Both the position numbers and the translations under genes were made by a program. Positions 1 to 64,000 of a stretch of 64,000 bases of DNA are shown in pieces. The first letter of the stretch is position 1, and each line of letters opens with the position of its first letter. The DNA is from Actinomycetota bacterium (lineage in GTDB: Bacteria; Actinomycetota; Actinomycetes; S36-B12): contig JAUXRN010000257.1 of assembly GCA_030681835.1 (NCBI GenBank), positions 1 through 64,000 of the forward strand, read 5' to 3'. The notes beneath the pieces are model-generated. The model ran no database searches, was not told the DNA's origin, and saw nothing but the letters and a program-made list of their open reading frames with translations.

Positions 1-2
1 CG

Positions 3-596
3 GTGGCGGCGGCCATCCCCATCCTCGAGGTCGCCAAGACCGAGCTGGATCGCATGACCGAGGGCGGCGTCCACCAGGGGATGGTGCTGACCATGCCCGA
101 GTACCAGTACTCGGATGCCGAGGACCTCGAGCAGCACACCCTCCTGGTCGCCCTCGACGGCGTCACGGACCCGCGCAACCTCGGCGCCATCGCCCGCTCG
201 GCCGCGGCCTTCGGTGCCGGCGGCATCGTCATCCCCACCCGCCGTTCGGTCGGCGTCACCGCATCGGGCTGGAAGACATCCGCCGGCGCGCTGGCCCGGG
301 TGCCGGTCGCGCAGGTGGGCAACCTGACCCGCGCCCTGCAGGCGTACCAGAAGGCGGGGTTCACCGTGATCGGGCTCACCGCCGACGCCGACGCGACGCT
401 CGACTCGCTGCCCGCCGGCACGCTCGCCGACCCGGTCATCGTCGTGATCGGTGCCGAGGGCGAGGGGCTTTCCCGCCTCGTCGGCGAGACCTGCGACTGG
501 CGCGTGAGCATCCCGATGGTCGCCGGGGTCGAGTCCCTCAACGCGTCGGTCGCCGCCGGCATCGTGCTTCAGGCGGTGTTCTCCGCCCGGTCGTGA
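3..596 (+). CDS. SpoU/TrmH-family RNA 2'-O-methyltransferase (RlmB-like), 5'-truncated by window edge
   Basis: LVALDGVTDPRNLGAIARSAAAFG, VIVVIGAEGEGLSRLV and IPMVAGVESLNASVAAGIVL match SPOUT motifs 1-3; the frame is open at the window start. Confidence 0.9.
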   Translation: MAAAIPILEVAKTELDRMTEGGVHQGMVLTMPEYQYSDAEDLEQHTLLVALDGVTDPRNLGAIARSAAAFGAGGIVIPTRRSVGVTASGWKTSAGALARVPVAQVGNLTRALQAYQKAGFTVIGLTADADATLDSLPAGTLADPVIVVIGAEGEGLSRLVGETCDWRVSIPMVAGVESLNASVAAGIVLQAVFSARS

Positions 597-1765
597 TCGG
601 TGGGCTCGACCGCTGCCCGGCCCCGGACGAGCCAGTTGCCCACCAGCGGGAAGACGAGGACCGACAGCGCGCCCGCGCCCACCAGGGCGGCCGCGTTGCG
701 GGGGTCCATGACGCCGGTCTCCACCTCGAGGGCGGTCACCGCGACGATGATCGGCAGCCCGGTGGCGACCAAGAGCGAGAAGCGGGCCCGCTCGCGGGGG
801 TCCGGCAGGACCGAGCGATAGAGGAAGAACTGCGGCAGCCCGCGCGCGACGAGCAGGAGGACGAAGAAGACCGCCAGCCGGCCGGGGTTCTCGATGATCG
901 AGATGATGTCGAGGTTGGCGCCCGACACGACGAAGAACAGCGGGATGAGGAAGCCGAAGCCGATGGCCTCGACCTTCATCTGGAGCGGGGACTCCTCGCT
1001 CGGCGGCGCGAACCGCCGCACGATGATGCCGGCCACGAACGCGCCTAGCACCACATCGAGGCCGAAGGTGCCGGCCAGCGCGAGCAGGGCGATGAGCAGG
1101 AGCATGGTGAATCGCAGCGCGGTCTGCGAACTGGTGTGGTGGCCGCGCTCGAGGATCGCGCGCACCCGGTCGCCGGCCAGGCGTGCTGGCAGGGTGGCCA
1201 GGATGAGGGCGACGAGGCCGAAGCCGACGAGGCTGAGCAGGGCCACGAAGGATGACTTCGTGCCGAGCAGCACGGAGATGGCGATGATGGGCCCGAGCTC
1301 TCCCCAGGCCCCCGCTCCCATGAAGAGCCGCCCGAACGGCGTGCCGAGCTCGCCTTTGTCCCGCAGGATCGGCAGCAGGGTGCCGAGCGCCGTTGACGTC
1401 AGCGCGATCGCGACGCCGAGGGTGTCCTGGACCGCGCCCCCGAGCGTGAGGAGCAGTGCCGCCGCCGACGCGATGACGAGAGAGCTGAGCCAGCCTGCGG
1501 CGGCCAGCCGCCCGCCGATGCCCCGCACCATGCGGGCCTCCAGTTCGAGCCCGGCCAGGAAGAACAGCAGGCCCAGCCCGAGCTCGGAGAGCAGCTCGAT
1601 GGACTCATCGACCTGGATCCACCCGATCGCCTCGGGGCCGAACAGGATCCCGGCGCCGAGGAGGAGGACGACCTCCGCGACCTTGATCCGGAACAGGCCC
1701 ACGAGGAGCGGCACGAAGGCGGCGATCGTCGCGATGGTGAGCAGCGCGAGGAAGTCCTCGTTCAC
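569..1765 (-). CDS. Kef-type cation:proton antiporter (CPA2)
   Basis: Multi-TM protein with LLGAGILFGPEAIGWI, LGLLFFLAGLELE and ALTSTALGTLLPIL; likely GTG start at 1765 (upstream ORF extension is low-complexity R-rich). Confidence 0.85.
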   Translation of the reverse strand: MNEDFLALLTIATIAAFVPLLVGLFRIKVAEVVLLLGAGILFGPEAIGWIQVDESIELLSELGLGLLFFLAGLELEARMVRGIGGRLAAAGWLSSLVIASAAALLLTLGGAVQDTLGVAIALTSTALGTLLPILRDKGELGTPFGRLFMGAGAWGELGPIIAISVLLGTKSSFVALLSLVGFGLVALILATLPARLAGDRVRAILERGHHTSSQTALRFTMLLLIALLALAGTFGLDVVLGAFVAGIIVRRFAPPSEESPLQMKVEAIGFGFLIPLFFVVSGANLDIISIIENPGRLAVFFVLLLVARGLPQFFLYRSVLPDPRERARFSLLVATGLPIIVAVTALEVETGVMDPRNAAALVGAGALSVLVFPLVGNWLVRGRAAVEPTDHDRAENTA

Positions 1766-3030
1766 GCGGGTCCCTCGAGCGGCAGCACGATCCTCAGCTC
1801 GGCCGTGTCGTCGCTCGGCGTGCCGGCCCGCGCACCGAGGACGGCGTGCTCGTCGGGCTTCTTGGCCAGGATCGTGGTGACGTAGTCGCTGATGGCGTTC
1901 TCGAAGGGCACGCTGCAGCCGGCCCGTTCGGACATGAACCACCGATGCTCGAGGACCTCGTGGAAGATCTGCGCCGGCTCCAGCTTGCCCCGCATGGCAG
2001 GAGGCACCTCGGACATCACGCGCTCGAAGCGCTCGGTGACCCAGCGATGGGCGGCGAACTCCTCGTCGTCACGGCCGAGCCCGATCTTGACGCGGAAGGA
2101 GTCGAGGTCGTTCAGGAGGCGCCGCGCCTGGTTCTCCTCGACGTCGAGGCCGGTGAGGCGGATCAGCGTGCGGGAGTGGTGGCCCGCGTCGACGACCTTG
2201 GGGGTGACGGTGATGTGGTCGCCGTCGACATCGGTGCGGACCTGCAGCTCGGCCACGTCGAAGCCGAGCGTGTTCAGCCGGCGGACCCGTGCATCGAGCT
2301 GGTAGCGGTCCTCGCGCGTGATGACCAGTGGGCCGGTGACCTCCTGCCAGAGGGCCTCGTAGCGGGTGCGCAGGGAGACACCGGTGACGATGGGGTCGAT
2401 GCCCTCGTGCAGGCGTCCGCCGGCCTGCAGGTCCATGAGCTCCCCGGCGACGTTGGTCGCGGCGGTCTCGAGGTCATAGTCGCGCTGGCCGTTCGACAGG
2501 GTCGGGTGGAGCTCGCCGGTCTCGGCATCGACGAGGTAGGCAGCGAACGCCCCCGCATCGCGGCGGAACAAGGTGTTCGAGAGCGAGCAGTCGTTCCAGG
2601 AGAAGCCAGCCAGGTGCAGCTGCACGAGGAGCACGGCCAGGGCGTCGAGGAGGCGGTGCGCAGTCTCCAGGCGCAGGCTGGTGGAGAACAGGGCGCGGTA
2701 GGGCAGCGAGAACCTCAGGTGCCGGGTGACCAGCCCGGCCGGGAGCGGCTCGCCGGTCTCGTCGATCCGGTCCAGCACGCTGCCCACGGGCTCGACGGTC
2801 GGCAGCCCCCGGCGCTGCAAGTCGAAGAGAAGCTCGTACTCACGCTGGGCGTAGTGCTGCTCCACCTCCTTGATGGCGTAGACCACGCCGTTGAGCCGCA
2901 CGAACCGGACGATGTGGCGCGAGATGCCGCGGGGGAGGGCGACGACCAGGTCGTCGGGCCACTCCTCGAGCGCGGTGGACCATGGCAGGAAGGCGAGCTC
3001 CGGCTCGTCGAGGCTCCCGGTCAGGCGCAT
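1762..3030 (-). CDS. DUF4032-type protein with kinase-like N-terminus
   Basis: ATG at 3030; kinase-like HLAGFSWNDCSLSNTLFRRD..AYLVDAETGE; C-terminal EVLEHRWFMSERAGCSVPFENAISDYVTTIL typical of DUF4032. Confidence 0.75.
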   Translation of the reverse strand: MRLTGSLDEPELAFLPWSTALEEWPDDLVVALPRGISRHIVRFVRLNGVVYAIKEVEQHYAQREYELLFDLQRRGLPTVEPVGSVLDRIDETGEPLPAGLVTRHLRFSLPYRALFSTSLRLETAHRLLDALAVLLVQLHLAGFSWNDCSLSNTLFRRDAGAFAAYLVDAETGELHPTLSNGQRDYDLETAATNVAGELMDLQAGGRLHEGIDPIVTGVSLRTRYEALWQEVTGPLVITREDRYQLDARVRRLNTLGFDVAELQVRTDVDGDHITVTPKVVDAGHHSRTLIRLTGLDVEENQARRLLNDLDSFRVKIGLGRDDEEFAAHRWVTERFERVMSEVPPAMRGKLEPAQIFHEVLEHRWFMSERAGCSVPFENAISDYVTTILAKKPDEHAVLGARAGTPSDDTAELRIVLPLEGPA

Positions 3031-3069
3031 GGCCGCAAGCCTTGCACGCCGCGCCCTAAGGTGGCGCAC

Positions 3070-4107
3070 GTGACCGAGAACCCCAGGGCGCGGCTGTCGG
3101 ACATCGCCGAGCAGGCCGGGGTCAGCGAGGCCACGGTGTCCCGCGTGCTGAATGACCGGCCCGGGGTGTCCTCCACGACGCGGCAGGCGGTGCTGACCGC
3201 CCTGGACGTCCTCGGCTACGAGCGCCCGCTCCGGCTGCGCGGCAGGTCGGGCCTCGTCGGCCTGGTGGTGCCGGAACTGGAGAACCCGATCTTCCCCGTG
3301 TTCGCGCAGGTGATGGAGACCCTGCTCGCGCAGCAGGGATACACGCCCGTCCTGTGCACCCAGACGCCGGGCGGCGTCACGGAGGACGAGTACGTCGACC
3401 TCCTGCTCGACCGAGGCGTCGCCGGAATCATCTTCGTCTCGGGCCTGCACGCCGACTCGACGGCCGACGTGTCCCGGTACTCGGCCCTGGTCGAGCGGGG
3501 CCTGCCGATCGTGCTCGTCAACGGGTACGCACCGGGGGTCGACGCCCCCTTCATCTCCGACGACGATGCGGCCGCCATGGACCTGGCCGTCGCCCACCTC
3601 ACGTCGATGGGCCATCGCCGCATCGGGCTGGCGGTCGGCCCACGTCGGTTCGTCCCTGTCGTGCGTAAGCGGGCGGCATTCATCGCCGCCATGACGCGGC
3701 TGACCGGCATCGACGAGGCGGAGGCGGAGGGCCTGGTGTCCCACTCGCTGTTCGCGGTCGAGGGAGGCCAGGCGGCGGCGCACCACCTGCTCAGCCTCGG
3801 CGTGACTGCGATCGTGTGCGGGTCGGACCTCATGGCCCTCGGGGCGATCAGGACGGTCCGCCAGCGCGGGCTGCGCACGCCCGAGGACGTATCCGTCGTG
3901 GGCTACGACGACTCGCGCCTGATCGCCTTCACCGATCCGCCCCTGACCACCGTGCGCCAGGCGGTGTCGGCCATGGGTACGGCCGCGGTGCAGGCCCTCG
4001 TCGACGCGATCAACGGCACGCCGGCGCCGCGCGACGAGTTCGTCTTCCGCCCGGAGCTCGTCGTCCGCTCGTCGACTGGCCCGTGTCCACGGGCCGACGG
4101 CTCCTGA
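3070..4107 (+). CDS. LacI-family transcriptional regulator
   Basis: LSDIAEQAGVSEATVSRVLNDRPGVSSTTRQAVLTALDVLGY HTH plus periplasmic-binding-like domain; GTG start about 3070. Confidence 0.93.
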   Translation: MTENPRARLSDIAEQAGVSEATVSRVLNDRPGVSSTTRQAVLTALDVLGYERPLRLRGRSGLVGLVVPELENPIFPVFAQVMETLLAQQGYTPVLCTQTPGGVTEDEYVDLLLDRGVAGIIFVSGLHADSTADVSRYSALVERGLPIVLVNGYAPGVDAPFISDDDAAAMDLAVAHLTSMGHRRIGLAVGPRRFVPVVRKRAAFIAAMTRLTGIDEAEAEGLVSHSLFAVEGGQAAAHHLLSLGVTAIVCGSDLMALGAIRTVRQRGLRTPEDVSVVGYDDSRLIAFTDPPLTTVRQAVSAMGTAAVQALVDAINGTPAPRDEFVFRPELVVRSSTGPCPRADGS

Positions 4108-4127
4108 CCCGCTGGCACAATTCCGGT

Positions 4128-4850
4128 ATGACTCGTCCCGTCATCGGACTGACGTGCTACCTCGAGCCCGCGCAGTGGGGTGCCTGGAAGCTCCCTGCCG
4201 CGCTCATCCCGCAGTGGTACGTGGATCTGTTCCAGGGGACGGGGGCCGGAGTCATCCTGCTCCCCCCGGGCAACGACCCGTCGGTGCTGGACCGCGTGGA
4301 TGGGCTGGCGCTGGCCGGCGGCGCCGACGTGGACGCGGGCCGGTACGGCCAGCCCCCGCACGTCGCCGCGGATGCGCCGAGGACAGCACGGGACGCATCC
4401 GAGCTCGGCCTGTACCAGCGGGCCCGCGAACGTGGCATGCCGGTCCTCGGCATCTGCCGCGGCATGCAGGTCATGGCGGTGGCGCACGGCGGGGCACTCG
4501 TGCAGGACCTGCCCGAGCTCGCCACGGGCCTCGTCCATCGCGAGCGGCCCGGGGAGTTCGTCGACCACACGGCCACGTTCGCTCCCGGGAGCCTCGCGGC
4601 GGAGACGCTCGGCACCGGCCCGTTCGTCGTGAACTCCTCGCACCATCAGGCCGTGTCCAGCGCGGGCGACCTCGTCGTGACCGGCCGGGCATCCGACGGC
4701 ACCGTCGAGGTGATCGAGGATCCGCGCGCCGACTTCTGCCTCGGCGTGCAGTGGCACCCGGAGCACCCGGACCGCAGGGTGCCGGACGCTCCGCTGCTTG
4801 CGGCTTTCGTGGCGGCCGCCGGCCGGTTCTCCGCCGCTACAGCGGAGTGA
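4128..4850 (+). CDS. Class-I glutamine amidotransferase-like gamma-glutamyl hydrolase (PuuD-like)
   Basis: GLALAGGADVDAGRYG, VLGICRGMQVMAVAHGG (nucleophile Cys), VNSSHHQAV, GVQWHPEHP. Confidence 0.88.
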   Translation: MTRPVIGLTCYLEPAQWGAWKLPAALIPQWYVDLFQGTGAGVILLPPGNDPSVLDRVDGLALAGGADVDAGRYGQPPHVAADAPRTARDASELGLYQRARERGMPVLGICRGMQVMAVAHGGALVQDLPELATGLVHRERPGEFVDHTATFAPGSLAAETLGTGPFVVNSSHHQAVSSAGDLVVTGRASDGTVEVIEDPRADFCLGVQWHPEHPDRRVPDAPLLAAFVAAAGRFSAATAE

Positions 4851-5616
4851 CGTAGGCCCCGGAGATGCCCCCGTCGACCAGGAAGTTCGACGCCGTGATG
4901 AACGACGAGTCGTCACTGGCCAGGAAGGCCACGGCGGCCGCCAATTCCTCCGGCTCCCCGAACCTGCCCAGCGGGATGTGCACCAGGCGGCGTGCCGCGC
5001 GCTCGGGATCCTTGGCGAACAGCTCCATCAGCAGCGGTGTGGCCACGGGGCCAGGTGACAGCGCGTTGACGCGGACGCCGGACCGGGCGAACTGCACGCC
5101 CAGTTCGCGCGACATCGCCAGGACGCCTCCCTTGGATGCGGTGTAGGAGATCTGCGAGGTCGCCGCCGCCATCGTGGCGACGAAGGATGCCGTGTTGATG
5201 ATCGAGCCCTTGCCCTGCTCGAGCATGTAGGGCAGGACCTCCTTGCAGCACAGGTACACGCTGGTCAGGTTCACCTCCTGGACCCTGCGCCAGGCGTCGA
5301 GGCCGGTCTCGAGGATCGAGTCGTCGTCCGGCGGGGAGATACCGGCGTTGTTGAAGGCGATATCGATGCTGCCGTAGGTGTCCTTGGCGGCACGGAACAT
5401 CGCGGCAACGTCCTCGGCGCTGGTGACGTCGGCCCGCACGAACAGTCCGCCGACCTCGTCGGCCGCGGCCTGGCCCCCGACGACGTCCATGTCACCGATG
5501 ACCACCTTGGCGCCCTCGTCGGCGAGCCGTCGGGCCGAGGCCAGGCCGATACCGCTGCCGCCTCCGGTGATGACGGCCACTCGGCCCTCGAGCCGCCTGC
5601 ACGTGCTGTCACTCAT
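4837..5616 (-). CDS. SDR-family oxidoreductase
   Basis: AVITGGGSGIGLASARRL, FNNAGIS, ISYTASKGGVLAMSRELG, VNALSPGPVATPL. Confidence 0.9.
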   Translation of the reverse strand: MSDSTCRRLEGRVAVITGGGSGIGLASARRLADEGAKVVIGDMDVVGGQAAADEVGGLFVRADVTSAEDVAAMFRAAKDTYGSIDIAFNNAGISPPDDDSILETGLDAWRRVQEVNLTSVYLCCKEVLPYMLEQGKGSIINTASFVATMAAATSQISYTASKGGVLAMSRELGVQFARSGVRVNALSPGPVATPLLMELFAKDPERAARRLVHIPLGRFGEPEELAAAVAFLASDDSSFITASNFLVDGGISGAYVTPL

Positions 5617-5663
5617 GCTCGTCCCTCTCTCTGGTACGTCCGCCCACCCGGTGACGGTGCTGG

Positions 5664-7031
5664 TCAGTCGTCCGTGCTGATGAAGACGTTCTTGGTCTCC
5701 GTGAAGGCGTCCAGGGCATCTGGCCCCAGTTCGCGACCGAGGCCGGACCGCTTGAATCCGCCGAACGGGGTCCAGTAGCGCACCGAGGAGTGCGAGTTGA
5801 CCGACAGGTTGCCCGCGTCGATGCCGCGCGAGACCCGCAGTGCGCGGCCGACGTCGCGCGTCCAGATGGAGCCGGACAGGCCGTATTCGGAATCATTGGC
5901 CAGGCGGATGGCGTCAGCCTCGTCGTCGAACGGGGTCACCACGACGATCGGCCCGAAGATCTCCTCCTGGAAGGCCCGGGCGTCCGCAGTGACCGGCGCC
6001 AGGACCGTGGGCGGGAACCAGTAGCCGGGGCCGGTCGGGCAGGTTCCCTGGAACGCGACGGGCACCGAGCCATCGAGGTAGGTGCTCACCGAGTCGTGCT
6101 GGCCCTGCGAGATCAGCGGCCCCATCTCGGACGTGGCCAGGGCCGGGTCCTCGACCCGCACGCCCTTGACCGCGGTCTCGAACAGGCCCATGAAGCGGTC
6201 GAACGCCGATCGCTCGACGAGGATCCTCGACCGGGCGCAGCAGTCCTGCCCTGCGTTGTCGAAGACGCCGTACGGAGCCGTGGCGGCGGCCTTCTCGAGG
6301 TCGGAGTCGGCGAAGATCACGTTCGCGCTCTTGCCGCCGAGCTCCAGGGTGACCCGCTTCACTTGCCGCGCCGCGCCGGCCATGATCTGCTCGCCGACGC
6401 CGGTGCTGCCGGTGAAGACGACCTTGCGCACGATGGGGTTGTCGACGAACCGTTGGCCGACGATCGATCCCTTGCCGGGGATCACGGTGAACACCCCCTC
6501 GGGGATCCCAGCCTCGAGGGCCAGCTCGCCCAGTCGCATGGCGGTCAGGGGCGTCAGCTCGGCCGGCTTCAGGACGACGGTGCAGCCGGCCGCCAGGGCA
6601 GGCGCGAAGCCCCAGCCGGCAATGGGCATCGGGAAGTTCCAGGGCACGATCACCCCGACGACGCCGACCGGCTCCTTGAAGGTGATGTCGATGCCGCCGG
6701 GGACGGGGATCTGCCGGCCGAACAGCCGCTCCGGGGCGCCGGAGTAGTAGGCGAGCACGTTGGCGACGTTGTTCGCCTCCCAACGGGCATTGGCGATCGT
6801 GTGCCCGGAGTTGGCCACCTCGAGGGCGGCGAGCTCCTCGACGTGCGCGCGGACGGTATCGGAGAACGCCCGCAGCAGGTTCGCCCGGTCGCCCGGCGCC
6901 ACCTCCCGCCACGACGAAAGGGCCTCGCCCGCCCGCGCGATAGCCGCGTCGGTCTCCTCGGCGGACGATGACGGGACCGAGGCGATGACCTGCTCAGTGG
7001 CGGGATTGACGACGTCATGCATAAGGGACAT
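5664..7031 (-). CDS. NAD(P)-dependent aldehyde dehydrogenase (PuuC/betaine-aldehyde-DH-like)
   Basis: VIVPWNFPMPIAGW, ELGGKSANVIFADSD, NAGQDCCARSRILV, EEIFGPIVVV; start ATG 7031 overlaps the stop of the upstream GS-like gene. Confidence 0.9.
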   Translation of the reverse strand: MSLMHDVVNPATEQVIASVPSSSAEETDAAIARAGEALSSWREVAPGDRANLLRAFSDTVRAHVEELAALEVANSGHTIANARWEANNVANVLAYYSGAPERLFGRQIPVPGGIDITFKEPVGVVGVIVPWNFPMPIAGWGFAPALAAGCTVVLKPAELTPLTAMRLGELALEAGIPEGVFTVIPGKGSIVGQRFVDNPIVRKVVFTGSTGVGEQIMAGAARQVKRVTLELGGKSANVIFADSDLEKAAATAPYGVFDNAGQDCCARSRILVERSAFDRFMGLFETAVKGVRVEDPALATSEMGPLISQGQHDSVSTYLDGSVPVAFQGTCPTGPGYWFPPTVLAPVTADARAFQEEIFGPIVVVTPFDDEADAIRLANDSEYGLSGSIWTRDVGRALRVSRGIDAGNLSVNSHSSVRYWTPFGGFKRSGLGRELGPDALDAFTETKNVFISTDD

Positions 7032-8395
7032 CAGATCCTCTCGAAGTTGCGGTACCGCTCCCAGTCCGTGACCGCCTTGCCGTATGCAGACAGCTCGATC
7101 CGGGCCATGTTGGTGTAGTGGTCCTGCACGTCCTGGCCGAAGGTCTCCCGGATCCACGCGGACGACTCCCACGCGTCCAGAGCTGCGCCCATGCTGCTCG
7201 GGATGCGTGCCGAGTCGTCGGCGTAGGCACTGCCGACGAAGGCATCCTCCAGCGGCAGGTCTCGCTGGATCCCGTCGAGGCCGGCAGCCACCATGCCAGC
7301 CACCGCGAGATACGGGTTGACGTCGCCGCCCGGAACCCGGTTCTCCAGCCGCAGCGACTGCCCATGGCCGACCAGCCGGAACCCGCAGGTGCGGTTGTCG
7401 CGGCCCCAGCGGATAGCCGTCGGGGCGAAGGACCCGGGGACGTAGCGCTTGTAGGAGTTGATCTGGGGCGCGAACATCAGCGTGAGCTCGCGGGCATGAG
7501 CCAGCTGGCCCGCGATGAACGCCTTCCCCGCGGCCGACAGCCCCTCCGGGTCGTGATGGTCGGCCATCACCATGCTGCCGTCGCTGCCCCGGAAGGACAG
7601 GTGGATGTGGCAGGAGTTGCCCTCGCGCTCGTTGTACTTCGCCATGAAGGTCAGCGACATCCCCTCCTGCGAGGAGATCTCCTTGGCCCCGTTCTTGTAG
7701 ATCACGTGGTTGTCGCAGGTCCGCAGGGCGTCCTGGTACTTGAAGGCGATCTCGTGCTGGCCCAGGTTGCACTCGCCCTTGGCGCTCTCGACGACCATGC
7801 CGGCGCCGGTCATGCACGTGCGGATCCGCCGGAGCAGCGGCTCGATGCGCGCGGTGCCGAGCATGGAGTAGTCCACGTTGTAGAGGTTGGCCGGCGTCAG
7901 GTCGCGGTAGCCGGACAGCCACGCCTCCTCGTAGGTGTCCTGGAAGACGATGAACTCCAGCTCCGTGCCGACGAAGGCCCCGAAGCCGGCCGCATGGAGT
8001 GCCTCGAGCTGGCGCCGCAGGACCTGGCGCGGGGAGGGGGTGACCGGCCCGCCCTCCTCGGTCTCCAGGTCGCACAGGACGCCGACCGTGCCCGGCTGCC
8101 AGGGCACGCGGTGCAGGGTGGCCAGGTCCGGTCGCATGACCATGTCGCCGTAGCCGCTGTCCCAGGACGACATGGCATAGCCATCGACGGTGTTCATGTC
8201 GATGTCGACGGCCATGAGGTAGTTGCAGCCCTCGGTGTACCCGGACATGACCTCGTCGACGAAGTAGTCGGCGTCGATCCGCTTGCCCTGCAGGCGGCCC
8301 TGCATGTCGGTGATGGCCAGGGCCACCGTGTCCACGCGCCCGAGGGCCACGTCCTCTCGGAGCGCGGACGGGGTCAACGGTTCGGGCCGGGCCAT
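7031..8395 (-). CDS. Glutamine synthetase-like gamma-glutamylamine synthetase (GlnA3/PuuA type), paralog 1
   Basis: TELEFIVF, GNSCHIHLSFRG, NRTCGFRLVGHGQSLRLENRVPGGDVNPYLA; GS-I catalytic-domain motifs. Confidence 0.88.
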   Translation of the reverse strand: MARPEPLTPSALREDVALGRVDTVALAITDMQGRLQGKRIDADYFVDEVMSGYTEGCNYLMAVDIDMNTVDGYAMSSWDSGYGDMVMRPDLATLHRVPWQPGTVGVLCDLETEEGGPVTPSPRQVLRRQLEALHAAGFGAFVGTELEFIVFQDTYEEAWLSGYRDLTPANLYNVDYSMLGTARIEPLLRRIRTCMTGAGMVVESAKGECNLGQHEIAFKYQDALRTCDNHVIYKNGAKEISSQEGMSLTFMAKYNEREGNSCHIHLSFRGSDGSMVMADHHDPEGLSAAGKAFIAGQLAHARELTLMFAPQINSYKRYVPGSFAPTAIRWGRDNRTCGFRLVGHGQSLRLENRVPGGDVNPYLAVAGMVAAGLDGIQRDLPLEDAFVGSAYADDSARIPSSMGAALDAWESSAWIRETFGQDVQDHYTNMARIELSAYGKAVTDWERYRNFERI

Positions 8396-8501
8396 GGGAT
8401 CTCCTTCATGCCGCCTGGGCGTTACCTCGGGCATTCAACCGCACCTGGGCCGGGGCCGTATGTGGATATCCGGCACCGGGTTGTCGGTACGCTCCCGGAT
8501 C

Positions 8502-9425
8502 GTGGCATCCCTGCTCGACGGACTCCCCGCGCACGACGCCGAGAGGCTCCGGCTGGCGGCCTGCATGGCCGACGCTACGGAGGTCAGGCCCCTTGACGGT
8601 GGCATCACCAACCGCAACTACCGAGTGTGCACGCCGGCCGGCGACTTCGTCGTCCGCCTGTCCGATGCGGAGTCGTCGCTGCTGTCGATCGACCGCGACA
8701 ACGAGTACCTGAACTCCATGGCGGCCGCGCACTCGGGCGCGGGCGCGCCCGTGACCCAGTTCGTCCCGGGCGCCGGAGTCCTCGTCGTGGCCTGGGTAGA
8801 TGGCCGCACGTTCGGCCCGGATGACGTCGCCGATCCGGCCAACCTGGCGCGGATCGCCGAGGCCTGCAGGGTCCTGCATGCAGGCCCGGACTTCGCCAGC
8901 GACTTCGACATGTTCGAGATCCAATCCCGCTACCTGGCCATTGTCCGGGAGAGGGGCTACCGGCTCCCCGCCCGCTACGAGGAGTTCGAGGACCACGTGA
9001 CACGCATGCGGCGAGCCATGGCGCTGTCGCCCGAGCGCACGGTGCCGTGCAACAACGACTTGCTGCCCGCCAACATCATCGACGACGGCACCCGGCTCTG
9101 GTTGATCGACTACGAGTACTCGGGCAACAACGAGGCAAGCTTCGAGCTGGGGAACATCTGGAGCGAATCCACGCTGCCCGAGGACCTGCTGGAGCCGCTG
9201 GTGACGGCCTACTGGCAGGAGCCGGACCCGGCGAAGGTCGCCCGCGCCCGGCTGTGGGCCCTGATGTCGAAGTACGGATGGACTCTCTGGGCGTCGATCC
9301 AGCAGGAGATCAGCCCCATCGAGTTCGACTACTGGTCATGGGGCATGGAGAAATACGAGCGTGCGGTGTCCGAGTTCGACAGTGCCGATTTCGCCAGGTG
9401 GCTCGACGAGGTCGGCCGCGCCTGA
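8502..9425 (+). CDS. Choline/ethanolamine kinase-like phosphotransferase (APH fold)
   Basis: GGITNRNYRV, VPCNNDLLPANIIDDGTRLWLIDYEYSGNN. Confidence 0.85.
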   Translation: MASLLDGLPAHDAERLRLAACMADATEVRPLDGGITNRNYRVCTPAGDFVVRLSDAESSLLSIDRDNEYLNSMAAAHSGAGAPVTQFVPGAGVLVVAWVDGRTFGPDDVADPANLARIAEACRVLHAGPDFASDFDMFEIQSRYLAIVRERGYRLPARYEEFEDHVTRMRRAMALSPERTVPCNNDLLPANIIDDGTRLWLIDYEYSGNNEASFELGNIWSESTLPEDLLEPLVTAYWQEPDPAKVARARLWALMSKYGWTLWASIQQEISPIEFDYWSWGMEKYERAVSEFDSADFARWLDEVGRA

Positions 9426-9582
9426 GCACGTCGCGTCCGGTCATTACGTTCTGAACGCAACCGGGCAGGGATGATCCGCGTGTCGAACTGGGCAATTCGC
9501 CCTCCGCGAGGAAACTGCGGCTATTAGTGTCCGCCTGCCGGTCGGCTGGCCGGGCAGTGACCGCGCATGGAGGAGGGCAGCG

Positions 9583-11250
9583 GTGGCAGAGCAAGCACAG
9601 CTCAACGCGGACGAGAAGCGATTGGCAGAGCTCGGCTACAAGCAGGAGCTGAACCGCAACTGGTCCGGCTTCTCGAACTTCGCGATCTCGTTCTCGATCA
9701 TCTCGATCCTGGCCGGTTGCTTCACGACCTTCGGCCAGGCGTGGAACAACGGCGGACCGATCGCCATCTCGATCGGCTGGCCCCTGATCTCGATCTTCAT
9801 CCTGATCATCGGCTTCACGATGTCCGAGCTGGTGTCGGCCTACCCGACGTCGGGCGGCATCTACTGGTGGGCATCCAAGATGGGCGGGGCCAAGGCCGGC
9901 TACTACACGGGCTGGCTCAACCTCATCGGCCTGCTTGCCGTCATCGCGTCGGTGGCCTACGGATGCGCCACCTTCTTCGACCTGGCAATGATGTCGTTCA
10001 GCGAATCGTGGGCGGCCGGATACTCGCTCCAGCGTGTCTTCATGATCTTCGTCGTCGTGCTGATCCTCGTTTCCGTCCTAAACATCTTCAGCGGCCACCT
10101 CATGGCGATCATGAACAACATCTCGGTGTGGTGGCACGTCGCTGGAGCCGCGGCCGTCGTGCTGATCCTGGTGATCCTGCCGGAGCAGCACATGAGCGTG
10201 TCCGACATGTTCACGATGCGGGTCAACAACACCGGCGGCCTGGACATGGGCTCGACGTCAGGCCTGGGCTTCTGGTTCATCGTGCTCCCGCTGGGCTTCC
10301 TGCTCACGCAGTACACGATCACCGGCTTCGACGCGTCGGCGCACCTGTCCGAGGAGACCCAGGGAGCGGCGGATGGCGCAGCCAAGGGCATCTGGCGCTC
10401 GATCTTCTACTCGGCGATCGGCGGCTGGATCCTTCTGCTGGCCTTCCTCTACGCCGTTCAGGATCCCGAGGCCGTCACCGCTGGCGGCGGCGGAGTAGCA
10501 GTCATCTTCGCACAGGCGCTGGACGCGAAGTGGGCAGGTGCCGTTCTCCTGATCGCTGCGATCGGCCAGTTCTTCTGCTCGACCGCGTGCATGACCAGCA
10601 CGTCACGGATGACGTTCGCGTTCAGCCGTGACGGCGCGGTCCCAGGAGCGCGGATCTGGGCCAAGCTGAGCAGGAACAAGGTGCCGGCCAACGCGGTCGT
10701 GCTGGCCGCGTTGGTGGCGGTCATCATCACCCTGCCTGCGCTGGTCGAGGTCAACATCGGCAGCGAGGAAGCACCGATCGTCGTGCCGACCGCCTTCTAC
10801 GCCGTCGTGTCGGTGGCGGTCATCGGCCTGTACCTGGCCTTCCTGGTGCCGATCTTCCTGCGGTGGCGGATGGGCGACAAGTTCAAGCAGGGCCCGTGGA
10901 ATCTCGGCAACAAGTGGAAGTGGATGGCCCCGGTCGCCTGCATCGAGATCGTCATCGTCAGTATCTACTTCATCATGCCGTTCACTCCGGCTGGGACGCC
11001 GTCGTTCCTGCGGTGGCTCAACAATTCACCGAGCGCCGAGGAGATCCCGTTCGACTGGAAGTTCGTGAACTATGCGCCGATCCTCACCGGCGGCGCGCTG
11101 CTGGCACTGTGGATCGGCTGGCACCTGTCGGCCAAGAAGTGGTTCACCGGGCCGAAGACGACGATCGACCTGCCCGCGGGAGTGTCGTCCGCAGACGAGA
11201 TCGCCCTGGAGCACGAGCACAAGGGGTTCCACCAGCCGCCGGAGAGCTGA
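9583..11250 (+). CDS. APC-superfamily amino acid/amine permease
   Basis: About 12 hydrophobic segments; NWSGFSNFAISFSIISILAGCFTTF, GFDASAHLSEETQGA typical of eukaryotic-like/bacterial APC permeases. Confidence 0.9.
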   Translation: MAEQAQLNADEKRLAELGYKQELNRNWSGFSNFAISFSIISILAGCFTTFGQAWNNGGPIAISIGWPLISIFILIIGFTMSELVSAYPTSGGIYWWASKMGGAKAGYYTGWLNLIGLLAVIASVAYGCATFFDLAMMSFSESWAAGYSLQRVFMIFVVVLILVSVLNIFSGHLMAIMNNISVWWHVAGAAAVVLILVILPEQHMSVSDMFTMRVNNTGGLDMGSTSGLGFWFIVLPLGFLLTQYTITGFDASAHLSEETQGAADGAAKGIWRSIFYSAIGGWILLLAFLYAVQDPEAVTAGGGGVAVIFAQALDAKWAGAVLLIAAIGQFFCSTACMTSTSRMTFAFSRDGAVPGARIWAKLSRNKVPANAVVLAALVAVIITLPALVEVNIGSEEAPIVVPTAFYAVVSVAVIGLYLAFLVPIFLRWRMGDKFKQGPWNLGNKWKWMAPVACIEIVIVSIYFIMPFTPAGTPSFLRWLNNSPSAEEIPFDWKFVNYAPILTGGALLALWIGWHLSAKKWFTGPKTTIDLPAGVSSADEIALEHEHKGFHQPPES

Positions 11251-11260
11251 TCCGGAACAC

Positions 11261-11302
11261 GCATGCAGGAGGGGCGGGCTTCGGCCCGCCCCTCCTGCAT
11301 GC
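11261..11302. terminator. Bidirectional stem-loop terminator candidate between convergent genes
   Basis: Perfect 19-bp inverted repeat GCATGCAGGAGGGGCGGGC-TTCG-GCCCGCCCCTCCTGCATGC. Confidence 0.8.
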
Positions 11303-11326
11303 GCCCACTCGCGAAGGGAGTTGGGG

Positions 11327-13780
11327 CTAGGAGCGGACCCGGGTCGACGGCGGGTCGTAGGGCGCCGTGCGGCTGACCTTGGCGGCGACGATACGACCGC
11401 TGACGTTGATGCTCCACTCACCGGTGTCGAGGTAGTCAAGGCCGACCGGCCCGCCTTCGGGCAGCCAGGCGTACGCAAGCCCGACGCAGGCACCGATGGT
11501 CATCCCGTAGGCCGCCGAGGTCACCTGCCCCGTGCCGATGCCGTCGCGCAGCAGGAGTTCGCCGCCCCACATCATCTCGTCAGGGTCGTCGAGGACGAAG
11601 GACACCAGCCTCCGGGGCACCCCGGCGGCGCGGGCTGACTCGACCGCCTCGCGGCCGAGGAACGGCAGGTCCGTCTTCAGTTTCGTGGCGAAGAGCAGGC
11701 CGGCCTCGACCGGGTTGCAGTCGGGGTTCAGCTCCGGGCCAAAGGCGCGGTAGCCCTTCTCCAAACGCAGTGCGTTGATCGCGTAGTAACCGGCGTCGCG
11801 CAGCCCCATGGGCTGCCCGGCACCGTGCAGCAGTGTGAACACCGAGACCGCGAACTCCGCCGGTATGTACAGCTCCCAGCCAAGCTCGCCGACGTAGGTG
11901 ATCCGGGTGGCGCGGACCGTGCAATAGCCGAGGTCGACCTCGCGGCTCGTCCCGAAGGGGAACGCCTCATCCGAGAAGTCGTCCCGGGAGACGGACTGCA
12001 GCAGGGCACGGGACCGCGGTCCCATGACGCCGAGCACGGCCAGGGATCCGGTCACGTCCGTCACGCTCACGTGCTGTTCCTCGGTAGCGTGCCGGGCGAT
12101 CCAGTCCCGGTCGCGCACTGGCGATCCGGCGCTCGTGACCCACAGGTACTGGTCGTGGGCCAGTCGCGTGAGCGTGACATCGGCCTCGTAGGTGCCACGG
12201 GCGTTCAGCACCCCCGTGTAGACGGTCCGGCCGACTGGCACGGCGACGTCGTTGGTGCACAGCCACTGGAGGAGTTCCTCTGCATCGCGGCCTTGCACGA
12301 GCAGCTTGCCGAACGACGTCTGGTCGTACAGGGCCACGTCCTCGCGCGTGGCGCGCTGCTCGGCGTCCACCCACGGGATCCAGCCCGGCCTGCCCCAGGA
12401 GTAGTCGACGGCAGGAGTGGTGCCCTTGGGCGCGAAGAAGTTGGGACGCTCCCAGCCCATACGCGAACCGAACGACGCGCCGCCTTGCTCGACGAGGTGG
12501 TGGACCGGCGAGCGGCGGAAGGGCCGAGCGGTCTGGAACTCGCGGTTCGGCCAGGGCACGGCATAGTGCAGGCCCAGGACCTCGCCCACCCGGTCGTGCA
12601 GCCACGCTGTGTTGCCGTTGAAGGGGGCGAAGCGGCGAATGTCGACGCCGACCAGGTCGGACGGCGGCTCGCCGCCGACGATCCACTCGGCCAGCGCCCG
12701 CCCGGCTCCACCGGCGGATGCGATGCCCACGGAGTTGAACCCGGCCGCGACGAAGAAGTTGCGGACCTCGGGAGCCTCGCCGAGGATGAACTGATTGTCG
12801 GGCGTGAAGCTCTCCGGGCCGTTGTAGAACTTCTTGATACCGGTCTGCTGCAGCACGGGGACCCGGTGGAGGGCGCTCTCCATGAGGATCTCGAAATGGT
12901 CCCAGTCCTCGTCGAGCAACTGGAACTCGAACGGATGCGGGATCCGGTCGGGCGCGACCCACGGCTTGGCGACGGGCTCGAAGCCGCCGACGACGAGGCC
13001 GCCGACCTCCTCCTTCATGTATGTGTAGCCATCGGGGTCACGCAGGATCGGCATCATGCGGTCGACGCCGTCGATGTGCTCGGTGACGACGTAGAAGTGC
13101 TCCGCGGAATGCAGCGGGACCGTCACGCCGACCATCGCTCCCACGGCCTTGGCCCACTGCCCCGCGCAGTTCACGACGATGTCCGCCTCGATGTCACCCT
13201 GGTCGGTCCGCACTCCGGTGACCGCGCCACCGGCCGTGAGCACGTCGAGCACGCGGGTGCGTTCGAGGATCCGGGCTCCGCGCAGGCGGGCCCCCTTCGC
13301 CAGGGACTGGGTGACGTCAGTGGGGTTGGCGGTGGCGTCGCGGGGCAGCCAGATGGCGCCCTGCAGATCGGCGACCTCAAGGATCGGGCAACGGTCGAGT
13401 GCCTCGGCCGGCGTGAGGATCTCGCACTCGAGGTTGTATGCCGCGGCCGCCGCTGCGGTGCGACGCAGCTGCACCATGCGGTCAGGCGTTCGAGCCACGG
13501 TGAGCCCGCCGCAGGACTTGTATCCCGTCGACAGCCCGGTCTCGGCCTCCAGCGATTGGTACAGGGCCGCGGAGTACTGGACGAGCCTCGTGCCGCTCTC
13601 CGTCGCCCGCAACTGCCCGACCAGTCCGGCGGCATGCCACGTCGTCCCCGACGAGAGCTGTCCCTGTTCGAGCAGCACGACGTCGGTCATGCCGAGGTGG
13701 GTCAGGTGGTACGCGACGCTCGCGCCGACGATGCCCCCGCCGATGATGACGACCTGTGCCCGGTCCGGGAGGGTGCTCAC
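11327..13780 (-). CDS. FAD-dependent dimethylglycine/sarcosine dehydrogenase-like protein with C-terminal GcvT domain
   Basis: VVIIGGGIVGASVAYHL Rossmann; SGTTWHAAGLVGQLR; C-terminal GcvT-like ELGWELYIPAEFA..GYYAINALRLEKGYRAFGPELNPDCNPVEAGL. Confidence 0.88.
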   Translation of the reverse strand: MSTLPDRAQVVIIGGGIVGASVAYHLTHLGMTDVVLLEQGQLSSGTTWHAAGLVGQLRATESGTRLVQYSAALYQSLEAETGLSTGYKSCGGLTVARTPDRMVQLRRTAAAAAAYNLECEILTPAEALDRCPILEVADLQGAIWLPRDATANPTDVTQSLAKGARLRGARILERTRVLDVLTAGGAVTGVRTDQGDIEADIVVNCAGQWAKAVGAMVGVTVPLHSAEHFYVVTEHIDGVDRMMPILRDPDGYTYMKEEVGGLVVGGFEPVAKPWVAPDRIPHPFEFQLLDEDWDHFEILMESALHRVPVLQQTGIKKFYNGPESFTPDNQFILGEAPEVRNFFVAAGFNSVGIASAGGAGRALAEWIVGGEPPSDLVGVDIRRFAPFNGNTAWLHDRVGEVLGLHYAVPWPNREFQTARPFRRSPVHHLVEQGGASFGSRMGWERPNFFAPKGTTPAVDYSWGRPGWIPWVDAEQRATREDVALYDQTSFGKLLVQGRDAEELLQWLCTNDVAVPVGRTVYTGVLNARGTYEADVTLTRLAHDQYLWVTSAGSPVRDRDWIARHATEEQHVSVTDVTGSLAVLGVMGPRSRALLQSVSRDDFSDEAFPFGTSREVDLGYCTVRATRITYVGELGWELYIPAEFAVSVFTLLHGAGQPMGLRDAGYYAINALRLEKGYRAFGPELNPDCNPVEAGLLFATKLKTDLPFLGREAVESARAAGVPRRLVSFVLDDPDEMMWGGELLLRDGIGTGQVTSAAYGMTIGACVGLAYAWLPEGGPVGLDYLDTGEWSINVSGRIVAAKVSRTAPYDPPSTRVRS

Positions 13781-13782
13781 GA

Positions 13783-13853
13783 GCCCCCGGTCAGGTTTGA
13801 ACTGACGGCCTACCGCTTACAAGGCGGTTGCTCTACCGCTGAGCTACAGGGGC
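13783..13853 (-). tRNA. tRNA-Thr (anticodon TGT)
   Basis: Minus strand GCCCCTG TA GCTC AGCGGTAGA GC A ACCGC CTTGTAA GCGGT AGGCC GTCAG TTCAAAC CTGAC CGGGGGC folds as a cloverleaf; anticodon TGT. Confidence 0.93.
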
Positions 13854-13937
13854 GTGGCGCCAAGGATAGCCAGCGGCAGTCGGGGGCGGTGCCTCGCCGA
13901 ACCGGCTTCGAACTGCCGGACCGGGCACGATTGGGGC

Positions 13938-16646
13938 ATGGACGACCGCGGTCGCACACACCACGAGCGCCCGGTCCACGAGACGGTCCTGTTCCTGGAG
14001 ACCGATGCCCATCGAGGGCTGACCGGTCACGAGGCCGCCAGGCGCCTAGAGCGCTTCGGCCCCAACGTCCTGCCTCCGAATGCCCGGCATGGCCCGCTCG
14101 TGCGGTTCCTGCTGCAGTTCCACAATCCGCTGGTCTACGTGCTGCTGGGCGCCGCGCTCGTCACGCTGTCGATTGGGCACCTGGTCGACACGGCGGTCAT
14201 CCTCGGGGTCGTCGTCGTCAACGCCGGCCTCGGCTACGTTCAGGAGCGCCGGGCCGGCGAGGCACTTGAGGGGCTGGCCGAGTACACGAGGACGCAGTCG
14301 ACCGTGGTGCGGGACGGCCGCCCGCAGCGCGCCGACTCCCGAGTCCTGGTGCCGGGGGATGTCGTCCTGCTGTCGGCGGGCGAGAAGGTCCCGGCGGATG
14401 TGCGCCTGACGGCGGCCCGGGGTCTGCGGATCGACGAGTCTGCGCTGACGGGCGAGTCCGTTCCGGTCGACAAGCTCGACGCGCTTGTGCCCCCGGGCGC
14501 CTCCCTGGGGGACCGCTCGAACATGGCCTACTCGAGCACGTTGGTGACGGCCGGAAGCGGGCGCGGCATCGTGGTGGGCACCGGGGTGGAGACGGAGATC
14601 GGCCGGATCCACCAGCTGGTCGGCCAGGCGGCCGGTGTGCAGACCCCGCTGACCCGCAAGCTCACGAGGTTCAGCCAGTGGCTCACCGGTGTGATCCTGC
14701 TCCTGGCAGCTCTCACCTTCATGGTCGGCATCGCCCGGGGCGAGAGTGCCGCGGACATGGTCACGGCGGCGGTGGCCCTGGCCGTGGGAGCGATCCCTGA
14801 GGGTCTGCCGGCCGCGGTCACGATCACGCTCGCGATCGGTGTCTCGAGGATGGCGCGGCGGAACGCGGTCATCAGGCGGCTACCCGCTGCTGAGACGCTC
14901 GGCAGCACCACGGTGATCTGCACCGACAAGACTGGCACCCTGACCCAGAATCGCATGACGGTGCGGCAGGTGTACGCCGACGGCCGAGTGCATGACGTCC
15001 CCGGCACCGGGAGCGACGCCGTGAATGACTGCCTCGTGGCGGGCGTCCTCTGCAACGACGCTGCCCTTGCTTCCGCCAGCGGCGGGCAGCCCGTGGGCGA
15101 TCCCACCGAGGTCGCCCTGCTGGCTGCGGCCGGCGCCCAGGGCATCCATGCCGACGAGTGGACCGCGAAGTGGCCCCGCATCGACGAGATCCCGTTCGAC
15201 TCCGACCGTCGCTTCATGGCCACCCTCCATGACATCCCTGATGCGGCCGCCAACGTCGTCGTGGTCAAGGGCGCGACCGAGGAGGTCATCGGACTGTGCG
15301 GGTGCCAGCGCAGTGCAGGCGGCCGGGATGAGCCGCTGGACCGTGCTGCCGTGGAGGAGCCCCTGACCGACTTCGGCGATCGGGCGCTGCGGGTCATCGC
15401 GTTCGCGTCTGGACCGGCTCCCAAGGCCTGGTCGTTCCAGGACGAGCGGCTGCCGGATTCGCCGCTGACTTTCCTGGGACTGCAGGCGATGGAGGACCCG
15501 CCCAGGCCCGAGTCGATCCGGGCGGTCGCCGCGTGCCATCGTGCCGGCATAGCCGTGAAGATGATCACGGGCGACCACGCCCGCACTGCGCAGGCGATCG
15601 CCCGCCAGATCGGCCTAGGCCACGCGGCCCATGGCGACCCCACCGTCATGACGGGCGACCAGATGGCCGACCTCGGGATCGATCGCCTCGCGGAGCGGAT
15701 CGCGGATGTTGACGTGTTTGCGCGGGTCTCGGCCGAGCAGAAGCTGCGCTTGGTCGAGGCACTGCAGCACACGGGGCACGTCGTGGCCATGACGGGCGAC
15801 GGGATCAACGATGCGCCTGCCCTGAAGCAGGCGGACATCGGCATCGCCATGGGGCAGGGCGGGACGGAAGTCGCCAAGGAGGCGGCCGCGATGGTGCTGG
15901 TCGACGACAACTTCGCCTCGATCGAGGCCGCCGTCGAGGAGGGCCGCAGTGTCTTCGACAACCTGACGAAGTTCGTCGCGTGGACGCTGCCCACCAACCT
16001 GGGGGAGGGATTGGTGGTCCTGGCCGCGATCGTCACCGGCGCTGCTCTCCCGATCACCCCCGTGCAGATCCTCTGGATCAACATGACGACCGCAGTCGCC
16101 CTTGGCCTCATGCTCGCCTTCGAACCAGCCGAGGACGGCATCATGGACCGGCCCCCGCGCCCGCCCCGGCAGCCGATCCTGACCGCCACCTTGGTGCGCC
16201 GGATCCTGCTGGTTGGCGCCCTCATGCTCGTGGGTGCCTTCGGTGCGTTCGAACTGACGCTCGCGGCAGGCGGGAGCATCGAGGCGGCCCGGACCGTCGC
16301 GGTCAACGCATTCGTTGCGATGGAGATCGGCTACCTGTTCAACTGCCGCGCACTCGACCGGTCGGTTCTGAGCGTCGGGCTGTTCAGCAACCGGCTCCTG
16401 CTGGCCGGGGTGGCCATCACCGTGATCCTGCAGTTGGCGTTCACGTACGCACCCTTCATGAACGTGGCGTTCCAGAGCGAGCCGATCCCGGCCGTGGCCT
16501 GGGCGCCGGTCTTGGCACTCGGCGCCGCCGTCTACGCGTTCGTTGGGCTTGAGAAGTGGTTCTCCGCCCGGCCGCGCCGCCGTGACAGGGTTGACCGGAA
16601 CCCCCTCGCAATCGCCAGGGGTTGCGGCACAATCGTGCCGCGCTGA
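13938..16646 (+). CDS. P-type cation-transporting ATPase (Ca2+/PacL-like)
   Basis: [14 protein letters not shown] phosphorylation motif, [23 protein letters not shown], N-terminal cation ATPase domain. Confidence 0.92.
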   Translation: [902 protein letters not shown]

Positions 16647-16668
16647 CGGCATGCGACGGAGGCAATCG

Positions 16669-17007
16669 ATGGACGGTGCTGTCGATGACTACGTGGCGAG
16701 CGTCCCCGCGCCCGCGCAGTCTGCCTTTGCCGAGATCCGGCGGATCATCCACGAGGCGCTGCCCGGCTGCGTCGAGAAGGTGTCCTACGGGATCCTCGGC
16801 TTTACCATCGACGGCAAGGCCGTCGCCTACGCGGGCGGGTACAAGGGGTTCGTCTCCATGTACCCGGTGCCAGAGCTGGCCGGACCCGAGGGCGACCTGG
16901 TGGTGCGTTACCGGGCCGGGAAGGGCACCATGCGGTTCCCGCTTGGCGAGCCGCTTCCCGAGGGGTTGATCCGGGCGGCTGCACTCGCCCTCGCCAGCCG
17001 ACGCTGA
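16669..17007 (+). CDS. DUF1801 / YdhG-like protein
   Basis: VDDYVASVPAPAQSAFAEIRRIIHEALPGCVEKVSYGILGF.....VSMYPVP. Confidence 0.8.
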   Translation: MDGAVDDYVASVPAPAQSAFAEIRRIIHEALPGCVEKVSYGILGFTIDGKAVAYAGGYKGFVSMYPVPELAGPEGDLVVRYRAGKGTMRFPLGEPLPEGLIRAAALALASRR

Positions 17008-17039
17008 GCCTCACCGCCCCGGTGCCGCCCGGCGGCGCG

Positions 17040-18485
17040 TCAGGAGTAGTCGACCGAGGTGTAGGGAGCGGCCTTGGTCGACAGGATGTAGCGCGAGGCG
17101 CTGAAGGGCCACTGGGAGACGACCTTGCCCGTTCCCGACTTGAAGTAACTGCTTGTCCGGGCCCAGACCGTCTTGGCGAGCTGCGCCTGGAGCCGGGTGT
17201 TGTAGCGGCGATAGGCCTCCGGCTTCACCGAGACGGCGGACAGGTGCTTGGCGCGAACGTGCTTGAGCACCTTGGCGATGAATCCGGCCTGTGCCTGGTA
17301 GAAGGAGACCAGGGGAACCGCATTGGTGTTCGGGCCGTACATCATGAAGAAGTTCGGGAAGCCCGGGACCATGAGGCCGAGGAAGGCGTCCGGCTCGCCC
17401 TCCCAGGCCTCGTGCAGGTCCTTTCCACCCTCACCCGTCACCGTGAACGTGCTCAGGTAGTTCGCTGCGTCGAAGCCGGTGGCGAGGACCACGACGTCGA
17501 AGTCGTGCTTCTCGCCCGCCGCGTCCACGACCCCGGTCGACGTCAGTTCCGTGACCGCGTGCGGGACGAGCGTCACCTTGGGGCTCTTGAGGCACTGGTA
17601 GTAGGTATCGCTGATGACCGTGCGGCGTCCCTCGAAGGGAAACTCCGGAGTGACGAGCGGGATCAGGTCAGGTCGATCGGCGAGGCTCGACTGCAGGTAC
17701 TCCAGGGCCAGCGCGCGACGCATCTGGTTGGCTCGCCCGTCAAGCCGGGCGTGCTGGGAGTTGCGCTGGCGCAGGTCATACCCGACGTAGAGCCTCAGCC
17801 GTTTCCAGTAGTACACCGGGGCCAGTCGGCTCCAGCGGCGCTCGGACTCGCTGAATTCGCGGCTGTTCTTCGGCAGGATCCAGTTGGGCTCGAGCTGGAA
17901 GATCGTCAGGTGCGCGGCGTCGCGCTCGGCCACCTCGACCACCTGGACGGCGGAGGACCCGGTGCCGACGACGGCAACGGACTTGCCCTCCATGCTCAGG
18001 CCGTCCGGCCAGGTCGACGTATGGCACAGCGCTCCCTCGTAGGCCACGTCGCCTCGGGCGAAGGGGGGAACGAGCGGGATGTTGAGGAAGCCGACCGCGC
18101 TGATGACGGCATCGAACAGCTCGGGATCGGCACCGGACGACGTGGACACGGCGTAGGCCCGGTCCTGCTCGGACCACTCAGCCGACACGACTCGGGTGCC
18201 GAAGCGGACGTGCTCGAGAATGCCCCACGTGCGCGCGACCCGATCGAGGTACTCCTGCAGCTCGTACCACCACGCGTAGACGCGGGTCCAGTCGTTCCGC
18301 TCGTACGAGAACGAGTAGATGTGGGACTCCAGGTCGACCTCTGCTCCCGGATAGCGGTTCTTCCACCACGTGCCGCCGATGCCGTCCGAGTCCTCGAACA
18401 TGACGTAGTCGGTGATCCCCCGGCGGGTGAGTGCGACAGCGGCCGCGATGCCGCTGAACCCGGCACCGATGATCGCCACGCGCAT
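17040..18485 (-). CDS. Flavin-containing (Baeyer-Villiger-type) monooxygenase
   Basis: VAIIGAGFSGIAAAVALTRRG, GGTWWKNRYPGAEVDLESHIYSFSY, YEGALCHTSTWP fingerprint, VAVVGTGSSAVQ. Confidence 0.87.
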   Translation of the reverse strand: MRVAIIGAGFSGIAAAVALTRRGITDYVMFEDSDGIGGTWWKNRYPGAEVDLESHIYSFSYERNDWTRVYAWWYELQEYLDRVARTWGILEHVRFGTRVVSAEWSEQDRAYAVSTSSGADPELFDAVISAVGFLNIPLVPPFARGDVAYEGALCHTSTWPDGLSMEGKSVAVVGTGSSAVQVVEVAERDAAHLTIFQLEPNWILPKNSREFSESERRWSRLAPVYYWKRLRLYVGYDLRQRNSQHARLDGRANQMRRALALEYLQSSLADRPDLIPLVTPEFPFEGRRTVISDTYYQCLKSPKVTLVPHAVTELTSTGVVDAAGEKHDFDVVVLATGFDAANYLSTFTVTGEGGKDLHEAWEGEPDAFLGLMVPGFPNFFMMYGPNTNAVPLVSFYQAQAGFIAKVLKHVRAKHLSAVSVKPEAYRRYNTRLQAQLAKTVWARTSSYFKSGTGKVVSQWPFSASRYILSTKAAPYTSVDYS

Positions 18486-18639
18486 GCGGTCCGGCTCGCC
18501 CTTGGCCACGGCAGCTCCCCTCCCGAGTGGGGGCGAGCTGCCCCGCGAATAAAGGCCTAGTATTTGAGCCAATTAACCCGGTGTCAACTACCGGGGCGCT
18601 AGCATCGAGTGCATTCGTCCCGTTGACTGAGGAGAGCAC

Positions 18640-19818
18640 GTGTCGCAGCCGGTCGGAGTCCCGTCCTTCCGAAATCACCTACCCGTCCGGATCCACTTCG
18701 GCGACGGCATCAGCGGCATGCTGCCCGATCTGCTCAAGGCGGAGGGAGTGGATCGGGCCGCCCTCATCATCGATGACGGGCTACCTGGATTCAATCCACC
18801 CGCGGCCGACGTCATCGCGGCGGTGGAGGCAGCCGGCATCACCCTGGCACGCTACGACAAGCCGGCTGGCGAGCCGACCGTCGCGATGATCGATGCCGCG
18901 ACCGCCGTCGTGGCGGGTTCGGGCGCGCAGGCCGTCATCGCGCTCGGCGGCGGCTCGGTGATCGACACGGCGAAGGCAGCGCGCCTGTGCGCCCAGCTGG
19001 GCACCGACTTCCGCGGCTTCCTCGCCTCGGACCGCCAGTACCCGCAGCCGGACGTCTTGCTCTTGGCGCTTCCCACAACGGCCGGCACGGGCTCGGAGGT
19101 GTCGGGAGGTGCCGTGGTCTCGGATCCCGAGGCCGGCACGAAGTCGGGCATCGCCAACCCGCTGCTCCGGGCGCAGTACGCCCTTGTCGACCCGGTCCTC
19201 ACCCACACATCCCCACCCGCGACGACGTCCTACGCAGGCGTCGACGCCCTGGCGCAGGCGATCGCGGGCATGATCGCCCGATCGCGGACGCCGATCGGAG
19301 ACGCGATCGCCCTCGAGGCGGTGCGCCTGATCAGTCGCTCGCTGGTCGCCGCCCACCGGGACGGGAGCAACGCCGGGGCCAGGTCCGACATGGCCTGCGG
19401 CAGCATGATGGCCGGGCTCACGATGAACATCTCGGACTGCACGGCCGAGCACTCGCTGGGCCAGGCCATCGGCGGCATGTTCCACGTACCGCACGGGCTG
19501 ACCATCGGACTGGTGCTTGAGCAGACCCTCGACCGCGAGCGCGCCCACGTGCCAGACCAGCTCGAGCGGGTTGCCGACGCGATGGGGGCCCCGCCCGGGG
19601 GCCTGGCGGACGGCAGCCGCGCGGTCGAGGCGGTCCGTCGCCTCCTCGCGGAACTGGACTTCCCGGTCTTCGAGAGCCTCGGTGTCACCGACGCCCAGCT
19701 GGACGAGCTCACGGCGCTGGCGCTGGACGACTACTTCATCACCGAGTCGCCGCATCCCTGGGCCGCCGAGGAAGTCCGGGCGGCCTTCGCTGCGTCACTT
19801 GCGGTGACGGGCCGATGA
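18640..19818 (+). CDS. Iron-containing alcohol dehydrogenase family
   Basis: ALGGGSVIDTAKAARL, LPTTAGTGSEVSGGAVV, AEHSLGQAIGGMFHVPHG, HPWAAEEVRAAF. Confidence 0.9.
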   Translation: MSQPVGVPSFRNHLPVRIHFGDGISGMLPDLLKAEGVDRAALIIDDGLPGFNPPAADVIAAVEAAGITLARYDKPAGEPTVAMIDAATAVVAGSGAQAVIALGGGSVIDTAKAARLCAQLGTDFRGFLASDRQYPQPDVLLLALPTTAGTGSEVSGGAVVSDPEAGTKSGIANPLLRAQYALVDPVLTHTSPPATTSYAGVDALAQAIAGMIARSRTPIGDAIALEAVRLISRSLVAAHRDGSNAGARSDMACGSMMAGLTMNISDCTAEHSLGQAIGGMFHVPHGLTIGLVLEQTLDRERAHVPDQLERVADAMGAPPGGLADGSRAVEAVRRLLAELDFPVFESLGVTDAQLDELTALALDDYFITESPHPWAAEEVRAAFAASLAVTGR

Positions 19819-21449
19819 GCGCCGACAACGGGGATGCGACCGAGGTCCTCGACGCCGTCGTCGTGGGTGCCGGTTTCTCGGGTCTGTACATGCTCATCCG
19901 GCTGCGCGAGCTGGGCCTGCGAAGCACCGTCATCGAGAAGGGCGACGACGTCGGCGGCACCTGGTACTGGAACCGCTACCCCGGAGCCCGCTGCGACATC
20001 GACAGCGTGGACTACTGCTACTCCTTCTCGCCGAAGCTGCTCGAGGAGTGGCGGTGGACCGAGCGCTTCGCCACCCAGCCGGAGATCCTGAGTTACCTGG
20101 AGTTCGTGGCCGACACGTTCGACCTGCGGCGCGATATCCGCTTCTCGACCACCGTCACGGCAGCCGACTTCGACGCTGAAAGCGGCACCTGGCTGGTGCG
20201 CACCTCGGACGGGAATCTGCTGCGTGCCCGGTACGTCGTCATGGCGGTTGGCAACCTCTCCGAGCCCAAGCGCCCGGACATCCCCGGCGTGGACACGTTC
20301 GCAGGCGATTCCTTCCACACCGCCCAGTGGCCAAAGGAAGGCGTCGACTTCACCGGCCGTCGTGTCGGCGTCATCGGAACGGGGTCAACGGGGATCCAAG
20401 CCATCCCGCTCATCGCGGAGCAGGCCGAGCATCTCTTCGTCTTCCAGCGCACGCCGAACTACAGCATGCCGGCGCGCAACGCTCCGCTCGAGCCGCAGTA
20501 CGTCGAGGACGTCCTCGCTAGCTTCGACGAGCGCCGCGAGGTAAGCAGGCGGTCGGATGCCGGAACGCCGTTCCCGCCAGCATCGAAGGGCACCTTCGAG
20601 GTGTCCGATGAGGAGCGCGAGGCCATGTTCGAGGAGGGCTGGCGGCGCGGTGGCATCAATGCGCTGTCCTACGCCTTCACCGATTTCTTCACTGACGTGA
20701 GGGCGAACGAGGTGGCGCAGGAGTTCGCCAGGCGCAAGATCCGTGAGCTTGTCGAGGACCCGCAGACGGCTGAGTCGCTGCTGCCCTCGCACCACATCGG
20801 CACGAAGCGCACGTGCGTCGACACCAATTACTTCGCCACCTACAACCGTGACAACGTCACCCTCGTCGACCTGCGCAGGGAGCCGATCGAGGCAGTCACC
20901 GAAGGCGGGATCCGGACGGCCAGTCGCCACATCGACCTCGACTGCCTCGTGTATGCGGTCGGCTTCGATGCGATGACCGGGGCGATGACCGCGATCGACA
21001 TCGCGGGCCGCGGGGACCGGACGCTAAGGGAGGCCTGGGCCGACGGTCCGGCGACCTACCTCGGCCTCATGGTCGCGGACTTCCCCAACTTGTTCCTCGT
21101 GACAGGTCCAGGCAGCCCCGGCGTGCTCAGCAACATGGTGGTGTCCATCGAGCAGCACGTGGAATGGATTGCCGAGACAATCGGCTATCTGGAGGCCGAG
21201 GGCTTAGCCACCATCGAGGCCTCCCCCGCTGCGCAGGACCAGTGGGTGGCCCACGTCAACGACCTGGCCAACGCCACTCTCTACCCGCAGGCGGCATCCT
21301 GGTACCTGGGTGCGAACATCCCCGGCAAGGCACGCGTCTTCATGCCCTACGTCAACGGTTGTGGCAACTACCGGAGTGAGTGCGAGGCTGTCGTCCGCGA
21401 CGGCTACCGAGGCTTCGCCCTGACCCCTGCAGCGTCCGCCCGCGCCTGA
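19815..21449 (+). CDS. Baeyer-Villiger monooxygenase (cyclohexanone-monooxygenase type)
   Basis: AVVVGAGFSGLYMLIRL, GGTWYWNRYPGARCDIDSVDYCYSF, FAGDSFHTAQWP (FxGxxxHxxxW), VGVIGTGSTGIQ. Confidence 0.92.
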   Translation: MSADNGDATEVLDAVVVGAGFSGLYMLIRLRELGLRSTVIEKGDDVGGTWYWNRYPGARCDIDSVDYCYSFSPKLLEEWRWTERFATQPEILSYLEFVADTFDLRRDIRFSTTVTAADFDAESGTWLVRTSDGNLLRARYVVMAVGNLSEPKRPDIPGVDTFAGDSFHTAQWPKEGVDFTGRRVGVIGTGSTGIQAIPLIAEQAEHLFVFQRTPNYSMPARNAPLEPQYVEDVLASFDERREVSRRSDAGTPFPPASKGTFEVSDEEREAMFEEGWRRGGINALSYAFTDFFTDVRANEVAQEFARRKIRELVEDPQTAESLLPSHHIGTKRTCVDTNYFATYNRDNVTLVDLRREPIEAVTEGGIRTASRHIDLDCLVYAVGFDAMTGAMTAIDIAGRGDRTLREAWADGPATYLGLMVADFPNLFLVTGPGSPGVLSNMVVSIEQHVEWIAETIGYLEAEGLATIEASPAAQDQWVAHVNDLANATLYPQAASWYLGANIPGKARVFMPYVNGCGNYRSECEAVVRDGYRGFALTPAASARA

Positions 21450-21465
21450 GAGGACCCACATACCC

Positions 21466-22863
21466 ATGGCCAACGCCGTCACTTCGGAGTACGAGGCCCT
21501 GCTCAGTGACCTTCACGACCGAGGGGTGACCACCGTGGTGCTCGGGGGCACCGACACCCACGGTGTCATGCGGGGCAAGCGCATCCCCGTCAACCAGCTC
21601 GAGCGCATCCTGGCCGACGGCATGGCGCTGTGCGATGTCTTCTGGGTCATGCATGTGGACGAGTCCGATCTCGTGCAGCGCCCGGTCGGGCACGAGGGGT
21701 ACTTCCCCACCGAGCGCAACGGCTATCCGGACATCCTGGGCCTGCCCGACGTCAGCACGGCGCGGATCGTCCCCTGGCATGACGACACGGTCATCATGCT
21801 GTGCGACTGGAGCCTGCCCCATCATGCGGGTCCGGTGCCGATCGACCCTCGCCACGTTCTGCGCCGCGTGATCGAGCGTGGTCATGCGATGGGGCTCGAG
21901 GCGTTCAGCGCGCTCGAGCTCGAGTTCTACCTCCTCCAGGAGACCCCGGACTCGATCGTCGACCTGCACCCCTGGGAGCTGACGCCCCTGCAGGCCCGTC
22001 CCAGCACCTACGGGGTGGTGCTGGGCTCGCGGCAGGAGCCGATCGCCCGGCAGATCCGCGAACGCATGCTCGAGTACGGCCTGCCCATCGAGGCCTGCAA
22101 CCCCGAGACCGGTCCGGGTCAATTCGAGATCAACCTCAGGTACGACCAGGCGCTGGCCGCGGCCGACCACGCCTTCCTGTTCAAGAGCGGGGTCAAGGAG
22201 CTGGCTGCCCAGAACGGCCTGCTCGCCACCTTCATGGCCAAGCCCAATGCGGAGTGGGCCGGCAACTCGTGCCACATCCACCTGAGCCTGCGCGGCCTCG
22301 ACGGCTCCGCCGTCTTCTACGACGAGGGCCAGCCGCACGGAATATCAGTGACGATGCGCCAGTTCATCGCCGGGAGTCTCGCCGTCATGCCCGAGTTCAC
22401 GGCCCTGCTCGCGCCCAACCCGAACTCCTACCGTCGCTATCGCCCGTACTCGTGGGCCGGCACGACCGCGACATGGGGGATCGACAACCGGTCGGCCGGG
22501 CTGCGCGTCGTCTGCGAGGGCGCGTCGGGAACCCGACTCGAGCATCGGCAGGCAGGCGGGGATGTCAACGCCTACATCGCATCGGCCGCGGTCCTCGCGG
22601 CTGGCCTGGCCGGCATCGCAGCAAAGCTGGAGCCACCGGACAAAATCGATGCGGACATCTACGCGATGGACCCGGACGAGGTGCCGCAGCTCCCGCGAAC
22701 GCTCGAGCAGGCCGTAGAACTGCTCGACGCGAGCACGCTGGCACGGGAGTGGCTGGGGGCCGACTTCGTCGATCACTACGTCGCGATGAAGCGGGCCGAG
22801 CTCGCCGCCCAGGCGGCTGCGGTCACCAACTGGGACGTGCGACGGTACCTCGCGGCCCTCTAG
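21466..22863 (+). CDS. Glutamine synthetase-like gamma-glutamylamine synthetase, paralog 2
   Basis: TDTHGVMRGKRIP, ALELEFYLL, GNSCHIHLSLRG, NRSAGLRVVCEGASGTRLEHRQAGGDVNAY. Confidence 0.87.
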   Translation: MANAVTSEYEALLSDLHDRGVTTVVLGGTDTHGVMRGKRIPVNQLERILADGMALCDVFWVMHVDESDLVQRPVGHEGYFPTERNGYPDILGLPDVSTARIVPWHDDTVIMLCDWSLPHHAGPVPIDPRHVLRRVIERGHAMGLEAFSALELEFYLLQETPDSIVDLHPWELTPLQARPSTYGVVLGSRQEPIARQIRERMLEYGLPIEACNPETGPGQFEINLRYDQALAAADHAFLFKSGVKELAAQNGLLATFMAKPNAEWAGNSCHIHLSLRGLDGSAVFYDEGQPHGISVTMRQFIAGSLAVMPEFTALLAPNPNSYRRYRPYSWAGTTATWGIDNRSAGLRVVCEGASGTRLEHRQAGGDVNAYIASAAVLAAGLAGIAAKLEPPDKIDADIYAMDPDEVPQLPRTLEQAVELLDASTLAREWLGADFVDHYVAMKRAELAAQAAAVTNWDVRRYLAAL

Positions 22864-23016
22864 CAGTCAGGGGTGCCGGGCAGCCCTCAAATCTCGTGTC
22901 CGCGACTTGCCTCGAAGTCGTTGACCGACCCTAACTATTGGCCTAGTCTCCAGACCTCAAAGGAGACCGCCGTGGCGGCATGCCCCGGCGGTAGGCACCA
23001 GGTCCGAGGAGCGCAC

Positions 23017-24585
23017 GTGACAACGGATTCGAGTACCGGGTCGACCGAGTCGGCCCCCAAGCAAGGCGAGTTGAGGCGGGACGCCATCGGTCTGGTGGGC
23101 GTCCTATTCTTCGTGGTCGCCTTCTCGGCGCCCATCACGGCGATGACGGGCAATACGCCCCTCTCGGTCGGCTACGGCAACGGGATCTACGCCCCGGCCG
23201 GCTTCATCGTCGCCTGCGTCATCCTCACCATCTTCAGCGTCGCCTACGTCGCCATGGCCAAGCACATCACTGCGGCCGGCGCCTTCTACACGTTCGTCTC
23301 GCGCGGCATGGGCAAGCCGGTCGGCCTCGGCGCCGGTTCGCTGAGCACCGCTGCCTACGTCAGCATCGAGGCGGCCCTGATCGGCATCTTCTCGGTCTTC
23401 ACCGACGGCCTCATGGTGTCCCGGTTCGACGTGTCGCTCCCATGGATCGTGTACGGGATCATCGGCATCCTGCTCATCGGCATCCTGTCCTACCGAGACA
23501 TCAGCCTGGCGGCGCGCGTGCTCGGCGTCGTCCTCATCATCGAGATAGCGCTGCTGTCGATCATGGCCTTCGCCATCCTCTTCCAGGGCGGTGGCCCGGA
23601 CGGCCTGATGTGGGAGTCCCTCAACCCGATGAAGGCATTCACCAGCCTGCCCGAGGACTTCATGGGAACCGGCGTGGCCGCCGGCGTGGCCGGGATCGGC
23701 CTGCTGTTCGCCTTCTGGTCGTGGGTCGGCTTCGAGGCGACGGCGATCTTCGGCGAGGAGTCCAAGGATCCCAAGAAGATCGTCCCTCGGGCGACGATGA
23801 TCGCGGTCATCGGCATCGGGGTCTTCTACGCCTTCATCGCGTGGATGGCGATCGCCGGCAATGGCGCGGCGGAGTCCGTCACGCTCTCGGCGGGTGCCAC
23901 GCCGTTCGAGCTGCTCTACACCCCAATGCGGGATTACGTCGGGGAGTGGGGGGTGGTCGCCTTCGAGTTCTTCGTGGTGGGCGGTTCCTTCGCGTGCGCC
24001 CTGGCCATCCACAACTCGGCCACCCGCTACATCTTCGCCTTCGGGCGCGATGGCCTGCTCCCGAAGGCCTTGGGGCGCTCGCACCCGAAGTACCAGTCCC
24101 CCTACATCGCCTCGACCGTGCAGACGGTGGTCACCCTGGTGATCGTCGGCGGCTGCTATGTGGCCGGCGTCGATCCGTACCTCGGCCTGTACACGGTGCT
24201 GGCGATCTTCGCGACCGTCTGCCTGCTGTGCGCGCAGACCCTGACGGCCATCTCGTGCATCTGGTACTTCCACGTCAAGAAGATGCACCCGGAGACGGCG
24301 AACGTCTTCAGGACGATCCTGGCCCCGATCATCGGCGGCTTGGGGATGATCTACGTCGTCTACCTCGTCCTCGTCAACATCGACTTCGCGACGGCCGGCC
24401 AGGGCGACTCCCCGGTCATCAAGGCCCTGCCATGGGCGGTGGTGGTGGTCTTCGTGCTTCCCGTCGTGGTGTCCCTGTGGTGGAAGAAGTCGAAGCCGGA
24501 TCTGTACGAGCGGATCGGCAGCACGGTGTTCGTCCACGCGGGCCTGTCGACCGACATCGACGAGCCGACGATCCATCGGAGCTAG
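23017..24585 (+). CDS. APC-superfamily amino acid permease
   Basis: Multi-TM; VVAFSAPITAMTGNTPLSVGYGNG, FAFWSWVGFEATAIFGEESKDPKKIVPRATM; likely GTG start at 23017. Confidence 0.88.
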   Translation: MTTDSSTGSTESAPKQGELRRDAIGLVGVLFFVVAFSAPITAMTGNTPLSVGYGNGIYAPAGFIVACVILTIFSVAYVAMAKHITAAGAFYTFVSRGMGKPVGLGAGSLSTAAYVSIEAALIGIFSVFTDGLMVSRFDVSLPWIVYGIIGILLIGILSYRDISLAARVLGVVLIIEIALLSIMAFAILFQGGGPDGLMWESLNPMKAFTSLPEDFMGTGVAAGVAGIGLLFAFWSWVGFEATAIFGEESKDPKKIVPRATMIAVIGIGVFYAFIAWMAIAGNGAAESVTLSAGATPFELLYTPMRDYVGEWGVVAFEFFVVGGSFACALAIHNSATRYIFAFGRDGLLPKALGRSHPKYQSPYIASTVQTVVTLVIVGGCYVAGVDPYLGLYTVLAIFATVCLLCAQTLTAISCIWYFHVKKMHPETANVFRTILAPIIGGLGMIYVVYLVLVNIDFATAGQGDSPVIKALPWAVVVVFVLPVVVSLWWKKSKPDLYERIGSTVFVHAGLSTDIDEPTIHRS

Positions 24586-24602
24586 CAGACAGAGCTCAGC
24601 GT

Positions 24603-24639
24603 CTCGCCCGGGTCACTCCAGACTGGTGACCCGGGCGAG
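24603..24639. terminator. Stem-loop terminator candidate between convergent permease and GntR genes
   Basis: 14-bp perfect inverted repeat CTCGCCCGGGTCAC / GTGACCCGGGCGAG with 9-nt loop. Confidence 0.75.
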
Positions 24640-24671
24640 GCGCTGTCGGGGCCTCGGATCAGGCGGCTCGC

Positions 24672-25451
24672 TCAGGTGCGCTTGCGAGTCGCCGCGGCCT
24701 TGGCTACGGGTGTCGTGACCCACGACTCCACGATGTGACCGGTCGTGTCGATGTGCTCGGTCATGTAGCGGCTTGCCTTGTCGGGCTCCTGCCGCTCGAT
24801 TGCCTCGACGATCCGGTCATGCAGGTAGTCACCGGTGACGTCGAGGACGTTGAAGAGCGACCCCACGGGGCGGAACATCTCGACGCGTCCTCTGAGGACC
24901 GCGTCCTGCAGCCACTGGTTGCGGGCCGCCTTGGCGATCGCCAGGTGGAAGTCGGTGTCCAGGCTGTGGAAGTGGGCGGTGTCCGCGGGGTGGGAGGGCA
25001 CCTCGTTGTTGGGGCCCTTGAGTGCCGTCATTGCCTTGAGCAGGCGGTTCATCTCCCGCAGATCGGACTGCGTGCGGCGCTCGGCGGCCAGTGCGGCGCA
25101 GGCGGACTCCACCGTGATGCGGAACTCGAAGACCTGCCGGATCTGCTCGCGGTTCTGCTGGAAGGCCCGTCGGGTCTGCGCGTCGGTGGCCGCCGTCCCG
25201 CGCACGAACAGCCCGCCCCCGCGGCCGCGCTTGATCTCGAGGAGGCCTTCATCGGCCAGGATGGCGATCGCCCCGCGCACCGTGGTGCGCGACACATTGA
25301 GGAACTCTGCCAGCGCCCGCTCCGGCGGCAGGCAGTCACCAGGGCGGTAGCGGCCCAGCATGATCGCCGTGCGGATCTGCTCGAGGACCAGTTCGTGGGC
25401 CGCGACGATCCGGACCGGAGCCATGCCGGGGGTTGGGTCGTGGTCCGCCAC
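24672..25451 (-). CDS. GntR/FadR-family transcriptional regulator
   Basis: IRTAIMLGRYRPGDCLPPERALAEFLNVSRTTVRGAIAILADEGLLEIKRGRGGGLFV plus FCD-like all-helical domain. Confidence 0.9.
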   Translation of the reverse strand: MADHDPTPGMAPVRIVAAHELVLEQIRTAIMLGRYRPGDCLPPERALAEFLNVSRTTVRGAIAILADEGLLEIKRGRGGGLFVRGTAATDAQTRRAFQQNREQIRQVFEFRITVESACAALAAERRTQSDLREMNRLLKAMTALKGPNNEVPSHPADTAHFHSLDTDFHLAIAKAARNQWLQDAVLRGRVEMFRPVGSLFNVLDVTGDYLHDRIVEAIERQEPDKASRYMTEHIDTTGHIVESWVTTPVAKAAATRKRT

Positions 25452-25599
25452 CACGGCCTCCCTCCGTCGTCGTGCGAGTCGGGCGATGCTAACACCGGTT
25501 GCCCGGTTCGGCAGGGCCGCGCCATTTGGTATAAGTGCTTGACCTTTAGTCCGCTCACCAACAGAATTGCGGTTCCGGCAACGACGAAAGGGAACACGC

Positions 25600-26325
25600 A
25601 TGACGGAACGTCGCGTCCTGGTCACCGGAGGTGCGGGCGTCATCGGCATGGCCATCTGCCGGACCCTGCGCGAGGCGGGCTGGACCCCTGTCGCGGGGGA
25701 CCTGGCCCCGGCCATCGCCGCGGTCGACTGGGCCGCCGCGGAGAACGCGCATATCGAGCGGGTCGAGCTCGACGTCACGAGCCGCGAGTCGGTGGATGCG
25801 GCCGTTCGCACGATGGGCGGTGAGTGGGCGGGGCTGGTGAACTGCGCGGGGATCCTGCGCGACACCCTGCTGGGCCGCACCGTCGAGGACAACATGCGGC
25901 TGATGTTCGAGGTCAACCTGGCCGGGACCGCCAGGGTCACCGACGCCTTCGCCCCCCTGATCCGCGAAGGGGGAGCCATCGTCAACATCGGCAGCGTGAC
26001 GGGGTACATGGGCCGCTTCGTCGGAGCGTCGGTCTACGGAGCGACGAAGGCTGGCATAGGCGCGTACACGACGTATCTCGCCGTGGAGCTGGCCCCGCGC
26101 CGCATCCGCGTCAACAACGTGGCACCGGGGGTCATCCGCGCACCGATGAGCCCGTCGATGGCCCTGGTCTCGGGGGGCGAGGAGAGCTGCGCGGAGCAGG
26201 CGATCCTCGGCCGGATCGGGGAGCCCGAGGAGGTGGCCGAGGTCGTGGAGTTCCTCCTGTCGGACCGGGCGTCCTTCATCACGGCCCAGACGCTGCTCGT
26301 CGACGGCGGGTTCATCGCGCGATGA
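25600..26325 (+). CDS. SDR-family oxidoreductase
   Basis: VLVTGGAGVIGMAICRTL, VNCAGILRD, VYGATKAGIGAYTTYLAVELAP, LLVDGGFIAR. Confidence 0.9.
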   Translation: MTERRVLVTGGAGVIGMAICRTLREAGWTPVAGDLAPAIAAVDWAAAENAHIERVELDVTSRESVDAAVRTMGGEWAGLVNCAGILRDTLLGRTVEDNMRLMFEVNLAGTARVTDAFAPLIREGGAIVNIGSVTGYMGRFVGASVYGATKAGIGAYTTYLAVELAPRRIRVNNVAPGVIRAPMSPSMALVSGGEESCAEQAILGRIGEPEEVAEVVEFLLSDRASFITAQTLLVDGGFIAR

Positions 26326-27605
26326 GCCGCCCAGACAGCGACCTGGTCGAGGACCTGCTCCGCGACGAGCTCATCGACGCAGCCAACGCGGAGGCGCTGG
26401 CGCGGCTGCACTCGTCCGATCCCGTGGTCGTGGACGTGCTCCCGGCCCGTGATGCGATCCCCGGCTACCGCCCCAACCTCGTGCTGACCAGCGGCGCACC
26501 CATGCCGTGGGAGGACTACCACGGCGGTCAGCGCGACGCGTTGATCGGCGGCGCCTTGTTCGAGGGCCTGGCCGCGACGCGGGAGGAGGCCATCGAGGGC
26601 TTCGCATCGGGCGGCATCGAGGTCGGTTCGTGCCACGACTACGGCGCCGTGGGGTCGCTCGCCGGGATCTACACCGCCTCGATGCCCGTCTTCGTCGTGA
26701 CCAACCGTGCCCACGGCAACGTCGGCTTCTGCAACTTCTACGAGGGCAAGGACCCCCGACGCCTCAATTACGGCTGCTATGACGAGGGCGTCCACGCCAG
26801 GCTGCTGCACGTCAACGACGTGCTGGCCCCCGTGATCGGTGAGGCCATCCGGCGCGAGGGGGGCGTCCCGCTGAAGCCGCTCATGGCCAAGGCGCTGCGG
26901 ATGGGCGACGAGCTGCATAGCCGCAACGCCGCGGCGTCGTTGCTCTTCACCCGTGAGCTCCTTCCGGCGATGCTCGCGATGGCGAGCGAGGGTCACGGTG
27001 ACGTCATCGACACCGCGATCCACGTCGCCGACAACGACTACTTCTTCCTGCGCCTGTCCATGGCGGCTGCTAAGGCATCGGCCGACACCATGATCGGTGT
27101 CGAGAGGTCCACCATCGTCACCGCGATGGGGTTCAGCTGCCGCGGGTTCTCGATTCGGGTCGCGGGCCTGGGCGGGGACTGGTTCAGCGGTCCGGCGCCG
27201 ATCACCGAGGGCCGGCTCTTCCCGGGCCACACCGAGGACGAGATCACCTGGATGGGCGGCGAGAGCCCGATCACCGAGACGATCGGCCTCGGTGGGTTCG
27301 CGCAGGCGTGCGCCTTCAGCCTGCAGAACTACCAGGGCGGCTCCTCCGGGGTCATGATGGAGCGCAACCTGGCCATGTACTCCATCACGGCAAGCGAGAA
27401 CCCGGACTACCTGATCCCCGTCTTCGACTTCCGGGGCACCCCGACCGGAATCGACATGCGCCGCGTCCTCCAGACTGGCGTGCTGCCGGTGATGGACGTG
27501 GGACTGGCGGGCCGTGACGGCGGACAGATCGGCGCCGGGATCATCCGGGCGCCGCGCGAGTGCTTCGAGTTGGCAGCGGCGGGCCACGTCGCTCGGTACG
27601 GGTGA
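26322..27605 (+). CDS. DUF1116 (YlbE/AllG-like) protein
   Basis: Full-length family resemblance: SGAPMPWEDYHGGQRDALIGGALFEG, GSCHDYGAVGSLAGIYTASMPVFVV, MGDELHSRNAAASLLF, ITETIGLGGFA, GQIGAGIIRAPRECFE. Confidence 0.85.
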   Translation: MSRPDSDLVEDLLRDELIDAANAEALARLHSSDPVVVDVLPARDAIPGYRPNLVLTSGAPMPWEDYHGGQRDALIGGALFEGLAATREEAIEGFASGGIEVGSCHDYGAVGSLAGIYTASMPVFVVTNRAHGNVGFCNFYEGKDPRRLNYGCYDEGVHARLLHVNDVLAPVIGEAIRREGGVPLKPLMAKALRMGDELHSRNAAASLLFTRELLPAMLAMASEGHGDVIDTAIHVADNDYFFLRLSMAAAKASADTMIGVERSTIVTAMGFSCRGFSIRVAGLGGDWFSGPAPITEGRLFPGHTEDEITWMGGESPITETIGLGGFAQACAFSLQNYQGGSSGVMMERNLAMYSITASENPDYLIPVFDFRGTPTGIDMRRVLQTGVLPVMDVGLAGRDGGQIGAGIIRAPRECFELAAAGHVARYG

Positions 27606-27616
27606 GGGGCAAGGAC

Positions 27617-28387
27617 ATGGGAGAGAATCGGCGGACAGTCCTGGTGACCGGGGGCACGCGCGGCATCGGCAAGGGGATCGTGGAGCGCCTTGCCGCCCAC
27701 GGCCTCGACGTCGCGTTCAGCGGTCGTGACCGCTCTGCAGGCAAGCAGGTCGAGGCAACGCTCGCGGCTGAAGGCCGAGCCGCGCAGTTCATCCACGCCG
27801 ACCTCACCGTGACGGGTTCGGCTGCTGGGCTCGTCGCCGCGGCCGCGGCCGCGCTCGGCTCACTCGACGTCCTCGTCCACAACGCAGGCATCTACCCCGA
27901 GCACGCGCTGGGCGACATGACGCTGGGCGACTGGCACTCGGTCCTGGACACGAACCTCACCAGCGCGTTCCTCCTCGCGCAGGCAGCGGCACCGGAGCTG
28001 GCAAAGTCAGCGGCCGGGCGCATCGTGTTCATCAGCTCCATCACCGGTCCACGAACCGGGATCAGCGGACTCGCGCACTACTGCGCATCGAAGGGGGGAA
28101 TCGACGGCCTGATGCGCGCGCTCGCCGTTGAGCTCGCCTCGCAGGGAACCACCGTCAACGGCGTGGCACCGGGGACGATCCTCACGGAATCGCTCGCAGA
28201 GCTCTACGCCGAGCCCGGGTTGATGGAGTCAGTCACCAGGATCATCCCGGCGGGCCGCATGGGCTCGCCCGACGACATCGCGGCCGCCGTCGAGTTCCTG
28301 GCCAGCCCCGATGCCGGCTTCATCACCGGCCAGAGCATCATCGTCGACGGGGGACAGACGATCCCCGAGGTCCAGGGAAGCTCGTGA
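27617..28387 (+). CDS. SDR-family oxidoreductase
   Basis: VLVTGGTRGIGKGIVERL, HNAGIYPEHALG, HYCASKGGIDGLMRALAVELA. Confidence 0.9.
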   Translation: MGENRRTVLVTGGTRGIGKGIVERLAAHGLDVAFSGRDRSAGKQVEATLAAEGRAAQFIHADLTVTGSAAGLVAAAAAALGSLDVLVHNAGIYPEHALGDMTLGDWHSVLDTNLTSAFLLAQAAAPELAKSAAGRIVFISSITGPRTGISGLAHYCASKGGIDGLMRALAVELASQGTTVNGVAPGTILTESLAELYAEPGLMESVTRIIPAGRMGSPDDIAAAVEFLASPDAGFITGQSIIVDGGQTIPEVQGSS

Positions 28388-29148
28388 CGGTGGGACACCT
28401 CCACCTCGCGTTCGCCGGTGGCACCGCGCTGGTCACCGGTGGCCGGTCCGGGATAGGCGCCTCGACCGTCGACCTCCTGGCCGAGTCCGGGCTCAGCGTC
28501 ATCGCGCTCGACGTGTCGCCGGAGGACGCGGTGGCGCACCGCCCCGCCGTCCGGCACGCGGTCGCCGACGTGACCGACGAGGCGGCCGTGACGACGGCAC
28601 TGACGGACCTGCTGGGCGAGAGCCCACTCGACTACGTCGTCAACAGCGCCGGGATCCACCGGCAGGCCGGGCTGGAGTCACTCTCGGCCGCCGATTGGCG
28701 CCAGGTGCTGGACGTCAACCTCGTGGGCGCGGCGCTGACCACCAAGGCCGCGCTGCCTTGGCTTCGCCGGTCGGCGGGTGCCGCGGTCGTCAACGTCACC
28801 TCCCTCGAGGCGAGCCGGGTCGTCGCCCTCATCAACCCGGAGCCTGTCGCGCACTACGCGGCCTCGAAGGCCGGACTGGAGATGCTCACGGCCTCCATGG
28901 CCCGTGACCTCGGTCGGTACGGGATCCGGGCCAACTCCGTCGCGCCCGGTTTCATCCAGACGCCCATGGCACGCGCCAACCATGCGGGGGTGGCCGCCCT
29001 GCCGGAGCAGGCGGCTGCGCGGGTGCCCATGGGCAGGTACGGGGATCCTGCAGAGGTCGCCTCGGCGATCGCCTTCCTGCTCAGCGAGGGCGCCTCGTAC
29101 ATCACGGGCGCCTCGCTGCTCATCGACGGCGGGTTCAGCACCACATGA
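28384..29148 (+). CDS. SDR-family oxidoreductase
   Basis: ALVTGGRSGIGASTVDLL, VNSAGIHRQAG, HYAASKAGLEMLTASMARDLG; 4-bp overlap with upstream SDR. Confidence 0.9.
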   Translation: MTVGHLHLAFAGGTALVTGGRSGIGASTVDLLAESGLSVIALDVSPEDAVAHRPAVRHAVADVTDEAAVTTALTDLLGESPLDYVVNSAGIHRQAGLESLSAADWRQVLDVNLVGAALTTKAALPWLRRSAGAAVVNVTSLEASRVVALINPEPVAHYAASKAGLEMLTASMARDLGRYGIRANSVAPGFIQTPMARANHAGVAALPEQAAARVPMGRYGDPAEVASAIAFLLSEGASYITGASLLIDGGFSTT

Positions 29149-30242
29149 CCGACGCCGCAGCCGGCCGCCGAGGAGTCGCCTACGAGGCGTTCCTCGGCCG
29201 CGACGCGCGCTCGGGGGAATGGGCCGAGCTTGCCCGCGGGACATACCGCGTCGTGCTCGAGGAGATCGAGCAGGGGCTCCCGGAGTCCGCCGTCCGGCTG
29301 CTGGACGTGACACTCCTCGAGGCCGAGGAGCTGCACGAGATCTACGGTCACTGGACGGACGACGTGCTCGCCTGGCTCCAGGCTCGAAACGCGGATGGGC
29401 TGGACGCGGATGTCGCTCGGCTGCGCGGCCTGCTGGGCGACCAGGCCTTCGACGGGTTCGAGGAGGGCTGGCAGTCCTACTGCGGCCTGACGGCCGCCGC
29501 CGCTGCGTCGATCCTGGCCGGCGAGCACGATGCCGCCGAACGCGTCGAGGCGGCGCGCGCCCGCTGGCAGCTCACCCACGACGCCGCCGTGGACGCGCTC
29601 TACGGCGTGCTCGACATTGCGGTGCGCCGCGAAGGCGAGGCGTGCCTGCGCGAGATCTGGGACCTCCTGATGGGGGACTGGTACGACGCCCACGAGCGTC
29701 GGCTCGACGTGCGGCACCAGGACTGGCCGGAGTCCTCCCGCCAGCTCCGGATGGCGATCCTCGACGGTTTCCACGGCCACTTGACCGGCCCTGACCGGCT
29801 TGGCGACGTCCAGCTGATCGAGGAGCAGGACCGCTGGGGCTTCCGCTTCGCGCCGTGCGGCTCAGGTGGGCGGACGATGTCGGACGCGGCCTCGGACGGC
29901 GGCGCCCGTCCTGGGCCGCCGTACGGCTTCGCGGTCACTACCGAGCCGCACGACTGGGCCTGGAACACGGTCGGTGTGTGTGCCTACTGCGTGCACTGCT
30001 GCCTGCTCAACGAGCTCACGCCGATTGACCGGCTGGGCTACCCGACGCGCGTGATCGATCCGCCCGTGTGGCCGGACGACCGGGCCGACCCGACCTGCAC
30101 CTGGTGGGTCTACAAGGACCCGTCCCTCGTCCCCGAGGCCGTGTATCGGCGGGTCGGGCGGGAGCGTCCCGATCACCTAGGCTCGGCCCAGGCGACCATG
30201 GGGGCCACGCCTGGGAGGGCTGGGGCAGATGTCCCTTCGTAG
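29145..30242 (+). CDS. Uncharacterised protein with Cys-rich C-terminal motif
   Basis: Long ORF translationally coupled to upstream SDR; contains RFAPCGSGGR and WNTVGVCAYCVHCCLLNELTPI...DPTCTWWVYKDP; no family recognised with certainty. Confidence 0.75.
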   Translation: MTDAAAGRRGVAYEAFLGRDARSGEWAELARGTYRVVLEEIEQGLPESAVRLLDVTLLEAEELHEIYGHWTDDVLAWLQARNADGLDADVARLRGLLGDQAFDGFEEGWQSYCGLTAAAAASILAGEHDAAERVEAARARWQLTHDAAVDALYGVLDIAVRREGEACLREIWDLLMGDWYDAHERRLDVRHQDWPESSRQLRMAILDGFHGHLTGPDRLGDVQLIEEQDRWGFRFAPCGSGGRTMSDAASDGGARPGPPYGFAVTTEPHDWAWNTVGVCAYCVHCCLLNELTPIDRLGYPTRVIDPPVWPDDRADPTCTWWVYKDPSLVPEAVYRRVGRERPDHLGSAQATMGATPGRAGADVPS

Positions 30243-31533
30243 GGTTCCCACGGTCCGGCTCGAGGTGCCGGACTACGACCTCGGCCTTCGAGGCAAGTCG
30301 GCCCGCGCCGACAAGCTCGGCCCCGGTGGCCGTGCCTCCATGTGCATGATCGTCTATGGGCTGTCCGTGGCCGACGACGTCACCGATACGCCGATCGCCA
30401 ATGCGGCCAACGGCTACCCGGACGCGTTCGCGGTGCCCGACGAGGACACCCGGATCCGGCTGTCGTGGCACGCGGCCACCGAGGCGGTCATCGCCGACAT
30501 GGTCCACCAGGACGAGCGTCCGGTCCTCGAGTCGCCGCGCACCGTACTGCGGAGCCTCGTTCACGGCTTCAGCGCCCTGGGGCTCGAGCCGGTACTCGGC
30601 TTCGAGTACGAGGTGTACGTGAGCCGGGCTGGCGACCTGGACGAGGGCATCACCCCGCTGGGGCGCACGATCAGCGCCTACAGCCTGCTGCGGCTTGCCG
30701 AGGTCGACGAACTGGCCGAGGAGTTCATGGCCCGGATGGAGTCCATCGGGATCCCGGTCGAGGCCTTCCACTCCGAGCTCGGCCCGGGATTCTTCGAGTT
30801 CGCCCTGTCCCCGGCACCTGCCTTGGAGTCGGCTGACCGGGCAGCCAGGGCGCGCCAGTACTTCCGCGAGCTGTGCGCCGAGCGCGGCCTTCGGGCGACG
30901 TTCATGGCCAAGCTGCACATGGACCAGTCGGGGTCCGGTGGGCACGTGCACCAGAGCATCGTGCGAGACGGAACCAACGTGTTCTCGAACGGCCAGGGAG
31001 AGCTGTCGGAGCTCGGCCGCCAGTACGTTGCCGGACTGGTCGCGAGCATGGGAGACCTCACCGTCCTGTTCAACCCCCTCATGAACTCCTTCAAGAGACT
31101 CGATGCGAGCTTCTTCGTGGCCACCCGCGCGACCTGGGGATACGACAATCGCAACGCGGCCTGCCGGACCATCCTCAACGTGCCGGCCGCCGCGGCACGT
31201 GTCGAGCACCGTCGGCCGGGAGCGGATGCGAGCCCCTACCTGGTCGCGGCGGGGATGCTTGCCGGTGGCCTGCACGGGCTGCGGGGCGAACTGCCGCTGG
31301 GGCCAGCGCTGCTGCCGGACTCCGATGTCGCGACGTTCGGAGCCGGCCTGCCGTCGACCCTCGAGGAGGCCGTCGACGTGTTCGAGGCCTCGCGGCTCGC
31401 CCACGACCTCCTCGGCCCGGAGTTCGTCGCATGCTTCGCCGCCACCCGGCGCGGCGAAGTCGCCGCGTTCACCCGCTGGTGGCGAGGGACCGTGACCGAT
31501 TGGGAACTCAAGCGATACGTGGAGCACCTATGA
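30229..31533 (+). CDS. Glutamine synthetase-like gamma-glutamylamine synthetase, paralog 3
   Basis: DYDLGLRGKSARADKL, GFEYEVYV, GSGGHVHQSIV, NRNAACRTILNVPAAAARVEHRRPGADASPYL. Confidence 0.85.
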   Translation: MSLRRVPTVRLEVPDYDLGLRGKSARADKLGPGGRASMCMIVYGLSVADDVTDTPIANAANGYPDAFAVPDEDTRIRLSWHAATEAVIADMVHQDERPVLESPRTVLRSLVHGFSALGLEPVLGFEYEVYVSRAGDLDEGITPLGRTISAYSLLRLAEVDELAEEFMARMESIGIPVEAFHSELGPGFFEFALSPAPALESADRAARARQYFRELCAERGLRATFMAKLHMDQSGSGGHVHQSIVRDGTNVFSNGQGELSELGRQYVAGLVASMGDLTVLFNPLMNSFKRLDASFFVATRATWGYDNRNAACRTILNVPAAAARVEHRRPGADASPYLVAAGMLAGGLHGLRGELPLGPALLPDSDVATFGAGLPSTLEEAVDVFEASRLAHDLLGPEFVACFAATRRGEVAAFTRWWRGTVTDWELKRYVEHL

Positions 31534-32918
31534 GTGGCGACGCGCCAGTGACCGGACGTATCTCGCTGGACGAGCTCCTGGCGCTGCTGGACGCGGGGGA
31601 TGTCGACACGGTCATGTGCGCGGCCCCGGACCCCTACGGCCGGCTCGTGGGCAAGCGACTGACCGCTCACGCTTTCCGGGCGCTGTGCGTCGACGGGGAG
31701 GGCGTCAACGCGAGCACTTTCGTATTCGCGGTGGACCTCGACATGAACCCGATCGAGCTGCCCGTCTCGAACGTCGAGAATGGCTACGTCGACTTCCGGC
31801 TGGTCCCCGACATGGCGACCCTGCGCCGGGTCCCGTGGGAGCCCACCACGGTGGTCGTCCTGTGCGATGCCTACCAGTCCGAGTCGGACGAATTACTGTC
31901 GATCGCGCCGCGGTCCATCCTCCGCGCCCAGATCCGCCGCGCAAGCGAGCAGGGCGTGCAGGTGAAGTTCGCCTCGGAGCTGGAGTTCTTCCTCTCGCGG
32001 ACACCGCCGGACGAGGCGTGGAAGCGGGGGTACCGCGACCTGGAGATGCTCTCGAACTACCGGTCGGACTACCAGATGGTCCAGGCCGGCCGGGATGAGT
32101 GGTTCATCGCCCAGGTCCGCAACGGCCTGAACGACTTCGGGGTGCCCATCGAGTCATCGAAGCCGGAGTGGGGGCTAGGGCAGCAGGAGGTGACCCTTGA
32201 CTACACGACGGCGCTGGAGATGGCCGACCGGCACGTGCTGTTCAAGCACGCCGTCAAGGAGCTCGCCGCCCGCGCCGGCATGACCACCACGTTCATGGCG
32301 AAGCCCCGGATCGACGAGGTCGGCTCGTCCTGTCACCTGCACATGAGCCTGTGGTCTGTCGACGACGATCGGCCGCTGTGCTGGGATCCCTCGGCCGGCG
32401 GCATGTCGCCGTTGTTCGGCAGCTTCGTCTCGGGCCTGGTCGAGCATGTGCTCGAGCTCGGCGTCCTCCTCGCGCCGACCGTCAACGCCTACAAGAGGTT
32501 CCTGCCGGAGCAGTTCGCCGGGACGGCCATCGCCGTGGGGCACGACAACCGCTCGTGTGCCCTGCGGCTGGTCGGGCACGGACCCTCGTATCGCGTCGAG
32601 AACCGGATTCCCGGTGCCGACGTGAACCCGTACTACGCCTACAGCGCCATGCTCATCGCCGGGCTCTCCGGCATCGACCGCGGGCTGCCCGCCCCGGCGG
32701 TGAGATCGGGCAACGCCTGGAGCGACCCGTCGGTGACGAGCATGTGGTCGGCGATGCACCAGGCCGTGGCGGCCTTTGGCCAGTCGACCCTCGCCGAGCA
32801 GGCCTTCGGGCCCGACGTCTACGAGCATCTGCTCCTTACCGCGCAGAAGGAGGTGCGGGCCTTCGAGTCCGGTTGCGTGACCGACTGGGAGACCGTCCGC
32901 TACTACGAGCGCGTCTGA
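31530..32918 (+). CDS. Glutamine synthetase-like gamma-glutamylamine synthetase, paralog 4
   Basis: PYGRLVGKRLTAHAF, ASELEFFL, GSSCHLHMSLW, NRSCALRLVGHGPSYRVENRIPGADVNPYYA; ATGA overlap with paralog 3. Confidence 0.88.
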   Translation: MSGDAPVTGRISLDELLALLDAGDVDTVMCAAPDPYGRLVGKRLTAHAFRALCVDGEGVNASTFVFAVDLDMNPIELPVSNVENGYVDFRLVPDMATLRRVPWEPTTVVVLCDAYQSESDELLSIAPRSILRAQIRRASEQGVQVKFASELEFFLSRTPPDEAWKRGYRDLEMLSNYRSDYQMVQAGRDEWFIAQVRNGLNDFGVPIESSKPEWGLGQQEVTLDYTTALEMADRHVLFKHAVKELAARAGMTTTFMAKPRIDEVGSSCHLHMSLWSVDDDRPLCWDPSAGGMSPLFGSFVSGLVEHVLELGVLLAPTVNAYKRFLPEQFAGTAIAVGHDNRSCALRLVGHGPSYRVENRIPGADVNPYYAYSAMLIAGLSGIDRGLPAPAVRSGNAWSDPSVTSMWSAMHQAVAAFGQSTLAEQAFGPDVYEHLLLTAQKEVRAFESGCVTDWETVRYYERV

Positions 32919-32966
32919 GATCCGACCAGCAATCGACCATCACGACCCCGAGGAAGGACCGCTGCC

Positions 32967-33887
32967 ATGCCGCTCCATCCCGCAGCCGCCAAGCTGCTGG
33001 CCGACTCCGCCGCTTCCGGGCGCCCCAACGCCCACCTGCTGCCCGTCCCGACGGCCCGGGCGAACTTCGAGTCGGACCTTGGGGGCTTGACCAAGCCGGA
33101 CATCGCGATTGCACGGGACGTGACGATCGACGTGCGCGACGCGCAGATCCGTGGGCGGCTCTATCGCGCCGATGAGGACGGGACGCTTCCCCTCGTCATC
33201 TACTACCACGGTGGCGGGTGGCTGCTCGGCAGCATCGACTCGCACGACGTGACCACCCGGCTGCTGGCGATTGCGTCGGGGTTCGCCGTCCTGAGCGTCG
33301 ACTACCGCCGCGGCCCCGACAGCCGGTTCCCCGCGGCCGTCAACGATGCTGTCGATGCCGTCCGGTGGGCCGCCGACCATGCTGACGACCTGGGCATCGA
33401 TCCCACGCGCATTGCCGTGGCTGGCGACAGCGCGGGCGGCAACCTCGCCACGGTCGCAGCGGCGGTGATCCGCGACGAGGGCGGCCCGCGACTGGCGATG
33501 CAGGTGCTCGTCTACCCCGTCACCACCTGCGACCTCGACCGCGGTTTCGACATGACGTACGAGGGCCACATCCTGTACCGCGACGAGCTGCAGTGGCACC
33601 AGGACAACTACCTGAGCAGCCCCGATCAGGCCGAGGACCCCCGGGTCGCACCGCTGCTCGCCGACCTTCATGGCCTCCCCCCTGCCGTCGTCGTCATCGC
33701 CGAATGCGACCCCATCCGGCCGCAGGGCGAGCTCTATATCGCCGCTCTCACCGCGGCGGGCGTGCCGGTCTCCGTCTACGACGCCCCCGCCCTCGTGCAC
33801 GGCTTCTTCGGCCTGGACGAGCTGTTCCCCGAGGCGGCCGACGCGATGACCTTCGTGGCCGACGAGCTCAAGCGGGCCATGGCGTGA
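32967..33887 (+). CDS. Alpha/beta hydrolase (HSL-type esterase)
   Basis: IYYHGGGWLLGS, VAGDSAGGNLATVAA, ALVHGFFGL. Confidence 0.9.
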   Translation: MPLHPAAAKLLADSAASGRPNAHLLPVPTARANFESDLGGLTKPDIAIARDVTIDVRDAQIRGRLYRADEDGTLPLVIYYHGGGWLLGSIDSHDVTTRLLAIASGFAVLSVDYRRGPDSRFPAAVNDAVDAVRWAADHADDLGIDPTRIAVAGDSAGGNLATVAAAVIRDEGGPRLAMQVLVYPVTTCDLDRGFDMTYEGHILYRDELQWHQDNYLSSPDQAEDPRVAPLLADLHGLPPAVVVIAECDPIRPQGELYIAALTAAGVPVSVYDAPALVHGFFGLDELFPEAADAMTFVADELKRAMA

Positions 33888-34654
33888 GCACGGCGGCAAT
33901 CCCGGGCATCCAGCCCGGCCAGACCGCCCTCGTGACGGGCGCCGGCGGGGGAATCGGCGAGGCGACGGTGCGCCTCCTGGCCCGTGCCGGAGTGCGGGTC
34001 GTCGCGGTGGACGTCAAGGAACCGGTCCCGGACCTGCTGGGTGCGGGAGACATCGCCTTCCTGCAGGAGGACCTGACCGATCCGGAGGCGATCCGGAGGA
34101 TCCTGGCCGCGATCCCGGGCGACGGCGCCCTCGACTACGTGGTCAACGCTGCGGGGGTCGCATGGTTCGAGCGCGATGGATCGGCCCTCGACATAGGCGA
34201 GGACGTGTGGGAGTCCGTCATGTCGATCAATTTCGGCGCCATGAGGCGGCTCAGCGTGGCCACCGTCGAGCCGCTGCGGCGGGGCACCGGCCGAAGCATG
34301 GTGCACGTCGCCAGCATCGCCGGGCTGCGGTCGATGGACTCCCCGCTCGACGCCTACCAGGTGAGCAAGGCGGCGGTCATCTCCCTGTCGCGTGCCTTGT
34401 GCCTTGACCTGGCGGCCGACCGGATCCGCTCGAACACTGTCTGCCCCGGTGCCGTGCTCAGCCCGATGATCGAGTACCTGTACGACGAGGACCCCAGTCG
34501 TCGCACCCGGATGGAGGACAAGACACCACTCGGCCGGCTGGGCACGCCGGCGGACATGGCGGACGCCATCGCCTTCCTGCTGTCGGCGCGCGCGTCGTTC
34601 ATCACGGGCATCGACCTGGTGGTGGACGGCGGCTGGATCGCCCAGATCCGATGA
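33884..34654 (+). CDS. SDR-family oxidoreductase
   Basis: ALVTGAGGGIGEATVRLL, VNAAGVAWFERDG, YQVSKAAVISLSRALCLDLA, LVVDGGWIA. Confidence 0.88.
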   Translation: MSTAAIPGIQPGQTALVTGAGGGIGEATVRLLARAGVRVVAVDVKEPVPDLLGAGDIAFLQEDLTDPEAIRRILAAIPGDGALDYVVNAAGVAWFERDGSALDIGEDVWESVMSINFGAMRRLSVATVEPLRRGTGRSMVHVASIAGLRSMDSPLDAYQVSKAAVISLSRALCLDLAADRIRSNTVCPGAVLSPMIEYLYDEDPSRRTRMEDKTPLGRLGTPADMADAIAFLLSARASFITGIDLVVDGGWIAQIR

Positions 34655-35397
34655 GCACCCCTCAGCCGACCGGCGGGCCCGACCGGCGTCCCCTGATCGC
34701 GATGACCTGCCACTTCGCCGAGGCCTCGTGGGGTGGCTGGACGGCCGACGCGGTCATCACCCATGCCTGGTACGCGCACGCGGTCCGGCAGGCCGGGGGT
34801 CGCGTCGTGTTCGTGCCCCCGGACCCGGACGGTGACGACATCGCCGACCGCGTGGATGCCGTCGTGATCACCGGCGGGGCCGACCTCGACCCGGCGCACT
34901 ACGGCGAGGACCCGCATCCAACCGTCTCGACGCCGGATCCTGAACGGGACGTGGCGGAGTTCGCGCTGCTCCGGCATGCGTGGGAGCTCGACATGCCGGT
35001 TCTGGGCGTCTGCCGTGGGCTGCAGGTCATGGCCGTCGGGCTCGGTGGCTCGCTCGTGCAGCACCTGCCGGAGGCCACCGAGCTTGTCCATGTCGAGCGG
35101 GTCGGCTACTTCGTCCACCACCGGGCGACCATTCACGAGGAGTCACTCGCGGCGCGTGTCCTCGGCAGCGGCACCATCACGGTGAACTCCTCGCATCACC
35201 AGGCGATCGCCGATCCCGGGCCGCTCGTCGTCACCGGCTACGCCGAGGACGGCACCATCGAGGTCTGCGAGGATCCCACGCGGACGTTCTGCCTCGGGGT
35301 GCAGTGGCACCCCGAGCAACCCGAGCAGGCCTCCGGTCCGCTCCTGTTCGGCGCGCTCGTGGACGCTGCGGCCGCCTACCGCCGAAGTCGGGGTTGA
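34651..35397 (+). CDS. Class-I glutamine amidotransferase-like gamma-glutamyl hydrolase (PuuD-like), second copy
   Basis: VVITGGADLDPAHYGE, VLGVCRGLQVMAVGLGGSL, VNSSHHQAIAD, GVQWHPEQPE. Confidence 0.88.
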   Translation: MSTPQPTGGPDRRPLIAMTCHFAEASWGGWTADAVITHAWYAHAVRQAGGRVVFVPPDPDGDDIADRVDAVVITGGADLDPAHYGEDPHPTVSTPDPERDVAEFALLRHAWELDMPVLGVCRGLQVMAVGLGGSLVQHLPEATELVHVERVGYFVHHRATIHEESLAARVLGSGTITVNSSHHQAIADPGPLVVTGYAEDGTIEVCEDPTRTFCLGVQWHPEQPEQASGPLLFGALVDAAAAYRRSRG

Positions 35398-35414
35398 ACC
35401 GTCGGGGTTGCGCC

Positions 35415-36770
35415 TCAGTCTGACGTGTTGATGAACACGTTCTTCGTCTCGGTGAAGGCGTCGAGCGCGTCAGGCCCGAGCTCGCGCCCCAGCCCCGACT
35501 GCTTGAAGCCGCCGAACGGCGTCCAGTAGCGCACGGACGAATGCGAGTTGACGGACAGGTTCCCCCCGTCGACGGCCCGTGCGACGCGCAGTGCACGCCC
35601 GATGTCCCTCGTCCAGATCGAGCCGGACAGGCCGTAGTCCGTGTCGTTCGCCATGCGGATGGCGTCCGCTTCGTCGCTGAAGCGCACGACCGTGACGACC
35701 GGCCCGAAGATCTCCTCGCGGTAGGCAAGGTCGGACTCGGCGGACTCAAGCACGGTCGGCGGGAACCAGAAGCCGGGACCCTCCGGGCAGGAGCCGCGGA
35801 ACGCGACCGGGACATCGTCGGTGACGAACGATGCGACCCGGTCCCATTGCCGGCGCGAGATGATCGGCCCCATCTCGGACGCGGGGTCGCCCGGGTCGCC
35901 GACCCGGATGCCCTTGACGGCGGGCTCGAGGAGCTCCATGAACCGGTCGTAGACGGAGGCCTGGACGAGGATGCGCGACCGGGCGCAGCAGTCCTGGCCA
36001 GCGTTGTCGAACACGCCGTACGGGGCGGTCGCGGCCGCCGCCTCGACATCCGAGTCGGCGAACACGATGTTGGCGGACTTGCCACCGAGCTCGAGCGTGA
36101 CCCGCTTGACCTGCTCGGCGCAGCCGGCCATGACCTTCTTGCCGACATTGGTCGATCCCGTGAAGGCGACCTTGCGGACGAGCGGATGCTCGACGAACCG
36201 CTGCCCGACCACCGGGCCCTCGCCCGGGATCACGGTGAGCACTCCCTCGGGGATCCCGGCCTCGAGCGCATAGGCGGCAAGCGCCACTGCCGACAGGGGC
36301 GTGTACTCGGCTGGCTTCAGCACGACCGTGCATCCGGCGGCCAGGGCCGGTGCGAAACCCCACGTAGCAATCGACATCGGGAAATTCCACGGAACGATCA
36401 CCCCGACCACGCCGATGGGCTCCTGGAACGTGATGTCGATGCCGCCAGCCACCGGGATCTGCCGGCCGAACATGCGTTCGGGTGCCCCCGCGTAGTAGTC
36501 CAGCACGTTCGCCACGTGCTGGGCCTCCCAGCGCGCATTGCCCGCCACGTGGCCGGCGTTGACGATCTCCATGCGCATCAGCTCGTCCTCGTGCGACCGC
36601 ACGACGGTGGCGAACCGGCGCAGCAGGGCGGCCCGGTCCCCGGGGGCAACGGCACGCCAGGCCTCCAGGGCGCGGTGCGCTCGTTCGATCGCCGCATCCG
36701 TCTCCTCGACCGAGGCCCAGGGGATGTCGGCGATGACCTCTTCGGTGGCGGGATTGATGACGTCGGCCAC
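35415..36770 (-). CDS. Aldehyde dehydrogenase, close paralog of 5664-7031
   Basis: VIVPWNFPMSIATWGFAPALAAGCTVVLKPAE, ELGGKSANIVFADSD, NAGQDCCARSRILV. Confidence 0.9.
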   Translation of the reverse strand: MADVINPATEEVIADIPWASVEETDAAIERAHRALEAWRAVAPGDRAALLRRFATVVRSHEDELMRMEIVNAGHVAGNARWEAQHVANVLDYYAGAPERMFGRQIPVAGGIDITFQEPIGVVGVIVPWNFPMSIATWGFAPALAAGCTVVLKPAEYTPLSAVALAAYALEAGIPEGVLTVIPGEGPVVGQRFVEHPLVRKVAFTGSTNVGKKVMAGCAEQVKRVTLELGGKSANIVFADSDVEAAAATAPYGVFDNAGQDCCARSRILVQASVYDRFMELLEPAVKGIRVGDPGDPASEMGPIISRRQWDRVASFVTDDVPVAFRGSCPEGPGFWFPPTVLESAESDLAYREEIFGPVVTVVRFSDEADAIRMANDTDYGLSGSIWTRDIGRALRVARAVDGGNLSVNSHSSVRYWTPFGGFKQSGLGRELGPDALDAFTETKNVFINTSD

Positions 36771-36818
36771 GGTTACTCCAGTCGATGATCGAGGGCGGTT
36801 CGGGACGCGCGGGATGGG

Positions 36819-37841
36819 TCACGCTGTATCGATGACCACCTTCCCGACGGCGCCGGACTCGACCGCGGCATGGGCCGCGGCCGCCTGGTCGAGCGGGAAG
36901 CGATGCAGGGGAAGGCCGTGCTCGGCACCGACCCGCAGGGCGCCGGCCTCGACAGCGGCGCGCACGTCCGCAACAGCCGCATCCTTGGCCGACGGGGGGA
37001 CGGTGTACACGAGCACGAACTGGATACGCGTGTTGGTGCCGAAGTGCGACTGGACCGGGAAGGTGAAGTCAGCACCGCCACCGAAGGCGTAGATGGACAC
37101 CGTCGCGTTCGGCGCCAGCAGCGCCGGGTAGTGCACGGCGTTCATGACCGGTGCGACCTCGACGATCAGGTCGACGCCGTCCGGGGCCGCACGCCGAATG
37201 GCATCGACCCAGTCGTCGGCGATGTAGTCGACGACCTCGTGGGCTCCGGCGCGCCGGGCCAGGTCCGCCTTCTCGGGACTGCTCACCGTCGCAACGACCC
37301 GCGCCCCGGCCCACCGCGCGAGCTGGATCGTGGCGTTCCCCACCGCCCCGGCGCCGCCGATCACGAGCACGCAGGCACCGTGGAGGGAGCCTGGATCCAG
37401 TCGTTCGGGGCGGCCCTGCATGACCGTGAGGCAGCGGTGCGCCGTCAGGGCCGGGATGCCCAGGCTGGCGCCGAGGTCGAACGACGCGGCGTCCGGCAGC
37501 GGAACGACCTGGCGTGCCGGAAGCACGACGTACTCCTGGGCGGTACCTTCCGCGCGCTCGTAGGCGGCCTCCCAGACCCAGACGCGATCGCCGGGCCGAA
37601 GGCCGGGCACGTCCGCGCCGACGGCATCGACGACACCGCTGCCGTCCTGGTTGGGGACCATGACGGGGAACGCCGTCGGCTGGCCGGGGCCGTCGCCGGC
37701 ACGGGACTTCCAGTCCGTGGGGTTGACGCCCGAGACCAGGATTCGGACCCGGACCTCGTTGGCGCCGCACTCGGGGACCGGTCTGTCCATCATGGACAGG
37801 ACCTCGGGCCCGCCGGTCGATGAGTACGTGACACTCCGCAT
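36819..37841 (-). CDS. NADPH:quinone reductase / zinc-binding-type MDR oxidoreductase
   Basis: VLVIGGAGAVGNATIQLARWAGARVVATVSS; VSGVNPTDWKSRAG. Confidence 0.88.
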   Translation of the reverse strand: MRSVTYSSTGGPEVLSMMDRPVPECGANEVRVRILVSGVNPTDWKSRAGDGPGQPTAFPVMVPNQDGSGVVDAVGADVPGLRPGDRVWVWEAAYERAEGTAQEYVVLPARQVVPLPDAASFDLGASLGIPALTAHRCLTVMQGRPERLDPGSLHGACVLVIGGAGAVGNATIQLARWAGARVVATVSSPEKADLARRAGAHEVVDYIADDWVDAIRRAAPDGVDLIVEVAPVMNAVHYPALLAPNATVSIYAFGGGADFTFPVQSHFGTNTRIQFVLVYTVPPSAKDAAVADVRAAVEAGALRVGAEHGLPLHRFPLDQAAAAHAAVESGAVGKVVIDTA

Positions 37842-37914
37842 GCAGCGAGACTAGCGGCTCAGGGGTATAGGAAATAGTCCTTTTCGCGTGCCGCGGTCGA
37901 TGACCCTCCTTCGA

Positions 37915-39597
37915 TCAACCGAGGGCAGCCAGCACGAGTCCGTACGCGACGGCCCACCGGTGGCCCAGCCGACCCGCGACGTTGCCACGCCCGGCCGCCG
38001 TCCCGGGCAGGACGCCGTTGATGGAGTCGAGCAGCTCGTCGTCCCCGGCGGGGCCGCCGACGAGCAGCAGGTCGCCCGCGGGGGCATCGAGGTCGCGCAG
38101 GACCCGGCTGAGGTTGTCGGCGAAGACCGCCCGCTTGAGGGCCTGGCGGACCGCTCGCCACTGGCCCAGTTCCAGGCGGGCCGCGAACGGTAGCGGACCA
38201 CCCGGCCCAGGGGAGGTGAGCCAGCCCACCGCGCCAGCCGGCGCCGGCGGCTCGAGGAACTCCCGGACCCCGGTCTCCCGGACCGCGACGTGGGGGCTCT
38301 CGATCCGCGACGCAGGCCCGCGCTTGGCCCATTCGGCCGCGCCGGACGCGATGCCCAGTGCCTCGGCGACGGCGATGGTCAGCATCGCCCCCGATCCCGC
38401 TGCGGAGACGACCTGAAGGCCGCGGTGTCCGATACCGGTCGCGTCCACCGATCCACCACCGAGGTCGATGACGGTCGCGTCCGCGGAAGCCCCCGGCGTG
38501 GTCAGGGCACCCAGCCGGCCCGCCTCGGCCTCCGAGGACACCATCCGGACGGATCCGGCGTGCCCTTGCTGGAATCCGGTGACGTGCTGGTGTGCGCCGG
38601 CGACGGGCGTCATGGCGGAGACGATCACGGTCCGGTTCGCCAGGGTGTCGGGATGCAGGCCGGGCAGCCCGGCCACCATGTCGAGGTCGACGAGCCAGAG
38701 GTCCGCCGCCGTCATGGGCGCGCTGCGCGGCAGCCGGAACGTCACGGCGATGTCGAGGGGGCGGCCGGCCAGGGGCTCGCGGGCGTCCCGAAGCGCTCGG
38801 CGCGCGGTGCCCGGCCACTCGACCCACGCCTCTGGCCCGGACTGCTCGAGTCGGGGAGGCTCGGCCCGGTCGTGCGCTCGCACGCCCAGCACCGCGGACC
38901 GCGAGCCCTGGACCCGGGCGCAGGCCGCGACCGCCTCGGCGTGCTCTGCTGGGTCGAGTCCGAGGGCAGCACTCAGCCGGATCGGGTCGGATGCAGCCCG
39001 CACCTGGTCGCCGGGGCGGGCAACCTCGACCAGGACCCGGGCGCAGGACAGCACCGCATCGGGGTCGATGCAGTCGGCAACGGGGAGGGCCAGGTCCAGG
39101 CGCGCGGACACGAGGACTGCCTCGTCTCCTGCGAGCAGGATGCCGACGACCGGATGCCCGGCGTGGAGCCAGGCACGTGCCTGGGCCACCGTCGACTGGT
39201 AGCCGAGTGGATCCCGGGCCACCAGGACGATGTCCTCTCCTCCGCCCGCCGGGGTCGAGGCGATGTCGACGGGCCGACCGGCCCCCAGGCCGGCGCCGGC
39301 CGGTGTGGACGAGCCCGTTGACACGACCATGACGCGACCGGTGTCCACGGCGGGCTCGGGAAGCTCGGCGCTCATCGTGGTGACGGGAGACTGGGCAGTC
39401 ATGGCCACCAGGTCGGCCCGCCGTCCGAGCGACACCTCCATCCGAGCCAGCAGGCGTGCGGCCCCAGCACCGGAATCCAGCGAGCCCTTGATGCCGCGAG
39501 TCGGCCTGCGGTCCCACCGGACGGGTGTGCCGTTCTCGTCGGCGATCACGATCTCGGTCGTGGCGTTGCCGATGTCGACGCCCGCGACGAGGGTCAC
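37915..39597 (-). CDS. Diol/glycerol dehydratase reactivase large subunit (DdrA/PduG-like)
   Basis: VAGVDIGNATTEIVIADENG actin-like ATPase fold, VIDLGGGSVDATG, TPAGGGEDIVLVARDPLGYQSTV; GTG start; directly downstream of dehydratase subunits. Confidence 0.87.
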   Translation of the reverse strand: MTLVAGVDIGNATTEIVIADENGTPVRWDRRPTRGIKGSLDSGAGAARLLARMEVSLGRRADLVAMTAQSPVTTMSAELPEPAVDTGRVMVVSTGSSTPAGAGLGAGRPVDIASTPAGGGEDIVLVARDPLGYQSTVAQARAWLHAGHPVVGILLAGDEAVLVSARLDLALPVADCIDPDAVLSCARVLVEVARPGDQVRAASDPIRLSAALGLDPAEHAEAVAACARVQGSRSAVLGVRAHDRAEPPRLEQSGPEAWVEWPGTARRALRDAREPLAGRPLDIAVTFRLPRSAPMTAADLWLVDLDMVAGLPGLHPDTLANRTVIVSAMTPVAGAHQHVTGFQQGHAGSVRMVSSEAEAGRLGALTTPGASADATVIDLGGGSVDATGIGHRGLQVVSAAGSGAMLTIAVAEALGIASGAAEWAKRGPASRIESPHVAVRETGVREFLEPPAPAGAVGWLTSPGPGGPLPFAARLELGQWRAVRQALKRAVFADNLSRVLRDLDAPAGDLLLVGGPAGDDELLDSINGVLPGTAAGRGNVAGRLGHRWAVAYGLVLAALG

Positions 39598-39950
39598 CTC
39601 AGCAGGCCTCGCGACTCATAGGCATCCGCGGCCTCCCGGACGAGGGCTGCGTTCGCGCCTGCCCCCGCGGACTCGAGCTCGTCGGCGATCGCCACCAGCT
39701 CGGCGAGCGTCGATCGCCCCGGGCGCAGGGCCTCGTAGATGGCCACGATCCTGTCGTCGGGGAGGCCGGTGAGCTCGGCGGCACGCCGCAGGTTGGCGGC
39801 TAGCTGGGGGTTGGCGTGCTCCTCGGCAACGCGGGCCTGATGCTCCAGGGTGTCGGGGTGGATGCGCACGTCGTCGGGGGTGAGCATCCCGGCGCGCAAG
39901 GCGTCGAGGGTGACCTCCGCGACGGGGCGGCCCGATCGGGCGACGGTCAT
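39594..39950 (-). CDS. Diol dehydratase small subunit (PduE-like)
   Basis: VTLDALRAGMLTPDDVRIHPDTLEHQARVAEEHANPQLAANLRRAAELTGLPDDRIVAIYEALRPGRST matches small-subunit core. Confidence 0.85.
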   Translation of the reverse strand: MTVARSGRPVAEVTLDALRAGMLTPDDVRIHPDTLEHQARVAEEHANPQLAANLRRAAELTGLPDDRIVAIYEALRPGRSTLAELVAIADELESAGAGANAALVREAADAYESRGLLR

Positions 39951-42190
39951 CGTCGGTCCTCCTCGAGCGCGAGAGTCTCGGGCGGGAGCCCCGGCGCGCA
40001 GCATTGCCGCTCGATCGCGACGAGGGAGACGACGGTGGTGTGGTACCGCGCCTCGATGGCCTCGTCGGAGTAGGGATTGCGCAGGGGCTCCGGCGTGGAG
40101 CCCTTCGCGTGACGGCCGGCGTTGACGCCGAGCTGTCGGTAGGCCGATCGGTCCAGCGTGGGGGCGACGCTGTACAGCTCGAGGTTCGCCAACGGGGTGA
40201 GGTCGCGGCGATGAATCAGCGCGGTGCCCTTGGCCTGCAGGCCGATCCCGATCCCTGACCCGGCCAGGCGTGCAGCGGTCAGCCCGATGAGCCCGAGATC
40301 GATCGTGTCATTGATCCGCACGATGCGGCCGCGGCACCCCTCCTCCTCCAGTCCGGCCAGCAGCTCGGCCAATGCCTCGTCGACCGTGAGCCCGCACAGG
40401 GTCCGCCAGATCGCCCTCCCCGTGGCGGGCGAGACGCCGATGACCACGTCGCGCGGGTCGTGCTGGACGTCGGCCGGCCCCGACGAGGCAAGGCGGGACG
40501 AGGCGAACGAGGCCTGCTCGGAGCGCAGGTCGTCGACGGAACGCTGCTGGCGGATTCCGTCCATCTCGACCTGGCGATCCGGCGTCGGTTGGTACCCGGT
40601 GCCCGGACCGGCATAGTCGTTGGGGTCGGTGACCAGGGAGAGCACCTGCATGTCCTCGGTGAAGATGGCCGAGGTCTGCAGGTAGTCGCCGATGACGCGG
40701 GCGCGGAGCATCGCGAGCAGTCGTTCGGCCTCGAGCTCGTAGCCGGTCTCGTCCAGGGCCGCGATGACGTCCAGCATCGTCACCTGCCCATCGCGGATGA
40801 GCCGGGAGGCGCTCAACGGGGTCATGAGGTCGGCAGCCGGCACGTCCTTGGAGCCGGCCGCATCGATGGCCTGGTCGCGCCACTCGTCCGAGAAGTCCGC
40901 CAGGCCGAGGACCTGGTAGACGTCGCGGACCGCGTCCGTGGCCCGTTCGCGCAGGCGCGCGACCTCGGGCTCGGCGGCGGGTCGCAGCCCACCGTCGACC
41001 CCCCAGTCACGCTGCATGACGAGCCAGTCGTCGATGTCCTCGGCGTTCCACTGGCTGGGCCCGAACATGTTGTCGTAGCGCTGGATCGAGCCGAAGCCGC
41101 TGGTGATGAAGTCAGTGCCGCCGATGAAGATCGGATGAGTGCGCGAGGTCCTGCGGACGTGCGACTCGCTCATCAGCGCATCGTTGCCGGTGCACGACTC
41201 CAGGTTGCGGAGCATGACCATGAGGTTCTCGGCCATCATGGCGCGCACGCCGCTGGGCACCGCGCCTGCCACGGACGCCGCATCGATCCCTCCGTTCTGC
41301 ACGCCCTGCGAGCCGATGGCGCGCGCGAGCGCCACGCACCGCGCCTCGAGGTAGAACATGGAGCGGCCCTCGGCGCTGCCCATCAGGGCTTCCGAGCCCC
41401 CTCCCGACGTCACCCGCATCTTGATGCCGCGGCTTGCGTAGGCCGAGGTCAGGAAGGCCTTGGACCACGGGGTGTCGTCGCCATCGATGAAGATCTGCTC
41501 GGTCCCGTACAGCGACACGGTTTCGGCGTACGACACCAGCCCTCGCATCCCCATCTCGAGTTCGAGCGCCTCCTCGACCGAGCACTGCACGAGGATCCCC
41601 GCGGAAGCCACGGCCGAGCCGATGCTGACGGCGATGGCGTTGGACGGCGCATCGCCGAGCACAGGCACTGTCGTCTCGACCTCCCGGAAGCCGAAGGCCG
41701 CGGCGGTTGCGGCGTCGGCGGCCAGCAGAAGCGGGTCGTCCGACCGGTTGGTGACATGCGCCTGGTTGCTCGGTGTCCTTCGGGCACGGCACTTCGTCAG
41801 GCCGATGGTCAGCTCGGCCGGCCGCAGCAGGGCAAGGCACCGGGCCAGCTTCGCGGGCGTCATGCCGGCAGCGAGGCGCACGACCTCGCCGCGGGGCACC
41901 CCGGGATCCACGATCATCCGCGCGTAGGCGAGCTCGCTCGTCGCCATCGCCTCTTCGGCAGTCACGAGGTCGAGCCCGTGGTCGGCAATGAAGCGGTCGA
42001 GCAGGTCGAAGTCGGCCCGTTCCCGGGAGTCCATCTGGACGACGACGCCATCTGCGATCACCAGCGAGGGTTCGGGATCGTTCGGCGAATCGAAGGCCAG
42101 GAGGCCCAGGTCGACATCGGGGACGGCGAAGCCGTCGAGGTTGACCCGCTGCTCGTCCATGAATCGGAAACGCCCGATCGGTCGAGTCAT
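39947..42190 (-). CDS. B12-dependent diol/glycerol dehydratase, fused large+medium subunits
   Basis: PVLGDAPSNAIAVSIGSAV, RMRVTSGGGSEALMG-like (KMRVTSGGGSEALMGSAEGRSMFYLEARC), QGVQNGGIDAASVAGAVPSGVRAMMAEN; C-terminal about 180 aa resembles PduD (GLQAKGTALIHRRDLTPLANLELYS). Confidence 0.9.
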   Translation of the reverse strand: MTRPIGRFRFMDEQRVNLDGFAVPDVDLGLLAFDSPNDPEPSLVIADGVVVQMDSRERADFDLLDRFIADHGLDLVTAEEAMATSELAYARMIVDPGVPRGEVVRLAAGMTPAKLARCLALLRPAELTIGLTKCRARRTPSNQAHVTNRSDDPLLLAADAATAAAFGFREVETTVPVLGDAPSNAIAVSIGSAVASAGILVQCSVEEALELEMGMRGLVSYAETVSLYGTEQIFIDGDDTPWSKAFLTSAYASRGIKMRVTSGGGSEALMGSAEGRSMFYLEARCVALARAIGSQGVQNGGIDAASVAGAVPSGVRAMMAENLMVMLRNLESCTGNDALMSESHVRRTSRTHPIFIGGTDFITSGFGSIQRYDNMFGPSQWNAEDIDDWLVMQRDWGVDGGLRPAAEPEVARLRERATDAVRDVYQVLGLADFSDEWRDQAIDAAGSKDVPAADLMTPLSASRLIRDGQVTMLDVIAALDETGYELEAERLLAMLRARVIGDYLQTSAIFTEDMQVLSLVTDPNDYAGPGTGYQPTPDRQVEMDGIRQQRSVDDLRSEQASFASSRLASSGPADVQHDPRDVVIGVSPATGRAIWRTLCGLTVDEALAELLAGLEEEGCRGRIVRINDTIDLGLIGLTAARLAGSGIGIGLQAKGTALIHRRDLTPLANLELYSVAPTLDRSAYRQLGVNAGRHAKGSTPEPLRNPYSDEAIEARYHTTVVSLVAIERQCCAPGLPPETLALEEDRR

Positions 42191-42618
42191 GGGCACTCGC
42201 TCTGGAACAAGGTGACAGCAGCCTGCGCGGCCGCTTGGTCCTGGGAACCGGTCCCTCCGCTCACGCCGACTCCACCGACCACCCGGTCGCCGTCCCACAG
42301 GGGCAGGCCTCCCGCGAAGGCGATGAATCGACCGTGGTCGGCGCTGGTCATGCCGGCCAGGTCGGCTCCCGGCGCGACCAGTTCGGTGAGCTCGTGCGTG
42401 CCGATGCGATGTGCCACGGCGGTATAGGCCTTGTCCGGTGCGAGGACGGGCCCGGCGATCTCGGCGCCGTCCATGCGGGCGAAGGCAACGAGGTGACCGC
42501 CCCCATCCACCACCGCGACGGACACGAGCGCCCCTTTCCTCGTTGCGGCAACTATCGCCTCGGTGCACATGCGCTGGGCGAGGTCGAGATCCATCTCGAA
42601 CCGGTTCACCCGGCCCAT
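42187..42618 (-). CDS. GlcG/HbpS (DUF336, PduO C-terminal-domain-like) protein
   Basis: VAVVDGGGHLVAFARMDGAEI..PDKAYTAV..GGLPLWDGDRVVGGVGVSGGTGSQDQAAAQAAV. Confidence 0.85.
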   Translation of the reverse strand: MGRVNRFEMDLDLAQRMCTEAIVAATRKGALVSVAVVDGGGHLVAFARMDGAEIAGPVLAPDKAYTAVAHRIGTHELTELVAPGADLAGMTSADHGRFIAFAGGLPLWDGDRVVGGVGVSGGTGSQDQAAAQAAVTLFQSECP

Positions 42619-43625
42619 GCGGAGGCCACCTTTCGCAGCCGGCCGTGGACGCCGTCCATCGCGCTGACTCCCAAGAGGAGGGATGTGGGCACCTTGCACA
42701 CCACGGTGTAGTTCGTGTCCACGACGTTCGCGATCGGGCTGAGGGCGGTCTGCGAGACGAACTGGTAGGCATCGAGCGCACTCATGCCCGTGAGTTCGGC
42801 AACCCAGCGCACCATCTGCTGGTGAGCTATCCGGAACGCGTCCTCGAGGGGGCGTGCGGAACCTGTGGTCATGAGAAAATCGTCGCTCTCCAGGCGGGGC
42901 CACGCCGTCGCCGCCCCCGGGATCAGGTCCAGGATGAACGTGGTGTCCATGGCGCACTCGACGGCGACACCGCAGGTCTCGCCCTCGCCCTGTCGGGCGT
43001 GGCCATCGCCGAGGCTCATCAGCGCGCCCTCGACGTTGACGCCGAGGTAGCAGGTCACCCCGGCCCGCATCTCCGGTGTGTCCATGTTGCCGCCCCAGTC
43101 GCCCGGGGTGAGGGACGAACGGACCTCTCCGAGAGCCGGAGCGACGCCGACCGTCCCGTGCATCGGATCAAGCGGGAGAGCGGCCGTGAACGGGGTATCG
43201 GCGGCCAGGTAGCGCACGATCCGGTCCGCTCGATCGATCTCGTAGATCCAGGTTCGCTCGAGGAGGGACTCGTGCAGCATCGCCGTCGTCGGAGTCGCCG
43301 TGAGCGCCCCGAAGAAGGGGACTGTGCTGCTCACGCCCCAGGTCTCGCGGGGTTCGATGGACACGAAGTGCACGGCCAGGGTGTCGCCGGGCCGCGCCCC
43401 CTCGACGTAGAACGGCCCGGACTGGGGGTTCAGCAGTCGCGGGTCGCAGACCTGGCTGGCCAGGTCCGTGCTGGACCGCACCCGGCCGCCGAAGCAGTCC
43501 ATCGTCCAGGTCGAGATCATGGTTCCGGGGCGGACGGAGGCGACTGGTGCGACACCGCCGAACGTGTAGGCGTAGGTGGTCGGATCAGCATCGGCGTCCG
43601 GTTCCCAGTGCAGGGTCTCGTCCAT
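42606..43625 (-). CDS. Acetamidase/formamidase family (FmdA/AmdA)
   Basis: NPQSGPFYVEGARPGDTLAVHFVSIEP, GNMDTPEMRAGVTCYLGVNVEGALMSLGDGHARQGEGETCGVAVE. Confidence 0.9.
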   Translation of the reverse strand: MDETLHWEPDADADPTTYAYTFGGVAPVASVRPGTMISTWTMDCFGGRVRSSTDLASQVCDPRLLNPQSGPFYVEGARPGDTLAVHFVSIEPRETWGVSSTVPFFGALTATPTTAMLHESLLERTWIYEIDRADRIVRYLAADTPFTAALPLDPMHGTVGVAPALGEVRSSLTPGDWGGNMDTPEMRAGVTCYLGVNVEGALMSLGDGHARQGEGETCGVAVECAMDTTFILDLIPGAATAWPRLESDDFLMTTGSARPLEDAFRIAHQQMVRWVAELTGMSALDAYQFVSQTALSPIANVVDTNYTVVCKVPTSLLLGVSAMDGVHGRLRKVASAWAG

Positions 43626-43671
43626 GGCGCTCCTCGGGATGCGTGGTCGATGCCGATGCTGCCGTAGATGA

Positions 43672-43707
43672 CTGAGGGGTGCACGGCATTCGCCATGCAC
43701 CCCTCAG
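43672..43707 (-). terminator. Stem-loop terminator/attenuator candidate downstream of permease
   Basis: 12-bp inverted repeat CTGAGGGGTGCA/TGCACCCCTCAG with nested GGC-ATTC-GCC. Confidence 0.7.
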
Positions 43708-43718
43708 CGCTGGTGAGG

Positions 43719-45332
43719 CTAGACCCGCTCGTGGGCCTCCTCGATCGTCGTGCGACCGATCTCGGCGTAGATGTCCGGGGCCTTCGCACGCACGTAAAGG
43801 GCATACACGACGCCGATCACGAACAGGCCGATGACGTAGTACGGCATCCACTGGAACACGAGGCTGTCCGCCGCGAGTCCGGCCGCGAAGTTGCGGTTGG
43901 ACCAGAGCAGGTACAGCACGTAGAGCATGCCGGCCGCACCGACGATCGGGGCGATGAAGGTGGTCAGGATATTGCCCTTGTGCACCTTCTTGACCCAGAA
44001 GAACCAGATGACCGCGAAGCAGGTGATCGTCTGGACGATGAGCACCATCGCGGTGCCGATGAGGGCCAGCAGGCCATAGACGTTGACATAGGGGATGAGA
44101 TCCGGGGTGGCGACGGGGGTGCCGTTTGCATCCGGGACGTAGACGTTCGTGAAGAGCAGGAACAGGAGCATCAGCAGGACGGTGATGCCGCTCTGGACGA
44201 ACGAGGCGACGGCGGGGGAGCCGTGCTTCTCGTTCACGTGGCCCAGGCTGCGGCGCACGAACGGGGTGATGCTCTCGCGTCCCATGGCGTACAGGTAGCG
44301 GGATGCCGCATTGTGGAAGGCCATGGCGCAGGCGAACGAGCCGACGACGACGAGGAGCTTGTAGATGTTCTCCAGGAAGCCGCCGAGATTCTGGTTGACG
44401 AGGCCCAGCCACAGATCGATGGGCGACGCACCGGCGGAGATCTCGACAGAGGTGGCGGCACCGTTGCCGACGACGACCATCCACGACATCCACGTGTAGA
44501 ACAGGCCGAGGCCCACCACCGCGATCATGGTGGCCAGCGGCACGTTGCGCTTGGGGTTCCTCGACTCCTCGCCGTACACCGCGGTCGTCTCGTATCCGAC
44601 CCAGGACCAGAAGGCGAAGAAGATGCCGATGGCTGCGGCACCTGCGGCGACCCCGGTCCCGAAGGCCCCTTCGGGAAGAGAGGTGAAGGCCGCTACCGGG
44701 TTGACGGTGTCGGCCGCCATGTAGCCGTCGGGGCCGCCCTTGAAGAGCACCGACATGCCCAGCGTGCCCAGGATCAGGACCTCGGCCACGAGCGTCACGC
44801 CCAGCACGCTCGCGGCCAGCGACACCGAGAAGTACGAGAGGATCGCGATGATCGCGATGCCGATGAGGGCTATGACGAGCCAGTGGATGGTCAGCCCCAT
44901 GGGCACAAGGACGTACTGCGTGGTGAAGTACGCGAATCCGCCGATCAACGACGCCTCGAAGATGACGTAGGCAACGGCCGCGACCAGGCCCGAGGCCATG
45001 CCCCACACCTGGCCGAGCCCCTGCGAGATGAATCCGTAGAAGGCCCCGGCCGTGGTGACGTAGCGGGCCATGGCGACGAAACCGATGGTGAAGATCGTCA
45101 GCACAATGGTCGCGAAGAGGTAGCCGCCCGATACGGCGATGCCGTTGCCGTAGCCGATGGCGATCGGGACGTTGAGGCTCATCGCCGTGATCGGCGCCGC
45201 GTTCGCGACGGCCATGAACAGGACGCCGACGAGTCCGACCGCGCCGACCTTGAGTCGGGCGGAGTCCTGGGGTCGGATCTGGTGGTCTCCGGGAAGGGTG
45301 TGCGGGCCGTCCTCGTGGCTGCTCGTGCTCAT
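43719..45332 (-). CDS. APC-superfamily amino acid permease
   Basis: Multi-TM; NAAPITAMSLNVPIAIGYGNG, FAFWSWVGYETTAVYGEESRNPKRNVPLATM; ATG at 45332. Confidence 0.88.
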   Translation of the reverse strand: MSTSSHEDGPHTLPGDHQIRPQDSARLKVGAVGLVGVLFMAVANAAPITAMSLNVPIAIGYGNGIAVSGGYLFATIVLTIFTIGFVAMARYVTTAGAFYGFISQGLGQVWGMASGLVAAVAYVIFEASLIGGFAYFTTQYVLVPMGLTIHWLVIALIGIAIIAILSYFSVSLAASVLGVTLVAEVLILGTLGMSVLFKGGPDGYMAADTVNPVAAFTSLPEGAFGTGVAAGAAAIGIFFAFWSWVGYETTAVYGEESRNPKRNVPLATMIAVVGLGLFYTWMSWMVVVGNGAATSVEISAGASPIDLWLGLVNQNLGGFLENIYKLLVVVGSFACAMAFHNAASRYLYAMGRESITPFVRRSLGHVNEKHGSPAVASFVQSGITVLLMLLFLLFTNVYVPDANGTPVATPDLIPYVNVYGLLALIGTAMVLIVQTITCFAVIWFFWVKKVHKGNILTTFIAPIVGAAGMLYVLYLLWSNRNFAAGLAADSLVFQWMPYYVIGLFVIGVVYALYVRAKAPDIYAEIGRTTIEEAHERV

Positions 45333-45499
45333 GGACCATCCTTCGAGGGTCTCGACCCGCGTGATGCAGGTCACGTGGGTCGGAGTATGGCGCCCGCGAT
45401 AGACCGGTACAAGCACATTCGACGTTTCCGGTCTGGAAGGATCCTGACCGTTAAGTCGATTGGTCTTGATTCGGTCTGCTTATTCGGTATTATTCGCGT

Positions 45500-46825
45500 G
45501 TGAGCGGTCAGACCAATCTTGAGTCAGCGGGGTCGGCGGGGTACGACTACGGCCTGTTCTCGTTCGCCTCGAAGGCCGAGGTTCTCGACAAGGCCAAGGA
45601 GTACTGGAACCCCGGGAAGACGCAGTTCTGGATCGACGCGGGGGTCCCGCTGGTCATCGACCGGCGCGAGGAGTACTACATCTGGGACATGTCGGGCAAG
45701 CGCCTGATCGACCTGCACCTCAACGGTGGCACCTACAACATCGGCCACCGGAACCCGGAGGTCGTCCAGGCCCTGACTGTCGCCATGCAGCACTTCGACA
45801 TCGGCAACCACCACTTCCCGGCACTGGCACGGACCGCCCTCGCCGAGGCCCTCATCGCCTCCGCGCCCGAGGGGCTGTCGAAGGTCATCTACGGATCCGG
45901 CGGTGGCGAGGCGATCGACATCGCGCTGAAGACGGCCCGTCACACCACGCAGAAGCGCAAGATCGTCTCGATCATCAAGGCCTACCACGGGCATACTGGC
46001 CTGGCGGTCGGCACGGGTGATGACCGGTTCTCCAAGCTGTTCCTCGCCGACCAGCCCGAGGAGTTCCCGCACGTCCCGTTCAACGACCTCGACGCGATGG
46101 AGGACGCCCTCCGCGGGCGCGACGTCGCGGCCGTGATCATGGAGACCATTCCCGCCACCTACGGCTTCCCGCTGCCCGACCCGGGCTACCTGCGCGCGGT
46201 CAAGGGGCTGTGCGAGGAGTACGACGCGCTCTACATCGCCGACGAAGTGCAGACCGGCTTGATGCGCACCGGGGAGCTGTGGGGGATTACCAAGGAGGGC
46301 ATCGCGCCGGACATCCTCGTGACCGGCAAGGGCATCTCGGGGGGCATGTACCCAATCGCCTGCGTCCTGGTGAACGAGAAGTCGGCTGGCTGGCTCACCG
46401 AGGACGGCTTCGGCCACATCTCGACATTCGGCGGTGCCGAGCTCGGCTGCATCGCGGCGATCAAGGCGCTGGAGATCTGCTCCCGCGACGAGACGCGGTC
46501 GATGGTCCACTACATCGCCGACCTGGTCGGCACCGGCCTGCGTGCCATCCAGGCCGAGTACCCCGAGTGGTTCGTGGGCATCAGGCAGAACGGCGTGATC
46601 CTCGGACTGGAGTTCAACGATCCGCAGGGCGCGAAGTACGTCATGCGCCATCTGTACGAGAACGGTGTCTGGGCCATCTTCTCCACCCTCGACTCCCGCG
46701 TCCTGCAGTTCAAGCCGGGGATCCTGCTCAAGCCCGAGGTGGTCGAGGAGGTGCTCGACCGTACGGAGGTGGCGATCGGCCGGGCCTACCGCGAGGTCAT
46801 GGGCCTGCGGAAGGCAGGCCGATGA
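45500..46825 (+). CDS. Class-III aminotransferase-fold PLP enzyme; probable amino-alcohol-phosphate phospho-lyase of RMM/AUM BMC
   Basis: YGSGGGEAIDIALKTAR, IADEVQTGLMRTGELWG, ILVTGKGISGGMYPIACVLV (PLP Lys); first gene of BMC operon. Confidence 0.85.
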   Translation: MSGQTNLESAGSAGYDYGLFSFASKAEVLDKAKEYWNPGKTQFWIDAGVPLVIDRREEYYIWDMSGKRLIDLHLNGGTYNIGHRNPEVVQALTVAMQHFDIGNHHFPALARTALAEALIASAPEGLSKVIYGSGGGEAIDIALKTARHTTQKRKIVSIIKAYHGHTGLAVGTGDDRFSKLFLADQPEEFPHVPFNDLDAMEDALRGRDVAAVIMETIPATYGFPLPDPGYLRAVKGLCEEYDALYIADEVQTGLMRTGELWGITKEGIAPDILVTGKGISGGMYPIACVLVNEKSAGWLTEDGFGHISTFGGAELGCIAAIKALEICSRDETRSMVHYIADLVGTGLRAIQAEYPEWFVGIRQNGVILGLEFNDPQGAKYVMRHLYENGVWAIFSTLDSRVLQFKPGILLKPEVVEEVLDRTEVAIGRAYREVMGLRKAGR

Positions 46826-48384
46826 CGGCCCTTCTGGCGGACATCCCGCTCGAGCCGGCCGGCGTTCCGCGCGGCCGGGCGATGGTCGAGCGCGCCGATT
46901 GGGCCGCGCGGTCGTTCGCGACCTACGACATCGAGACCGTCCGTCGCATTGCGAAGGCGGCCGCCGAAGCAGGGGAGAAGCACGCATCGGAGTTCGCGGA
47001 GGCGGCCGTCGCCGAGACGGGCTTCGGCGTGGCCGAGCACAAGGTGCTCAAGAACGTGGCGTGCTCGATCGGCATCTGGAACACCTACGGCTCGCATGAC
47101 TACGTCTCACCGGTCGTGCACGCCGACCGGCGCATCGTCGAGATCCCCCGTCCGGCAGGGGTGGTCCTTGCGCTGACGCCGTCCACCAACCCGGTCGCCA
47201 CCACCTACTTCAAGATCATGCTGGCGCTGCTCTCGCGGAACGCGATCATCATCAGCCCGCATCCGTTCGCCCGGAAGGTGGGCGTGCAGGCTGCGCACGT
47301 CATGCGGGACGCCGCCATCGCGGCGGGTGCCCCCGACGGCTGCATCCAGGTCGCCGAGGAGCCGTCCATCCCGCTGATCAACGCGCTCATGACCGATGAG
47401 CGCGTCGACGTCATCGTCGCGACGGGCGGAACTCCCATGGTCCGCGCCGCCTACCGCAGCGGCAACCCGGCTATCGGGGTGGGCCCGGGCAATGTCCCCG
47501 TCCTGGTCGACGGCACCGCGGATCTCACGCTCGCGGCCCGGCGCCTGGTCGCAAGCAAGAGCTTCGACAACTCGATCCTGTGCACCAACGAGTCGGTCGT
47601 CATCGTCGAGGAGCGCATCGAGGCACCGTTCACGGCCGCGATGAAGCGCGAAGGTGCCTACGTCCTCGAGGGCGACGAGATCGATTCGGTGCGCGGGGTC
47701 ATCTTCGAGGGCGACCACTTCAACACGGCATGGGTCGGCAAGTCCGCGCTGCGGATCGCCGACGCCGCCGGAGTCAAGGTCCCCAAGGCCACGAAGGTCC
47801 TGGTGGCGCCGTTCTCGATCGTCGTGCCCGAGGAGATGCTCGCTCACGAGAAGCTGTGCCCGGTCCTCGGGATGGTCACGGTCCCGAGCGCCGCTCGCGG
47901 CATCGATGCGGCTCGTGCCGTGCTGCGCATCACCGGCGCCGGCCACAGCGCCGCGATCCACAGTGAGGACGCCGACACGATCATGGCGTTCGCGGCCGCG
48001 GTCCGGGTCCTGCGGGTCTCCGTCAATGTCGGCAACAGCCTCGGCAGCGCGGGGATCGAGACCAACCTGGCGCCCAGCATGACCATCGGCACCGGCTTCT
48101 TCGGTCGATCCTCGGTGGGGGAGAACCTCGAGCCGAAGCACCTGGTGAACCACACCCGGATCGCCTACAGCTCCGATGAGCGGATCCCGATGGCCGACTT
48201 TGCCGGGCTCAGCCCGTGGCAGGCGCCGCATGGTCCCGTCCCGACCTACCCGATCGCGTCCAACATGGACGATGCGCCGCAGCTGGTCAGGGCCAACGGC
48301 CCGGCCAGCGAGTCGACGGACGAGCTGCGGGATGAGATCCGCAAGCTCGTCATCGAAGAACTCCGACAGATCATCAAGGGCTGA
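46822..48384 (+). CDS. BMC-associated acylating aldehyde dehydrogenase with C-terminal encapsulation-peptide-like helix
   Basis: LALTPSTNPVATTYFK, SFDNSILCTNESVV catalytic Cys, C-terminal linker plus STDELRDEIRKLVIEELRQIIKG. Confidence 0.9.
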   Translation: MTALLADIPLEPAGVPRGRAMVERADWAARSFATYDIETVRRIAKAAAEAGEKHASEFAEAAVAETGFGVAEHKVLKNVACSIGIWNTYGSHDYVSPVVHADRRIVEIPRPAGVVLALTPSTNPVATTYFKIMLALLSRNAIIISPHPFARKVGVQAAHVMRDAAIAAGAPDGCIQVAEEPSIPLINALMTDERVDVIVATGGTPMVRAAYRSGNPAIGVGPGNVPVLVDGTADLTLAARRLVASKSFDNSILCTNESVVIVEERIEAPFTAAMKREGAYVLEGDEIDSVRGVIFEGDHFNTAWVGKSALRIADAAGVKVPKATKVLVAPFSIVVPEEMLAHEKLCPVLGMVTVPSAARGIDAARAVLRITGAGHSAAIHSEDADTIMAFAAAVRVLRVSVNVGNSLGSAGIETNLAPSMTIGTGFFGRSSVGENLEPKHLVNHTRIAYSSDERIPMADFAGLSPWQAPHGPVPTYPIASNMDDAPQLVRANGPASESTDELRDEIRKLVIEELRQIIKG

Positions 48385-48387
48385 CAC

Positions 48388-48990
48388 GTGGCTGAGCTGA
48401 GATCGTTCATCTTCCTCGATCGCCTGCAACCGCAGACGATGTGCTACCTCGGCACCTGGGTGCGCGGGTCGCTCCCTCGCGCTGACTACGCCGCGCAGAT
48501 CATCGAGGTGGCTCCGGGCCTCGATATCGAGCCCCTCACCGACGTTGCGCTCAAGCACGCCGACGTGGGTGCGGGCATCCTGTTCGTCGAGCGGCAGTTC
48601 GGCTACCTGGAGATGCACGGCCCCACCAGCTCGGTGCGCAGCGCTGCGGATGCCGTACTGGACCAGTTGGGGGCGACTGCGGCCAGCGCCACGCGGCCGC
48701 AGGTGCTCGCATCGCGAATCGTCCCGAAGATCGACCGCCAGCACGCGTTCCTGATCAACCGGAACAAGATCGGCTCGATGGCGCTGCCCGGCCAGTCGAT
48801 GTTCGTCCTGGAGATGCAGCCGGCCAGCTACGCCATCCTCGCGGCGAACGAGGCGGAGAAATCCGCCCGCATCACGCTCGTGGACTACCGGATGGCAGGT
48901 GCCACCGGGCGCCTGTACCTGACCGGGTCGGAGTCCGAGGTGCGCGCAGCAGCCGAGGCGGCCGAGGCGGCCCTGGAGGCGGTGGCCTGA
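48388..48990 (+). CDS. BMC-T-type (tandem BMC domain) shell protein
   Basis: 200 aa, homologous to 49958-50617 product; [73 protein letters not shown]. Confidence 0.85.
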   Translation: MAELRSFIFLDRLQPQTMCYLGTWVRGSLPRADYAAQIIEVAPGLDIEPLTDVALKHADVGAGILFVERQFGYLEMHGPTSSVRSAADAVLDQLGATAASATRPQVLASRIVPKIDRQHAFLINRNKIGSMALPGQSMFVLEMQPASYAILAANEAEKSARITLVDYRMAGATGRLYLTGSESEVRAAAEAAEAALEAVA

Positions 48991-49349
48991 TGTCCACGGC
49001 GGTACCGCCCGATCTCCTGCGCGAGGTCATCCGCGAAGTCGTGCGCGAGGTCATCCGCGAGGTCGTCGCGGAGGAGATCGCCGCGGCGGCCGCGGGCTCG
49101 CTCGGGCGGGGCCCGGCGTCATCTGCATCGTCCCGCCGACACGTCGAGCCTGCCGCCCGTCGGCCGGATTTGCCGGGGCCGGCCACCGGCGGGTCCCCCG
49201 TGCTGCAGCGCGGCGCTCTCACCGAGCGCCATGTCCGCGCGGTCGACAAGTCCGGCACGATAACCATCGGCAAGGCCGTCGTCATCACGCCCCTGGCCCG
49301 CGAGCGAGCGAGGTCCATGGGTGTGCAGATCATCAGGATCGAAGGGTAG
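48990..49349 (+). CDS. Small BMC-operon protein with N-terminal (REVI/REVV)4 helix and EutT/PduO-like 'TPLARERARSMGV' motif
   Basis: ATG overlaps upstream stop; LLREVIREVVREVIREVVAEEI; C-terminus VITPLARERARSMGVQIIRIEG. Confidence 0.75.
   Translation: MSTAVPPDLLREVIREVVREVIREVVAEEIAAAAAGSLGRGPASSASSRRHVEPAARRPDLPGPATGGSPVLQRGALTERHVRAVDKSGTITIGKAVVITPLARERARSMGVQIIRIEG
49020..49067 (+). repeat. Four tandem 12-bp in-frame repeats (cgcgaggtcatc-like)
   Basis: cgcgaggtcatc / cgcgaagtcgtg / cgcgaggtcatc / cgcgaggtcgtc. Confidence 0.9.
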
Positions 49350-49357
49350 GAGAGGCC

Positions 49358-49609
49358 ATGCTGCGCGCACGCGTCATCGGAAACGTCTGGGCGACGAAGA
49401 AGGTCTCGTCGATCCCGAATGGGGCCTTCCTGGAGGTCGAGGTGGAGCCGGGTGGCTCGCGCCTCATCGCCTTCGACGTGCTGGGCTCCGGCGTCGGCGA
49501 GGCGGTCCTGGTCGCGACCGGGTCGGTCGCTGCGTCGTGGTTCGAGGGGGAGGCCCCGCCGATCGATGCCCTGATCATCGGGTCCATCGACGAATCCACG
49601 AGTCACTGA
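49358..49609 (+). CDS. BMC-P (EutN/CcmL) pentameric vertex protein
   Basis: [30 protein letters not shown]...[26 protein letters not shown]-like ([12 protein letters not shown]). Confidence 0.93.
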
Positions 49610-49679
49610 ACGGTTCCACGACACACGTCACGGACCTCACCACCGAGCCGGGACGGTCACCACGAGGAAGGGAAGCACG

Positions 49680-49961
49680 ATGTCCAACTACGCGATCGGC
49701 ATGATCGAGACCCGGGGGTATGTTGCGGCACTCGCTGCGGCCGACGCCATGGTCAAGGCAGCCAACGTGACCATCGTCAGCCGGGAGCAGGTCGGCGCCG
49801 GCCTGGTGGCCGTCACCATCCAGGGTGACGTCGGAGCCGTCAAGGCGGCGACCGAGGCCGGGTCCGAGGCGGCGAGCCAGGTCGGTGAGCTCGTCAGCGT
49901 CCACGTGATCCCGCGTCCGCACGCAGAGCTCGCCAAGAACTTCGGCGTCTCGGCGTCGTGA
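49680..49961 (+). CDS. BMC-H hexameric shell protein
   Basis: [61 protein letters not shown], canonical 93-aa Pf00936-type. Confidence 0.95.
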
Positions 49962-50617
49962 CGACGGGCAGCATGCCCGCACCTGCGTCCCCGGAACTCC
50001 GCGTCTACCTGCAGATCGAGGATCTCCAGCCGCAGTTCGCGGCCTACCTCGGAACGCCGACGCGGGCGCGTGGCTACCCGCCGTACGCGGGCCAGCATTC
50101 GCTGATCGTCGAGGTGGCCCCTGGGCTCGCGATCGAGCGCGTCACCGATCTCGCCCTGCGGTCCGCGCCCGACGTCGCGCCGGGAATCCTGTTCGTCGAG
50201 CGGCAGTTCGGCGTGCTCGAGGTGCACGCGGACAGTCTCGACCACGTGCAGCAGGCTGGCTCGGCAATCCTGGCGGGGATCGATGCCCGGGCGGAGGACC
50301 AGATGCGCCCGCGGGTGCTGTTCCACGACATCATCGAGGACATCACCGACCAGCACGCGGTGATCATCAACCGCAATCGCCAGGCCTCGATGATCCTGCC
50401 GGGCCAGAGCCTGCTGGTCTTCGAGATGACCCCCGCGCTGTTCGCGGCCATGGCGGCGAACGAGGCCGAGAAGGCAGCACCCGACATCACGCTCGTCGAC
50501 GTGCAGATGATCGGGGCGGCCGGCCGCGTGTACATCTCGGGAACGACGCAGTCCGTGGCCGTCGCCCGCGAGGCGATCAGCACGGCTTTGGCTGCAGTGA
50601 CGGGACGCGACCAGTAG
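49958..50617 (+). CDS. BMC-T-type shell protein, second paralog
   Basis: 219 aa; [71 protein letters not shown]. Confidence 0.85.
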
Positions 50618-50660
50618 CGTCACGCGCGACGCGAGAGACCGTGGGTCGAAAGGAGCTGGA

Positions 50661-51638
50661 GTGCACGACGCAGTGACATCGTTCGAGGTGTTCGCCCACG
50701 CGTCGCTGCCCGCATACGGCCTCGACCCGAACGCCGAGGTGACCCTTCTCAACGTGTCCGAGAACGGCACCTTCCGGGTCGACGACCCGGTGCAGGGACG
50801 CTCGGTGCTTCGCGTCCATCGCACCGGCTATCACTCGCAGGAGGCAATCCTCAGCGAGCTCGACTGGATCGCCGCCCTGAGGGAGGACGGGATCGTCTCG
50901 ACGCCGGCCTTCATGCCCGCACTGGACGGTCAGCGGGTCGTCACGGCGCGGACGCCCGACGGAGGTGAGCGCCACGTCGTCCGGTTCGCGTGGGTCGACG
51001 GCGTGGAACCCACCGAGGACCGCCTGGCCCAGGACTTCGAGGAACTCGGTGCCATCACCGCCCGCCTGCATATCCACTCGAAGGCCTGGACGCGGCCCGC
51101 CGAGTTCACCAGGTTCGTGTGGGACTACGACACCTCGATCGGCGATCACGGACACTGGGGCAGGTGGCAGGAGGGCTTGGGCATCGGTCCCGCGGAGACG
51201 GCAATCCTCGACCGCTGCTCGACCAGGATCCGCGAGCGACTCGCGGCGTATGGCAAGGGGCCGGAGCGCTTCGGGCTGGTGCATGCCGACATGCGGCTGG
51301 CCAACCTTCTGGTCAACGGACCCGCGGTCAACGTGATCGACTTCGACGACTGTGGCCTGAGCTGGTTCATGTACGACCTCGGGTCATCGTTGTCGTTCAT
51401 CGAGCACGAGCCGTACGTGCCGGAGCTCGTCGACGCGTGGGTGCAGGGCTACCGGTCGGTGAGCCCGATGAGCGCCGAGGAGGAAGCCGAGCTGCCGACC
51501 TTCATCATGCTGCGCCGCATGCTGCTGGTCGCGTGGGTCGGGTCCCACGCCGCGACGGATACCGCACAGCAGATGGGCCCGGAGTACGGGGTGACGAGTT
51601 GCCGCCTGGCTGAGGAGTACCTCAGCAGGATGTCCTGA
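50661..51638 (+). CDS. APH-fold kinase, probable 1-amino-2-propanol kinase of RMM/AUM
   Basis: [42 protein letters not shown]; sits in BMC operon. Confidence 0.83.
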
Positions 51639-51646
51639 GGAGGAAC

Positions 51647-52429
51647 ATGTTCGGATCAATCGCAGGTCGCTCCGTTGTCGTCACGGGCGCGACGAAGGGC
51701 ATCGGCAAGGGGATCGCGCGGGTGATGGTCAGGGCGGGCACGAACGTCCTCATCACCGGTCGCAACGAGGAGGATGCCAGGCGCACGGTCGGCGAACTGG
51801 CGGAGCTGGGCTCCGGGACAGTGGCCTACTTCCTCGGTGACGTCGCGGATGCGGGGGCCTGCCGCGACATGGCGCAGGCTGCCGTCGATGCCCATGGCGG
51901 AATTGACGTGCTCTGCGCGAATGCCGGGATCTTCCCCGACGCGAAGCTCGTCGACATGTCCGAGGTGGACATGGACCTGGTCCTCGGCACCAACGTGAAG
52001 GGCACGATCCTCAGCGTGCAGGCCTGCCTCCCGGCGCTCAAGGCGAGCGGCCATGGACGCGTGATCCTCACGTCGTCGATCACGGGGCCCATCACCGGCT
52101 ACCCGGGGTGGTCGCACTACGGCGCGAGCAAGGCTGCCCAGTTGGGGTTCATGCGGACGGCGTCGATCGAGCTCGCGCCGATGGGCATCACGGTCAACGC
52201 TGTCCTTCCCGGGAACATCGCGACCGAGGGGCTGGCAGATCTCGGCGAGGACTACCGTCGGTCCATGGAGATGTCCATTCCCCAGCGCCGGCTCGGCGAC
52301 GTCGAGGACATCGGCAACGTCGCGCTGTTCTTCGCCTCCGATGAGGCCGGCTACATCACCGGACAGGCCCTTGTCGTGGATGGTGGCCAGATCCTCCCGG
52401 AGTCCCTGGCGGCCCTCGAAGCGATGTAG
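51647..52429 (+). CDS. SDR-family (amino-alcohol) dehydrogenase of BMC operon
   Basis: [62 protein letters not shown]. Confidence 0.88.
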
Positions 52430-52435
52430 GCAGCC

Positions 52436-53245
52436 GTGGACAGCATCGTCGCCGACGAACCGTCGGGCATCGGCCCCACCGGCGAGGACGTCCGTAGGCG
52501 GATCGTCGGGATGGTCGAGCGGGGCTCACTCCAGCCAGGAGAGAAGCTGGGCGCCGAGCGGGAGCTCGCGACCCGGCTAGGGGTGAGCAGATCGACCCTG
52601 CGCCAGGCGCTCGCGTCCCTCGAGGAGTCGGGCGTGATCCGTCGGGTCCCGGGCCGCGGCGGCGGGACGTTCATCGCGTCGGCCAAGGTCGAGCGCGACC
52701 TGTCCCGAATCGTCGGCGTTCCGATGCTTCTTCGCGATCAGGGCTTCACTGCGGGCTCCCGGGTGGTGAGCGTCGGCGTCGCCACTGCCGGGCCCGACGC
52801 GGCCGAGGCCCTGGGCATCCGGGAGGAGGACTTCGTCGTCGACCTGGTGCGGATCCGGCTGGCCGACGGGGCTCCCATCTCACTGGAGCATGCGGTCTTC
52901 CCCGCAGAGCTGGTACCCGGGCTACCGGAGCGAGACCTCGGCGGCTCGATCTACGAGCTCATCGACCGCGAGTACGGATTGCGTCCGGAGGAGGCGATCG
53001 AGCACATCGAGGTGACAGAGGCCGGGGCGCTCGAGGCATCGATCCTGGGCATCGCGGCAGGCTCCCCCCTGGTATCGATCACCAGGACCACGCGGGACCC
53101 CCACGGCGTGGTCTTCGAGTACTCACGCGACCTGTTCCGGGCCGACCGGACCCGGATCAGCGTGCGGGTCAAGGGATCCCCGACCCACGAGACGGCCCGC
53201 CTGCGCGGCCGGGTCGTCGAGCTGGTCCCGCCGCAGGAGGCCTGA
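52436..53245 (+). CDS. GntR/HutC-family regulator with UTRA domain
   Basis: LQPGEKLGAERELATRLGVSRSTLRQALASLEESGVIRRVPGRGGGTFI; EHAVFPAELVPGL UTRA signature. Confidence 0.92.
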   Translation: MDSIVADEPSGIGPTGEDVRRRIVGMVERGSLQPGEKLGAERELATRLGVSRSTLRQALASLEESGVIRRVPGRGGGTFIASAKVERDLSRIVGVPMLLRDQGFTAGSRVVSVGVATAGPDAAEALGIREEDFVVDLVRIRLADGAPISLEHAVFPAELVPGLPERDLGGSIYELIDREYGLRPEEAIEHIEVTEAGALEASILGIAAGSPLVSITRTTRDPHGVVFEYSRDLFRADRTRISVRVKGSPTHETARLRGRVVELVPPQEA

Positions 53246-54399
53246 TGCCGACGGCGCGCGACGTGGGCTTCCCGCTGGCCGGCCAGCCGGGACCGGCCAA
53301 CGCGGTGACCGACGTGCGGGGCGTCAGCGTCGGTCACGTCACGATCATCACCGACGACCCCGAGGATCCGCACCGCGCAGCCCGGACAGGCGTGACGGCC
53401 ATCCTGCCGCGGGGGCGAGACGGGATCGGCGTCACCGCGGCGTGCGGCATCAGCGTCCTGAACGGAAACGGCGAGATGACCGGATCGCACTGGATCGCCG
53501 AGACCGGCGCTCTCGGCGGCCCGATCATGCTCACCAATACCCACGCGGTCGGGACAGTGCACCGCGGGGTGATCGACTGGATCGCCGCGAACCGACCGGA
53601 TGGGACCATGGAGTGGCTGCTTCCTGTGGTCGCCGAGACGTGGGACGGCTACCTCAACGCGATCAACGAGCCGCACGTCACGGGCGCCCATGCGGCGGAG
53701 GCGATCGAGGCCGCGAGCTCCGATCGGCCGGCCGAGGGTTCGGTCGGCGGTGGCACGGGCATGAACTGCTACGAGTTCTCCGGGGGATCCGGCACGTCCT
53801 CCCGGATCGTCTCGTTCGGTGGAGTCGACTACGTGCTCGGCGTGATCGTCCAGGCGAACTTCGGTTCGCGCGACGAGCTCACCGTGGCAGGCGTCCCCGT
53901 GGGCGACCTCGACGCGCCGAACCCGATCGCCGCCGACGGGTGGTTTGCCGCCGACGTGGCGCGGGTGGCACCTCCGGGCGCTGGCTCGGTGATCGTTGTC
54001 GTCGCGACTGACGCCCCGATGCTCCCTGAGCAGTGCCAGGCGCTGGCCCGCCGGGTCCCCCTCGGGCTGGCTCGAACCGGGACGATGGGCAGTCACTTCA
54101 GTGGTGACCTGTTCCTTGCCTTCAGCACCGCCAATCCTGGCGCACTCGACAGTGGCTTCCCCCACGGTCCGGCCGATCGCGATGCGCTGCGCTCCCTCGA
54201 CTTCGTGCCCTGGAACCGCATGGACCCCTTCTTCCGGGCTACCGTGCAGGCCGTCGAGGAGGCCGTACTCAACTGCCTGACGACGAACGTCGACCTGGCG
54301 GGCCGGTCCGGGCACTGGATGCCGGCGCTGCCGGTGGACCAGGTAAGCCGGCGCCTGATGCGGTCGGGGCTACTCCCCGGTCATCCCCAGGAACCGTAG
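53245..54399 (+). CDS. P1-family peptidase (DmpA/L-aminopeptidase/D-esterase-like)
   Basis: AVTDVRGVSVGHVTI, GNGEMTGSHWIAETGALGGPIMLTNTHAVG, VGGGTGMNCYEFSGGSGTSSR, FGSRDELTVAGVPVG. Confidence 0.9.
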   Translation: MPTARDVGFPLAGQPGPANAVTDVRGVSVGHVTIITDDPEDPHRAARTGVTAILPRGRDGIGVTAACGISVLNGNGEMTGSHWIAETGALGGPIMLTNTHAVGTVHRGVIDWIAANRPDGTMEWLLPVVAETWDGYLNAINEPHVTGAHAAEAIEAASSDRPAEGSVGGGTGMNCYEFSGGSGTSSRIVSFGGVDYVLGVIVQANFGSRDELTVAGVPVGDLDAPNPIAADGWFAADVARVAPPGAGSVIVVVATDAPMLPEQCQALARRVPLGLARTGTMGSHFSGDLFLAFSTANPGALDSGFPHGPADRDALRSLDFVPWNRMDPFFRATVQAVEEAVLNCLTTNVDLAGRSGHWMPALPVDQVSRRLMRSGLLPGHPQEP

Positions 54400-55371
54400 A
54401 GCGTTGCCGCCCAGGAGCGCCTCGCGGTCCGAGTCCTCGAGGGTGGCGCGCCGGACGACGTCTCCCGCCGGGCGTTCGCCGAACGGGTAGGGGTAGTCGC
54501 TGCCCATCATGACCTGCTCGGCGCCGAGGACGTCGACGAGCAGGCGCAGCGCGGCGTCGGAGAACACGACGCTGTCCACGCTGAACCGGCTGATGTAGGC
54601 GCTGGGGGGATGCTCGCTGTCGGCACCGACCACGTCCCGACGCTGGTGCCAGGCGTTGTCGGCCCGGCCGGCCCAGAAGGCGAATGACCCGCCGCCGTGG
54701 GCGAAAGCCAGGCGAAGCGACTCCGGCAGCCGGTCGAAGGCGCCGCTGAGGACAAGGGCAAGGACCGACAGGTGGGTCTCGGCCGGCATGCCGACGAGCC
54801 ACTGCCCCATCCACCGGTCGAGGCGGGGTGACTGCGGCATGTCCCACGGGTGCACGAAGACGGGGACCCCACGGTCGGCGCAGTGGTGGAGGAAGGTCAC
54901 GACCCCGTCGGAGTCGAGGTCGGCGTCGCCGACGTGGTTCCCGATCTCGACTCCCCTGTGTCCGTTGGCGATGCTCCGGTCGAGTTCCGCGCAGGCAAGG
55001 TCGGCGTCCTGGAGGGGCACTTGGCAGAAGGGCATCAGCCGGTCCGGCTGCTCCGCGGTGATGTCCAGGGCCAGGTCGTTGAACAGAGCGGCGACGTCGG
55101 CGGCCTGGCGCGGCGAGCGGCCGTAGGAGAAGAAGACGGGTGTCGGCGACACGACCTGCACGTCCACCCCGTCGGCAGCCATGTCGGCGAGGCGCCGGTC
55201 GGCATTCCAGCATGCATCAGTGATGCGGCGGAACTCCTTGTCGCCGAGCATGATCGTCGCCTCGGAGACCGAGTCCACCCGGATCATGGGCCAACCGTCG
55301 CCCCCGGCAATCCCGGCGAGGTCCGGCCAGCCCCGGGGGACGTAGTGGGAGTGGACGTCGACGACGGGCAT
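54370..55371 (-). CDS. Amidohydrolase, 2-amino-3-carboxymuconate-6-semialdehyde decarboxylase-like (ACMSD)
   Basis: VVDVHSHYVPRGWPDLAG, PVFVHPWDMPQSPRLDRWMGQWLVGMPAET, FAHGGGSFAFWAGRADNAW, MGSDYPYPFGE; context with 3-HAO. Confidence 0.87.
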   Translation of the reverse strand: MPVVDVHSHYVPRGWPDLAGIAGGDGWPMIRVDSVSEATIMLGDKEFRRITDACWNADRRLADMAADGVDVQVVSPTPVFFSYGRSPRQAADVAALFNDLALDITAEQPDRLMPFCQVPLQDADLACAELDRSIANGHRGVEIGNHVGDADLDSDGVVTFLHHCADRGVPVFVHPWDMPQSPRLDRWMGQWLVGMPAETHLSVLALVLSGAFDRLPESLRLAFAHGGGSFAFWAGRADNAWHQRRDVVGADSEHPPSAYISRFSVDSVVFSDAALRLLVDVLGAEQVMMGSDYPYPFGERPAGDVVRRATLEDSDREALLGGNALRFLGMTGE

Positions 55372-55379
55372 CCGGCCGG

Positions 55380-55904
55380 TCAGCCCCGGCCGGGATGGAC
55401 GCTGCCGCACGCCCGGCAGGTGCGGGCCTGCTCATCGCCGTAGAACGCGTCGAAGACCGGCGGCAAGTCGACGACGATGTCCGTCACCTGCAGCTCGACC
55501 TCGTGGATGAGGCCGTGGCACGAAGGGCAGTACCACTGGAAGCGCTCCAGCACGCCTGGCTCGCGGACCCGCTCGAACACCAGGCCGATCGATCCGGCCT
55601 CGGGGCGCTGCGGCGAGTGCGGCATGTTGCGCGGGAGCACCCACATCTGTCCCGGGCCGATCGTGACCGTACGAGGACCGTCCGGCGGCATGAGGTCGAC
55701 GTGCATCGTCCCCGTGAGCTGGTAGAAGACCTCCTCGAACGGGTCGACGTGGTAGTCGGTGCGCTGGTTGGGGCCGCCGACGACCATGACGATGAAGTCC
55801 TCGCCGCCCGGGAAGACCTCCTTGTTGCCGACCGGCGGCCTCAGCCCCGGACCGTGCTCCGCGAGCCACGCGTCGAAGTCGAGCGAGTCGCTCAGTTCAG
55901 TCAT
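55380..55904 (-). CDS. 3-hydroxyanthranilate 3,4-dioxygenase
   Basis: VVGGPNQRTDYHVDPFEEVFYQLTGTMHVDLM, RNMPHSPQRPEAGSIGLVFERVR, C-terminal CxxC...CxxC (CPSC, CRAC). Confidence 0.93.
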   Translation of the reverse strand: MTELSDSLDFDAWLAEHGPGLRPPVGNKEVFPGGEDFIVMVVGGPNQRTDYHVDPFEEVFYQLTGTMHVDLMPPDGPRTVTIGPGQMWVLPRNMPHSPQRPEAGSIGLVFERVREPGVLERFQWYCPSCHGLIHEVELQVTDIVVDLPPVFDAFYGDEQARTCRACGSVHPGRG

Positions 55905-56322
55905 GGGTCCCTCCCGTCCGGTGGGCGATCGCCTGGATCTCGATGAGCAGGTCGGGGTGCGGCAGTTCCCGCACGGCGACGGTCGTGCGGGTCGGACCGT
56001 CCTCGGTGAAGTACTCGGCGTAGGCACTGTTGTAGCCGTCGAAGTCGGACATGTCGACCAGGTAGCAGGTGACCTGGACCAGATCACCCAGCCCGCACCC
56101 GACGGCCGCGAGGATGTCCTCGATGTTGGCGATGACGGCCCTGGTCTGCTGCGCGATGTCGCGGTGCGTGACGCCGTCGACGACGTCGACGCCGGCGTGG
56201 CTGCCGTCCGGGCGCCGGCTGGACGTCCCGGACACGAATACGAAGTCGCCGACGACCTTGACGTGCGGGTAGCGGCCGCGAGGGGCGGCCTTGCCCGCGA
56301 CGACCTGACTGCGGCCGGTCAC
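55897..56322 (-). CDS. RidA-family protein, probable 2-aminomuconate deaminase
   Basis: GRYPHVKVVGDFVFVSGTSSRRPDG, GLGDLVQVTCYLVDMSDFDGYNSAYAEYF, RTTVAVRELPHPDLLIEIQAIA; between 3-HAO and KMO genes. Confidence 0.85.
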   Translation of the reverse strand: MTGRSQVVAGKAAPRGRYPHVKVVGDFVFVSGTSSRRPDGSHAGVDVVDGVTHRDIAQQTRAVIANIEDILAAVGCGLGDLVQVTCYLVDMSDFDGYNSAYAEYFTEDGPTRTTVAVRELPHPDLLIEIQAIAHRTGGTHD

Positions 56323-57662
56323 GTGGAGGAGCCCTTGCGCCGTAGCGCGCCGCCCAGTGCGAGCGCGCCCGCCGCGACGGCGACGCCGGCCGCGATCGCG
56401 ACGTTGCGTTGCTGGCGCCGGGAGCGCTCGATCACCTCGGCGTAGGGGATGGTCGTGAACGACACCATCGCGTAGCGCGAGAGGTACCGACCCGGGAGCA
56501 GCTTCTCCAGGCCGTGCTCGACCTTCTTCGCGGCGAGGAATGCGCGCGAACCGACCTTGTCGCGCATCTCGACGAAGTTCTCCTTGGCGAGGAGGGCAAT
56601 GGCTTCGGAGTTGACGCGACGACGCTCCTGGTACATGGGCAGGGCGAGCGTCCAGTCGTCGCTGACCTCGTCCAGGCAACGGTCCAGCTCGACCACGTCC
56701 TCGAAGCCGCAGTTCGCTCCCTGCCCGAAGAAGGGCAGGATGGCGTGCGCGGCGTCCCCGATGAGGGCGACCTTCCCGTCGACCTGCCATGGGTCGGCGT
56801 GGACCGTGCTGAGCAGCCCGACCGGGTTGTACTGATAGTCCTCGACGAGGGCCGGGATGAGCGGCACGGCATCGGGGTACTGGGCCGAGAAGTGGCCGAG
56901 GATCTCCTCCGGGGTCACGAGCGCATCGAAGCCAACGTCCCCCGACTTTGGCCAGAACAGCGTGCACGTGAACGAGGCATCCGGGTTCGGCAACGCGATC
57001 ATCATGGAAGCGCCCCGCGGCCAGATGTGCAAGGCGTCCGGGTCGAGGGCGAACCCGCCGTCGACCGGAGGGATGGTCAGTTCCTTGTAGCCGAAGTCGA
57101 GGGCGTCGAAGACCACGCGTACCCGCCCCAGCCGCTCCAGCGCCTGCCGCACCACGCTGCCGAAACCATCGGCGGCAAGGACGATGTCCGGCGACACCTC
57201 GAAGGTGGTGCCGCCGAGCTCGAACGTGAGGGTGCTCGACGCCAGGTCGTAGCCGGCCAGCCTGGAGTCGAAGTTCAGCGTCACGCCAGGGGTGCGCTCG
57301 GCCGCGTCGAGCAACGTCTCGTTGAGCGCCGCCCTCCCGATGGAGTTGATGGCCAGGTCGCCGCGTGCCGAGTAGGACGAGAAGGCGGTACTGCCGTCGA
57401 GCGCGTGGATCATGCGGCCGTGCATCGGGAGCGCCGGCGCCATGACGGTGTCGACCAGGTCGATGCGCCGCAGCGCGTCCAGCCCACGCTCGGAGAGCGC
57501 GAGGTTGATGGACCGGCCGCGCTCGGCGGTCGCCGACCGCGGATCCGGACGCCGCTCGTAGACCTCCACCCGGTAGCCCCTGCGGCCGAGGTAGCAGGCG
57601 AGCAGCGAGCCGACCAGCCCCGCACCCACGACAACAACCGTGCGTCCATCCGCCCCGCTCAT
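56319..57662 (-). CDS. kmo: Kynurenine 3-monooxygenase
   Basis: VVVVGAGLVGSLLACYLGRRGYRVEVYERRPDPR, GRSINLALSERGLDALRRIDL, PMHGRMIH, VALIGDAAHAILPFFGQGANCGFEDV. Confidence 0.93.
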   Translation of the reverse strand: MSGADGRTVVVVGAGLVGSLLACYLGRRGYRVEVYERRPDPRSATAERGRSINLALSERGLDALRRIDLVDTVMAPALPMHGRMIHALDGSTAFSSYSARGDLAINSIGRAALNETLLDAAERTPGVTLNFDSRLAGYDLASSTLTFELGGTTFEVSPDIVLAADGFGSVVRQALERLGRVRVVFDALDFGYKELTIPPVDGGFALDPDALHIWPRGASMMIALPNPDASFTCTLFWPKSGDVGFDALVTPEEILGHFSAQYPDAVPLIPALVEDYQYNPVGLLSTVHADPWQVDGKVALIGDAAHAILPFFGQGANCGFEDVVELDRCLDEVSDDWTLALPMYQERRRVNSEAIALLAKENFVEMRDKVGSRAFLAAKKVEHGLEKLLPGRYLSRYAMVSFTTIPYAEVIERSRRQQRNVAIAAGVAVAAGALALGGALRRKGSST

Positions 57663-58957
57663 GAGATGCCCTCCCCGGTGAGTTCCTGGCTGAGCGCGTC
57701 GGCGGCCCGCCAGCAGTCGTGGAAGGTGCAGTACAGGGGAGCCGGGGCAACGCGGATGATGTCGGGCCTGCGGTCGTCGGCGACCACTCCCCAGTTGGTG
57801 CTGAGCCGGTCGCTGAGGTCGGTGGCGTCGACCCCGACTCGCACCGACAACTGCGCACCATGTCGGCCCTCGTCGGCCGGGGTCACGATCGCCAGGATGC
57901 CCGCCTCGGCGAGCGGATCGAGCAGTCCGCGGAGGTAGCCGGTCAGCCGCAGGCTGCGGGCGCGCAGGGCGTCCATCCCGACCGCGTCGAACAACTCCAG
58001 CGAGGTCCGAACCGGTCCCATCGCCAGGATGGGCGGGTTGGACAGCGACCAGGCATCGGCTGTGGCGGGAGGCTCCGAGACTGGTCGCATCTCGAAGCGG
58101 GTGGCCGGGTCGGTGCTCCACCAGCCCTCAAGCCGGGGCAGGGCGTGGTTCCCGAGGTGGCGCTCGTGGACGAAGGCCCCGGCCACCGCACCAGGCCCGG
58201 AGTTGAGGTACTTGTAGGTGCACCAAGCCGCGAAGTCGACGTCCCAGTCATGCAGGGCCAGCGGGACGTTGCCGGCGGCGTGTGCCAGGTCCCAGCCGAC
58301 GGTTGCCCCGATGTCGTGTCCGGCCGCCGTGATGGCGGGCAGGTCGAGCAACTCCCCGGTGAGGTAGTTGACGCCGCCCAGCATGACGGTGGCGATGGAG
58401 TGGGCATGGTCGTCGAGCGTCGCGATGACGTCCTCGGTGCGCAGCGTGTCCTCGCCTGCCCGCGGCCGCAGCCGCAGGACGGCGGTCTCCGGGTCATGGC
58501 CACGCAGGGCCACGTGGCTGCGCACGGCGTAGGAGTCCGAGGAGAAGGCGTAGTCCTCGATGACGATCCGGTGGCGGATGGCCGTCGGCCGGTAGAAGGA
58601 GGCGAGCAGCAGGTGAAGGTTGACGGTGAGCGAGTTCATCATGACGACCTCGCGCGGACGGGCCCCGACCAGGCGGGCGGCCGGCTCGCGCAGGGCCTCG
58701 TGGTACCCGAACCACGGCCGGTCCGCGTCGCTGTGGCCATGCACGCCGTACTGCTCCCAGGCGTCGAGGTCGGCCATGAGCTCGGCGCGGGTCGCCCGCG
58801 GCTGCAGGCCCAGGGAGTTGCCGGCCAGGTATGCCGTAAGCGGGAACGCGCCTCCCAGCGCCGGTGGGATGAGGAAGTCGTCGCGCCGCGAGGCCGGGTC
58901 AGGTGCGGCGTCCAGGGCCAGGGCGTGGTCCTCGCGGGCGTCGGTCACGCCGCTCAT
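57659..58957 (-). CDS. kynU: Kynureninase
   Basis: YLAGNSLGLQPRATRAELMADLDAW, ALHDWDVDFAAWCTYKYLNSGPGAVAGAFVHERH (PLP Lys), ATRFEMRPVSEPPATADAWSLSNPPIL. Confidence 0.95.
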   Translation of the reverse strand: MSGVTDAREDHALALDAAPDPASRRDDFLIPPALGGAFPLTAYLAGNSLGLQPRATRAELMADLDAWEQYGVHGHSDADRPWFGYHEALREPAARLVGARPREVVMMNSLTVNLHLLLASFYRPTAIRHRIVIEDYAFSSDSYAVRSHVALRGHDPETAVLRLRPRAGEDTLRTEDVIATLDDHAHSIATVMLGGVNYLTGELLDLPAITAAGHDIGATVGWDLAHAAGNVPLALHDWDVDFAAWCTYKYLNSGPGAVAGAFVHERHLGNHALPRLEGWWSTDPATRFEMRPVSEPPATADAWSLSNPPILAMGPVRTSLELFDAVGMDALRARSLRLTGYLRGLLDPLAEAGILAIVTPADEGRHGAQLSVRVGVDATDLSDRLSTNWGVVADDRRPDIIRVAPAPLYCTFHDCWRAADALSQELTGEGIS

Positions 58958-59730
58958 TCAATACCCCCGTCCAGGAGTTTGAGCAGGGTTGGCCACGGCT
59001 GGGCCGCGGGGTCGATGAGCTCGAAGTGGCCGACGCCCGGCAGTTCGGTGAGCCGGGTGCCGCGGTGCGCCTCGACGTAGGCGCGGGACTGGCTCAGGGG
59101 GACGAGCGAGTCGCTCCCACCATGGAGCAGTGCGACGCCGGGGCCGGCCGGGGCGAGGTGCACGGGATCGAGGTCGGGGCGAGTGTGCGGCTCGGCACCG
59201 AGGAAGGCGCGTACCGCGTCGCCGTCGAGCCCGAGGCGGTCCGCCGCAGCCAGGTCCGCGACGGGGGCCAGCGCTATGACGTCTATCGCAGTTCCCGGCT
59301 GGGCGGCCAGCCAGAGGGCGAGGTGCCCGCCCGCGGAGTGGCCGATGACGCAGGGCCGGCCGGGGGATCCCGGGTCGGCCTGGATGGCTGCCACGGCCTG
59401 GCGGACATCGCCCGTCGCCAGGTCAGGCTGCCCCGGGACGCGCCGGTACTCCAGCGACAGCACGCGATGCCCGCGCGCGGCCAGCGCCGCCGCGAGCGGG
59501 CGCAGATGGGTCCGGTCGTAGGCCGGTCGCCAGAACCCGCCATGCACGAGGGCGACGGTCCGGCGCGGCGACCGCCCCGGCAACGGGAGGTAGACATCCG
59601 CCACCTGGTCGGCCGCGGACCCGTATGACCAGCCCTGGTCAGGTGCGGGTGCCGCGCGGCCGAGGATCGATCGGTCCTCGGCCCCAGGATTCACAGGCAA
59701 CGAGTCGCTCGGTAGCGGATCGCTCGGCAT
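58954..59730 (-). CDS. Alpha/beta hydrolase, candidate kynurenine formamidase
   Basis: VALVHGGFWRPAYDRTHLRPLAAALAARGHRV, VIGHSAGGHLALWLA; ATGA overlap with kynureninase gene. Confidence 0.75.
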   Translation of the reverse strand: MPSDPLPSDSLPVNPGAEDRSILGRAAPAPDQGWSYGSAADQVADVYLPLPGRSPRRTVALVHGGFWRPAYDRTHLRPLAAALAARGHRVLSLEYRRVPGQPDLATGDVRQAVAAIQADPGSPGRPCVIGHSAGGHLALWLAAQPGTAIDVIALAPVADLAAADRLGLDGDAVRAFLGAEPHTRPDLDPVHLAPAGPGVALLHGGSDSLVPLSQSRAYVEAHRGTRLTELPGVGHFELIDPAAQPWPTLLKLLDGGIE

Positions 59731-59766
59731 GTGGGGAGTATCGCAAGCGACCTAGACTTGAAAGCG

Positions 59767-60600
59767 ATGTTGGAGCTGGTGTACCCGCAGCAGGTGGCCG
59801 GACTGGCGTGGTGGCCGGTCGCTGTCGTCATCGGCCTGCTGCTCCTCCTCAACGTCGTCAACAACCGGGTGGCTCCCCAGACCCACTACTTGCTCTGGTC
59901 GTTCGGCGGATCCGTCGCCTTGCTGGCCCTCGGACTGCTCGACGGCAACTCATGGACCGACATGGGCCTGGGCTGGGAGTACCTGCTGCCGGGGTTGATC
60001 TGGGCAGGCGCCTGCATTGGCGGAATCACCGCCATCTACCTCATCGGGTCGGCCTTCCGGCGGACCCGCATCGCATTCCACGACGAGCGGATGACCGGCC
60101 TGAGTGGCGGGCGCATGGTGTTCCAGGCGCTGGTCGAGGTGCCGTTCGGGACGGTGCTGCTGGAGGAGATCGCCTTCCGGGCGGTGCTGCTGTCGATGCT
60201 CACGCGCAGGTACGGGCTGGTGTGGGGCCTGGTGATCTCGTCGATCCTCTTCGGCCTGTGGCACGTGCTGCCCAGCATCGGCACGCACGAGCAGAACCCG
60301 GCGCTAGGCTCGGTCGTCGGCGAGGGGCGGCGCGGCAACATCCTGGCGGTGGCCCTGAGCGTGCTCACCACCTCGATCGCGGGCGTCCTGTTCGCCGGGC
60401 TGCGGCTGCTGTCCGGCAGCGTGCTGGCCCCCATGGGACTGCACTGGGCGACCAACGGGCTCGGCTACGCCTTCTCGTGGCTGCTCATCCGCACCCGGGA
60501 CCGGCGACGGGCCAGGCACCGGGCCGAGATCCGGGCCCGCCAACGGCGCGAGCGCGAGGCGGCCGCGGAGGAGCGGGACCCGAACGGCGGGGGCGAATGA
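59767..60600 (+). CDS. CPBP/CAAX-type intramembrane protease homolog
   Basis: LEEIAFRAVLLSMLTRRYG and SSILFGLWHVLPS (EExxxR..., FxxxH motifs), multi-TM. Confidence 0.87.
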   Translation: MLELVYPQQVAGLAWWPVAVVIGLLLLLNVVNNRVAPQTHYLLWSFGGSVALLALGLLDGNSWTDMGLGWEYLLPGLIWAGACIGGITAIYLIGSAFRRTRIAFHDERMTGLSGGRMVFQALVEVPFGTVLLEEIAFRAVLLSMLTRRYGLVWGLVISSILFGLWHVLPSIGTHEQNPALGSVVGEGRRGNILAVALSVLTTSIAGVLFAGLRLLSGSVLAPMGLHWATNGLGYAFSWLLIRTRDRRRARHRAEIRARQRREREAAAEERDPNGGGE

Positions 60601-60665
60601 CATCCGTGGGATTCACGCCATACGATGACGCGCAAGCCGTCGGCAGGGTCAAGGAGGAGCACCGC

Positions 60666-60968
60666 ATGGATGCAGCGCGCGCGCAGGAGTCCGCACGCGA
60701 ACCGGGTGCAACGCTCAGCGACCGGGACCGCCGGATCCTGGAGTTCGAGCGCCAGTGGTGGAAGTACGCCGGCGCCAAGGAGCAGGCCGTCCGCGACCTC
60801 TTCGACATGAGCGGCACCCGCTACTACCAGATCCTCAACGGGCTCATCGACGACCCGCATGCCCTCGCGTTCGACCCCATGCTGGTGAAGCGTCTGCGGC
60901 GGATGCGCGCCGCCCGGCAGCGGGCCCGATCGGCTCGACGGCTCGGTATCGAGCTCGAGCAGCGCTAG
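60666..60968 (+). CDS. DUF3263 protein
   Basis: LSDRDRRILEFERQWWKYAGAKEQAVRDLFDMSGTRYYQILNGLIDDPHALAFDPMLVKRLRRMR. Confidence 0.85.
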   Translation: MDAARAQESAREPGATLSDRDRRILEFERQWWKYAGAKEQAVRDLFDMSGTRYYQILNGLIDDPHALAFDPMLVKRLRRMRAARQRARSARRLGIELEQR

Positions 60969-60987
60969 CACACGCGAGTTCACACAC

Positions 60988-61038
60988 CCGCTTACATCAC
61001 GGTTGGGTAACGATTCCCATGTAACACCATGTAAGCGG
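60988..61038. promoter_or_regulatory. Candidate operator: inverted CCGCTTACAT/ATGTAAGCGG pair upstream of ABC transporter
   Basis: 10-bp perfect inverted repeat, half-sites at 60988-60997 and 61029-61038; extra CATGTAA at 61018-61024. Confidence 0.5.
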
Positions 61039-61148
61039 TTGCATCAGGTCGGGGTGAAACGTACATTGCTGACACATTAACTGCGGATGACACGAGTCAC
61101 CCGTGAGCACATTCCGGCCCGTATCGGGCCGCGACGAGAGGAATCCGA

Positions 61149-62381
61149 ATGCGCAGGACACTGCGAGCCATCGGGCTGGGCGCTGTTGCCGCCTCGCTTG
61201 GCTTCGGGGCACTGCTGTCGGCACCGCCGGCCAATGCTGCCACCACCACCATCGTGATCTGGACCGACGAGAACCGTTCCGCGTCCGTGCGCGAGCTCTT
61301 CGCCAACGGGTACAAGGGCTACACCGTCCAGGTCGTGGTCAAGGACTTCGGCCAGATCCGCGACGACCTCAGCAAGGTCACCGAGTCGGCCGCCCCCGAC
61401 GTCATCGTCGGCGCGCATGACTGGGTCGGCGAGCTCGCCGCCAACGGCTCGATCGTCAAGCTGAACGTCCCGGCCAAGGCCGTCAGGGAGACCGCGACGT
61501 ACGCGCTCCAGGGCTTCCGCTACGGCTCGGGCATCTACGGCATGCCGACGCAGATCGAGAACGTCGCCCTCGTGACCAACGCGAGCCTCATCAAGACTCA
61601 GCCCAAGACGTTCGCTGAGCTCTCCAAGATGGCGCTGGCCCTGAAGAAGGCCGGCAAGGTCACCGTTCCCTTCGCCGTTCCGCAGGGCGCCAATGGCGAC
61701 GCGTACCACATGTACCCGCTCTTCAGCGGTCTCGGCGGCTACATCTTCGGCACCAACCCCTCCGGGTCGGTGAACCCCAAGAAGGTCGGCCTCGACAACG
61801 CGACATTCCGCCAGAACCAGAACCTGATCAACGCTTGGAACAAGAGCGGGCTGATCAACTCGAAGGTCGACTACGGCATCGCCAAGGACGCCTTCGTCGC
61901 GGGCAAGGCCCCGTTCTGGATCACCGGACCGTGGGAGATCAACGACACGATCAAGAAGCTCGGCTTCAAGTACCGGATCACGGCCGTCCCGACGATCGTC
62001 GACGGGATCACCCCGGTGCCGTTCCTGGGCGCCCAGGGCTTCATGGTGACCAAGTTCGCCGCGATCCACGGCGTCCAGATCGGCGCCAACTCGCTGGTTG
62101 CCGAGTACATGTCGACCGCCCCGGCGCAGGCCAAGCTGGCTGCCGCCAACGGTCGTACGCCGGCCAACCTGATCGCGGCCAAGGCAGTGTCTGACCCGCA
62201 GCTCAAGGCATTCGGTGCCGCGGGCGTGGGCGGCGTGCCGATGCCGAACGTGCCGCAGATGGCCTCCGTGTGGAGCGCTCTCGGCGGTGCGTGGGTCAAC
62301 AGCACCAAGGGTGCCGGTGCCACTCCGGCACAGAAGGCCTTCGCTCAAGCGCAGGCGACCGTGGTGAAGGCCATCGGCTGA
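61149..62381 (+). CDS. Sugar (maltose/maltodextrin-type) ABC transporter substrate-binding protein
   Basis: Signal peptide MRRTLRAIGLGAVAASLGFGALLSAPPANA; VIWTDENRSASVRELF, DVIVGAHDWVGELAANG, WAWMITGPWEI-like APFWITGPWEI. Confidence 0.9.
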   Translation: MRRTLRAIGLGAVAASLGFGALLSAPPANAATTTIVIWTDENRSASVRELFANGYKGYTVQVVVKDFGQIRDDLSKVTESAAPDVIVGAHDWVGELAANGSIVKLNVPAKAVRETATYALQGFRYGSGIYGMPTQIENVALVTNASLIKTQPKTFAELSKMALALKKAGKVTVPFAVPQGANGDAYHMYPLFSGLGGYIFGTNPSGSVNPKKVGLDNATFRQNQNLINAWNKSGLINSKVDYGIAKDAFVAGKAPFWITGPWEINDTIKKLGFKYRITAVPTIVDGITPVPFLGAQGFMVTKFAAIHGVQIGANSLVAEYMSTAPAQAKLAAANGRTPANLIAAKAVSDPQLKAFGAAGVGGVPMPNVPQMASVWSALGGAWVNSTKGAGATPAQKAFAQAQATVVKAIG

Positions 62382-62404
62382 TCCACGGCATCACCTAGCA
62401 CAGG

Positions 62405-62437
62405 TCGGGGGTCGCTCGAACGCCGAGCGGCCCCCGA
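62405..62437 (+). terminator. Intergenic stem-loop between binding-protein and permease genes
   Basis: 14-bp inverted repeat TCGGGGGTCGCTCG / CGAGCGGCCCCCGA (one G-T pair), 5-nt loop. Confidence 0.65.
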
Positions 62438-62479
62438 TCAGCGCCAGTACTGTCCGGTCAGCTCTTCCACGGAGGCCCG

Positions 62480-64000
62480 ATGCAGGCGATGATCTCCCGG
62501 TTCGGCGGGATGCCGGCCATGGTCCTCAAGCTGGTCTTCCTCGGCCTCGTCAACGCCCTCGCCATCCTCGCCTTCCCGACGATGATCTCCACGCAGGCCT
62601 GGCTCATCCTCGGCATCGTCATCGCCTCGACCATCGCGCTGGACTACCTCTTCCTGACGAAGAAGTTCATCCCCGCCAAGTACGTGATCATCGGGGCGAT
62701 CTTCCTCACCGCGTTCCAGATCATCCCGGTCATCTACAACATCTCCATCGCCTTCACTAACTACTCGACCGGCCACATCGGCACCCAGCCCGAGGCGATC
62801 GAGGCGATCGTCCGCGACAGCGCGGCCCAGACCGAGAACTCGGTCACCTACGACATGATCCCCGCGACCGACTCGGGGGGCGATCTCGTCCTCATCCTCA
62901 CCCCGCAGGTGTTTGCGGACGAGGCCGCCGTGACGGACCCCGCGACCACCGACCCCGTCGAGACGGAGTTCGGCGGCACCGACGAGCCCGTCGAGACCGA
63001 ATTCGGCGGCGAGGGCACGACGGACTCCGCCAGTCCCGTTCCCAGCGGAGACGGCGACATGAACGTCGCCACGCCGGCCGATGACACGAGCTATCCGCCC
63101 ACGTACATCGGCACACCCGGGGGCATCGACGAGGTCGAGCCCTCGACGGTCCAGCGGGACGAGTTCGGGACCGTCACCGGGGTCGAGGGCTACACGAACG
63201 TCCCCGAGAGCGACCTGGCGTCGAACGACGCGGCGCTGGCCGGGTACGACGTCCCCGGGCCCGACGGCGGCCTGATCCAGCCCCAGGGCCTGAGCACGGC
63301 GGTCGAGCTGGAGCCCACCCTCGTCTACGACCCCGTTGCCGACACGTTCACGAGCCTCCAGACCGGGACCGTGTACACGGACAACGGCGAGGGGTCGTAC
63401 ACCGACCCGAACAACCCGGACGACGAACTCCTCCCGGGCTGGCGCGAGACGGTCGGCTTCAAGAACTTCTTCCGGATCTTCAGCGACCCGGACATCTCCG
63501 GCCCCTTCTTCATCGTCTTCGTGTGGACCTTCGTCTACGCCATCGTGACCGTCCTGCTGACCTTCGCCCTCGGCCTGGGCCTGGCGATCGTCATGAACAA
63601 GCCGGGCATGCGTGGGCAGCGCGTCTACCGATCGCTGCTGGTGATCCCGTACGCCGTGCCGGCCTTCCTGTCGATCCTGGTCTGGGCGGCCCTCCTCAAC
63701 GACGACTTCGGCGCCATCAACCAGGTGCTCGGCACGAGCATCCCGTGGCTGTTCGATCCCACCTGGGCCAAGGTGAGCTGCATCCTCGTCAATCTCTGGC
63801 TGGGACTGCCGTACATGTTCCTCATCTCGACCGGGGCCTTGCAGGCCATCCCGAGCGAGTTGCAGGAGGCGGCCCGCGTCGACGGTGCGCGGAACTGGCA
63901 GGTGTTCCGGCTCGTCAACCTGCCCTTGCTGCTGGTGGCGTTGACCCCGCTCCTCATCGCGTCGTTCGCCTTCAACTTCAACAACTTCAACAACATCTAC
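62480..64000 (+). CDS. MalF-like maltose ABC transporter permease, 3'-truncated by window edge
   Basis: ATG at 62480 preceded by GGAGG; no stop to window end; RVYRSLLVIPYAVPAFLSILVWAALLN, EAARVDGARNWQVFRLVNLPLLL (EAA motif); absent from supplied ORF track because it is open-ended. Confidence 0.9.
   Translation, partial: MQAMISRFGGMPAMVLKLVFLGLVNALAILAFPTMISTQAWLILGIVIASTIALDYLFLTKKFIPAKYVIIGAIFLTAFQIIPVIYNISIAFTNYSTGHIGTQPEAIEAIVRDSAAQTENSVTYDMIPATDSGGDLVLILTPQVFADEAAVTDPATTDPVETEFGGTDEPVETEFGGEGTTDSASPVPSGDGDMNVATPADDTSYPPTYIGTPGGIDEVEPSTVQRDEFGTVTGVEGYTNVPESDLASNDAALAGYDVPGPDGGLIQPQGLSTAVELEPTLVYDPVADTFTSLQTGTVYTDNGEGSYTDPNNPDDELLPGWRETVGFKNFFRIFSDPDISGPFFIVFVWTFVYAIVTVLLTFALGLGLAIVMNKPGMRGQRVYRSLLVIPYAVPAFLSILVWAALLNDDFGAINQVLGTSIPWLFDPTWAKVSCILVNLWLGLPYMFLISTGALQAIPSELQEAARVDGARNWQVFRLVNLPLLLVALTPLLIASFAFNFNNFNNIY

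Follow-up and report, generated by a model that had tools for sequence, protein, structure and literature searches.

Axen et al. (2014; PMC4207490) gave the name RMM2 to a locus type in which diol dehydratase genes are encoded opposite to an RMM core. According to these authors, the BMC probably does not use the dehydratase, the alternative offered being a "bifunctional" BMC, and RMM2 is devoid of the hydrolases of RMM1. A catalogue published in 2021 (PMC8217296) retains both RMM1 and RMM2, the dehydratase being unmentioned in its main text. Whether the RMM2 shell uses two signature enzymes has been a question since 2014. The locus analyzed here is a further example of RMM2, and its arrangement as well as both interpretations have been known since that time. 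A literature search on RMM2 yielded no description of the switch at residues 301 (Asp) and 336 of the dehydratase or of shell-free relatives.

Gene content of the locus

By gene calling and Pfam profile searches, both arms were identified in the window (the whole stretch of 64,000 nucleotides that was analyzed), the dehydratase genes on the minus strand and, diverging from them, an RMM/AUM-type BMC operon on the plus strand. The host of the locus is a freshwater actinobacterium. All six minus-strand genes named in a preliminary description of this DNA were recovered, and the distance of about 170 bp given there between the start of the dehydratase arm and the first gene of the BMC operon is 168 bp, measured from the ATG of the permease to the GTG of the aminotransferase. 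In the order of transcription, the dehydratase arm and the adjoining promoter region comprise:

43719..45374, minus strand: APC-superfamily permease, first gene of the arm, likely ATG start at 45331 (PF13520, 91 bits)
42606..43625, minus strand: acetamidase/formamidase family protein (PF03069, 89 bits)
42187..42618, minus strand: HbpS/GlcG-like (PduO-C-like) protein (PF03928, 115 bits)
39947..42190, minus strand: fused large and medium subunits of a B12-dependent diol/glycerol-dehydratase-like enzyme, single ORF (PF02286, 761 bits; PF02288, 85 bits)
39594..39950, minus strand: dehydratase small subunit with a short N-terminus (PF02287, 134 bits)
37915..39597, minus strand: dehydratase reactivase, large (alpha, DdrA/PduG-like) subunit (PF08841, 150 bits; PF18427, 61 bits)
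45332..45499, no strand: 168-bp divergent promoter region with repeated TTGGTCT/TCGGTMT half-sites close to the aminotransferase start

The nearest PDB match of the fused enzyme is the glycerol dehydratase 9vii. With PF02286, PF02287 and PF02288 and the conserved metal and catalytic residues, the enzyme belongs to the B12 diol/glycerol dehydratase superfamily. It carries Asp301 and Ala336 (K. oxytoca numbering). A separate DdrB/PduH-like gene for the small subunit of the reactivase was not present among the gene calls. The genome contains one dehydratase and encodes a cobalamin adenosyltransferase and methylmalonyl-CoA mutases, which makes B12 use and the disposal of propionyl-CoA plausible.

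The BMC arm consists of eleven genes:

45500..46825, plus strand: class III aminotransferase-family enzyme, putative amino-alcohol-phosphate phospho-lyase (PF00202, 239 bits)
46822..48384, plus strand: CoA-acylating-type AldDH with a C-terminal encapsulation-type helix (NCBIfam AdhE/EutE-type, 446/386 bits)
48388..48990, plus strand: BMC-T (tandem) shell protein, MSM0275 type (top PDB match 5l39, E 5e-91)
48990..49349, plus strand: 119-aa protein with an N-terminal encapsulation-type helix (helix moment 0.71; no Pfam match)
49358..49609, plus strand: BMC-P shell vertex protein (PF03319, 71 bits)
49680..49961, plus strand: BMC-H shell protein (PF00936, 97 bits)
49973..50617, plus strand: BMC-T (tandem) shell protein, MSM0271 type (top PDB match 5suh, E 5e-100)
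50661..51638, plus strand: APH-family amino-alcohol kinase (PF01636; top PDB match 6ef6, 336 bits)
51647..52429, plus strand: SDR, 1-amino-2-propanol dehydrogenase type (PF13561; PDB matches 6ci8/6ci9, about 330 bits)
52436..53245, plus strand: GntR/UTRA regulator (PF07702, 133 bits; PF00392)
53245..54399, plus strand: S58 (DmpA-type) peptidase/amidase (PF03576, 352 bits)

The BMC-T, kinase and SDR proteins have their nearest solved structures among the RMM proteins of Mycobacterium smegmatis or close homologues by annotation. We take 6ef6 to be an aminopropanol kinase and 6ci8/6ci9 to be an aminopropanol dehydrogenase. The latter assignment is supported by the reference list of PMC6620236, and a kinase and a dehydrogenase of this type have been reported for 1-amino-2-propanol in M. 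smegmatis, in part by references given there. The kinase stands beside a class III PLP enzyme, as in the pairs of kinase and ammonio-phospholyase (hydroxylysine kinase/phospho-lyase, ethanolamine-phosphate phospho-lyase). Lyases are found among the class III PLP enzymes (PMC8154272), and the ethanolamine-phosphate phospho-lyase 6tor is among the PDB matches of the window's enzyme; however, 6tor is not a close homologue and a putrescine aminotransferase scores higher, so that the role as a lyase is putative.

With a full RMM core including BMC-H, BMC-P and BMC-T genes, the aminotransferase, AldDH, APH kinase, SDR, GntR and permease genes, and the dehydratase on the opposite strand, the locus qualifies as RMM2 through the dehydratase that defines this type, although it retains hydrolases (acetamidase and S58 peptidase) that RMM2 was described to lack. 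RMM1/AUM/Aut loci (M. smegmatis, Rhodococcus) resemble it in the proteins whose closest structures are given above, but do not contain a dehydratase. What it has in common with PDU and dha glycerol dehydratase operons are the large, medium and small subunits, the reactivase and the HbpS-like neighbour. What separates it from them are the fusion of the large and medium subunits, Asp301/Ala336, the RMM-type shell genes and the missing call for a reactivase small subunit. Moreover, the dehydratase of PDU loci is co-operonic with the shell and carries an encapsulation peptide, whereas that of the window is encoded on the opposite strand, shows no such helix and has relatives with still other gene orders.

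Linkage of the dehydratase in related genomes

The divergent pair of arms was seen again in about thirty relatives, which excludes a chance arrangement. The window's order was sampled with 168 genomes, named relatives including Candidatus Nanopelagicales MAGs. The dehydratase (at least 70% identity) was detected in 35 of them, the RMM AldDH in 36 and the kinase in 37, and all 35 dehydratase genomes possess the AldDH (Fisher p about 2e-35, a value that ignores relatedness). The genomes in which the genes do not match (G040, G109, G148 and G161) are fragmented MAGs. G161 was rejected as a case of a shell without dehydratase, its contig ending just past the aminotransferase gene. Even inside the window's own genus the island is patchy, yet both arms travel together. 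Being patchy in the order as well, it seems to have been moved horizontally.

A wider survey, one scan of 85,488 species, yielded 67 loci. Neighbours were counted in those of the close family for which 7 kb or more was available on each flank, 25 loci in all. Aminotransferase III and kinase genes lie near the dehydratase in every one of them. A shell lies within 10 kb of it in 20 loci; two gammaproteobacterial loci were rejected as shell-free since a genome-wide search placed their shell just past the 10-kb flank, bringing the total to 22 of 25. The refuting observation named in the preliminary description, a dehydratase operon usually separated from BMC genes in relatives, was not made, co-occurrence in the order being essentially perfect. 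Besides the divergent order of the window, convergent (L103, L113, L114) and collinear arrangements, the latter with GntR followed by the dehydratase (L100, L108, L147), were encountered. With or without a shell, nearly all relatives have the permease gene divergent from that of the aminotransferase.

By contrast, whole-genome searches revealed no BMC genes in Actinoplanes subtropicus (L099), Trebonia kvetii (L109) and two Streptosporangiaceae MAGs (L110 and L112), the fourth case, L112, having shorter flanks and standing outside the 25-locus count. The RMM AldDH is likewise absent from these four genomes. Their dehydratase sits together with the aminotransferase, kinase and SDR, in Actinoplanes with EutB/EutC immediately upstream. 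In the tree, L099 and L109/L110 occupy two separate positions; hence the shell was probably lost more than once while dehydratase and kinase were kept. Since shell-free genomes keep the dehydratase with the kinase and the PLP enzyme, its link is to the amino-alcohol enzymes and not to the shell as such. On plasmids of Agrobacterium and Shinella, a fused dehydratase 48-49% identical to that of the window, also with Asp301, belongs to an operon of dehydratase, small subunit, SDR, kinase, aminotransferase III and GntR genes. An ABC transporter of the sugar type accompanies them, and shell genes are not annotated within 8 kb. The rhizobial kinase and aminotransferase share only 25-27% identity with those of the window and correspond to the opposite termini of a different family, in which kinase and aminotransferase are fused. 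That dissimilar versions of these enzymes accompany the dehydratase in the same functional roles speaks for a working link. On the other hand, kinase, PLP enzyme and SDR occur without the dehydratase in L160 and, without PF02286, in G508, and two more distant Asp301 dehydratases (L145 and L146; about 60% identity) lack kinase/PLP neighbours.

Residues of the substrate pocket

The dehydratases were aligned with classical enzymes of Klebsiella, Citrobacter, Ilyobacter, Cetobacterium, E. coli and actinobacteria. Position 301 is Asp in all 60 family members and in all four distant fused homologues, while it is Ser in each of the 11 classical enzymes. At position 336, the family has Ala (window), Thr or Asn in place of the classical Gln. 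Neither Ser301 nor Gln336, which mark functional propanediol/glycerol dehydratases, is therefore present in the window. The metal and catalytic residues (Q141, H143, E170, E221, Q296, D335 and S362) are retained, so that the protein should be an active dehydratase. A single branch of the tree (support 100/99) splits the Asp301 from the Ser301 class. The fusion alone does not cause the switch, since L144 is a fused enzyme with Ser301/Ala336.

Both positions line the C3 subsite of the substrate, where Ser301 forms a hydrogen bond with the 3-OH of glycerol, and mutants in them show a shifted substrate (chain-length) range (PMC9850924, PMC7674605). The acidic residue in this subsite hints at a substrate of cationic nature, and the enzyme is unlikely to be a plain propanediol dehydratase. 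Asp301 could instead tune the resistance to inactivation by glycerol or bind a hydroxyl. The AlphaFold2 model of the fused enzyme (mean pLDDT 64.8, active-site region mostly below 50) was too poor for conclusions on pocket geometry.

Targeting to the shell

In PduD, the medium subunit, the encapsulation helix is located at a free N-terminus, a site that the fusion of the large and medium subunits abolishes in the window. A targeting helix, which the preliminary description proposed to look for, was not recognizable by helical moment at the N-terminus of the large subunit or at that of the small subunit, which starts only about ten residues ahead of the conserved core, and the linker of the fused protein, judged by eye, is not of the encapsulation type. 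The same test displayed the helix of Ilyobacter PduD, and it revealed a strong amphipathic, encapsulation-type helix at the C-terminus of the AldDH (DELRDEIRKLVIEELRQIIKG) and another strong one at the N-terminus of the 119-aa protein; it is a simple calculation in which several helices elsewhere in the same proteins score equally high. Cargo can enter shells even without a recognized peptide.

Divergent promoter region

EM motif finding on the upstream regions of the aminotransferase genes returned a repeated TTTGGTMTR half-site near the start of this gene, the top site of the window being at 45474, which is a candidate operator. Immediately before the dehydratase, a match was found in L106 only; convergent loci did not have the half-site upstream of this gene, and the EM search did not demonstrate an operator common to the dehydratase promoters of non-divergent loci. 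An Rfam scan of 34-56 kb gave zero matches and hence, by the Rfam models, no cobalamin riboswitch.

Discussion

Gene content, linkage and residues are best accommodated by an RMM2-type amino-alcohol regulon in which the dehydratase would be a specialized, probably cytosolic second aldehyde-forming enzyme, likely acting on a cationic substrate; we assign this reading a probability of roughly 0.5. On the plus strand, an amino alcohol would be imported, the SDR would interconvert it and the corresponding amino ketone, and the APH kinase would phosphorylate it. The PLP enzyme may then release aldehyde, ammonia and phosphate, the aldehyde being converted to acyl-CoA by the shell-enclosed AldDH. The minus-strand permease might bring in the same substrate class, and the fused dehydratase would act in parallel as an aldehyde-forming enzyme under presumably shared regulation, rather than as the signature enzyme of the shell. 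Its substrate is proposed to be positively charged near carbon 3, e.g. 3-amino-1,2-propanediol, because Ser301 and Gln336 of the propanediol/glycerol dehydratases are replaced by Asp and small residues. A broader proposal, which we put forward tentatively, is that the Asp301 clade constitutes a separate B12 family dehydrating or deaminating amino diols or vicinal amino alcohols and recruited beside kinase/phospho-lyase pathways in Actinomycetota, on Rhizobiaceae plasmids and in marine Gammaproteobacteria, the shell being optional. If this clade indeed takes aminated substrates, a textbook B12 enzyme family would be extended to an uncharacterized substrate class.

It is rather doubtful that 1,2-propanediol and 1-amino-2-propanol are both converted to propionaldehyde within one shell and passed to one acylating AldDH, as the preliminary description and Axen et al. 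(2014) considered. Propionaldehyde would be the product of both routes, the co-occurrence of the dehydratase with the shell AldDH is near-perfect in the order, and the mutases and adenosyltransferase of the genome fit such a hybrid; with a shell in 22 of 25 loci, it is possible that the dehydratase still uses it. However, shell-free genomes keep the dehydratase with kinase, PLP enzyme and SDR, an encapsulation peptide is not visible, and the pocket differs at 301 and 336 from every classical propanediol/glycerol dehydratase sampled. Of the two readings in the preliminary description, the dual-substrate shell is hence not favoured, while action on a hydroxylated amine outside the shell fits better.

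An ordinary cytosolic propanediol/glycerol dehydratase, linked to the other arm merely by co-transfer of nutrient-scavenging islands, is unlikely. The exchange Ser301Ala lessens inactivation by glycerol (PMC9850924), so that Asp301/Ala336 might just curb suicide inactivation, and the island is patchy and seemingly mobile; but the linkage persists through shell loss and several gene orders, and the dehydratase was independently paired with unlike kinase/PLP genes in Rhizobiaceae. Still less probable is a pathway in series, in which kinase and PLP lyase turn an amino diol (e.g. serinol) into a hydroxyketone, the SDR forms 1,2-propanediol and the dehydratase propionaldehyde: it is plausible chemistry for the known families and accounts for the joint travelling of these genes with or without a shell, but leaves Asp301 unexplained and conflicts with the occurrence of kinase, PLP enzyme and SDR without the dehydratase and with the 1-amino-2-propanol activities reported for M. 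smegmatis.

For the preferred reading, a cytosolic enzyme with a cationic substrate, positions 301 and 336 are the two expected to set the substrate. The comparison makes the RMM2 question testable with cultured strains, shell-free ones (Actinoplanes subtropicus, Trebonia kvetii) versus shell-bearing ones (Kineosporia, Nocardioides agariphilus).

Gamma-glutamyl-amine-type genes at 28-36 kb were considered as partners of the dehydratase and rejected, the adjoining ADH/AldDH genes accompanying it only in one 98% identical relative. The acetamidase gene is missing from some relatives, and in L103 and L098 its slot is occupied by the S58 peptidase.

Asp301 dehydratases in other genomes

In the tree, the Asp301 dehydratases (K. 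oxytoca numbering) of three marine gammaproteobacterial MAGs (L106, L092, L093) are nested within the actinobacterial clade, which points to horizontal transfer of these sequences. For Actinoplanes subtropicus, EutB/EutC (ethanolamine ammonia-lyase) was detected directly upstream of the Asp301 dehydratase (L099:7667-9959). At two further loci (L103:492-2037 and L098:963-2510), an S58 peptidase occupies the position of the acetamidase in other loci, just before GlcG and the dehydratase: one amide hydrolase swapped for another. On the rhizobial plasmids (L130, L131), no annotated reactivase was found within 8 kb of the Asp301 dehydratase.

Genes adjoining the dehydratase and within or next to the BMC operon

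28384-36770: two glutamine-synthetase-like genes, PuuD-like C26 peptidase, SDRs, aminobutyraldehyde-type AldDH
48990-49349: 119-aa protein, strong N-terminal encapsulation-type helix and C-terminal stretch GKAVVITPLARERARSMGVQI
54370-58957, minus strand: kynureninase, 3-hydroxyanthranilate dioxygenase-like protein, RidA-like protein, FAD monooxygenase, amidohydrolase

The genes at 28384-36770, which adjoin the dehydratase, look like a catabolic cluster for gamma-glutamylated amines. The adjoining ADH and AldDH recur only in one relative (98% identical). On the other side, the minus-strand cluster at 54370-58957, a kynurenine-type degradation cluster, adjoins the microcompartment (BMC) operon.

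Within the operon, the 119-aa protein had no match in Pfam or NCBIfam. Among the amino-alcohol microcompartment (RMM) loci it is conserved yet fast-evolving, with about 30-55% identity. At 45488-45500, the GTG start of the aminotransferase is preceded, a few bases upstream, by TATTAT, an arrangement like that of leaderless actinobacterial mRNAs.
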